Positions 1-32,935 of a DNA stretch of 32,935 bases are shown here, in pieces. The notes under the pieces are model-generated. The model had not been told where the DNA came from. It did no database searches and saw only the letters and a list, made by a program, of their open reading frames with translations. The stretch is from a virus, in the IMG/VR virus record IMGVR_UViG_3300010885_006365, positions 1-32,935 of that record; one strand, 5' to 3'. The number at the start of each line of letters is the position of its first letter. Position 1 is the first letter of the stretch. The position numbers were made by a program, and so were the translations under genes.

Positions 1-181
1 TTGTAAATACATTCTTTTCGCCTGCATTATATCTATTTAATAAGCTAATCATTTGTTCATCTGTAATAATCTTTAAAGTAGTTTCTTTTGGTGCTTCTAC
101 AGTATCAGCATCCTTTGTATCATCAATTAAGAATAAACCATTTAAAGCATACTTGCGTGCATAACTACTGGATGCGCCAAA
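1..181. repeat. Left copy of a near-identical terminal direct repeat
   Basis: Bases 1-181 align without gaps to 32755-32935 with 11 mismatches (my count: positions 13, 53, 56, 62, 82, 128, 155, 157, 158, 164 and 170). Nine mismatches are silent in the ERF frame. The other two change Thr to Pro and Asn to Asp. The likeliest cause is a circular or terminally redundant genome assembled from a mixed population, so that the two ends carry different alleles. Two real ERF-like genes are less likely, because each end holds only part of one. Confidence 0.85.
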
Positions 182-481
182 CGATTGAGCGATGTCCATA
201 CCTTTACGATTTGGGTCAATCCCGGCAGATGCCTTTACAATAGCTTCATTAAATAATTTACCATCTTTATAATCAAATAAAACTGCTTTACTTTCAACGT
301 AAAGAAATCCATTTGCATCCTTAATTTCATCACTAATAATTAACTGCATATTATATTTTAATAGTAAAGGTTTTACAGCTTCTAGAATGTCCTCGCAGTT
401 TCTGTACTTGTACTTACCAAATGCGTTAAATTGGTTCTTTGGTGCTTTTAATTCGTTTTGAATTTTTGTTAAATTTGTCAT
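1..481 (-). CDS. erf: ERF-family single-strand annealing protein, N-terminal part (runs off the window edge)
   Basis: Reads from an ATG at 481 off the left edge: 160 codons starting MTNLTKIQNELKAPKNQFNA, with a KYKYRNCEDILEAVKPLLLK block near residues 24-43 and FGASSSYARKYALNGLF near 101-117, both typical of the ERF superfamily. ERF proteins anneal single-stranded DNA in phage recombination, usually beside an exonuclease; the YqaJ-type exonuclease here is two genes on if the molecule is circular (32482-31844). Bases 1-181 align with 32755-32935, which hold the C-terminal part, so the intact protein would be about 185 residues. The start follows an A-rich leader (AAATTTAAAAACTAAAAAAC) with no Shine-Dalgarno site. 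The family call is by motif recognition. Confidence 0.8.
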   Translation of the reverse strand, partial: MTNLTKIQNELKAPKNQFNAFGKYKYRNCEDILEAVKPLLLKYNMQLIISDEIKDANGFLYVESKAVLFDYKDGKLFNEAIVKASAGIDPNRKGMDIAQSFGASSSYARKYALNGLFLIDDTKDADTVEAPKETTLKIITDEQMISLLNRYNAGEKNVFT

Positions 482-486
482 GTTTT

Positions 487-753
487 TTAGTTTTTAAATT
501 TATGTAAAAAAATAGTTCCCAATTTTGTAAGGTTATTTAAATAATAACCTTCTAATCTAAATTTTATAGCCTCATGCTTTTTTAATTCAGCTAATAATAA
601 ATCTATTGACTTGTAAGCTAATCGTACATAAGAGTATGGATGTTCAAAGCTGATTAAATCACGTTCGGTTTGCTTTATCCTGCCATTACATTTGGCAATC
701 ATGTCCAGGATAGCATCCATTTTAAACAGCAGTAGTTGACTTTGTTTTATCAT
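487..753 (-). CDS. Small early protein of unknown function (88 aa)
   Basis: An 88-residue, lysine-rich, probably all-helical protein (MIKQSQLLLFKMDAILDMIA...). I do not recognise it. It starts at an ATG after the leader CTAAAACCTAAAAAC, one of the shared early leaders, and its stop lies inside the leader of the ERF gene, 6 bases before the ERF ATG. The position just before the recombination genes suggests an early role, but that is inference. A promoter-like TATTTTTG lies upstream without a convincing -33 partner. Its start region (744-764) is the best match to the complementary segment at 1962-1985. Confidence 0.7.
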   Translation of the reverse strand: MIKQSQLLLFKMDAILDMIAKCNGRIKQTERDLISFEHPYSYVRLAYKSIDLLLAELKKHEAIKFRLEGYYLNNLTKLGTIFLHKFKN

Positions 754-823
754 GTTTTTAGGTTTTAGTAAAAGTACAAAAATAGTTTTAATCTACAAAG
801 TTTTATTTATTAAAATGCACTTT

Positions 824-1177
824 CTATTGTGCAATTTTATGCTCAACTTCAATTACTTCGCCACTTAATAAAGCATCAACCATGCTATCAATAGTAGCTT
901 TACCTTTCTCATCCAGTTGAAGCATTTTTTCAGCTATATCGGAATAAAACAAAGTATCTCCCTGACTAATAGCCTCTTTATAAAATTGTTTGCTACTATC
1001 TTTTAACCTTGTTAATATGTCTGCTTCAATCCAGTTCAGCCGGTCTACATAGGTTTTAAATATTTTTTTAACCCTGAATTCGTTATCTAATGCGATGGCA
1101 TCAAAATAAGCCTTTGCGTTGGTTACATGGATAAGTGCTTTTGCAATGTCGAAGGTTTCTTTTTTATAGTTTGTCAT
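824..1177 (-). CDS. Early protein of unknown function (117 aa)
   Basis: A 117-residue soluble protein (MTNYKKETFDIAKALIHVTN...), predicted mainly helical, with a LNWIEADILTRLKD stretch near residues 48-61. No family recognised. Its ATG lies inside the end of the preceding 81-residue gene (14-base overlap), so the two are probably translationally coupled. A small hairpin (TGCAC, 8-base loop, GTGCA, then TTTT) overlaps its last codons and stop; it could act as a weak terminator. The 70 bases after the gene hold only this hairpin and the leader of the next gene. Confidence 0.7.
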   Translation of the reverse strand: MTNYKKETFDIAKALIHVTNAKAYFDAIALDNEFRVKKIFKTYVDRLNWIEADILTRLKDSSKQFYKEAISQGDTLFYSDIAEKMLQLDEKGKATIDSMVDALLSGEVIEVEHKIAQ

Positions 1178-1409
1178 ATTCTTTTAAGGCTTGTTTTTCT
1201 AGTGTTTCAAAATGTGTTTCAATGTATTTATTGATTATCTCCAGTTCTTCTTTTGTATGCTTACTTTCAATTTCAAAGTTTTCTACAATATAATAAGAGT
1301 CAAATTTTACTAACCCAAATTCATCATTATAACTATCATTTAAGCAGTCAAAGTGTGGGTATAATTCTACATCAATATACTCATCAAAGTGTTCTATTTC
1401 TATCTCCAT
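1164..1409 (-). CDS. Acidic early protein of unknown function (81 aa)
   Basis: Very acidic 81-residue protein starting MEIEIEHFDEYIDVELYPHF, with many Glu and Asp and a helical C-terminal half. Small acidic proteins are common among phage early genes and sometimes mimic DNA, but nothing here shows that. The ATG follows the leader TTAAAAACCTAAAA. It overlaps the next gene (117 aa) by 14 bases. Confidence 0.65.
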   Translation of the reverse strand: MEIEIEHFDEYIDVELYPHFDCLNDSYNDEFGLVKFDSYYIVENFEIESKHTKEELEIINKYIETHFETLEKQALKEYDKL

Positions 1410-1426
1410 TTTTTAGGTTTTTAATG

Positions 1427-1501
1427 TTATAAATACTGGCGTAAATAAATCAAGCCAATTAAAGCAATAAATAAGATTTTTTCTTCTGTAGATAGTTTCA
1501 T
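1427..1501 (-). CDS. 24-residue membrane peptide
   Basis: A micro-ORF, MKLSTEEKILFIALIGLIYL then RQYL: a charged N-terminus followed by one hydrophobic segment long enough to span a membrane. Its ATG overlaps the TGA of the preceding 32-residue ORF as ATGA, a sign of translational coupling, and a leader (TTAAAAACCGAAAATC) precedes it. Together the two ORFs fill a gap that would otherwise be empty. Function unknown. Confidence 0.5.
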   Translation of the reverse strand: MKLSTEEKILFIALIGLIYLRQYL

Positions 1502-1596
1502 GATTTTCGGTTTTTAAGTTCTTTTAAAATTAGGTTAAATGCTGCTGCCCTTTGCGATGGATGAATTGTTAATAAAAATTTATAGACTGATAACAT
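1498..1596 (-). CDS. 32-residue basic peptide
   Basis: A micro-ORF beginning MLSVYKFLLTIHPSQRAAAF and ending KELKNRKS, with an amphipathic hydrophobic N-terminal half and a basic tail. Its TGA overlaps the ATG of the 24-residue membrane peptide. A hairpin (GTGCG, 7-base loop, CGCAC, at 1604-1620) lies just upstream of its ATG and might restrict translation or end the preceding transcript. No homology recognised; coding status rests on the ATGA coupling and lack of a competing gene. Confidence 0.4.
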   Translation of the reverse strand: MLSVYKFLLTIHPSQRAAAFNLILKELKNRKS

Positions 1597-1630
1597 AAAG
1601 TAAGTGCGTTACAGTCGCACCCCTGTTTTT

Positions 1631-1780
1631 TTATAATAATCCTTTTTCTTTTAAAAATTGTTTTACTATTATTTTTGAGTCATTAAAATTTTTACCACTT
1701 AATAACATTTCTATTTTTACCATATTGATAAAAGTAGTTTCAATTTTTTTTGTTGCGTAGTTGTTAAAATCTTGTGTCAT
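1631..1780 (-). CDS. First early gene, unknown function (49 aa)
   Basis: A 49-residue basic, helical protein (MTQDFNNYATKKIETTFINM...). A longer reading exists to 1831, but its extra 17 residues are encoded by the A-rich leader, so I chose the internal ATG at 1780, which sits right after AACCTAAAAACTAAAAAA, the fullest version of the early leader. It is the first gene after the control region, a common place for phage host-takeover or regulatory proteins. No family recognised. Confidence 0.55.
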   Translation of the reverse strand: MTQDFNNYATKKIETTFINMVKIEMLLSGKNFNDSKIIVKQFLKEKGLL

Positions 1781-1828
1781 TTTTTTAGTTTTTAGGTTGT
1801 TATTGTTTTTGTTTCTGCAAGCAAATTG

Positions 1829-1890
1829 CAAATTATATTTTACACTACCAAATTTATTTTATAAATAAGGTAAATTATTTTATAAAAATA
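1829..1890 (-). promoter_or_regulatory. Probable early promoter/operator region with tandem AT-rich repeats
   Basis: Two perfect 12-bp copies of TTATTTTATAAA (plus strand) lie at 1854-1865 and 1875-1886, 21 bp apart, about two helical turns; each contains a TTTATAAA palindrome core. On the minus strand the first copy runs into TAAATTTG (1856-1849), which fits the Bacteroidota -7 box TAnnTTTG, although I see no good TTTG at -33. A second box-like sequence, TATAATTTG, lies at 1837-1829. Its position before the early genes and after the late terminator supports a promoter with operators. Confidence 0.4.
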
Positions 1891-1925
1891 GCTGAAACGC
1901 TATGCAGGCTTGACTATTATTTTTT

Positions 1926-1960
1926 AAAAAAAAATTCCCAAATGTAGAAACATCCGGGAA
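1926..1960 (-). terminator. Rho-independent terminator of the late transcript
   Basis: On the minus strand, TTCCC pairs with GGGAA (1956-1960 with 1935-1939), then a small internal loop, then ATGT/ACAT closed by a 4-base loop, followed directly by nine T (1934-1926). It lies just after the HEXXH protein gene, the last gene of the long late array, and before the early control region. It probably ends late transcription and insulates the early promoter. Confidence 0.8.
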
Positions 1961-1961
1961 T

Positions 1962-1995
1962 AACCTAAAAAATCCATGATAAAACCTAAAAACTA
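1962..1995 (-). other. Segment complementary to early-gene start regions
   Basis: Read on the plus strand, this segment repeats the early leader pattern: AACCTAAAAA (1962-1971), CATGATAAAAC (1975-1985) and AACCTAAAAACTA (1983-1995). Minus-strand RNA from here is therefore antisense to early leaders: 21 paired bases with one 3-base bulge against 744-764 (start of the 88-residue gene), and 13 bases against the leader of the 49-residue gene. It sits immediately before the terminator, so it could be a small regulatory RNA cut from the late 3' end. Function is inferred only. Confidence 0.35.
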
Positions 1996-2246
1996 TCGTC
2001 CTGCATTGGTGTCAAATTGCTATTATCTACCTGTCTATATTGCTCGTTCCATAAAATGTTACACAAATTTACTGATAATTTTACAATAAATGCCTCATCT
2101 TTTTTTGGTAAATAAATGTGCAAACTTTCGTGTATTAATATCTCTAAAAGTTTTTTACCTTTTATCCTACTATCAATCTCAATAGTGCCTTCGCCCAAAT
2201 GCGCTTGCCCATATAAACCCCTTAATTTTTTATATACTATTTTCAC
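1986..2246 (-). CDS. Small HEXXH zinc-metallopeptidase-like protein (86 aa)
   Basis: An 86-residue protein with HESLH at residues 39-43, the HEXXH zinc-binding motif of metallopeptidases, preceded by a hydrophobic helix (KLLEILIHESLH) as in SprT- and IrrE-like folds. A third ligand is not obvious, though DEA follows at about residues 50-52. It starts with GTG at 2246, overlapping the TGA of the preceding gene as GTGA, so coupled translation is likely. It is the last gene of the late array. Possible roles are processing of a virion or host protein; the family is not firmly recognised. Confidence 0.6.
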   Translation of the reverse strand: MKIVYKKLRGLYGQAHLGEGTIEIDSRIKGKKLLEILIHESLHIYLPKKDEAFIVKLSVNLCNILWNEQYRQVDNSNLTPMQDDSF

Positions 2247-2416
2247 ATCCCAAACATTTTTTTAAATTGCTCAACTACTGGGTCCTTAATTTCATCAATA
2301 CTATAAACTTTTAAACGCTCACGAAGTTTTATATCTGCCCTGAATTGATTTTCAGCCTCTATAATAGTCTGCATCTTTTTACCAAATATCTCAAACTTTA
2401 CAGTATATTTTTTCAT
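2243..2416 (-). CDS. Small basic protein of unknown function (57 aa)
   Basis: A 57-residue ORF starting MKKYTVKFEIFGKKMQTIIE and ending KKMFGM. The first half looks like a beta hairpin (YTVKFEIFGKKMQTIIEAE), followed by a charged helix. The ATG at 2416 lies just after the stop of the metallophosphoesterase gene (2418), and its TGA overlaps the GTG of the next gene. This tight packing supports it as a real gene. No family recognised. Confidence 0.65.
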   Translation of the reverse strand: MKKYTVKFEIFGKKMQTIIEAENQFRADIKLRERLKVYSIDEIKDPVVEQFKKMFGM

Positions 2417-2417
2417 G

Positions 2418-3437
2418 CTAAAATATGTGTGTTAACCTTGCAATTTGTCCATGTGTTTTGTGCATTAAAAAACCCTCTATTGCTTTTGGTGCGTGTTGGT
2501 AGCCGTTTCGGTGATGCCAACTATCCGTACCGCTTGCACTCCTTAAACTTTCAATGCATACGCTTCCTATATCCTTTGCACTTTTGTGATGAATATGGTG
2601 CGTAAAAAAATAACGATGGTTACAACCTGCCCAATCGTTTGCAGCTTCTTGTGCCATTAATAATGGTAGGTCGTTTAACTTTGCTCCATCTCCATGTGTT
2701 GTGCCTATAAGGTTAGAATGATATTTAAAATACTTTCTATGTGCCGGTGTTACATTAAATGTAACTTGTTTGCACTTACTAAACCAACTGTTAATAGTAT
2801 CCGCTAAAAAAAATCCGTTTGTATAATCATGATTTGAAGGGTCGTATTGAATATGCACTGGCGCAATTTGAATTAACTTCTCTATTGTTTCAATGTAGAT
2901 TTGTTTAGCTATTGTAAATGCATCGTACCACATAACGCTGCTATCCTGAAACGTACCACCTGTAGTTGTATTTTTTGGAGTATCTACGTGCAAAATATCA
3001 TTGCCTATAATTAATAAAATTTTATCTACATGAAAACCTTGCACTTTTGCTAATATTCCATCTACACCATCCCTTACCCTTTGTACTGCAATTTGCTCGT
3101 TATATTCCTCTCCTGTTTCAATTGCCTTGCATAGCTTACCGATGTGGATGTCTGCAGGGTCAATTACTAATAAATGCCCATCGTTATTTGAAGGATAATA
3201 AACATTTGGGTAAACTGGCGCATATTGTTGCATCTCGCTTACTATCTCATCACGCATCTCAAAGTAGTTTTTATCATTTGTTTTTACAAACATTGATATA
3301 CTTTTTGACTTATGCCAGTAGTGTTTTACATCGCCAATTGGTATGCCATTAGCTTCGCAATCATCGCTTAATGCTTTATGTGTTTTGCGATAATCTAAAA
3401 CAATATTGTATTCGGTTTTGCTGATACGAGGGCGCAT
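2418..3437 (-). CDS. Calcineurin-like metallophosphoesterase (phage type)
   Basis: A 339-residue protein with the metal-binding blocks of calcineurin-like phosphoesterases in order: DIH at 96-98, GND at 145-147, SNHD at 201-204, THGD at 247-250 and a His-rich HHIHH at 280-284. Residues 1-60 look like a small DNA-binding or adaptor region. Such enzymes hydrolyse phosphodiesters of nucleotides, nucleic acids or other substrates. The position downstream of the lysis genes gives no direct clue to its target; late nucleic-acid processing is a guess. A possible promoter lies just upstream (3455-3487). Confidence 0.75.
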   Translation of the reverse strand: MRPRISKTEYNIVLDYRKTHKALSDDCEANGIPIGDVKHYWHKSKSISMFVKTNDKNYFEMRDEIVSEMQQYAPVYPNVYYPSNNDGHLLVIDPADIHIGKLCKAIETGEEYNEQIAVQRVRDGVDGILAKVQGFHVDKILLIIGNDILHVDTPKNTTTGGTFQDSSVMWYDAFTIAKQIYIETIEKLIQIAPVHIQYDPSNHDYTNGFFLADTINSWFSKCKQVTFNVTPAHRKYFKYHSNLIGTTHGDGAKLNDLPLLMAQEAANDWAGCNHRYFFTHHIHHKSAKDIGSVCIESLRSASGTDSWHHRNGYQHAPKAIEGFLMHKTHGQIARLTHIF

Positions 3438-3450
3438 AGTTATTTTTTTT

Positions 3451-3487
3451 GTAACAAATATATATTAAAATCGTTACAGATTATAAA
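3451..3487 (-). promoter_or_regulatory. Possible promoter before the metallophosphoesterase gene
   Basis: On the minus strand TATATTTG (3462-3455) matches the Bacteroidota -7 box TAnnTTTG, and TTTA (3487-3484) stands 21 bases upstream as a near-match to the -33 TTTG. The box is flanked by an inverted repeat, GTAAC/GTTAC (3477-3473 and 3455-3451). It would give a leader of about 10-15 bases. This is the longest gap in the lysis/late end, but the match is imperfect. Confidence 0.3.
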
Positions 3488-3899
3488 GCTGCCATTCTGC
3501 TAATCTTCTTTTGGTTAAACCCAACAAAGGTTTGCCGTTTACTTTATTCCATTTAGAAAATTGAAACCTGATATTTTCATCTTTTGGGTTGGCATTAATT
3601 CTGCGCAATAAAGTTGAATAAGTCAATGCGCCAACTCCGCAATTGTAAGCAAAACTAACAAGGCTATCAAATTGGTTTTGAGTCACATTATTTGCCAATT
3701 TATTCACTGAATTAGCTACATTTAAAAGGTCATTCATTAACAATCGTTCTGCTTCTACTTGAGTAATTGTAGTTCCTAACTTTACTCCTAACGTATGCCC
3801 ATAACCAATTGTATTAACTCCGGCAGGACATTTATAAGCTGTTAACTTGCAGCCTTCAAACTTTTTAACTAAATCAACACAATTTTGCGATGGCTTCAT
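3474..3899 (-). CDS. GH24 lysozyme-type endolysin
   Basis: A 141-residue muramidase of the T4/lambdoid lysozyme family (GH24) that would cleave the glycan backbone of peptidoglycan at lysis. It has FEG with catalytic Glu15, the AYKCPAGVNTIGYGHT block (19-34) and the family's usual compact length. The E-8-x-5-T triad is Glu15, Cys24, Thr30: cysteine stands where T4 has aspartate, which I recall as common in RrrD-like lysozymes. No signal peptide or SAR segment is visible, so release should depend on a holin. The ATG overlaps the stop of the spanin candidate as ATGA. Confidence 0.92.
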   Translation of the reverse strand: MKPSQNCVDLVKKFEGCKLTAYKCPAGVNTIGYGHTLGVKLGTTITQVEAERLLMNDLLNVANSVNKLANNVTQNQFDSLVSFAYNCGVGALTYSTLLRRINANPKDENIRFQFSKWNKVNGKPLLGLTKRRLAEWQLYNL

Positions 3900-4381
3900 G
3901 ATAATCTTTTTACAATCAGTTTAAACAAGTAAGGTATTGAAAGGCAAACAATAAAAATAATAAGCCATTTTATAACCTTGTTTTTATTACTAATCTTATA
4001 ATTTAAAATATTTTCATTTGTAGTTAAATTATATATCTGCTGCTGTAATAACTTAATCTTTGCGCTATCTTCAATGCTTTTATAAATTGTTATTTGTGGC
4101 AAATTATATGGCACTTTTACAAACTTTGTAAACTTTAATTTAATTGTGTCATGTCCTTTGATTATTACGCTATCGTGTATAGCTTCAGGGCAATCAATGT
4201 AAATCAATTTTTCGTTGGTAATAGTGTCAAACTTTACATTATAACAAGGGAATGCATTACGAGCGATTTTAGCTACAATTTCAGGATGGTAATACAAAGC
4301 CTTGCCGACTTGTTTTTCAGCCTTTTTAGAGCCATAACAAGCCGACAAAACCAAAATAATTATTAAACTACAATACCGCAT
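3896..4381 (-). CDS. Candidate unimolecular spanin (lipoprotein with C-terminal membrane helix)
   Basis: A 161-residue protein with a lipoprotein signal (IIILVLSAC, lipobox Cys15), a beta-rich middle, a helical stretch around residues 105-135 (KIKLLQQQIYNLTT...) and one strong C-terminal membrane segment (KWLIIFIVCLSIPYLFKLIV, about 138-157). An outer-membrane lipid anchor plus an inner-membrane anchor in one chain is the layout of a u-spanin such as T1 gp11, which fuses the membranes in the last step of lysis. Its place directly before the endolysin supports this. It starts within the end of the second small membrane protein gene. Function is inferred from topology and context. Confidence 0.65.
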   Translation of the reverse strand: MRYCSLIIILVLSACYGSKKAEKQVGKALYYHPEIVAKIARNAFPCYNVKFDTITNEKLIYIDCPEAIHDSVIIKGHDTIKLKFTKFVKVPYNLPQITIYKSIEDSAKIKLLQQQIYNLTTNENILNYKISNKNKVIKWLIIFIVCLSIPYLFKLIVKRLS

Positions 4382-4529
4382 TGTGGTCTTTTACTAGATA
4401 ACCAAAAATGCCAATCAAAGCTGCATAGCCTAACTGCTTCCAATTAATACTTCCAGTTTCTAAAATTGGAGTAATTGCCACAATTGTAGCCGTGATAATA
4501 CCCATTAAAGTTGTTTGCCAATTTTTCAT
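4368..4529 (-). CDS. Small two-helix membrane protein, holin candidate (53 aa)
   Basis: A 53-residue protein starting MKNWQTTLMGIITATIVAIT, with hydrophobic segments at about 6-22 and 33-45 and a charged C-terminal tail (VKDHNAVL). The reading frame extends further upstream, but the internal ATG at 4529 overlaps the preceding TGA as ATGA, which fixes the start. Size, topology and position before the spanin candidate and endolysin suggest a holin, or the antiholin partner of the previous gene. Confidence 0.65.
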   Translation of the reverse strand: MKNWQTTLMGIITATIVAITPILETGSINWKQLGYAALIGIFGYLVKDHNAVL

Positions 4530-4681
4530 TTTATTTTTTTTATGTTTATATAAATAGAGATGCAGCCAGAAATGATGGCTATTAATGCAGCCATGATAGT
4601 TGTATAAACTTGTACATCTTTGAGCGTAATAAAAGCAATCCATGCACTTGCCCCACTTATAATTGCGCTAATTTTTTCCAT
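4526..4681 (-). CDS. Small two-helix membrane protein, holin candidate (51 aa)
   Basis: A 51-residue protein starting MEKISAIISGASAWIAFITL, with hydrophobic segments at about 6-20 and 27-47 and a lysine-rich tail (INIKKIK). Its ATG overlaps the preceding stop as TAATG and its TGA overlaps the next start as ATGA, so all three genes are tightly coupled. Short two-helix proteins with basic tails next to an endolysin are typical holins. Which of the two acts as holin and which as antiholin cannot be told from the sequence. Confidence 0.65.
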   Translation of the reverse strand: MEKISAIISGASAWIAFITLKDVQVYTTIMAALIAIISGCISIYINIKKIK

Positions 4682-4914
4682 TACGCTTCCCATGGTTTTG
4701 CATTAATCAATGCGTCACTAATTACGCTGTCATCCGTACCCCAACTTTGTATTATCTCATTTGGCACAATCCAGTTTCCATCTTTCAAAGAAATGCCTTC
4801 AGCACTTTGTAAAGTATAGTAAATCATATTGTCAGGGTAATTAATACGCCATGAAATTTGGGTAATTGTTTTACCAAATGCCGGTATTGTTTTTTCTAAT
4901 TGAGCTGTAATCAT
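4681..4914 (-). CDS. Small protein between fibre and lysis genes (77 aa)
   Basis: A 77-residue soluble protein (MITAQLEKTIPAFGKTITQI...), probably beta-rich with a Trp-containing core (ISWRINYPDN, DGNWIVPNEIIQSWG). It follows the tail fibre gene by 10 bases and is coupled to the first holin candidate by TAATG. Small proteins here are often fibre chaperones or accessory fibre subunits, but I do not recognise the family. Confidence 0.6.
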   Translation of the reverse strand: MITAQLEKTIPAFGKTITQISWRINYPDNMIYYTLQSAEGISLKDGNWIVPNEIIQSWGTDDSVISDALINAKPWEA

Positions 4915-4924
4915 TTTTTTATTT

Positions 4925-7165
4925 TTATGGTGCGTAAGTGCCTATGTTTGTTGATGGTAATTTTGTTGCCTTCCAGTTGCTTAATTGTATAGGAGTAACT
5001 GAACCACTTGCTGCAGCTACCTTAATAGTTAATGCAGTAGTTCCGGAGAATGCTGCAAATATTTTAAATTTAGCATAATGGTTTACTGCTGTTGTTAGTG
5101 ATGCAGTTGTAATTGCAAACGATGCACCACTGGTATATGTTTGTGACAATTTTAAATAACTTGAATTTGGACTTCCCGGAATACCTGCAGCAGGACTCAT
5201 AATAAAATCATAGGCAGAACCAAATCCACCTGATGCAGCAAATGTCCAAGTAATTGTACTTGCTGTAGTTTTAAGAAAAAATGCTTCAACTTCTATTTCA
5301 TAATATCCGGCAGTCACCGGGATATTAGAATTTGCACCAAAAAAATTGTCAATAGTGCTTATTGCACTTCCGTTTGCCCTTAGCATAAAACTATTAAAAT
5401 TAGGTACTATCCCTCTACCCAATGTAGTATTAGAAGTAAACGCTAATAAGTTGTTTGTTGCATCATATTCCATTGCTCCTGCAGCAGCCGATGTTAAGTT
5501 AGTTCCTGCTGTTAATTTTATTGGAGCGACTGAAGTTGTGCCGGCAGTTGCGTTATAAGTTGAAGCTGAAATTCCGCCGTTAACTTGCAATCTATTCCCT
5601 GTTGCATCGTCTGTTGTAGTATTTATTAAAACGTTTGTAGCATTGTCATAAACAAGGCTATTTGCTATTGCTGAAGTACTTGTTAATTTTGGTAAATAGT
5701 TAGCAGTTCCTGTTCCTGTTACAGGATTCGTAATTATATTTTGTTTAGTATTTATCCTATTGGAAAGCGAAGCCGTATCGCTTGCGTTTAACTTAGTGTT
5801 AATTCGTGATGAAAGCCCTGCCGTATCGCTGTAATTCATTTTGCCGTTAAACGTAGTCCAATCTGCTGAAGATAATGCACCTCTATTTGTACTACTTGCT
5901 GTTGGAATATTAAACTTATGCTGCGTTCCTGTTGATACAATTTTAAAGTCTGTACTATCTGTTCCGGTAACAATTGTTTGCGCTGAACCTGTAAGGCTAT
6001 TAATTGCTGTTATTCCTGTACCTGCCATTATACCACTCTGTTGCGTTACAGTTAAAATTACAGATGGTGTTGCTGGATGTGGAGATGCAGCAGTAGCAGC
6101 CACTATTTCAATATTCGTATTACTTGTTGACCACATTAATTCAACATAATCTAAAGAAGTTAAATCAAGAACATAATTCCAAGATGCAACAACTGGAGAT
6201 GCGTTAGCACTACCAGTAAGAACGACCTTACCATTTGTTGAAGGAATATCAATACCATTTTTTCTAATCCAAATATCAGCAGTCATGTTTCCACTTCCCC
6301 CTGTTTTTTCAAGTTGTAATGAAAATTGAATGTTATAAATACCTGTATTTTGTAATGTAATTTTTGTTGGATTACCACTACCATTATTAACTATACTTAC
6401 TCCATTGCTTAAATCTGTTGTATTTAATTTTATTGAATAAGCTGTATTCGCAGCAACTGCTGATTGTGTTGTATTATCTTCAAATGCACCATAATATCCT
6501 AAAGGTGTGGGCGTTGCTGTATTACTTAATACTCCACCTGACAAAGATAGCCCACTTCCTATTGTAGATATACTACCATTTGCCATTAAATATTGTGCAG
6601 AAGTACCATTTGTTCTTTTAATTGCCCTGCCTATTAAAGTATCAACGCTTGTTACTTTACCATTATTATTTATTATTACATTACCATATCCAAAATTAGC
6701 ATGGTTACCGCTATAACTATTTGCAGATAATGCTAAATCACTTGTATTATTTGCAATAATTAAAGATGAAGTTTTTATATAATTATTACTAAATCTATTT
6801 CCATTATCTTCATCCGGTACGCCTGAAGTAATATCCCCAATCATTGTTCCACCACTCAAAGAAAGCTTACTATTAATTCTATTACTTAAACTTGTTGTAT
6901 CTATTGTAGAACCACCACCGCTAACTTTACGCCACGCATTACCGCTATAAATGTAAATACTACTATCTGCTTTGTTATATCTTATTTGCCCGGTATCCCT
7001 ACCACCTGTAATGTTTTGCAGTTTTGTAATACCTAAAGGCAAAGTTAAAACGCTATCAAATAACATACGTTTTACCGCACCATAACCGGCTTGTGGCATA
7101 GCCTGATAAACTTGCGCTTTTGATAATAATGGCAATAAAAAAAGTAAAATAAATATGCGCTTCAT
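4925..7165 (-). CDS. Tail fibre / receptor-binding protein with an N-terminal signal peptide
   Basis: A 746-residue fibre-like protein. Residues 1-18 (MKRIFILLFLLPLLSKAQ) form a clear Sec-type signal sequence with a KAQ cleavage site. After it come a QIRYNKADSSIYIYSGNAWRKV module (about 60-81) and repeats of the form DT-x-SLSNRINTKL (three or more between 89 and 480), typical of trimeric fibre shafts in Bacteroidota phages. Beta-sandwich-like regions near 225-375 and 590-745 would bind the host. It follows the connector genes and precedes lysis, a normal place for a fibre. The signal peptide is odd, because tail fibres are assembled in the cytoplasm. Confidence 0.75.
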   Translation of the reverse strand: MKRIFILLFLLPLLSKAQVYQAMPQAGYGAVKRMLFDSVLTLPLGITKLQNITGGRDTGQIRYNKADSSIYIYSGNAWRKVSGGGSTIDTTSLSNRINSKLSLSGGTMIGDITSGVPDEDNGNRFSNNYIKTSSLIIANNTSDLALSANSYSGNHANFGYGNVIINNNGKVTSVDTLIGRAIKRTNGTSAQYLMANGSISTIGSGLSLSGGVLSNTATPTPLGYYGAFEDNTTQSAVAANTAYSIKLNTTDLSNGVSIVNNGSGNPTKITLQNTGIYNIQFSLQLEKTGGSGNMTADIWIRKNGIDIPSTNGKVVLTGSANASPVVASWNYVLDLTSLDYVELMWSTSNTNIEIVAATAASPHPATPSVILTVTQQSGIMAGTGITAINSLTGSAQTIVTGTDSTDFKIVSTGTQHKFNIPTASSTNRGALSSADWTTFNGKMNYSDTAGLSSRINTKLNASDTASLSNRINTKQNIITNPVTGTGTANYLPKLTSTSAIANSLVYDNATNVLINTTTDDATGNRLQVNGGISASTYNATAGTTSVAPIKLTAGTNLTSAAAGAMEYDATNNLLAFTSNTTLGRGIVPNFNSFMLRANGSAISTIDNFFGANSNIPVTAGYYEIEVEAFFLKTTASTITWTFAASGGFGSAYDFIMSPAAGIPGSPNSSYLKLSQTYTSGASFAITTASLTTAVNHYAKFKIFAAFSGTTALTIKVAAASGSVTPIQLSNWKATKLPSTNIGTYAP

Positions 7166-7168
7166 AAA

Positions 7169-7603
7169 TTAAATTAAAGGTACATCGCAGCCAGTAAAAT
7201 CGCTTTGAGTAGTTATGTTTAAGGTGTATTCTATCCCTGCTAAATAGTCTTCGTATTTGTCACTAATAGCGTTAAAAGTAATGTTATCTTGTACGTAGTA
7301 ATTTTTGCGCCCTGTACGTATCAAATTAATAATGTCGCTTCCTATTCCTATTTGGTCACTTATAACTTCAGTTTCAAATTCCGCCTCCAATCCACTCTTA
7401 TCCAAAAAGAAAAATTGGACATTATAAACTTGTTCACGCCCCTTGTTTAGACTTCCATTATTTACGCTGAAAAATGCCACTGGGTACAATGGTTGGTCTT
7501 CCCTCATTAACCATTCCTTTGGTGTTGCGTTCTTTACTGTTTTTATCATTGCATGACTTTGCAATAGGTTTGTTAGTGTTATTATTAATTGGTTGTACGT
7601 CAT
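7169..7603 (-). CDS. Probable tail terminator / tail completion protein
   Basis: A 144-residue protein with an N-terminal helix (MTYNQLIITLTNLLQSHAMI), a conserved-looking YPVAFFSVNNG strand and later beta strands (VQFFFLDKSG, GIEYTLNITTQSDF). This helix-strand arrangement and size fit tail terminator proteins that cap the tail tube at the neck. It stands after the portal and connector genes and 3 bases before the fibre gene. The call is by size, fold impression and position, not a recognised family motif. Confidence 0.5.
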   Translation of the reverse strand: MTYNQLIITLTNLLQSHAMIKTVKNATPKEWLMREDQPLYPVAFFSVNNGSLNKGREQVYNVQFFFLDKSGLEAEFETEVISDQIGIGSDIINLIRTGRKNYYVQDNITFNAISDKYEDYLAGIEYTLNITTQSDFTGCDVPLI

Positions 7604-7645
7604 GCTTAAATAATACTTTTTTGATTAAAATTTCTTTATACATAT

Positions 7646-8437
7646 TTAACGATAAGTGAAAGAAAATATTTCGCCTACTTGAATAACATCCCCTATTGGT
7701 AAAGTTACAGTAGTATTATTAATTTGTAAATATAGACTATTATTTGTTGCTGCATTTGTAACCCCTTTCACTTGACCGCTTCGAGTTGCAATTAATACAA
7801 CTCTATTGCTTAATTCAGGTACTATAAATGAATGCAATCCTGCTGCCGGTGTTACATAAGTTGTAGCCGGTGTGCTTACCGCACTTGTATTGCTAAATGC
7901 TTTTGATAATTCAGGTGCATACGAACCGCCTAAATAAATAGGACTTGTATAGGCTTTTGTCTCAGGAAAAATAACATCAAAGCCACTACCAGGATTAAAA
8001 TACTCACTATATAACAAATAATTTTCGCGTAAATATTCTATAATACGCATTTTATAAAACTCGGCTGTTTGCTTATATTGGTTACTTATTAATTCTAAAT
8101 CTCCCCTATTTGGTGTATTGCTTTCTTCGCTTGTTTTTTGCAATACGCCTTTGCTAAAAAACTGATAACCTAAAGCAAAAGGCAATAGGCTCATAGTATA
8201 GTATATAAGGCAATCGGTAACAAAATCATTTAACAGTGTAGTTTCTTGAATGCTTAAATTGTCAGCTTCAATACCACTTTGTAAACGCTTATATAGTGTA
8301 CTTCCTAAAGCCGGTTGCAAATACATATCCTGTGCAAGTTTTATTTGTGGCTTTAATTGTTTGCCGTCAATATTATCGCTCATTCCTGTTCTACTTTTTA
8401 GGGTAGTTTCACTAATAAAAAGAATATTTGCACTCAT
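7646..8437 (-). CDS. Head-tail connector protein (DUF6712-like)
   Basis: A 263-residue protein. The N-terminal 160 residues (FISETTLKSRTGMSDNIDGK, then IKLAQDMYLQPALGSTLYKRL and helices to NYLLYSEYF) resemble the head-tail connector proteins of Bacteroidota phages that I know as DUF6712. Residues 180-263 form a separate Thr/Val-rich beta domain. The ATG directly abuts the portal stop, so it is probably translated with the portal and binds it as an adaptor ring. The family name is from memory. Confidence 0.6.
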   Translation of the reverse strand: MSANILFISETTLKSRTGMSDNIDGKQLKPQIKLAQDMYLQPALGSTLYKRLQSGIEADNLSIQETTLLNDFVTDCLIYYTMSLLPFALGYQFFSKGVLQKTSEESNTPNRGDLELISNQYKQTAEFYKMRIIEYLRENYLLYSEYFNPGSGFDVIFPETKAYTSPIYLGGSYAPELSKAFSNTSAVSTPATTYVTPAAGLHSFIVPELSNRVVLIATRSGQVKGVTNAATNNSLYLQINNTTVTLPIGDVIQVGEIFSFTYR

Positions 8438-10528
8438 TTATTTTTGTTTTTTAGCTACTGTAATTGTTTTCCATTCGTGTCTACATTGCGGACTAGATTG
8501 GCCGTTTGGCATTGTCCACCAACCGCCTGCCCTATCAAAAACTGAATAGCCTAAACGCTCACTAATTTGCTCAATGTTTTGTCTGCTCCATAATTTAGTT
8601 GCTGCTAATTCCATAAACCTTACACAAAATGCACGTGATGGATGCTCTGTAGTATTACGTTCATTTGTTGGCACAATATCTCTCCATCCATAAGTATAGC
8701 GAATAAAAATGCTAATCGCTTTTGGCGCATCAATCTTGACATTTAAAGACTTCCATTCGCCAGTTTGTTTGTCTAGTGATAAAACTTTATTAGCAATTAA
8801 ATCGCTAGTAATTTTATCAATAACTTTTATATCTTGTCCTAATGCTTCAGCGATAATATCATTAGTAATTAATGTATCTTTTTTAATAAGGTTTAAGACA
8901 TCATTTTCTAATTGAGTAAGTTTTTTTGCCTCTGCAAAATATTCTTTTGCCGGCTTGCTGCTTAATACCTCATATTCGCTTGCATCTTCTCCTATCTCTG
9001 TAAAGGCTTCTAATAAATCAAATTCGTAGTTATCTTGTGTGCTAAATTGCTGAATATGTAAGAAAGTATTTACATCGTCATCATTAAAACCATAACCATT
9101 TTTAAGCAATAAAGCAGCCTGTTCTTTTGATAATTTGCCATTATTAAATTGCCTAACTATACGCATTACATTTTGATGTTGGCGCCCTGTTAAATTCTTT
9201 AAACTATCGTTAACCATTGCAGCCGGTTGTTCTGCTACTATTGGTAAACCTGTAGCATCTGTTTGTGGTGCTTTTGGCACTAATCCTGCAAGACTTCTAA
9301 TTTCTTCAGGCTTCATATTTTCCAAAACCTTTGCAGCTACTAAAGGAGATAAACTATTAATATTATCGCTAATTATTTGTGCCTGTGTTTTAACATTTTG
9401 GTCTAATGGCTCTTTGCCCATTATCTCTCTAATCTCATCCTTTGTTAAATTCTGCGACATAACAGCTTCGCCAAATTCAAACTTTAGTGGCTCAACTGGT
9501 ATAAGATTATATTCATCTTTAATACCTATTAATTTGAACAAAGTATTAAATGTCTCCTCAACAGACTTTTGCCTTTCGTTTACATAAACATTATTAAATA
9601 TTTCGTAAGCCTCTCTTATTTCACTTCGCCCACCTAATTGCCCTTCAGTCTTAATACCCATTAATGAAGGACTAACAATTTGATGGCTTGCAAAAATCTC
9701 TTGCTGAATAAGATTGTTAATATTGGTAAAATCTTCCTTTGTTAACATAGTAGTAGATAATGGCAGAATTTCTGCTGCATTTTCTTTACTCTTGTTAAAC
9801 ATTATTACTACCCTATCGCCTTCGCTGCCTGTAAACTTATTTTTAATACCCTTTTCAACTGCTGCCTTTTGTTCTTCCTGTGGCTCGCCACCATTTAAAT
9901 TAATCAATGTGCCGGCTACAAAACCATCCTTTGCATTACCTAAAATATGCCTACTTACTTGCACATCACTTTCAATGTAATTTAACCCCTGAAAGTAATT
10001 TGGTAAAGGATAGATTTCGCTTTGTGGGTTGTATTGCTTTACAAATAAAATTTGGCTTGCTACTGGTTGACTAAGATTAAATGCATCGTAAACTCTTGGC
10101 TTTTCTTTGTAATCGCTCCAATTGTTTTTAACGTAAAATTGTGATTGGTCAGGACTTATCCTAACCTTATGAAATTCAATGTGATATACATCCTTAATCT
10201 TACCTAATAGGTTGTAGATAACTTGTAGATAATAACCGCCATAAAGTTCATCATCTAAGATGCAACGCTTTGTTATTTGGTTAAAACTTTCGCCCTTTAT
10301 ATTTGCCTTTACTGGTATATCCTTAAAACCATTGCCATAAATATATTTGACTTTTGACTTTACAATTGCACCATGTTTTGGACTTTCATTAAACAATCCT
10401 TGTAGATATTCTGGGTAACTATTATTTGCACCAAATTCAACGTAATTTTTACCTTTATTCTCTATGAATTTAGGTTGCTCTGCTCTTGCAAATTTTACTG
10501 AAATTATATTGTTGTAGTTATTTTCCAT
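8438..10528 (-). CDS. Portal protein with C-terminal extensions
   Basis: A 696-residue portal, the dodecameric channel through which DNA enters and leaves the capsid. Residues 1-380 hold the portal core (YVEFGANNSYPEYLQGLFNE near 26-45, KSKVKYIYGNGF near 57-68, IQQEIFASHQIVSPSLMGI near 282-300). Then follow a helical region with NGYGFNDDDVNTFL (about 472-485), a winged-helix-like segment (about 535-600) and a Cys/His block, FCVRFMELA ... WWTMPNGQSSPQCRHEWK, at the end. The last block resembles the C-terminal part of Mu gpF/SPP1 gp7-like minor head proteins, so portal and minor head functions may be fused. It starts inside the end of the 115-residue gene. Confidence 0.8.
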   Translation of the reverse strand: MENNYNNIISVKFARAEQPKFIENKGKNYVEFGANNSYPEYLQGLFNESPKHGAIVKSKVKYIYGNGFKDIPVKANIKGESFNQITKRCILDDELYGGYYLQVIYNLLGKIKDVYHIEFHKVRISPDQSQFYVKNNWSDYKEKPRVYDAFNLSQPVASQILFVKQYNPQSEIYPLPNYFQGLNYIESDVQVSRHILGNAKDGFVAGTLINLNGGEPQEEQKAAVEKGIKNKFTGSEGDRVVIMFNKSKENAAEILPLSTTMLTKEDFTNINNLIQQEIFASHQIVSPSLMGIKTEGQLGGRSEIREAYEIFNNVYVNERQKSVEETFNTLFKLIGIKDEYNLIPVEPLKFEFGEAVMSQNLTKDEIREIMGKEPLDQNVKTQAQIISDNINSLSPLVAAKVLENMKPEEIRSLAGLVPKAPQTDATGLPIVAEQPAAMVNDSLKNLTGRQHQNVMRIVRQFNNGKLSKEQAALLLKNGYGFNDDDVNTFLHIQQFSTQDNYEFDLLEAFTEIGEDASEYEVLSSKPAKEYFAEAKKLTQLENDVLNLIKKDTLITNDIIAEALGQDIKVIDKITSDLIANKVLSLDKQTGEWKSLNVKIDAPKAISIFIRYTYGWRDIVPTNERNTTEHPSRAFCVRFMELAATKLWSRQNIEQISERLGYSVFDRAGGWWTMPNGQSSPQCRHEWKTITVAKKQK

Positions 10529-10865
10529 TGTATGTTACAAATGTGTTTACTTGTTCGGTGTATTCCGTTGGTGCAAAGTTAGTGGATGGATGCAAATACA
10601 TTAAACCTTTTTCCACAATATTATCATCATCATCTATAATTTTATAATCATATAAACCTGTAGTTTTATTTAAAAAATAGGTATTAACATTTATACTTAC
10701 TTTATCATATCTTAAAGTTCCTGTATTACTTGATAAATTAGTTATAACTATATTTTCTGTAGTCAATCTATTTATAAATATTATTAGCCAATTATTTATT
10801 GCTGTTGCATTTTCTGCACCTGTAAAGTATATATCTTCGGTAAGTCCTTTCGTTAAATGTAGCAT
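10518..10865 (-). CDS. Probable virion structural protein (115 aa)
   Basis: A 115-residue, beta-rich protein (MLHLTKGLTEDIYFTGAENA..., with DKVSINVNTYFLNKTTGLYDYKI and GLMYLHPS) between the tube and portal genes. It may be a head decoration or neck protein; no family recognised. The ATG at 10865 directly follows the T-run of a strong terminator, so the hairpin would sit in its ribosome-binding region on any read-through message. It overlaps the portal gene by 11 bases. Confidence 0.6.
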   Translation of the reverse strand: MLHLTKGLTEDIYFTGAENATAINNWLIIFINRLTTENIVITNLSSNTGTLRYDKVSINVNTYFLNKTTGLYDYKIIDDDDNIVEKGLMYLHPSTNFAPTEYTEQVNTFVTYNGK

Positions 10866-10899
10866 AAAAAAAACCCCCCGACTTTCATCGGTCGGAGGG
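10866..10899 (-). terminator. Strong rho-independent terminator between tube and portal genes
   Basis: On the minus strand CCCTCCGAC (10899-10891) pairs with GTCGGGGGG (10882-10874), 9 bp with one G-T pair, around an 8-base loop, followed by eight T (10873-10866). It stands 21 bases after the stop of the tube gene. It would limit the very abundant capsid/tube message and let only read-through transcripts express the portal, which is needed in about 12 copies per virion. The next start codon follows the T-run without a gap. Confidence 0.9.
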
Positions 10900-10920
10900 A
10901 TATTTGTAAGATTAAAAAAA

Positions 10921-11439
10921 CTATCCTGCTGTTTCTAAAGCCAATCCAATTGCGTTGGTTACTACAAAGAAATCCTCTTGCTCTGTACCGCTAAACTTCA
11001 AAGTATAGCCGTTTTGGTCACCTGCTGCTGCGCCTGTTTTACCTTCCGCAGTTTCAAGATACAAACCTGCCTGCTTACCATACATACGATAAACGCCATC
11101 CTTATCCAATGTTACTACAACCAATTTATTTTTGGCTAATGTAGTTACAATGTTTCTAGTTGTAGCATCCCTTTTGTTGATAGGCAATTCTACTGATTGC
11201 TCATAAAACAAAGTGCCGTTTTCAATGCTACCAGTTGCAGTTGACATTGCTGTAGCTGTACTTTTTGTAGGTACTTCAAACTTATAAAATTTCTTACCAG
11301 TTACCTTTGTAATCCCGGTCACTGTTCCGCTCGCATCGGCAATAGTAAAGTTTGCAAATTCACCGAAGTAAACTGCATTAATACCGCCAATGGCTTCGCG
11401 ACAATCTATTGTATATCCTGCTGTAATTGCACAAGGCAT
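10921..11439 (-). CDS. Probable major tail tube protein
   Basis: A 172-residue beta-rich protein with Cys near the N-terminus (MPCAITAGYTIDCREAIGGI) and a C-terminal GYTLKFSGTEQEDFFVV block, a pattern I associate with Bacteroidota phage tail tube proteins. It lies directly after the capsid gene and before a strong terminator, as expected for a protein made in large amounts. The alternative is a head decoration protein. A GTGGGG/CCCCAC hairpin lies in the gap before it. Confidence 0.55.
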   Translation of the reverse strand: MPCAITAGYTIDCREAIGGINAVYFGEFANFTIADASGTVTGITKVTGKKFYKFEVPTKSTATAMSTATGSIENGTLFYEQSVELPINKRDATTRNIVTTLAKNKLVVVTLDKDGVYRMYGKQAGLYLETAEGKTGAAAGDQNGYTLKFSGTEQEDFFVVTNAIGLALETAG

Positions 11440-11457
11440 AATGTTATATTTTAAAGA

Positions 11458-11481
11458 GTGGGGATGTTACGGCACCCCCAC
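11458..11481 (-). other. Hairpin between capsid and tube genes
   Basis: On the minus strand GTGGGG (11481-11476) pairs with CCCCAC (11463-11458) around a 12-base loop. There is no run of T after it, so it is a poor terminator. It may protect the 3' end of the capsid message or mark a processing site. Confidence 0.5.
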
Positions 11482-11490
11482 ATTGATTAA

Positions 11491-12450
11491 TTAAATTCCT
11501 GCGATAAATTTCACTGTCTCGTTGGTAAATGCAACGTTTACACCCATTTTAAATTCTGCTCTAAAACGTACATCGTTGTTATCTTCGCTATACCATAAAC
11601 GATAAGCAGTTTCTTCGTCTACCAAATCAACCGCCATAGCGATATTACCCAAACTGATTGCATAAGCATCTCCAGTTCCGTTCAAACCATTAACGCTAAC
11701 AATTTCTACATTAGTACCCGGAAGAATGAAAGATTGCGCTTGGCTATCTTGTGGATTGTAAGCAAACAAATTCAACGCTCTGTAAGCTAGGATAAGCAAA
11801 CGATACCAATCGTTACCAACAAAGATTTTAACATCTCCTTTGCTCAAAACAGCAACAGGAATAGCTTTAAAAATACCTTCAGTAGCAGCCACTACGTTTG
11901 AAGCTGTGATAGTTGTAATTGTTGCAACACCTGTGAAAGCAGAAACGTTTGCATCTACTGGACTACCGGCAGCAATCAATTTTTGTAAACCATCAAACTT
12001 ATTAAGGTTTGCAGTTCCTGAAGTTGTATCTCCCTGCCAAATTGCAGTCTCCAATTGTGCAGCGATACGGCTATTCTTTTTAGCTAAATAAGCAGCTTGG
12101 AAATCAGCATTGCCAAAATCTTCGTAAGTAGAACCTGCTTTCAATGCTTCTTGCGTGAAGTACGCTTCCATGTCTTTAGGACAAATTTTCTCTTCTACTT
12201 TAATTTTACCTACTGTAATTGTACGCTGACTAAAAGTAGTTGTACCGCTCGCGTCAAATGAACAAGATTGCGTTCCGAATACTGCATCGGACTCCATCAA
12301 AGGAATAGCGACTGCGCTTTTTACGTTTGGAATTACGATACCATTTGCTAAGATTAATTGCTGTGTTTTTGCTTCAAATACAGCTGAAGTAAGTAATGGT
12401 TTTACAAGCTGTTTAGTATATGCTGATAAACCTGAAAATGCTAGTGCCAT
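11491..12450 (-). CDS. Major capsid protein (HK97 fold)
   Basis: A 319-residue protein that would form the icosahedral shell. Features fitting HK97-type capsid proteins: an N-terminal arm, IPLMESDAVFGTQSCSFDASG near 49-69, an E-loop-like region, a DGLQKLI helix in the middle, VKIFVGNDWYRLLILAYRALN (about 207-227) as a spine segment, and a C-terminal RFRAEFKMGVNVAFTNETV region. Scaffold and protease genes directly precede it, which is the usual head module. The start follows an A-rich leader (ACTAAACAAAAACAAAAAC). Confidence 0.85.
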   Translation of the reverse strand: MALAFSGLSAYTKQLVKPLLTSAVFEAKTQQLILANGIVIPNVKSAVAIPLMESDAVFGTQSCSFDASGTTTFSQRTITVGKIKVEEKICPKDMEAYFTQEALKAGSTYEDFGNADFQAAYLAKKNSRIAAQLETAIWQGDTTSGTANLNKFDGLQKLIAAGSPVDANVSAFTGVATITTITASNVVAATEGIFKAIPVAVLSKGDVKIFVGNDWYRLLILAYRALNLFAYNPQDSQAQSFILPGTNVEIVSVNGLNGTGDAYAISLGNIAMAVDLVDEETAYRLWYSEDNNDVRFRAEFKMGVNVAFTNETVKFIAGI

Positions 12451-12464
12451 GTTTTTGTTTTTGT

Positions 12465-12998
12465 TTAGTTAAATAAAATTGAAAAATCTTTCTTTTGTTC
12501 TGTAAATGTGTTTGAAGTTCTAACTGACTTATCAGCCTCAACGCTTGGAGCATCAACAATCAATTGCGACAATTGCAAAAGTTGGTCAATAACTTTAGTA
12601 GCTTTTTTTAGCTTGCTTTCATACTCTGCAAACTTTGTTTCATATACTGCAAATTTTTCGCTTGTAGTTGTTTCAAATGCTGCAAACTTTGCTGCCATAT
12701 CCATTGGAGGTTCTTCGGTTGCAACTGTTTCAGCAGGTTCATCAACTACAGTGATAACACCATTATCGCCAATCGTTAATTTAGTGCCATCCTTTAATTC
12801 AATATCTCCGGGCAAAGCTGCTGCGCCGTCAATCATTACGATACCGCCAACTTCAAGAGCATCAATCATAACCATACCACCATCCTTTAATTCATATTCG
12901 GTAGGTGGTACTACTGGTGCTGCCATTGTAGGGTCAACTGGTGCGGTTAAATCCGCAAAGTATTCTTTTACTTTTTGTAATATTTCTTTTGCTTCCAT
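12465..12998 (-). CDS. Capsid scaffolding-type protein
   Basis: A 177-residue acidic protein between the prohead protease and the capsid genes. Residues 34-85 contain two or three repeats of an ELKDG-x-MVMIDALEVGG type beta motif; residues 98-155 form a helical, probably coiled-coil segment (AAKFAAFETTTSEKFAVYETKFAEYESKLKKATKV, read in two parts). A beta region plus coiled coil, acidic charge and position fit a scaffold that is removed by the protease during maturation. Its ATG is preceded by the two-part element also found before the protease and tail chaperone genes. Confidence 0.65.
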   Translation of the reverse strand: MEAKEILQKVKEYFADLTAPVDPTMAAPVVPPTEYELKDGGMVMIDALEVGGIVMIDGAAALPGDIELKDGTKLTIGDNGVITVVDEPAETVATEEPPMDMAAKFAAFETTTSEKFAVYETKFAEYESKLKKATKVIDQLLQLSQLIVDAPSVEADKSVRTSNTFTEQKKDFSILFN

Positions 12999-13031
12999 AA
13001 TACTATTATATAAGTTTTTAAATTTTGTTTA
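12999..13031 (-). promoter_or_regulatory. Two-part start-site element, copy 1 (scaffold gene)
   Basis: On the minus strand TAAACAA (13031-13025), 11 bases, then TTATATAATAGTATT (13013-12999) directly against the ATG. The core ATAATAGTATTAT is a perfect inverted repeat around G. TATAAT is 6 bases from the ATG, the spacing of a -10 box for a leaderless message. The same layout recurs at 14014-14046 and 20647-20679. Confidence 0.6.
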
Positions 13032-14013
13032 AAATATTTTTTAATTCCTGCAATTTTAATTCGTCATTGCTTTTTGGTTGCTCATAATCAAACATTCCTT
13101 CAACGCTAAAACCTTTTACTTTACCATCCTTTACTAACTGCCAAACATCATTATTTTCTACATAGAAACTACCAAACCATGTACCATCCGGTAAATCATT
13201 AAACGCCTCAATTGGTTTAATACCTCTATTGCTATCACTGATAAAACTTTCAAACATCGTTACTCCTTGCATCTGCAAATTTTCATCGTGCATTAAATTG
13301 ACATTCTTTTGGTAGCCTTTCTTTGCAAACTTTATAGCTATTTGTTTAATAGTATCGGTAGTAAACTTTACATAATGTTCGCCTAATGATTGGTTATTTC
13401 TATAGATTAATTGCTGCGGTATCATTAAAGGACCAGTAATAATATGCTCATCTTCATTTTGGATAGCAAAAACCATTTGCTCAAACTTGCTACCAATGCT
13501 GCCTAATTCTTTAATCACATCGGCATTATTATCATAGTGTTTAGATATTCCTAATTCTTTTATTTTTTCAACCTTTGCCTTATTGCTACCTGTTGCGTAA
13601 ACTCTGCTTTCAGGAATGCCTAAATCTTTTGCAGTTGATAACATCCCTGCTTTGTCCTGCCTTGCTGAAATTATATAAACAGTATTACCATCTGCAATTT
13701 GTTTTTTTGCTAATTCTTTACCTCGTGATGTGCTTAATGTATCGTCATAATCAAAAGAAACTTTATTACCTGCAAAATGCTGTTCCCACATTGAATTGCA
13801 AATAGCTACAGCTTGTTCGTTATCCTTACCTTCATTAATTACGTAACTAATACAGCGTGGCAAAAACGCATCTTTATGTTCGCCTTTTGTAGGTTCCATA
13901 AATGCTAAAAAATCACGTTTAATAGCTGGCGCATCTACTAACGCAACGAAAGAAACTTCAGCGTTATCGGCTTCCTTATCGTTAATAATTAAATCGTAAA
14001 TTGGTAAGTTCAT
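13018..14013 (-). CDS. Prohead protease (XkdF-like) with an inserted HAD-type phosphatase domain
   Basis: A 331-residue protein built in blocks. Residues 1-40 and about 180-312 form an XkdF/prohead-type serine protease with probable His242 (LMHDE) and Ser303 (KGFSVEG); it would cut scaffold and capsid during maturation. Residues 53-78 carry PRCISYVINEGKDNEQAVAI, a motif seen in other phage head proteins. Residues 84-170 match a HAD hydrolase: DYDDT (Asp88, Asp90, Thr92), IIS (Ser116), Lys145 or 147 and DNNAD (Asp161, Asp165). All catalytic HAD residues are present, so the insert may be active. The gene comes just after the tape measure gene and before the scaffold, and has the two-part start element. 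Confidence 0.8.
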   Translation of the reverse strand: MNLPIYDLIINDKEADNAEVSFVALVDAPAIKRDFLAFMEPTKGEHKDAFLPRCISYVINEGKDNEQAVAICNSMWEQHFAGNKVSFDYDDTLSTSRGKELAKKQIADGNTVYIISARQDKAGMLSTAKDLGIPESRVYATGSNKAKVEKIKELGISKHYDNNADVIKELGSIGSKFEQMVFAIQNEDEHIITGPLMIPQQLIYRNNQSLGEHYVKFTTDTIKQIAIKFAKKGYQKNVNLMHDENLQMQGVTMFESFISDSNRGIKPIEAFNDLPDGTWFGSFYVENNDVWQLVKDGKVKGFSVEGMFDYEQPKSNDELKLQELKNILNKI

Positions 14014-14046
14014 AATAGTATTATATAAAAAATTTAATCTTGTTTA
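14014..14046 (-). promoter_or_regulatory. Two-part start-site element, copy 2 (prohead protease gene)
   Basis: On the minus strand TAAACAA (14046-14040), 11 bases, then TTATATAATACTATT (14028-14014) touching the ATG. It differs from copies 1 and 3 only at the central base of the inverted repeat (C instead of G), while the 11-base spacer differs in sequence but not in length. The upstream half overlaps the stop codon of the tape measure gene. Confidence 0.6.
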
Positions 14047-16092
14047 ATTTATTCGTGCTGCCCTGTTTAATCTTGCTATACGCTCCTGGTTATTAGTGAC
14101 ATCTGTTTCTAATACAAAGGCTCTGCTAGATGCCTGCCCTATGCTATTAATACTTTGTTGGTCTAGAGTAGTTGTTGTAGCTTGTGCTGTTAATGGTGCT
14201 ACTGCTGCTGATACATTTGCTCCTGCCGGTAATGATGCACTTCCACTACTTTTGCCTGGTACTTTTGTAGCAAGTATATTTTTTACCGCTCCAAAACCTG
14301 TGGCTGCTGCTGCAATAACTGCAGGGATAGCTGCTGGGAAACCTAATTTTACACCTGCTGCAATACCTTGATAAGTATTTATTAAAGCATTTGCAACACC
14401 AATAGCTTTGGCTGCTACTGTATCTTGACCTAATAAATTTGCTACATCGCTTGCAGCTTGTTGATAAGATTTTATTAAAGCTAATTTTCCTGCATTTTCT
14501 TTTTCAGTAATACTCAATTTAGCCTTACTTGCTTCATCTGTAATAGCTGTTAATTTATCTTGATGTTGTTGCTCTAATAATGCTAATTCTCCATCTGTTA
14601 ATTCTTTATTTGCTTTTGCTAAATTAAAAGCGTTATTTTCTGCTGTTATTTTTGCTGCTGCTAGTGCATCAATTTTTAATGCAGCTTCTTCAGGATTATC
14701 AGTAGGTAATATTTTATTAACCCTTTCAGCTTCTAATAATTTTGCATCGTTTAAAGCCTTTGTATTTGTTAATTCTTTTGCTGCTGCTTTTGCTGCATTT
14801 GCATCAATTAAAGCCTGTTGTTGAATAGCAGTATTTTCATTTATTAATTTTACTCTTGCATCGTATGTTTCCTTACTAATTAATTTTTGATTGAGTAAAT
14901 CAGCTTCTTTATCTATTTCTTTTTGATTATTAACAGCAATTTCGTTTTGCTTTTTTGTAAAATCGTCTTTAATACGATTAAGCATTGTTTGCGTAATAAG
15001 GTCATCAGTTGCATTTTGTTGTGCTATTCTATTATTCTCAATTTCTCTTTCTTTTGCTGCTCTATCTTCTGCTGCTTTTTGTTTAGCATCATTATTTTTT
15101 TTATTTAATTTAACCGATTGCTCTCCTGCTTTTTCTTCTTTTTTGTTTGCTGCCTCATCTGCTTTTGCTTTATCGGCTGCTACCTTTTCAAGCCTTTTTT
15201 GTTCTTCAATATCTAAAACTTGTTTATCAGTTTTTAACTTTAAAAACTGTTTCATGTCTTCATCATTTAAGCCATTTTGTAGCTTAAATTTTGACCTTAA
15301 AGTTTCTAGTTCATTATCTGCTTGCTTTTGTTTTAACTTATAAATTACAGCTTCTTGACCGCCTTGCGCTTGTAGTATTCTTATTTGATTGCCAATTGCT
15401 GCATTTGTTTTATCTGTTGCCTCTGCTAATTTCGTTTGAGCCTTTTCTGCTGCACTTGCAGAATTTGCCCATGCCATTATTTTATCAACTAAAAAACCAA
15501 CTGCTACAACTAGAGCACCTACACCAGTTGAAATAATTGCACCCCTTAAAACTTTAAATGAATTGCTAGTAGTTACAACTGCAATCCCAAATAATTTTTG
15601 CGCTGAAGTTGCTAATCCTGTTGCTATTGCAAATCCCTTTTGTACAATACTATTTTGTAACACTTGCGCATACAAAATTTTAAAACTATCAATAGCACCA
15701 AATACTCCGCTTATACCTTGCTGCAATGCCATTGCACTTTGCACTTTTAACAAGGCTTCTTCTACCTTTTTATTTTCCCCACCAAATAAACCCATTGCAC
15801 CTTGCAAGGCACTAAATCCACCTACAGCACCCTGTAATGCTCCGCCTAATGCTACAAACTTTTTATCAGGGTTGAATGTATCAGCTACTGCTTTTGCATC
15901 GCCAATAGCATCCTTTAATTTAGCTACTTTTTTTGCTGCATCTGCTGCTTCTTTTGAAGTTTCGCCAAACTGCATAGACATATTAACAAGTTCCTGCGTT
16001 GCCTCTCTTAAAACTTGTTTATATGATTTTACCGATTGTTCAGCATTACCGCTGTCGGTTGTTAGTTTAAATGCTATTTCTTGGGTTGCCAT
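14044..16092 (-). CDS. Tape measure protein
   Basis: A 682-residue protein that sets tail length and is likely ejected with the DNA. It has N-terminal helices (EQSVKSYKQVLREATQELVN, about 18-37), hydrophobic Gly/Ala-rich segments (about 85-205, with GVGALVVAVGFLVDKIMAW near 191-209), a long charged coiled coil (about 215-530, rich in Lys, Glu, Ala and Asn) and a second hydrophobic segment near 585-615 (AAIPAVIAAAATGFGAV). From the usual scale of about 1.5 angstrom per residue, a tail of roughly 100 nm is expected. The ATG overlaps the preceding stop. No lysozyme or peptidase domain is visible. Confidence 0.85.
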   Translation of the reverse strand: MATQEIAFKLTTDSGNAEQSVKSYKQVLREATQELVNMSMQFGETSKEAADAAKKVAKLKDAIGDAKAVADTFNPDKKFVALGGALQGAVGGFSALQGAMGLFGGENKKVEEALLKVQSAMALQQGISGVFGAIDSFKILYAQVLQNSIVQKGFAIATGLATSAQKLFGIAVVTTSNSFKVLRGAIISTGVGALVVAVGFLVDKIMAWANSASAAEKAQTKLAEATDKTNAAIGNQIRILQAQGGQEAVIYKLKQKQADNELETLRSKFKLQNGLNDEDMKQFLKLKTDKQVLDIEEQKRLEKVAADKAKADEAANKKEEKAGEQSVKLNKKNNDAKQKAAEDRAAKEREIENNRIAQQNATDDLITQTMLNRIKDDFTKKQNEIAVNNQKEIDKEADLLNQKLISKETYDARVKLINENTAIQQQALIDANAAKAAAKELTNTKALNDAKLLEAERVNKILPTDNPEEAALKIDALAAAKITAENNAFNLAKANKELTDGELALLEQQHQDKLTAITDEASKAKLSITEKENAGKLALIKSYQQAASDVANLLGQDTVAAKAIGVANALINTYQGIAAGVKLGFPAAIPAVIAAAATGFGAVKNILATKVPGKSSGSASLPAGANVSAAVAPLTAQATTTTLDQQSINSIGQASSRAFVLETDVTNNQERIARLNRAARIN

Positions 16093-18185
16093 TAATATAT
16101 TTTATTTATTACTTTTAAAAATTCTGCCTTTGTTGTTTCGTTTGCATTTGGTGTGTAGTCTATTAATTTAACTAACCGATATAAACCACCATCAATAAAA
16201 TAGTATTTTGAAAAATCTAGGTTAAACACATCTACATCGTTTAGTTTTACTTCGCAACTCAACAGCTTACTGTCTTTATCGGTTATCTCTGCCATGTAAG
16301 GACTATAATAAACATTAAATTGATTAACATTTAAACCACCTGCAAGTAAACTAAAATATAGTTCCTTTGGCACTCCGAATTGTATGTCATCACTTGGCGC
16401 ATCTGGAGAATTTAAATGTCCACAGTATGGGTAAACAGTAGATGAAGCCAATGTACTTGTATTAGATGTATTGCGTAAATTCCAACTACTAACCCCTGTT
16501 ATTTTTTTGTATTGTAGTATCCTAATATTACTATCTACTCGTTCCTCTGTATAAGGGTTATTACCGCTGCGTTTAAATATTGTGCTATAGACTTTATCCT
16601 CGCCTAAATAGCCTACCAATGGAGTAGGACTAAATATTAATTCTAGCTTTGCTGTTTCTTTTGCAAATTCAAATGCGCTATCGTAGATTAATTCCCCATA
16701 CCCCTGATTATATGCCTTTTGATATAAGTCATTATAATAGTCACTATCATTTTTAAATTTAAAAGAATAGTATCGGCTGTTTAATTCGCTCATTGGCTTA
16801 ACCTTAATAGGTTTGCTTCTATCAATCTTTAATGTCCAATCTTCTACATTGTTTAAATAATAATCTACATAAGGTTTGATAACTAAATGTTTATCGTTAA
16901 ACCTATCCTCATCAATATACAGATTAAACAGCTTTATAATTGAAGTAAAGAAATCTTTTTGAAGCACATTTTTAGGCAGCATTTCATTCATTATTACCAT
17001 CTCATTACCTAAATACTCAACAGTTTGTGGTATGGCTGATTGTATCTCAAAAAATCCATCATTGTATTTAATATATTGCCCTGCTGTTAATGTGATATTT
17101 GTTTCAACTCTTAAACTTACTGTATCATTTTTAGTCAAGGAAATTGAGTAGCCATCATCAATAGCCTGATCCCATATGTATGTTGTGCCACTAGTAATAG
17201 TTCTCGTATTTACTGCTGTTCCATTTTTATATAAATGAAATTTGATAAACTTACCGCTGCCATAGGTTACATTGATTGCAAAATTTAATGTCCAAAATAA
17301 ATTAAAGGATATTGTTGGTTCGCCAACGTAAGTAAATAAACCATTATCAGTTGTAGTAAATAATGGATAAAGACTATCTAATAAATTTTGTGTAACTATT
17401 TGAATGCCTATTGTAGTGTTATCAATAACATTGTAAGCATTTGTAATACTACGTTGACCATTTACAAGGTTACTAGTTTTTAAGGTCATTTTTGCCCTGT
17501 TAAAAGGCACTATTAAATTTTTAAACCTTGTAGTATTAAATAGGCTACATTCATAAGTATACCCTGCTGCTGCAAAGATTTTATCTATATATTCTTTTAC
17601 AAATAAAGCCGGCTTAAAAGCATTTTGAGTAAAGCCATGTTTACCACCTAATACGTTGCCACTTGTTAACCCTACATTACCGTAGTCAATCAAAGGATAA
17701 ACATAACCACTACCGCCTGCATTATCCCAACTGCTTACTATATTAGCACCCCACGCATGGTTATAAGCTGAAAAATCTAAGTCCTCTAGTTTAGATGCAC
17801 CTAATTTTGAAACAAAACCGCCCAACTCACCTAATACACTACATTCATATTCTACATTATCTCCATCAATTATAATTTCTAATAGCCTGAATGTGCCTTT
17901 AATTAAAGTCATATCGTCAATATCAATCCTACATTTGGCTGTTCTTGCTGCGTTAAAATTATAGCCAATGTTTGCGCCTGTATTGTTGGTATCGTTGCTA
18001 TTATTAAAGTCAAAAATATTGCCTAATAAGTTGTTATTTTTAGCAGTTCCAGGAAGTATAATAGTCTTGGTAAATGGTGTAGCCTTACTGTCTATATTTC
18101 TAATATCATCAATAGCGTAGGTAATTTGATTACTCAATTGAGCATTAATATCCAGTAAATTATCTTCTATATAAATCTTTGTCAT
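16092..18185 (-). CDS. Large tail-tip / baseplate-like protein
   Basis: A 697-residue protein starting MTKIYIEDNLLDINAQLSNQ, followed by RNIDSKATPFTKTIILPGTAKNN (about 29-51), a start block I associate with tail-tip proteins of Bacteroidota phages. The rest is beta-rich with many Tyr and Asn, e.g. YECSLFNTTRFKNLIVPFNR. It is coupled to the 377-residue gene before it and to the tape measure gene after it by overlapping start and stop codons. A role in the tail tip below the tape measure is inferred. Confidence 0.6.
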   Translation of the reverse strand: MTKIYIEDNLLDINAQLSNQITYAIDDIRNIDSKATPFTKTIILPGTAKNNNLLGNIFDFNNSNDTNNTGANIGYNFNAARTAKCRIDIDDMTLIKGTFRLLEIIIDGDNVEYECSVLGELGGFVSKLGASKLEDLDFSAYNHAWGANIVSSWDNAGGSGYVYPLIDYGNVGLTSGNVLGGKHGFTQNAFKPALFVKEYIDKIFAAAGYTYECSLFNTTRFKNLIVPFNRAKMTLKTSNLVNGQRSITNAYNVIDNTTIGIQIVTQNLLDSLYPLFTTTDNGLFTYVGEPTISFNLFWTLNFAINVTYGSGKFIKFHLYKNGTAVNTRTITSGTTYIWDQAIDDGYSISLTKNDTVSLRVETNITLTAGQYIKYNDGFFEIQSAIPQTVEYLGNEMVIMNEMLPKNVLQKDFFTSIIKLFNLYIDEDRFNDKHLVIKPYVDYYLNNVEDWTLKIDRSKPIKVKPMSELNSRYYSFKFKNDSDYYNDLYQKAYNQGYGELIYDSAFEFAKETAKLELIFSPTPLVGYLGEDKVYSTIFKRSGNNPYTEERVDSNIRILQYKKITGVSSWNLRNTSNTSTLASSTVYPYCGHLNSPDAPSDDIQFGVPKELYFSLLAGGLNVNQFNVYYSPYMAEITDKDSKLLSCEVKLNDVDVFNLDFSKYYFIDGGLYRLVKLIDYTPNANETTKAEFLKVINKIY

Positions 18186-19318
18186 TATCGTAGTTGACTA
18201 TTGCGCTGTGAATTAAAACTAAATTCAATCTCTAAAGGCTTAAGCCTATCATTGACATACTTGTTAAATGTGTAGCTGCTGTTTGTAATTGTAACAGGGT
18301 AATAATAGCCATCAATCTCCATCAGTATTTGTGGCGACATAATCAAATCGGCTGCCCATTGCCATTCTGCATCGGTCAAAGCTGAAGCCGTTAGTTTATA
18401 TTTAAAGGTGCTAGTATTATAATAGTTAACATTGCCTTCGTAGTATTTATTGCCACTTAAATAGTTAACCGCTGTATTGGTAAACCTGTAGTCTGTTTGC
18501 TCAAAATCTTTGCGCTTTAAATCCATTGACAGCTTACTAACTAAATCAAATCTAAGGCTATCAAATACTCCCCAACCATTTAAAAAATGTACATTGATTG
18601 GAGTATATTTAGGATTGCAGGTATTTGTAACCTTAAATGTTTCTGTTCCATCAATATCAATAGTATAGTATTTTGCTGCTGTTGTACTTATTCCGAAGCC
18701 TTGTAAAATACCTTCGCTACCAATGTTTAATTGATAAAAGCCGGCTGTTTTGCTTACTGTTGCAGAAGCTACCAATGTATTGCTACCATCATAAGTTTTT
18801 ACATTTATGTTTTTAGTAGCAGTCAAATAAAGTCCTATAAATAACTTTTCGCCATTATCAGTATTGGCATAATTAGGTCGATTAGTAAAACATTTATTTG
18901 CCCTATCTGCTATAGTTGTTAATCTACGTTTAAATAATGGTGCGTTAAAATTATAAGCTACTGTGTTACCGCTTGCCATGTTTGTAGTTGTTACCCCGCT
19001 CAATTCTTCACCGTAGCGCACTTGGTAAGTTAAACCAACCTCACCGCTTACATTTGGTTGGTCAACTATAAAATCACTAATAGGATCAAACCATTCGTAG
19101 GTCATTGAATTACGCACAATATTTGCAGCGTTAAAATAACCTCTTGAAGTTGTAGGGTCAGCAAACTGCCTTACTCTTATTTTTTGCGTTCCATTTATCC
19201 AAACATCAAACACATATTTAAATTCAATGTCTGCACTATTGGTGCTACTTACAACGTGCCATAATTCATCTTGTACTGTACTGCCACTTGCAGGAGTATT
19301 AACTATTGTTATTGCCAT
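18185..19318 (-). CDS. Tail protein, probably distal tail or tip
   Basis: A 377-residue beta-rich protein. The first 170 residues (IVNTPASGSTVQDELWHVVS, FKYVFDVWINGTQKIRVRQF) look like fibronectin-like domains; the C-terminal part (KLSMDLKRKDFEQTDYRFT, EWQWAADLIMSPQILMEIDG, VNDRLKPLEIEFSFNSQRNS) resembles a tail-tip subunit. Its neighbours are the neck-like protein (210 aa) and the large tip protein. The family is recognised only by general pattern. Confidence 0.55.
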   Translation of the reverse strand: MAITIVNTPASGSTVQDELWHVVSSTNSADIEFKYVFDVWINGTQKIRVRQFADPTTSRGYFNAANIVRNSMTYEWFDPISDFIVDQPNVSGEVGLTYQVRYGEELSGVTTTNMASGNTVAYNFNAPLFKRRLTTIADRANKCFTNRPNYANTDNGEKLFIGLYLTATKNINVKTYDGSNTLVASATVSKTAGFYQLNIGSEGILQGFGISTTAAKYYTIDIDGTETFKVTNTCNPKYTPINVHFLNGWGVFDSLRFDLVSKLSMDLKRKDFEQTDYRFTNTAVNYLSGNKYYEGNVNYYNTSTFKYKLTASALTDAEWQWAADLIMSPQILMEIDGYYYPVTITNSSYTFNKYVNDRLKPLEIEFSFNSQRNSQLR

Positions 19319-19320
19319 GA

Positions 19321-19953
19321 TTATTGTACAATGTTTATTTTAATTTTATTTCCAATCATTTCAGCTAAATCTGCCGGTAATTTTTCAAATGCTATCGCTA
19401 TTGCCTCATCCAAATAATGCGTTGCTTTAATACCATATTTTTTAATTAAGAAAATCAATTGTTCTGTTTGCAAATCAATTAAGGACATTTTCTTTTGCTC
19501 GTTTTTTTGAATGCCACTTTTATTATTTTGTATAGTGCTAATCTTTGCCTTACCACTTTCAATGTACTTTTTTATGGATGCCCTGCCATCTGCACTCATA
19601 CCATAATTTTTAAATTGATAAGGACTATCAGGCGCATTTTTACTACTTGTTACACCATGTACCCCTTTATTTGGATAATCAAAATAGCTAGGCATTAATA
19701 CATCCATTCCCAATTTATCCGTATAAACTTTTAATTCTACTTTACTTGCTAGGTTACCAGATGCTGTAACATTTTTACGCTTCATTACATCTGCCAATAT
19801 CTTTTGAAAGTCTAACCCATATTCATAAAATAACTTATTTACACCAGTATAGAAATTACTATCTATTAATTCTACATCATGTAAATTCTCATTAATGCCG
19901 TCTATACTTTTTAAGTTAGCTGCTTGCGCTGCTGCTATGCTTTTGTAAGCCAT
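19321..19953 (-). CDS. Possible neck / tail completion protein
   Basis: A 210-residue protein with KRKNVTASGNLASKVELKVY (about 58-77), a pattern found in HK97 gp10-like tail completion proteins (basic residues followed by an SG-x-L strand), and a helical C-terminus (LIDLQTEQLIFLIKKYGIKA). Its start lies inside the -1 frame extension of the chaperone gene, as the gene after lambda G/GT does. Assignment is tentative. Confidence 0.45.
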   Translation of the reverse strand: MAYKSIAAAQAANLKSIDGINENLHDVELIDSNFYTGVNKLFYEYGLDFQKILADVMKRKNVTASGNLASKVELKVYTDKLGMDVLMPSYFDYPNKGVHGVTSSKNAPDSPYQFKNYGMSADGRASIKKYIESGKAKISTIQNNKSGIQKNEQKKMSLIDLQTEQLIFLIKKYGIKATHYLDEAIAIAFEKLPADLAEMIGNKIKINIVQ

Positions 19954-20204
19954 CGTTTTCTATTTTCATTTTTAAGTATAGCAAATCATTTAGAAAGTTT
20001 ATTGCTGTTAAATTCCAAACCTCATTAACAGATATTCCCTCAAAGTCTGCGACCATTTTGGCATTGTAAACCCACCCAAAAGACTGTTGAAATTCACTAA
20101 GGCTTCCGTTACTGTCGCTCTCTCCATCCCTTTCTTTGTCGCTTCCTGAACTAAATAAGGCTGGATAACCTGCATTAAGATTTGATATTGTAGATAAAAA
20201 AAAA
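19916..20204 (-). CDS. -1 frame extension of the tail assembly chaperone (GT-like)
   Basis: If ribosomes slip back one base on the T9 run at 20204-20196, the reading frame continues about 95 codons to a TAA at 19916-19918, well past the frame-0 stop at 20008. The new part contains SLSEFQQSFGWVYNAKMVAD, FEGISVNEVWNLTAINFLND and LLYLKMKIENDG, which read like conserved protein and continue 90 bases beyond the frame-0 stop with no other gene on offer. This matches lambda gpG/gpGT: a short and a long chaperone from one gene upstream of the tape measure gene. A homopolymer sequencing error is the alternative. Confidence 0.65.
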
Positions 20205-20646
20205 CCGCTGCATGATAAGCAGCCTCAAAATCTACGTTCTCCATGTCCTTTGCAATATCTTGATGTTCTCGGTGGTAAACCTTACCTCTCCAATTTATTG
20301 GCTCTGCAATCGTTGCTAATAGCTTGTGGATGTCATTGATAATATCCTTTGCAAACGTGATGCCTTCAACGTACTTGGATGCTTTTTGTAGGTCATAATT
20401 CAATCGGTAAATTCTGCCATTTACAAACAGATACTTTGATGGCTTACCATTCATTAATTCCTTTCCAAATATCTCAAACGCTTTTACAATCTTGGCGCAC
20501 TCTTTATTAAAGGCTTTCATTTTCATTGCCTCAACTTGTTCAGGTACTTTGCCAGTAAGTACTCCAACCATTTTAATTGACTTGTCAAAGTCAATATCTT
20601 CGCCTTTGCTAATAAAATATAATTCCTGAAATTGTTTAACCTTCAT
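20008..20646 (-). CDS. Probable tail assembly chaperone (gpG-like), frame-0 product
   Basis: A 212-residue protein, helical, with MKVKQFQELYFISKGEDIDF at the start and FAKDIINDIHKLLATIAEPI near 98-117. The position between terminase and tail genes upstream of the tape measure gene, and the frameshift site at codons 149-151 (GTT TTT TTT T), identify it as a tail assembly chaperone that would coat the tape measure protein before the tube forms. The last 62 frame-0 codons overlap the -1 extension; both frames there are unusually rich in G and C at third positions for this genome, as expected when two frames are constrained. Its ATG carries the two-part start element. Confidence 0.65.
   Translation of the reverse strand: MKVKQFQELYFISKGEDIDFDKSIKMVGVLTGKVPEQVEAMKMKAFNKECAKIVKAFEIFGKELMNGKPSKYLFVNGRIYRLNYDLQKASKYVEGITFAKDIINDIHKLLATIAEPINWRGKVYHREHQDIAKDMENVDFEAAYHAAVFFYLQYQILMQVIQPYLVQEATKKGMERATVTEALVNFNSLLGGFTMPKWSQTLREYLLMRFGI
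20196..20204 (-). promoter_or_regulatory. T9 slippery site for -1 frameshifting
   Basis: Minus-strand codons GTT TTT TTT TAT give a run of nine T. Both Phe codons can re-pair perfectly after a one-base backward slip. I see no obvious strong downstream hairpin within the first 20 bases, so slipping would depend on the run itself. Confidence 0.6.
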
Positions 20647-20679
20647 AATACTATTATATAAATTTTAAGTAATTGTTTA
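20647..20679 (-). promoter_or_regulatory. Two-part start-site element, copy 3 (tail chaperone gene)
   Basis: On the minus strand TAAACAA (20679-20673), 11 bases, then TTATATAATAGTATT (20661-20647) touching the ATG. The upstream half begins at the TAA stop of the large terminase gene. It could start the late (virion) transcript separately from the terminase genes. Confidence 0.6.
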
Positions 20680-21846
20680 CAAGATATAATATTGACCGCT
20701 GCCCTTATTTTCTATAAAGCATTTGTTTGCTAGTGCCAATGCATTGACTGTATCGTCATGGAACCCAGTAGGTGCAGAGTATCTAACCCCTGTAGATGTG
20801 AATAAATATTCAAATATTTCTAATTCTGTTTTTATCTCATTGTCAGGATAACCCAAATCTCCTTTATGTATTGCCGATGCTAAGCCTTCCATTAATTGCT
20901 GCTTACTTGTGCTAGTGTATTTAAAGCCAGTCATATCATTAAAGTATCTTTGCAAGTCTTCTACAATGGCATCACCCACTCCTGTACTATCAATAAAAAT
21001 ATGTTTGTGTTTAGGGATGCGTTTAATTGTTTCCCTTGTTTGCATCCAGTCCTTTTGAAAACGTTCATAGTGCGCCACATTGCCGTTAACATCTAAACCA
21101 ATGATAACAGTCCAATCAAAGGACTTCGCCAAATCTATGCCGTAGTATCTAGCCTCTAAATTGCTCAAAGGTTTAACGCATTTAGCTATGTGCTCACTAC
21201 CAAAAGGGTTGGCAGCATTTTCCATTGCATTAGCCATGTACTCCTGCTCAAAAACTGCATGTGGAAGTTGCGCCCTTGCTGCATCTATTTCGGCAGGGTC
21301 AATATAAGGGTTATCATAAGTAGTAAATTTAAAAGTCTCCCATTCAGGACTACCATTTTTAAGGAATAAACTATAAAAATAATTCTTACCTCTTGGAGTG
21401 GATAAAAAGATGGCTTTGCCTTTGTAGTCTGTTAATGTAGGTCGTATGCTATTCTGCCATCCATCTTGTAAGTTAGGTATGAATGAAGCCTCATCTATAA
21501 TAGCCAAATGAAATTTTAAACCTCTAAGCGCATCTAATCGTTCGCCTGTAAAGAAACGAATTACACCGCCTGTTATAAACTGAATAACTAAATCACTTTC
21601 ATTCTTTTTATATAGGTTATCAGGAAGTAGTTTGCAAATCTCTTGAAAGAATATTTTGCCTAACTGATAGGTTGGTGTTATATAGGCTACTTGCTGCCTT
21701 GACACTCCGCATTCAATAGCAATGTTTTGACTGATTAATGATTTACCAAACCTTCTTCCTGCCATCATTACCCTAAACCTTGCCTCACTATCTAAAACCT
21801 TTTGTTGTGCAGGATGTGCTTCATTAAGTTTTATTTTTTGCTTCAT
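20677..21846 (-). CDS. terL: Terminase large subunit
   Basis: The 389-residue ATP-driven DNA packaging motor and nuclease. The ATPase domain has Walker A AGRRFGKS (29-36), Walker B IIDEA (116-120) and STPRG (149-153) as coupling motif. The nuclease domain has the acidic triad Asp238 (YYGIDLAKSFDW), Asp286 (FIDSTGVGD) and Asp364/365 (GFHDDTVNALALA). It overlaps the small subunit gene by 23 bases. The length is somewhat short but complete. It would dock on the portal, which is encoded 10 kb further on. Confidence 0.97.
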   Translation of the reverse strand: MKQKIKLNEAHPAQQKVLDSEARFRVMMAGRRFGKSLISQNIAIECGVSRQQVAYITPTYQLGKIFFQEICKLLPDNLYKKNESDLVIQFITGGVIRFFTGERLDALRGLKFHLAIIDEASFIPNLQDGWQNSIRPTLTDYKGKAIFLSTPRGKNYFYSLFLKNGSPEWETFKFTTYDNPYIDPAEIDAARAQLPHAVFEQEYMANAMENAANPFGSEHIAKCVKPLSNLEARYYGIDLAKSFDWTVIIGLDVNGNVAHYERFQKDWMQTRETIKRIPKHKHIFIDSTGVGDAIVEDLQRYFNDMTGFKYTSTSKQQLMEGLASAIHKGDLGYPDNEIKTELEIFEYLFTSTGVRYSAPTGFHDDTVNALALANKCFIENKGSGQYYIL

Positions 21847-22219
21847 AGCTAATAACTATTTCGGTAACTGTTTCGTCAATTATTGTAGTGCTTTCTTTTG
21901 GCTTACCATAAACACGGCTAAGCAATGTATCTAAACTATATAGCGAACCTTTTTTAAGGCTTGTAAACATTGCGTTGGCTACAGTTTTTTCTAATATGGT
22001 TGCCTTATCGTTTTGGTAAATCTCTTTTAATTCATCTACAGTTGAAGCCATTAATATTTGGATGCAATCGTTAATCTCGCTTAACTTGTAACCTTCAATA
22101 TTTAAATTATTAACCAACTTTCTAGGTCTGCCGTTAGGGTTGCCAGTTTCGCCTTTCTGCCATCTGTTAAGCTTACCGCCTGTTGCACCATTGCTTTTGC
22201 CATCAACTAAAATAGCCAT
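21824..22219 (-). CDS. terS: Terminase small subunit-like protein (DUF5681-type N-terminus)
   Basis: A 131-residue protein with WQKGETGNPNGRPRK (20-34), the basic loop characteristic of DUF5681 proteins found next to large terminases, followed by a helical region. It would recognise the packaging start on the phage DNA and load it onto TerL. It starts one base after the methyltransferase gene stop and overlaps terL by 23 bases. Confidence 0.7.
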   Translation of the reverse strand: MAILVDGKSNGATGGKLNRWQKGETGNPNGRPRKLVNNLNIEGYKLSEINDCIQILMASTVDELKEIYQNDKATILEKTVANAMFTSLKKGSLYSLDTLLSRVYGKPKESTTIIDETVTEIVISYEAKNKT

Positions 22220-22747
22220 TTACTTTAATTTAAATAATTTAGCATAAGGAGTAGGATAGGATAAGTTTTTAATCATCTCATATCCTTTGCCTTGAAAAAA
22301 TTCAATCCATTTGTTTTGAGTCTTAATGTTTATATGCCCCCAATCACCATCCCAATCGGTAACCTCACTTGTGCTGCTATGTAAAATATAAGTAGGCTTA
22401 ATCGCTTTAAATAGCTTGTTTAATTCTTTGTCAGTCATGTGTTCGCTTACCTCAATAAAAAGCATTAAATCGGTTGTAATTGGCTTACTGATAATTTTAA
22501 GATGTGGCGCATATTCTTTGATATAGTCAGTATGTGCCTGCCATATTTCGTAAGCACTTGTATTATATCCTGCGTTATGAAATGCAGCCGTATAAACTCC
22601 TGTTCCTGCGCCATAATCCATTACGCTTTTTATAGGGTAATCTTTTACCTGGTGTGCTGTTACATCTGCAAGGTTAACAAAGTCAGGATTATGGAAACCA
22701 ATACCCCAACCTAATTCCTTTGCTAAAAATTCATCATCTTTTATCAT
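22220..22747 (-). CDS. SAM-dependent methyltransferase (class I)
   Basis: A 175-residue protein with motif I SVMDYGAGTGVYTAAF (about 41-56), motif II acidic SAYEIW (about 64-69), and LMLFIEVSEHM (about 94-104), typical of small class I methyltransferases. No target-recognition region for DNA is visible, so the substrate may be a sugar or small molecule. The adjacent glycosyltransferase gene suggests they act on the same glycan. Its ATG overlaps the preceding stop by 4 bases. C-terminal PTPYAKLFKLK completes the fold. Confidence 0.75.
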   Translation of the reverse strand: MIKDDEFLAKELGWGIGFHNPDFVNLADVTAHQVKDYPIKSVMDYGAGTGVYTAAFHNAGYNTSAYEIWQAHTDYIKEYAPHLKIISKPITTDLMLFIEVSEHMTDKELNKLFKAIKPTYILHSSTSEVTDWDGDWGHINIKTQNKWIEFFQGKGYEMIKNLSYPTPYAKLFKLK

Positions 22748-22992
22748 CTATATATGTTTAATAAAAATTCAATTACGCAAACAGGGCAGCTATTATTATA
22801 ACGATAGTAAGCATCCTTTTTGGCTCTGTATGCTTCAAGTAGTTCAGCTTGCACATCGTGATTAAAGTTTACTAATTCGCCTGTCTTAATATAAAAATCA
22901 TAGTAGTGCCTATGCTTTGCAAAGGTCGCTGTATGCCTGTCTTCTACTATCGTTGACTTCGGTAAAGTTGTATTTTGTTTTCGCCCACTCAT
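22744..22992 (-). CDS. Conserved-looking small protein with CPVC motif (82 aa)
   Basis: An 82-residue protein with KHRHYYDFYIKTGELVNFNH (26-45) and NNSCPVCVIEFL (67-78), the latter like half of a zinc site. No function recognised. Its first 83 bases overlap the end of the glycosyltransferase gene in another frame, which is long for this genome, yet no later Met exists, so either the overlap is real or a non-ATG start is used. Its stop overlaps the methyltransferase start. Confidence 0.55.
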   Translation of the reverse strand: MSGRKQNTTLPKSTIVEDRHTATFAKHRHYYDFYIKTGELVNFNHDVQAELLEAYRAKKDAYYRYNNSCPVCVIEFLLNIYR

Positions 22993-23902
22993 ATAATGCG
23001 TTCCCTAATTGCTCCCTCAGGTTGGGATTGTTGACTAATAAATTAATATAATTAAACCAATCGCTTTGCTTATTAACCCATAATACTGGCGCATCGTAAT
23101 CTATATTATATGGTGCTACGTTGCTACATATTACCGGCAATCGTTTTGCTGCTGCTTCTAGTATCTTAAGATTAGACTTGCAAGCGTGCCATTCGCTATT
23201 CTCTAAAGGGATAACGCAAATATCTGCATTCTCATACATACTCATGTAGGTTGCAGGTGGCTGTGATGGCATTATTTCAGTAGCACTATAAGCATTTACT
23301 AACCTATCCCAAATTTGTTTAGATGCCATGTTTGATGCATTATATCCACCAATAACCAATTCTATATTTGGTATCTGCCTAACCCTTTTAAATGGCTGCT
23401 TTAATATGTTTAAATCATGTTCGTGAGTTGCTGAACCGCACCACATAACTCGGACTTTATCGCTTGCTCTACGTTGCTCTGTAAATTGATTTTCGCCATA
23501 AGGTAAGCAGTTAGGCAATACCATTGCTTTACCATTAAACTTTATTACTTTATCCAATAATGCCGTATTAGTAACCGTAACTAAATCAGCTTCAGCAATG
23601 TTAGCTTCAATCTGTTCACCTATCTTTTGGTAACCTTCATAGCTTAAATGATTAGCCGGTAACTTCCACCAATCATCTATGTCCATTACTACCTTTGCGC
23701 CTGTCTTATCCTTTAATCGTTTAATACTTTCACCTAAGTAGTTGATACGATTATATACGATAATATCCGTAGCAGTATCTTCACGCTGCTCTGTTATCAT
23801 GTTTGCTACATAACAGTTAACATCATTCATATAACCTAATGGCAGTAGTATCCTATGATAATCGCACCCATTGTTTTGTCTTACTAACCCTATGATTTCC
23901 AT
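22910..23902 (-). CDS. Glycosyltransferase, GT-B fold (GT4-like)
   Basis: A 330-residue enzyme with a GT-B layout: N-terminal GLVRQNNGCDYHRILLPLGY (5-24), VMDIDDWWKLP in the first domain, and in the second VMWCGSATHEHDLNIL (about 158-173), NADICVIPLENSEWHACKSN (about 227-246) and LKILEAAAKRLPVICSNV, the donor-binding part of GT4-like enzymes. It would move a sugar from a nucleotide-sugar to an unknown acceptor. No polymerase or modified-base synthesis gene is present, so virion or host-surface glycans are as likely as DNA. Confidence 0.85.
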   Translation of the reverse strand: MEIIGLVRQNNGCDYHRILLPLGYMNDVNCYVANMITEQREDTATDIIVYNRINYLGESIKRLKDKTGAKVVMDIDDWWKLPANHLSYEGYQKIGEQIEANIAEADLVTVTNTALLDKVIKFNGKAMVLPNCLPYGENQFTEQRRASDKVRVMWCGSATHEHDLNILKQPFKRVRQIPNIELVIGGYNASNMASKQIWDRLVNAYSATEIMPSQPPATYMSMYENADICVIPLENSEWHACKSNLKILEAAAKRLPVICSNVAPYNIDYDAPVLWVNKQSDWFNYINLLVNNPNLREQLGNALYEWAKTKYNFTEVNDSRRQAYSDLCKA

Positions 23903-23925
23903 TGATTTACCTTTGTTTGTTGAAA

Positions 23926-24180
23926 TTAATCATTAAATATGTTTCTAACGTGCGCTCCTAATTCAGCATCATTACCATAACATTTAATTAGTGCATATAT
24001 ATTTTTATTTATAGCCTGCATCTTTTCAATGTATAGGCACAAGTCCATTGCTTCTTCCTGAGCATGGATAAGATAGTTATCTTTATTGTTAGCATCTAAG
24101 GTAGTTTTATATTTAGCTATGCCAACCTCGCTGCGCTTATCCATCTTTGTTTTTACTAATTCTACTATTCTATCTTTCAT
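23926..24180 (-). CDS. MazG-like / NTP pyrophosphohydrolase-like helical protein
   Basis: An 84-residue protein with KRSEVGIAKYKTTLDANNKD (15-34) followed by YLIHAQEEAMDLCLYIEKM (36-54). This RxxxGxxKY ... EExxDxxxYI arrangement is found in many phage proteins annotated as MazG-like or all-alpha NTP pyrophosphatases. The acidic residues for one metal site are there, but the chain is short. It could adjust nucleotide pools. Family membership is a pattern judgement. Confidence 0.5.
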   Translation of the reverse strand: MKDRIVELVKTKMDKRSEVGIAKYKTTLDANNKDNYLIHAQEEAMDLCLYIEKMQAINKNIYALIKCYGNDAELGAHVRNIFND

Positions 24181-24248
24181 ATGCTTTTTGTAAGGTTAAA
24201 ACTAACTAAACTGATATTTGAACAATAAACCTATTAAGTATATTATGC

Positions 24249-24319
24249 AGTTAGAGTGGGATTTGAACCCACATTCCCACTTCAATTTAAGTGGATGCTA
24301 CCTGTTGCACTATCTAACT
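24249..24319 (-). tRNA. tRNA-like gene with an abnormal anticodon loop
   Basis: 71 bases fold as a cloverleaf: perfect 7-bp acceptor stem (AGTTAGA/TCTAACT), D stem GTGC/GCAT with loop AACAGGTA including GG, a T arm GTGGG-TTCAAAT-CCCAC that is fully canonical, and a 5-base variable loop. The anticodon arm is CACTT/AAGTG around only six bases, AAATTG, with no U33 in place, so I cannot assign an anticodon. CCA is not encoded. It may be a decayed tRNA, a sequencing loss of one base, or a tRNA mimic. It lies in a 180-base gap that otherwise holds nothing I recognise. Confidence 0.7.
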
Positions 24320-24362
24320 AACCTGTAATAAAATACACATTCTCATAGTACCTATGTGCTTT

Positions 24363-24452
24363 TTATCGCTCATTATCTTTAAATATTAAAAATACCCATG
24401 CTGTAGATACTACTAAAACAAAAATAGCTTCAACTACAAATACTCTCCACAT
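24363..24452 (-). CDS. 29-residue membrane peptide
   Basis: A micro-ORF, MWRVFVVEAIFVLVVSTAWV then FLIFKDNER: one membrane-spanning helix with a charged tail. Its ATG follows the TAG of the preceding membrane protein gene by one base, so coupled translation is plausible. Function unknown; an inner-membrane accessory protein is the obvious guess. Confidence 0.45.
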   Translation of the reverse strand: MWRVFVVEAIFVLVVSTAWVFLIFKDNER

Positions 24453-24453
24453 A

Positions 24454-24693
24454 CTACTTAATTTTAATTGATAAAAATCCTGCACCAAATATAACCGCAA
24501 TAATATCTATTAATTCAATAGGCATAAAGTAAAATGCTAATGCACTCCATACAGTCAAACATTGTACGCAATCAAAAGGCTTTAAACGTTTAGTAGGATT
24601 AAGCCTAAATATACGTTTTAAAATCATTGCTCCATCTAATACCTTTACAAAGTAATAAGCAAAACAAAACGCTGCTATTGTAATAATAAACAT
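24454..24693 (-). CDS. Small membrane protein with CxxC motif (79 aa)
   Basis: A 79-residue protein with hydrophobic segments at about 1-18 and 45-75 separated by a basic loop (KRIFRLNPTKRLKP) and FDCVQCLTVWSALAF with a CxxC pair, a pattern seen in phage membrane proteins of unknown role. It overlaps the end of the sigma-like gene by 19 bases. It is too far from the lysis genes to be the obvious holin. Confidence 0.6.
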   Translation of the reverse strand: MFIITIAAFCFAYYFVKVLDGAMILKRIFRLNPTKRLKPFDCVQCLTVWSALAFYFMPIELIDIIAVIFGAGFLSIKIK

Positions 24694-25187
24694 TTTAATT
24701 CTTTTTGTATTTTTTTAATAATGTTATAAACGTGATTTGTTGGGATGCCGTAATAATCAGCTACTAATCTGCCACTACCTAACTCAATGTATTTCGTAAA
24801 TATCTCGCTTTCGTGTGCCTCTGCTGCTGTCTTGTAATGATTTGTCAGGTATTGCTTTGCAACTGGATATAATGCCTCATCTAATACCGGCAAATCCCTT
24901 GTAGCTTCAATGTACTTTATTGCATTTAATAAGTCGCTTTTTTTATACTTGTAATAGAATTGGCTTGTTGGACTTTTTGCCATTAGCCAACAAATTTTTA
25001 TTGCATAAGCTAATAAATTATTAGTATCTAAAAGTTCCTTTAATTTATCGCAATTAGTATTTAGTAGACTTACTGCTATCTCCTGCCGTAAATCGTCTTG
25101 TATGGCTTCAGGCTTTACTTTCTTTATACAATTCAGTAAGTCCTTATTATTGTATATAGAAACTATTATATCGTTGCAATTATTCAT
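24675..25187 (-). CDS. Sigma-factor-like protein
   Basis: A 170-residue protein. I chose ATG 25187, which overlaps the ParB-like gene stop as TAATG, over an upstream TTG. It has DDLRQEIAVSLL (as in sigma region 2 of ECF-like factors), LAYAIKICWLMAKSPTSQFY and a C-terminal helix-turn-helix, SGRLVADYYGIPTNHVYNII followed by KKIQKELK, as in region 4. It may direct host RNA polymerase to phage promoters; the three two-part elements at 12999, 14014 and 20647 would be natural targets. It lies upstream of the late genes, the right place for a late regulator. Similarity to sigma factors is by pattern only. Confidence 0.55.
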   Translation of the reverse strand: MNNCNDIIVSIYNNKDLLNCIKKVKPEAIQDDLRQEIAVSLLNTNCDKLKELLDTNNLLAYAIKICWLMAKSPTSQFYYKYKKSDLLNAIKYIEATRDLPVLDEALYPVAKQYLTNHYKTAAEAHESEIFTKYIELGSGRLVADYYGIPTNHVYNIIKKIQKELKCLLLQ

Positions 25188-25633
25188 TAAAATTCTGTAA
25201 GGCAATTAGGGCATAAAGTTTGACTGCTTTTTGTATTGTCAATTTTTTTGTCTATTTCGTTTTTTTGTATTGTAGGTATATCAACTCCCCAATCTACTAA
25301 ATCTTGAGCATCCCAATCATTAGCTAATACATCCCAATCCCATTCACCAAAACCAACATTATCTTTAATAATAAATTGCTGCTGTTCATTAGGGGATAAA
25401 TCTTTTGCTTCAATAATATAAACTTCTTTTAACCCTGCTTCTTTGCAAGCCTTTAAACGCATATTACCACCCAATACAATGTTGTCAGCATCAACTACAA
25501 TAGGTCGCAGTTGCAGCATCTTTGGAAACTCTGCAATAGACTTGACTAATTTATTAAATTTGTCATCTTTAATAATTCGTGGGTTATTTGGGTTCGCCTT
25601 TATTGAATTAATTGCTACTAACTTTGTCTGCAT
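25187..25633 (-). CDS. ParB/Srx-fold protein (phage ParB-like nuclease domain)
   Basis: A 148-residue protein with the ParB N-terminal fold: VAINSIKANPNNPRIIKDDK (6-25), LRPIVVDADNIVLGGNMRLK (about 41-60), ACKEAG, and the phage-typical IKDNVGFGEWDWDVLANDWD. The C-terminus has CPNC, half of a zinc ribbon. In phages such domains accompany methyltransferases or act as nucleases or CTP-binding switches; there is no ParA here, so partition is unlikely. It overlaps the HNH gene by 26 bases. Confidence 0.8.
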   Translation of the reverse strand: MQTKLVAINSIKANPNNPRIIKDDKFNKLVKSIAEFPKMLQLRPIVVDADNIVLGGNMRLKACKEAGLKEVYIIEAKDLSPNEQQQFIIKDNVGFGEWDWDVLANDWDAQDLVDWGVDIPTIQKNEIDKKIDNTKSSQTLCPNCLTEF

Positions 25634-25862
25634 GAATTTTTGTTAAAAGTTCAATATGTTGTTTCTTATCTCCGTATTCTAGATGGCACTTTCTACACAA
25701 TGCCATAAGGTTACTAATAATATCCTTTATTTGGCTGCCACCCATACCACGACAGTTGATGTGATGTATATCAACTGCCGTAGTTCCACAAACTTCGCAA
25801 GGTATAAAATCTCCTACATCGTATTTAAAATAGGACATATATACTTTTGTATGTTTTTTCAT
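25608..25862 (-). CDS. HNH endonuclease
   Basis: An 84-residue HNH nuclease with CEVC (22-25), VDIHHINCRGMGG (30-42; catalytic His33/His34), Asn51 and CRKCH (56-60), giving the zinc-bound beta-beta-alpha metal fold. HNH proteins next to the terminase often help packaging; here it is 3.6 kb away among replication genes, so a recombination or homing role is also possible. Start and stop overlap neighbours (TAATG with the SSB-like gene). Confidence 0.88.
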   Translation of the reverse strand: MKKHTKVYMSYFKYDVGDFIPCEVCGTTAVDIHHINCRGMGGSQIKDIISNLMALCRKCHLEYGDKKQHIELLTKIHADKVSSN

Positions 25863-26131
25863 TAAAATGGCAAATCATCTTTTGTATTGATAGGCGCAAT
25901 CGTTGCAGTTTCTTTTTTAATTCCAGGTTTAAAATCGTTTAAAGTTACTTTAACATTTTTGCCATACTGGTCAGCTTCAGGAAAAACCGCAATGTTAATA
26001 TTACAATACTGTTTGCCATTATATTCGTAAGCATTAGCAAGTGCATCGGTTATGCAGAAGCTGCTAGCAAAAAAAGTGTCGTTAATTTTTTTGCCGCTTC
26101 CTAATCGTATTAATTCTTTTTTTTCGCTCAT
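25862..26131 (-). CDS. Single-stranded DNA-binding-like protein
   Basis: An 89-residue beta-rich protein ending DDLPF, the acidic hydrophobic tip by which SSB proteins recruit partners. The body (FCITDALANAYEYNGKQYCN, IAVFPEADQYGKNVKVTLND) could form a small OB fold, though it is shorter than bacterial SSB. It lies between the VRR-NUC nuclease and HNH genes in the replication group. The A-rich leader TTTAAATTAAAAAC precedes it. The tail is the main evidence. Confidence 0.6.
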   Translation of the reverse strand: MSEKKELIRLGSGKKINDTFFASSFCITDALANAYEYNGKQYCNINIAVFPEADQYGKNVKVTLNDFKPGIKKETATIAPINTKDDLPF

Positions 26132-26136
26132 TGTTT

Positions 26137-26511
26137 TTAATTTAAATATTCGTTAATAATTTTTATTATTTCGCCTAGGCCTTGCCCAAATTCAGCTTTG
26201 TATCCTCGTTTGCGCAATTCAACTAGCATGGATGCCTGTTGTTCATGATGCTCGTTTTTTCTTAAAGTGCCATCCTTTTTGTACAATACATTTTTAACAG
26301 TCTTTAATTCAATAAACAAACCATTATAACCATTTTTTGGCTCTGCTATAAACAAGTCAGGATAAGCGTTTGACCACTGCAAAGACTTATGCCGTTTAGC
26401 CATGCCTGGTGACATCCTCAATCCGCTGCTGAAGTCAGTCCTGAATATTACATCAGGATAAATCTTTTTTAAATAGTTACAAACAAGTTGGTGTATTTGT
26501 TTTTCTAACAT
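26137..26511 (-). CDS. VRR-NUC type nuclease (PD-(D/E)xK)
   Basis: A 124-residue nuclease starting MLEKQIHQLVCNYLKKIYPD. The catalytic core is PDLFIAEP (51-58) with Asp52 and FIELK (66-70) with Glu68 and Lys70; later HHEQQASMLVELRKRGYKAE is the usual VRR-NUC helix. Stand-alone VRR-NUC proteins cut branched DNA such as Holliday junctions, useful before packaging. Its ATG is only 4 bases from a consensus -7 box, so its message may be leaderless. It heads the second transcription unit. Confidence 0.88.
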   Translation of the reverse strand: MLEKQIHQLVCNYLKKIYPDVIFRTDFSSGLRMSPGMAKRHKSLQWSNAYPDLFIAEPKNGYNGLFIELKTVKNVLYKKDGTLRKNEHHEQQASMLVELRKRGYKAEFGQGLGEIIKIINEYLN

Positions 26512-26515
26512 ATAC

Positions 26516-26546
26516 CAAATGTATATTTATTTTTTATTATAGCAAA
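26516..26546 (-). promoter_or_regulatory. Consensus Bacteroidota promoter, nearly leaderless
   Basis: On the minus strand TTTG (26546-26543), 19 bases, TACATTTG (26523-26516): an exact fit to TTTG-N19-21-TAnnTTTG of the Bacteroidota primary sigma factor. The VRR-NUC ATG (26511-26509) follows 4 bases after the -7 box, so transcription should begin at or within a few bases of the start codon. It directly follows the hairpin at 26568-26599. Confidence 0.75.
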
Positions 26547-26567
26547 AAAAATTTTCCATATTAATAA

Positions 26568-26599
26568 AGTAGCGGCAATTTGCAATTATTGCCGCTACT
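26568..26599. terminator. 12-bp perfect hairpin closing the early/replication unit
   Basis: AGTAGCGGCAAT and ATTGCCGCTACT pair perfectly around an 8-base loop (26580-26587). On the minus strand it follows the methyltransferase gene stop and is followed by TTTATTAAT, a weak T-run; on the plus strand seven T follow. It probably ends minus-strand transcripts from the helicase-methyltransferase genes and may work in both directions. Confidence 0.7.
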
Positions 26600-26605
26600 A
26601 TTTTT

Positions 26606-27622
26606 TTAAAATAATAAATTATCTTTTACATTATTTTTAAATCTTTTTTTAGATTCCTTCATATTTAAAACCATTTGTTTATAATAGCTATCTTTTAATT
26701 CAATTCCGATAGCTTTACGACCTAAAGAGACTGGACTAAATACTTCGCTACCTACTCCTGCAAATGGTGTTAAAACAACTTCATTAGGATTAGAGTATAA
26801 TTCTATAATTCTATCAATAACATCTAATTGTAAAGGATGTACGTGTTTTTCATCATCCTCTTCTTTGCTATCTCTAAAAGGCAAAACATTATCTATTCTA
26901 ATATCATCCCATACACTAGATGCGTAACGCTGCCAAATATAATGGCTTAATTTATTAGACTTTGGATCTTCATGGTTTTCAAATTTATTATTTAAATGTT
27001 GCCATAATTCATCCTCATTTAAATTACTTTCATTTGCATTATTCCACGCCTTTAAAATATTTGGTAAAATTGGTATTTCACCGGCATACTTTTTTAATCC
27101 AAAATCATGCCTTACAGGAACTTTATTTTCGCCTTTTTTTGTAAATATTAAAACATAATCAGGCATAGCAGTAAAACATTTAGTAGAATCCTCTACTATA
27201 AATTTATGCATTAAACTTTGAACCATTGTTCTCATTCTAACTTTTAAAGGCTCTTTCCAAATTGTAATACGATTACGATATTCAAATCCGTATTTTTCGT
27301 GAATTCTAATTACCTCATGCGGAAAATCCCAAAGCCTACACGTATTATCAAATACATCGGTTACGTGAACTGCATTAATTCTGCCAGCTTTTGTAACCCT
27401 TGCTAATTCTTTTACTAAAAATTCGTATTGTTCTAAAAATTGCTCTTTGCTTTCGCAATTACTAAAATCATTTTCACTACTAGAATAATTATATAATCCT
27501 GCAAATGGTGGTGAATACACTGCTAAGTCTATACTTTCACTTTCTAAGCTAGGTAAAACAATCATGCAATCGCTATTATAAATAGCGTAATCATTTTCAA
27601 TTAATTGGTCTTTTACTTTCAT
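26606..27622 (-). CDS. DNA methyltransferase with SPPF motif (N4-cytosine/N6-adenine type)
   Basis: A 338-residue enzyme. Motif IV SPPF (37-40) near the N-terminus and motif I VVLTPFAGVGSEVFSPVSLG near 288-307 give the IV-before-I (beta class) order of amino methyltransferases; ERVGIEL-type GRKAIGIELKDSYY follows. It would methylate phage DNA, probably against host restriction. The paired Snf2-like helicase gene before it and the shared leader (TCTAAAAACTAAAAAA) suggest they were gained together. SPPF rather than DPPY leans to N4-cytosine but does not prove it. Confidence 0.88.
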   Translation of the reverse strand: MKVKDQLIENDYAIYNSDCMIVLPSLESESIDLAVYSPPFAGLYNYSSSENDFSNCESKEQFLEQYEFLVKELARVTKAGRINAVHVTDVFDNTCRLWDFPHEVIRIHEKYGFEYRNRITIWKEPLKVRMRTMVQSLMHKFIVEDSTKCFTAMPDYVLIFTKKGENKVPVRHDFGLKKYAGEIPILPNILKAWNNANESNLNEDELWQHLNNKFENHEDPKSNKLSHYIWQRYASSVWDDIRIDNVLPFRDSKEEDDEKHVHPLQLDVIDRIIELYSNPNEVVLTPFAGVGSEVFSPVSLGRKAIGIELKDSYYKQMVLNMKESKKRFKNNVKDNLLF

Positions 27623-27643
27623 TTTTTTAGTTTTTAGATTTTA

Positions 27644-29014
27644 TTAAAAATTTGGTTTTATTATTTCTTTGTTGAATTCCTTTACTTTATTTACAAAAAT
27701 ACTATTTACATTTTTTGTTAAATTATCATGCAAATCAATTGCCTTTTGTGTTTTTTGTTGCAATGCTTCTAAAACTCTAGTTTGCCCATCAGATACAACT
27801 ACATCAATAGTTACATCATTTTTTTGACCAAACCTCCAAAACCTTCTAATAGCTTGGTAATATTGTTCATAACTCCATGTAGGAAAAAAAACTGAATGAT
27901 TGCAATGTTGCCAATTTAAACCAAATGAAGTCATTTTGGCTTTTGTAATTATTCTTTTTATTTCACCTTTTGCAAATGCTAAAAGTATTTCCTCTTTGCG
28001 CTCAATAGATTGACTGCCTATTATTTCTACTGCTTCTTTGTCTAGGTTTTTTAAAATGCTGCTTTCATTATTAGTATTGCACCAATAAACGCTAGTTTTA
28101 TCCTGTGCTAATTCAACAGCTTTTAAACATCTTTTATCCTCTGTTTGCTTTTGCTCATGCCTAACCTCTGTCATTGATTTTGCCATAGGTGTAAATAATT
28201 GTACCTGACCATTAACATCAATTAAACTTTGATTTTGTACTACTGTTTTATTTAAAATTAATTTAGGCAAAATATACCTATCATTTGAAAAACCTAAATC
28301 GCTAGGCATTTTTGCCATTATTGACCATTGGTTAACCCATGCAAAAAAATCCTTTTCGGCATGGGGTTTTAAATAAAACTTTTCACCAATATTCCTATTT
28401 GTACTATCAACACTATTTTGATTATTCTTAAAAAACTTTGTAAGCATATCCATGTAACCCATATAACCCAAGGCTTCGGAACTTGTACCTAATTCAATAA
28501 AATCATTTGGACTAGGAGTTGCAGTGCTTAAAAATCTATAAGGTATTTTTTTTACAAATGCAGTTACCTGACTTTTTATTTTACCATCAAAATTTTTTAA
28601 AATACTACTTTCATCTAAAATTACTCCTATAAAATCATTTTCATTAAAATAGTGCAATCTTTCATAATTACAGATAACTATTTTTTTAGAATGTTTGCCG
28701 TCTTTACTATATTCAATATCATCAATACCTAATTTTTCAGCTTCTAAAATAAATTGAAATGCAACGGCCAAAGGTGTTAATATCAATACCTTTTTATTTG
28801 TATGCTCAATTATATTTTTAGCTATTGATAATTGAATTAATGTTTTACCCAATCCAGTATCAGCAAATATAGCTATTCTACCTTTTTTTATAGCTTTATT
28901 TATTATTGCTTTTTGAAAATCAAATGCAATATCGGGTAAATAATTTGGTTCAAAACCAAAGTCGCCAATTGAATGACGTTTTTTGTTTAAAAATTCTAAA
29001 TAATCGTTTGTCAT
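27644..29014 (-). CDS. Snf2/DEAD-like helicase (SF2)
   Basis: A 456-residue superfamily 2 ATPase: Walker A ADTGLGKT (51-58), LILTPLAVAFQF as motif Ia, DESS (134-137) as Walker B, STATPS (163-168) as motif III, and C-terminal QAIRRFWRFGQ as motif VI. Snf2-like enzymes move along double-stranded DNA. Followed at 21 bases by the methyltransferase; such pairs occur in many phages and in restriction-like systems. The coding DNA appears even more A/T-rich and Lys/Asn-rich than its neighbours, a hint of separate acquisition. Leader TTTAAAAACTAAAAACAA matches that of ERF. Confidence 0.85.
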   Translation of the reverse strand: MTNDYLEFLNKKRHSIGDFGFEPNYLPDIAFDFQKAIINKAIKKGRIAIFADTGLGKTLIQLSIAKNIIEHTNKKVLILTPLAVAFQFILEAEKLGIDDIEYSKDGKHSKKIVICNYERLHYFNENDFIGVILDESSILKNFDGKIKSQVTAFVKKIPYRFLSTATPSPNDFIELGTSSEALGYMGYMDMLTKFFKNNQNSVDSTNRNIGEKFYLKPHAEKDFFAWVNQWSIMAKMPSDLGFSNDRYILPKLILNKTVVQNQSLIDVNGQVQLFTPMAKSMTEVRHEQKQTEDKRCLKAVELAQDKTSVYWCNTNNESSILKNLDKEAVEIIGSQSIERKEEILLAFAKGEIKRIITKAKMTSFGLNWQHCNHSVFFPTWSYEQYYQAIRRFWRFGQKNDVTIDVVVSDGQTRVLEALQQKTQKAIDLHDNLTKNVNSIFVNKVKEFNKEIIKPNF

Positions 29015-29034
29015 TTGTTTTTAGTTTTTAAATT

Positions 29035-30378
29035 TTAAAATGGTGTTACTATAAATAGTTCTTTAAATTCCATCCTTTCGCCTATAAATTTAAATGGTAT
29101 ATTTTTAAGGCTGCCATGTCGGTTTTTTGCAATCTTAACTACACAAACATCCTTTGAAGGTTGTTCTATTCCATCAATTTCTAGCGATGGTATTCCGTAT
29201 GTTTCAGGTCGCATCAAAAAGATTACGCTGTCCGCATCTTGCTCTATTGCTCCGCTTTCTCTAAGGTCGCTAAGCTGTGGCAATTTATCCGGTCTGCTTT
29301 CTACTGCCCTACTAAGTTGACTTAATGCCATCACTGGGATAGATAATTCCTTTGCAATGATTTTGCATCCTCTGCTAATTTCGCTTATCTCGCTTTCCCT
29401 GTTTGCCTTTCTATCTACTCCACTCATAAGTTGCAGGTAATCAATACAAAGAAAATCTATATTGTATTTTCTTTTTAGGATACTTGCTTTACTGCGTAAG
29501 TCACGAATGTTAATTGAAGGACTATCATCAATGTATAATTTGAATTTGCTAATTCTATCCTCTGCATCCATTAAATCAGTACGCTGTGCGCTTGTCATTG
29601 TGTTATGTCTAAGGTGCGAATGTGCAATACCGCTTTCCAAACTTATTAATCTGTTAACCAATTGGCTTCCGCTCATCTCTAAACTAAATATACCTACGCT
29701 TTTACCTTGCTTTAATACGTTTAGGATAGTATTTAGCATAAAAGCAGTTTTACCCTGCGCCGGTCTCGCTGCTAAGATTATTAGGTCAGGTTTTACCCAT
29801 CCACTAATATAGTTGTTTAATGTTCGCCAACCTGTATCAATACCTATTTGTCCAGTTTCGTTTATTGCATCACGCTCCTTTGCTAATTCTAAAAGAAAAT
29901 AATTAAGGTTTTTTTCGGTTTGCTTATAGATATTTTCTTGAGATGCTAATATGTTTGCAGATGCTGAATTTAAAGTATTTTCAATTTCTATGCTATCGTA
30001 ACTATCGTTTGTCAATTGCCTGCCTATTTTAATGCCTTGACGTTGTAAATAACTGTTATGCAAAATCATTATCCAATCTTCAATATGTACGCTTGAAGTG
30101 ACTTTGTTAGTCAACTTTACTACTTCATAAGCTCCGCCTACTATCTCCAATTCATTTGTGCTAATTAGCTGATTAGTAACAGTCATTAAATCAATACCCT
30201 GCATCTTATCAAATAACGATTGAATGGCTTTAAATACCAGTTTGTTTTTAGTTTGATAAAAAAACTCAATAGATAATTTATTTATATGTAAAAAAATTAA
30301 ATTATTTTCTAAAAGCAATGCACCCAACACAACATCTTCAATTTCTTTATTATGTGGTGGTAATTTCGTTTTACTCAT
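29035..30378 (-). CDS. dnaB: Replicative DNA helicase (DnaB family)
   Basis: A 447-residue hexameric helicase. N-terminal domain begins PPHNKEIEDVVLGALLLENN (7-26); RecA-like domain has Walker A AARPAQGKT (203-211; Ala-Arg-Pro-Ala-Gln is unusual but fits), FSLEMSGSQLVNRL, Walker B FLCIDYLQLM, and SDLRESGAIEQDADSVIFLM with the arginine-finger region after it. It unwinds the fork for host polymerase, since no phage DNA polymerase or primase gene is visible. It follows an initiator-like gene, as lambda P follows O. Confidence 0.95.
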   Translation of the reverse strand: MSKTKLPPHNKEIEDVVLGALLLENNLIFLHINKLSIEFFYQTKNKLVFKAIQSLFDKMQGIDLMTVTNQLISTNELEIVGGAYEVVKLTNKVTSSVHIEDWIMILHNSYLQRQGIKIGRQLTNDSYDSIEIENTLNSASANILASQENIYKQTEKNLNYFLLELAKERDAINETGQIGIDTGWRTLNNYISGWVKPDLIILAARPAQGKTAFMLNTILNVLKQGKSVGIFSLEMSGSQLVNRLISLESGIAHSHLRHNTMTSAQRTDLMDAEDRISKFKLYIDDSPSINIRDLRSKASILKRKYNIDFLCIDYLQLMSGVDRKANRESEISEISRGCKIIAKELSIPVMALSQLSRAVESRPDKLPQLSDLRESGAIEQDADSVIFLMRPETYGIPSLEIDGIEQPSKDVCVVKIAKNRHGSLKNIPFKFIGERMEFKELFIVTPF

Positions 30379-30497
30379 TTTAAGCCGTTTTAAAAGGTTA
30401 TTTATTTTTTTTAAGGCAATCTACTTACTCGTTTGTTTTTAGTGGCTTAAACACGCTTAAAATCGTTTTAAATACTATTCCTACCTAATTACTAAAC
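30379..30497. repeat. Gap before dnaB with repeated TTTAAGC / CGTTTTAAA half-sites
   Basis: No gene fits here. On the plus strand GCTTAAA occurs at 30445-30451 and 30455-30461 (10 bp apart), its inverse TTTAAGC at 30379-30385, and CGTTTTAAA at 30386-30394 and 30464-30472. Such clustered half-sites suit an operator or replication origin. No clear -33/-7 promoter is seen. Confidence 0.4.
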
Positions 30498-30950
30498 TCA
30501 AATTCTTATTTTTGTTAAAAAATCCCCTATTTCTTTTATTTCCTTTCCTTTCCTTTCCTTTGCATTGCCCTCCCCATTAGCCACCCTAATAGCCTCCCCA
30601 TTAGCCACCCCATCTTTCCAACGCTTATTTGCACCTATTTTACCCTTCTCGCTCAGTACGTTTCTTAAATCTAAATGGTCATTTAAACGCTTGCTGAAAA
30701 ACTTATCTTCGTCTATCACAAATAACTCAAATTTTTGAATAACTGCCATTACTTTGACTTCAGATACTTGCATCTGCATAGCTAAAATTGGAGTAATATT
30801 TAAAGGTAGTTTACCCTTTGCACTTGCTAAATTTTCAACAATATACCAGTAAATTCCGTAGCCTTCCATGCCTAACTGTTGGCGCAGGAATAGTATCTTA
30901 ATATCGTTGCTAGCATTGTAATCGTGTGGAAAATAAAATGTTTGTTTCAT
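30498..30950 (-). CDS. Replication-initiator-like protein with DUF4373 (Lin1244/Lin1753) N-terminus
   Basis: A 150-residue protein. FYFPHDYNASNDIKILFLRQ (5-24) followed by LGMEGYGIYWYIVENLASAK is the DUF4373 signature, a winged-helix domain found in phage DnaD/O-like initiators. The tail from about residue 112 is low in complexity (VANGEAIRVANGEGNAKERK) and is coded by G-rich tandem repeats. It lies directly before dnaB, as expected for an initiator or helicase loader. It is coupled to the preceding HTH gene by ATGA. Confidence 0.7.
   Translation of the reverse strand: MKQTFYFPHDYNASNDIKILFLRQQLGMEGYGIYWYIVENLASAKGKLPLNITPILAMQMQVSEVKVMAVIQKFELFVIDEDKFFSKRLNDHLDLRNVLSEKGKIGANKRWKDGVANGEAIRVANGEGNAKERKGKEIKEIGDFLTKIRI
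30541..30610. repeat. Tandem repeats inside the initiator gene, possible origin
   Basis: TCCTT occurs four times in tandem (30541-30560), followed by two perfect 18-bp copies of CCTCCCCATTAGCCACCC at 30569-30586 and 30593-30610 (24-bp period). This G/C-rich block stands out in an AT-rich genome. Lambda has its origin as repeats inside gene O; the same arrangement is possible here. Confidence 0.5.
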
Positions 30951-31165
30951 AGCTTTATTTGTCTAGAATTTTTATAATAATTTAATTTAATTAAGTTAAC
31001 GCTTTGCAGTTCTGCAATCCAGTTTATTATTGTCATAGTACTAACCTGTAAAGCCTCTGCGTATTGTTTATTTTTACCATCTAAAAGATTAAATGTTTGC
31101 AGGTAAATGTAGAATAATTTTGCGCTATTGCTTACAGGAAGTTGGAATAGTTTTTTATCAATCAT
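30947..31165 (-). CDS. Small helix-turn-helix protein (72 aa)
   Basis: A 72-residue winged-helix-like protein: NSAKLFYIYLQTFNL, then KQYAEALQVSTMTIINWIAE (33-52) as helix-turn-helix, then LIKLNYYKNSRQIKL as a wing. This is the layout of small MarR/Rep-type DNA-binding domains. It may regulate early transcription or form the DNA-binding partner of the next protein, to which it is coupled by overlap. A TGCAG/CTGCA hairpin lies upstream. Confidence 0.6.
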   Translation of the reverse strand: MIDKKLFQLPVSNSAKLFYIYLQTFNLLDGKNKQYAEALQVSTMTIINWIAELQSVNLIKLNYYKNSRQIKL

Positions 31166-31207
31166 AAAAGTATGCAGTTTTTTGGATGCTGCACCCCATT
31201 GATTTTT

Positions 31208-31459
31208 CTAATTAATTTTGTTATAAATTAAACGAGCATCTTTTCGGTTCAAGACAGTAAACATTCCGTAATTAATTTTTCTACTAAACTTGTTTACATG
31301 GTCAATTTTGTGGCATAAAATTTCAACTCCTTTTGCCCTTAAATTGCTTATCCTTGCTGAAGGGTTAAGGATACCAAATTTTACTAAATCTAGTGTCGTT
31401 TGTTTGCCTTGTAGAAGTAAATATAAAACTTCGCTAAGCTGGTTGGTTGGTTGTTTCAT
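31208..31459 (-). CDS. Helix-turn-helix protein (HTH_39-like, 83 aa)
   Basis: An 83-residue protein: QLSEVLYLLLQGKQTTLDLV (7-26), then FGILNPSARISNLRAKGVEI (28-47), as in HTH_39 domains (one helix reads a site, RISxLRxxG follows). The C-terminal part forms a wing. Likely a DNA-binding regulator or replication accessory. It overlaps the DnaA-like gene by 26 bases. Confidence 0.65.
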   Translation of the reverse strand: MKQPTNQLSEVLYLLLQGKQTTLDLVKFGILNPSARISNLRAKGVEILCHKIDHVNKFSRKINYGMFTVLNRKDARLIYNKIN

Positions 31460-31853
31460 TGTGTAGTTTTAAATAGTGCATAATAGATGAATGATGAAGA
31501 TTTAGTGCGCACCCTATCTCGCGATACATAAAGCCATAATTATAAGCTTCATAACAGAATTTTTGCCTCATTTTAGTATAAGCTATTGACCTATCCTTCT
31601 TTTTTAAATAGTCAGGAGTAATGCCATTTGTGTCGCAAAAATTGGCAATATATGCGTCAATATTATCAATAGGTATATACTTTACTTTTTGATTAAGATA
31701 TACTATTTTTTCAACTTGTACTATTTTTTCAACTTCAATAGGCTTCCAATGCTTTAGCAAAACTTGCAAAATACGAGACTTTTGATAATCGCTGCAATCT
31801 GTATAAAGTTGAATGTAGTATAATATATCTTCTAATTGTTTATCTATGTCCAT
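31434..31853 (-). CDS. Stand-alone DnaA domain IV-like DNA-binding protein
   Basis: A 139-residue protein without ATPase motifs. The C-terminal half (RSIAYTKMRQKFCYEAYNYG, then FMYREIGCALNLHHSSIMHYLKL, about 108-130) matches the helix-turn-helix of DnaA domain IV, where the bacterial form reads EIG ... RDHSTV. The N-terminal half is a helical region with EVEKIVQVEKIVYL repeats. It may bind DnaA-box-like sites in the phage origin or compete with host DnaA. It starts inside the end of the exonuclease gene. Confidence 0.65.
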   Translation of the reverse strand: MDIDKQLEDILYYIQLYTDCSDYQKSRILQVLLKHWKPIEVEKIVQVEKIVYLNQKVKYIPIDNIDAYIANFCDTNGITPDYLKKKDRSIAYTKMRQKFCYEAYNYGFMYREIGCALNLHHSSIMHYLKLHNETTNQPA

Positions 31854-32482
31854 TTCTTTTTTAATTTTTCAAAAGTTTCATTAATATATTGACCGGCTTG
31901 CTCAATCTTTTTTAGTAGATATTCCATGTCTTCAAAGTTCCTATCTATGCGAATAATAAACATTTTTAAACCTTCAGGCATATCCGGGCAGTAGCTTACA
32001 AAATCGCAATACTCACGCTCTGATACTATCATGTCGCTTTGACATTGCCAATAATACTCCCGGTACTTTAGTTTAAAATATTCCTGCGAATTTACTAAGC
32101 CATAATTCAAGTGATTTGTAAAATTGTATGGACATTTTATTTGCACAATGCCAGTAGCAGTAAGCCCATCAGGAGTACCACCATATAAACCTGCAATGGC
32201 TTCAATGTATGTCGTTGGCTCTACTTTTTTACCTGTGATACCTTCGTAGTATTTAATGGCTTCAGCTTCCATTTCTAATCCGTATGTTGTTGCATCACTT
32301 TTAAAATCACGTTGGATGCCAGTTAATCTTTCTGCTAATTTAGCATTTAGATATTCTTTAGTAGTTGCTGATAACTGCCCTTTGTCCTTTACTAATTTTG
32401 GTTCTACTGTTAAATTCCAAATCGTTGATGATGTTAGTTTGCCCATCCTTGCTGCAAACCATTCTGTTGAGTATTGTTCCAT
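31844..32482 (-). CDS. YqaJ/lambda-exonuclease-type recombinase nuclease
   Basis: A 212-residue exonuclease that would resect double-stranded DNA to give ssDNA for the ERF annealing protein. Motifs: WFAARMGKLTSS (8-19), YGLEMEAEAIKYYEG (67-81), GGTPDG with Asp105 (101-106) and VQIKCP (113-118), then QCQSDMIV. In lambda exonuclease the last motif is ELK with catalytic Glu129; here Gln114 (CAA) takes that place. Either the family tolerates QxK or activity is changed. Overlaps both neighbours. Confidence 0.85.
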   Translation of the reverse strand: MEQYSTEWFAARMGKLTSSTIWNLTVEPKLVKDKGQLSATTKEYLNAKLAERLTGIQRDFKSDATTYGLEMEAEAIKYYEGITGKKVEPTTYIEAIAGLYGGTPDGLTATGIVQIKCPYNFTNHLNYGLVNSQEYFKLKYREYYWQCQSDMIVSEREYCDFVSYCPDMPEGLKMFIIRIDRNFEDMEYLLKKIEQAGQYINETFEKLKKKWT

Positions 32483-32694
32483 CCTTTTTTTCTCCCATTT
32501 TTTTGTGGTGCAAAATATTGTTTCACTCTATAATTAAGATTGATTTTTTTTAAATAAATCTCAACCTTTGCCAATTCGTATTTATCGTAAAATATAGCTT
32601 CAAGCCAGTTAGTTGTACGCTTTAATAACATTGGATTGGTATTTAAATTTATTACTGATATAAAAAATTCGTTCTCTTTAATTTGGTAGTGCAT
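32434..32694 (-). CDS. Small protein between ERF and exonuclease genes (86 aa)
   Basis: An 86-residue basic protein (MHYQIKENEFFISVINLNTN...), with a beta start, a helical middle (LKRTTNWLEAIFYDKYELAK) and a Lys/Asn/Gln-rich tail. It overlaps the ERF end by 17 bases and the exonuclease start by 49 bases. Its position suggests a role with these recombination proteins. No family recognised; the tail frame runs through two A7 stretches, so its end could be affected by a base error. Confidence 0.55.
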   Translation of the reverse strand: MHYQIKENEFFISVINLNTNPMLLKRTTNWLEAIFYDKYELAKVEIYLKKINLNYRVKQYFAPQKNGRKKGWNNTQQNGLQQGWAN

Positions 32695-32935
32695 TTTCTA
32701 AACTTTTAATGGTTTGTAAATCTTTTTGTCTAAACGTTAAATGTGCTTTTGCTTTTGTAAATACATCCTTTTCGCCTGCATTATATCTATTTAATAAGCT
32801 AATCATCTGCTCATCCGTAATAATCTTTAAAGTAGGTTCTTTTGGTGCTTCTACAGTATCAGCATCCTTTGTATCATCAATCAAGAATAAACCATTTAAA
32901 GCATACTTTCTAGCATAGCTACTAGATGCGCCAAA
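32678..32935 (-). CDS. erf: ERF-family annealing protein, C-terminal part (enters from the window edge)
   Basis: The frame enters at 32935 with FGASSSYARKYALNGLF and ends LENALPN at 32678, 85 residues. The first 60 residues correspond to residues 101-160 of the partial ERF gene at 1-481, with two changes (Thr to Pro, Asn to Asp). The remaining 25 residues complete the protein to about 185 residues. A TTG-started reading from 32884 is an artefact of the window edge. It overlaps the next gene by 17 bases. Confidence 0.8.
   Translation of the reverse strand, partial: FGASSSYARKYALNGLFLIDDTKDADTVEAPKEPTLKIITDEQMISLLNRYNAGEKDVFTKAKAHLTFRQKDLQTIKSLENALPN
32755..32935. repeat. Right copy of the near-identical terminal direct repeat
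   Basis: Aligns with bases 1-181 at 170 of 181 positions, no gaps. See the left copy for the mismatch positions and interpretation. Confidence 0.85.

What the first reader, a model, noticed from the sequence alone, without database searches (positions are those of the whole stretch)
32755..32935. Window ends are two alleles of one ERF segment
1-181 and 32755-32935 match at 170 of 181 bases with mainly silent differences. This suggests a circular or terminally redundant genome of about 32,754 bp from a mixed population, or ongoing exchange at a recombinase gene.
Basis: partly seen in the sequence, partly recalled or inferred. Interest (0 to 1): 0.5.

Follow-up and report, generated by a model that had tools for sequence, protein, structure and literature searches.

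The report
Phage contig wrapping onto itself
The two ends of this virus sequence are two slightly different versions of the same stretch of one recombination gene, most likely because the assembly of a circular phage genome was cut open at a spot where strains in the sample differ; this is an ordinary effect.

Summary
In detail: window 1-181 and 32755-32935 match at 170 of 181 bases. Collapsing the overlap restores one intact 185-aa ERF gene. In relatives ERF gives a single match and the genes from the two window ends lie on either side of it. The window is most likely one complete unit of about 32,754 bp, opened inside ERF.

The 181 bp are not a fixed terminal repeat: relatives are opened at different genes. 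Of 23 near-full-length relatives, 6 have exact end overlaps, 9 inexact ones (5 of these differ at only 1-2 sites) and 8 none. In 8 of the 9 a border of 126-127 identical bases, on both sides only in G012, points to assembly at k = 127. The window (12 and 11 bases) lacks that mark.

Both alleles look functional (2 amino-acid changes, dN/dS about 0.08). 'Circular genome from a mixed population' is supported; a physical terminal redundancy and a special role of the recombinase gene are not. COBRA passages (PMC10914622) describe closely related cases. Two near-identical contig pairs differ only in patches, so local allele exchange is plausible, but not at ERF in particular.

The parts
1..181 (-). 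ERF segment, allele A (left contig end; codons 101-160 of the joined gene and the first base of codon 161)
   Evidence: 170/181 match with 32755-32935; same reading frame
32755..32935 (-). ERF segment, allele B (right contig end)
   Evidence: as above
1..481 (-). 5' part of the ERF gene (start codon at 481)
   Evidence: ORF open at the window edge; joined protein PF04404 E 5.8e-32, phrog_155 Erf-like annealing protein E 2.7e-38
32678..32935 (-). 3' part of the ERF gene (stop at 32678)
   Evidence: ORF open at the window edge; with 481..182 it gives 185 aa without an internal stop
31844..32482 (-). YqaJ-like exonuclease, lies just after ERF across the join
   Evidence: PF09588, phrog_149 exonuclease; its match starts 527-551 nt after the ERF match start in relatives
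3474..3899 (-). phage lysozyme, lies before ERF on the other side of the join
   Evidence: PF00959 E 6.7e-42; before ERF in relatives
218..23297 (.). stretch also held as contig IMGVR_UViG_3300027712_000156 (G001, 23,080 bp); its end at 218 is 48 bases from the nearest A/B difference (170)
   Evidence: 100% over 218-10481; 6 mismatches over 10218-23297

Best explanation
The window is one complete turn of a circularly closing phage genome (about 32,754 bp) assembled from a sample that held at least two versions of the phage. The assembler could not choose between two alleles of the middle to 3' part of the ERF annealing-protein gene. It extended one contig end through allele A and the other through allele B, so the contig overlaps itself by 181 bp at 94% identity instead of closing with an exact repeat. 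Shown: the match, the restored gene, one ERF match per related record, gene order across the join in relatives, inexact end overlaps at other genes in relatives. Inferred: that both alleles were in one sample, and the assembler step.
For: The collapsed overlap gives an intact 185-aa ERF with either allele, which aligns to 20 chosen relatives from residue 1 to 180 or 185 at 61-69% identity. Of the 23 loci shown (those of the fetched loci that share at least 6 window proteins; the rest were not shown), 18 have lysozyme before and YqaJ after ERF; L004, L007 and L026 begin 290-2,816 bases before ERF, L047 ends in ERF, L074 has another arrangement. One ERF match in 25 of 25 records. End overlaps in 23 near-full-length relatives: 6 exact, 9 inexact, 8 none. 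A 126-127 bp identical border in 8 of the 9 inexact cases. G001 ends exactly 127 bp past its last mismatch with the window. COBRA passages (PMC10914622) name within-population variation as a cause of contig breaks and maxK end sequences at breaks due to repeats.
Against: The window's own identical borders are 12 and 11 bases, not k-sized, so the assembler step is not shown; relative G016 (0 and 8) is alike. Only G012 has the k-sized border on both sides, and 5 of the 9 inexact overlaps (G003, G017, G018, G019, G021) differ at only 1 or 2 positions, so they are weak parallels. No reads; no other contig bearing either allele was found (0 hits in 3 exact-pattern scans; the tool may leave out near records). 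8 of 23 relatives show no end overlap. A strongly diverged second ERF could be missed by the searches.
Confidence: 0.9

Rival explanations
1. Physical terminal redundancy: the virion DNA really begins and ends in ERF with a 181-bp repeat that has drifted.
For: Ends match at 94% over 181 bp.
Against: Relatives that close are opened at portal, tape-measure, tail, helicase-region, HNH and other places, so no fixed end is seen in the group. The two copies of a replicated terminal repeat are normally identical (general knowledge). A headful-type permuted genome would be opened anywhere and is compatible with the best explanation.
Confidence: 0.03
2. Ongoing homologous exchange: allele B is a tract imported from a related phage, by ERF or another pathway, in an otherwise near-identical population, and the assembly broke at the tract. 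This adds an origin of the alleles to the best explanation rather than replacing it.
For: Two near-identical contig pairs differ only in patches: G001 vs window 6 differences in 23,080 bp, in two clusters; G013 vs G002 39 differences, all within 817 bp of the 12,700 bp compared, and none in the 10,829 bp of L004 vs L005. 0 of 20,000 shuffles were as clustered in either pair. Rad52-like recombinases, an Erf among them, work on diverged sequences (PMC3945230, abstract and section headings).
Against: Only 2 of the near-identical pairs listed were tested for clustering. Assemblies join strains only where these share long identical stretches, which favours patchy pairs. The flanks of allele B are not seen beyond 12 bases. 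The tracts found elsewhere are in tail-region, glycosyltransferase and portal genes, not ERF.
Confidence: 0.35
3. Two separate ERF genes in a larger genome or tandem arrangement, of which the window is a fragment.
For: The contig does not close exactly.
Against: One ERF match in 25 of 25 related records. 15 of 23 near-full-length relatives (33-38 kb) overlap themselves at their ends. Each window end holds only a piece of ERF, in register with the other.
Confidence: 0.03

Closest known systems
Metagenome contigs broken by repeats or within-population variation (COBRA, PMC10914622; passages seen)
   Same: Break at a variable site; most relatives with end overlaps show the k-sized (127) borders; COBRA sets apart query contigs whose two ends extend into closely related sequences
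   Different: The maxK end sequences are reported there for breaks due to repeats; the window itself has borders of 12 and 11 bases, and it already contains both alleles within one contig
Erf-like single-strand annealing protein, PF04404 / phrog_155
   Same: Joined protein matches both models, PF04404 well above its cut-off; next to a YqaJ-type exonuclease
   Different: Nothing unusual found
Uncultivated IMG/VR phages such as IMGVR_UViG_3300043466_000290 (G002) and 3300034167_000106 (G004)
   Same: Same gene order; best tblastn pieces 84-85% identical for gene 11491-12450 and 71% for the terminase; close with an exact 127-bp overlap
   Different: Opened in the portal (G002) or tape-measure (G004) gene, not ERF

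Membership tests
Circularly closing contig | Ends overlap in register so that genes close across the join | tested here: met
   185-aa ERF restored with either allele
Circularly closing contig | Gene order across the join is contiguous in relatives | tested here: met
   18 of 23 loci shown; the other 5 end too near ERF or have another arrangement
Circularly closing contig | Exact end overlap as assemblers leave it | tested here: not met
   exact overlap 0; inexact 181 bp at 93.9%
Contig broken at a de Bruijn bubble | k-sized identical borders on both sides of the differing tract | tested here: not met
   12 and 11 bases in the window; met on both sides in G012 and on one side in 7 more of 9 inexact relatives
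Virion with fixed direct terminal repeat | Ends at the same gene in relatives | tested here: not met
   ends fall at different genes
Virion with fixed direct terminal repeat | Read ends pile up at the termini | not testable with these tools
   no reads held
Erf annealing-protein family | Match to PF04404 above its gathering score | tested here: met
   111.2 bits, cut-off 25, residues 3-133
Mixed-population allele pair | Both alleles in one read set | not testable with these tools
   no reads; pattern scans of viral contigs found no other carrier

The most novel reading that the evidence does not exclude
In this phage group, near-identical genomes living together differ only in short tracts of about 5-8% divergence, imported by homologous exchange. 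Inexact contig-end overlaps in public virus collections, which tests for exact end repeats pass over, would then be a ready-made record of allele-exchange tracts that could be surveyed gene by gene.
Probability: 0.25. Interest if true: 0.4.

Novelty: already known. Interest (0 to 1): 0.12.

Why it matters
It indicates that this record is very likely a complete phage genome although its ends do not match exactly. A test that demands an exact overlap of the two ends misses it, as it would 9 of 23 near-full-length relatives. Otherwise the finding is ordinary.

Tried and rejected
Special role of ERF as a cut or exchange site: 1 of 15 closed relatives (G018, opened at the start of a distant ERF) is opened at ERF; the chance of at least one is 0.26 with a rough per-genome probability (ERF positions of the others). 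Counting the window as well would look like enrichment, but the window was chosen for that feature.

Search for other carriers of either allele: three exact-pattern scans of viral contigs gave nothing. The first pattern ended on a base that only allele A has; the other two lie in stretches shared by both alleles. A YqaJ-protein scan gave 56 loci, none near-identical to the window (best segment 69%). A search of G001 with window 32434-32935 gave nothing, as expected from where G001 ends.

k-sized border rule for the window itself: tested, not met (12 and 11 bases).

Host: gene 11491-12450 (in the position of a major capsid gene, my inference) found no relative in genome contigs (19 stretches matched a pattern, none confirmed) and in the phage records only Nonlabens phages P12024S/L (4 records, 30.7% identity over 47% of the query). 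A Bacteroidota host is only a weak guess. The terminase matched 1,176 phage records, all below 60% identity. Megablast of window 1-25000 against phage records: no match.

Limits of the surveys: one search covered 23 of the 25 related records with handles; G001 and G013 were left out as short. One search realigned 8 of the 9 inexact cases; G007 was done. One search shows only loci with at least 6 window proteins and only plus-strand best hits. One search lists more near-identical pairs than the two tested for clustering; some (L009/L011, L010/L011) are 100% identical over their shared stretch. Of five paper searches the last two gave nothing that I used; passages of PMC11443906 were seen and not used.

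Full report
Observation. Window 1-181 and 32755-32935 match at 170 of 181 bases without a gap. The best other ungapped match of the end 181-mer in the window is 81 of 181. The 11 differences lie between bases 13 and 170; on the minus strand they fall in 10 codons of one open frame, 8 silent and 2 changing an amino acid (134 T/P, 157 N/D). dS is 0.26 and dN 0.021. At residue 157 all 20 ERF proteins compared (20 chosen loci, some near-identical to each other) have D, as in allele B; at residue 134 none has the residue of either allele. Both alleles therefore look like working, selected genes, not sequencing errors.

The gene. Taking one copy of the overlap, 481..1 followed by 32754..32678 (or 481..182 followed by 32935..32678) reads as 558 nt, 185 aa, with no internal stop. 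The protein matches PF04404 ERF (E 5.8e-32) and phrog_155 Erf-like annealing protein (E 2.7e-38). Across the join it is followed by an 86-aa ORF and a YqaJ-type exonuclease. The window otherwise reads as a tailed phage: portal, terminase and tape-measure families, DnaB helicase, lysozyme, DNA methylase and glycosyltransferase.

Relatives. A scan with the joined ERF kept the best 80 loci. I show the 23 that share at least 6 window proteins; ERF gave one hit in each. In 18 of the 23, lysozyme lies before ERF and YqaJ after it, as the joined window predicts; L004, L007 and L026 begin too near ERF, L047 ends in ERF and L074 has another arrangement. All 25 related virus records searched whole give one ERF match, some of them partial or distant. 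So the two window ends are neighbours, and two ERF genes are not expected.

Ends of relatives. I compared the first and last up to 3 kb of 23 near-full-length relatives (28-38 kb). Six have exact overlaps: 127 bp in G002, G004, G008 and G009, 87 bp in G010, 99 bp in G020. Nine have inexact overlaps: G003, G007, G012, G014, G016, G017, G018, G019 and G021, from 132 to 1,187 bp and from 83% to 99.5% identity; five of these (G003, G017, G018, G019, G021) differ at only 1 or 2 positions. Eight have none: G005, G006, G011, G015, G022, G023, G024 and G025. The joins that could be placed on window genes lie at portal, tape-measure, tail, helicase-region, HNH, gene 10921 and, in G018, ERF; G014 and G016 are opened about 1.1 kb before ERF; G019, G020 and G021 have no window gene at the join, but their ERF lies elsewhere. 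So there is no fixed terminus.

Mechanism. In 8 of the 9 inexact cases the differing tract is bordered on at least one side by 126 or 127 identical bases, on both sides only in G012. That is what I expect when a de Bruijn assembler with k = 127 walks into a bubble. G001, a 23,080-bp contig that equals window 218-23297 apart from 6 mismatches, ends exactly 127 bp past its last mismatch (23170 to 23297); its other end (218) lies 48 bases from the nearest A/B difference (170). G013 and G002 differ at 39 sites, all within 817 bp of the portal gene, ending 127 bp before the end of G002. COBRA (PMC10914622; passages seen) reports that assemblers leave maxK end sequences where repeats break a contig, tests within-population variation as another cause of breaks, and sets apart query contigs whose two ends extend into closely related sequences. 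The window is the same kind of object. Its own borders are 12 and 11 bases, which the k rule does not explain; its assembler is unknown to me.

Population or exchange. The two near-identical contig pairs tested (G001 and window; G013 and G002) differ only in clusters (0 of 20,000 shuffles as clustered in either). That fits local exchange between related phages, and Rad52-like recombinases are reported to exchange diverged DNA (PMC3945230; abstract and section list seen). But other near-identical pairs were not tested, assemblies join strains only where they are identical, which favours patchy pairs, and nothing singles out ERF. I hold exchange as plausible and unproved.

Verdict. Very likely a complete, circularly closing phage genome of about 32,754 bp, opened at a variable site in a mixed population. 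Real, well explained, of low interest.

Noticed in passing
window 24247-24319 (-): A tRNA gene with an odd anticodon loop: ARAGORN gives no amino acid and a four-base anticodon (aatt); Rfam tRNA 45.4 bits. Among 16 relative stretches scanned (parts of genomes) only L021 has a tRNA, tRNA-Gly.
   Followed up: partly
window 1-12 and 171-181: The identical borders of the two alleles are 12 and 11 bases, nearly symmetric, not the 126-127 seen in most relatives with inexact ends. Unexplained.
   Followed up: partly
window 16128-16188 and 23143-23170: The only differences between G001 and the window: two clusters of three, 5 of 6 silent, in gene 16092-18185 and in a glycosyltransferase gene.
   Followed up: yes
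L085/L104 (G002:32703-33519): An 817-bp tract with 39 differences in the portal gene, in a contig pair otherwise identical over the stretches compared. G012 also has its two-allele ends in the portal gene.
   Followed up: partly
window 32434-32694 (-): An 86-aa ORF between ERF and YqaJ without a Pfam match. In relatives the YqaJ match starts 527-551 nt after the ERF match start, here 753 nt after collapsing the overlap, so it looks like a small inserted gene.
   Followed up: no
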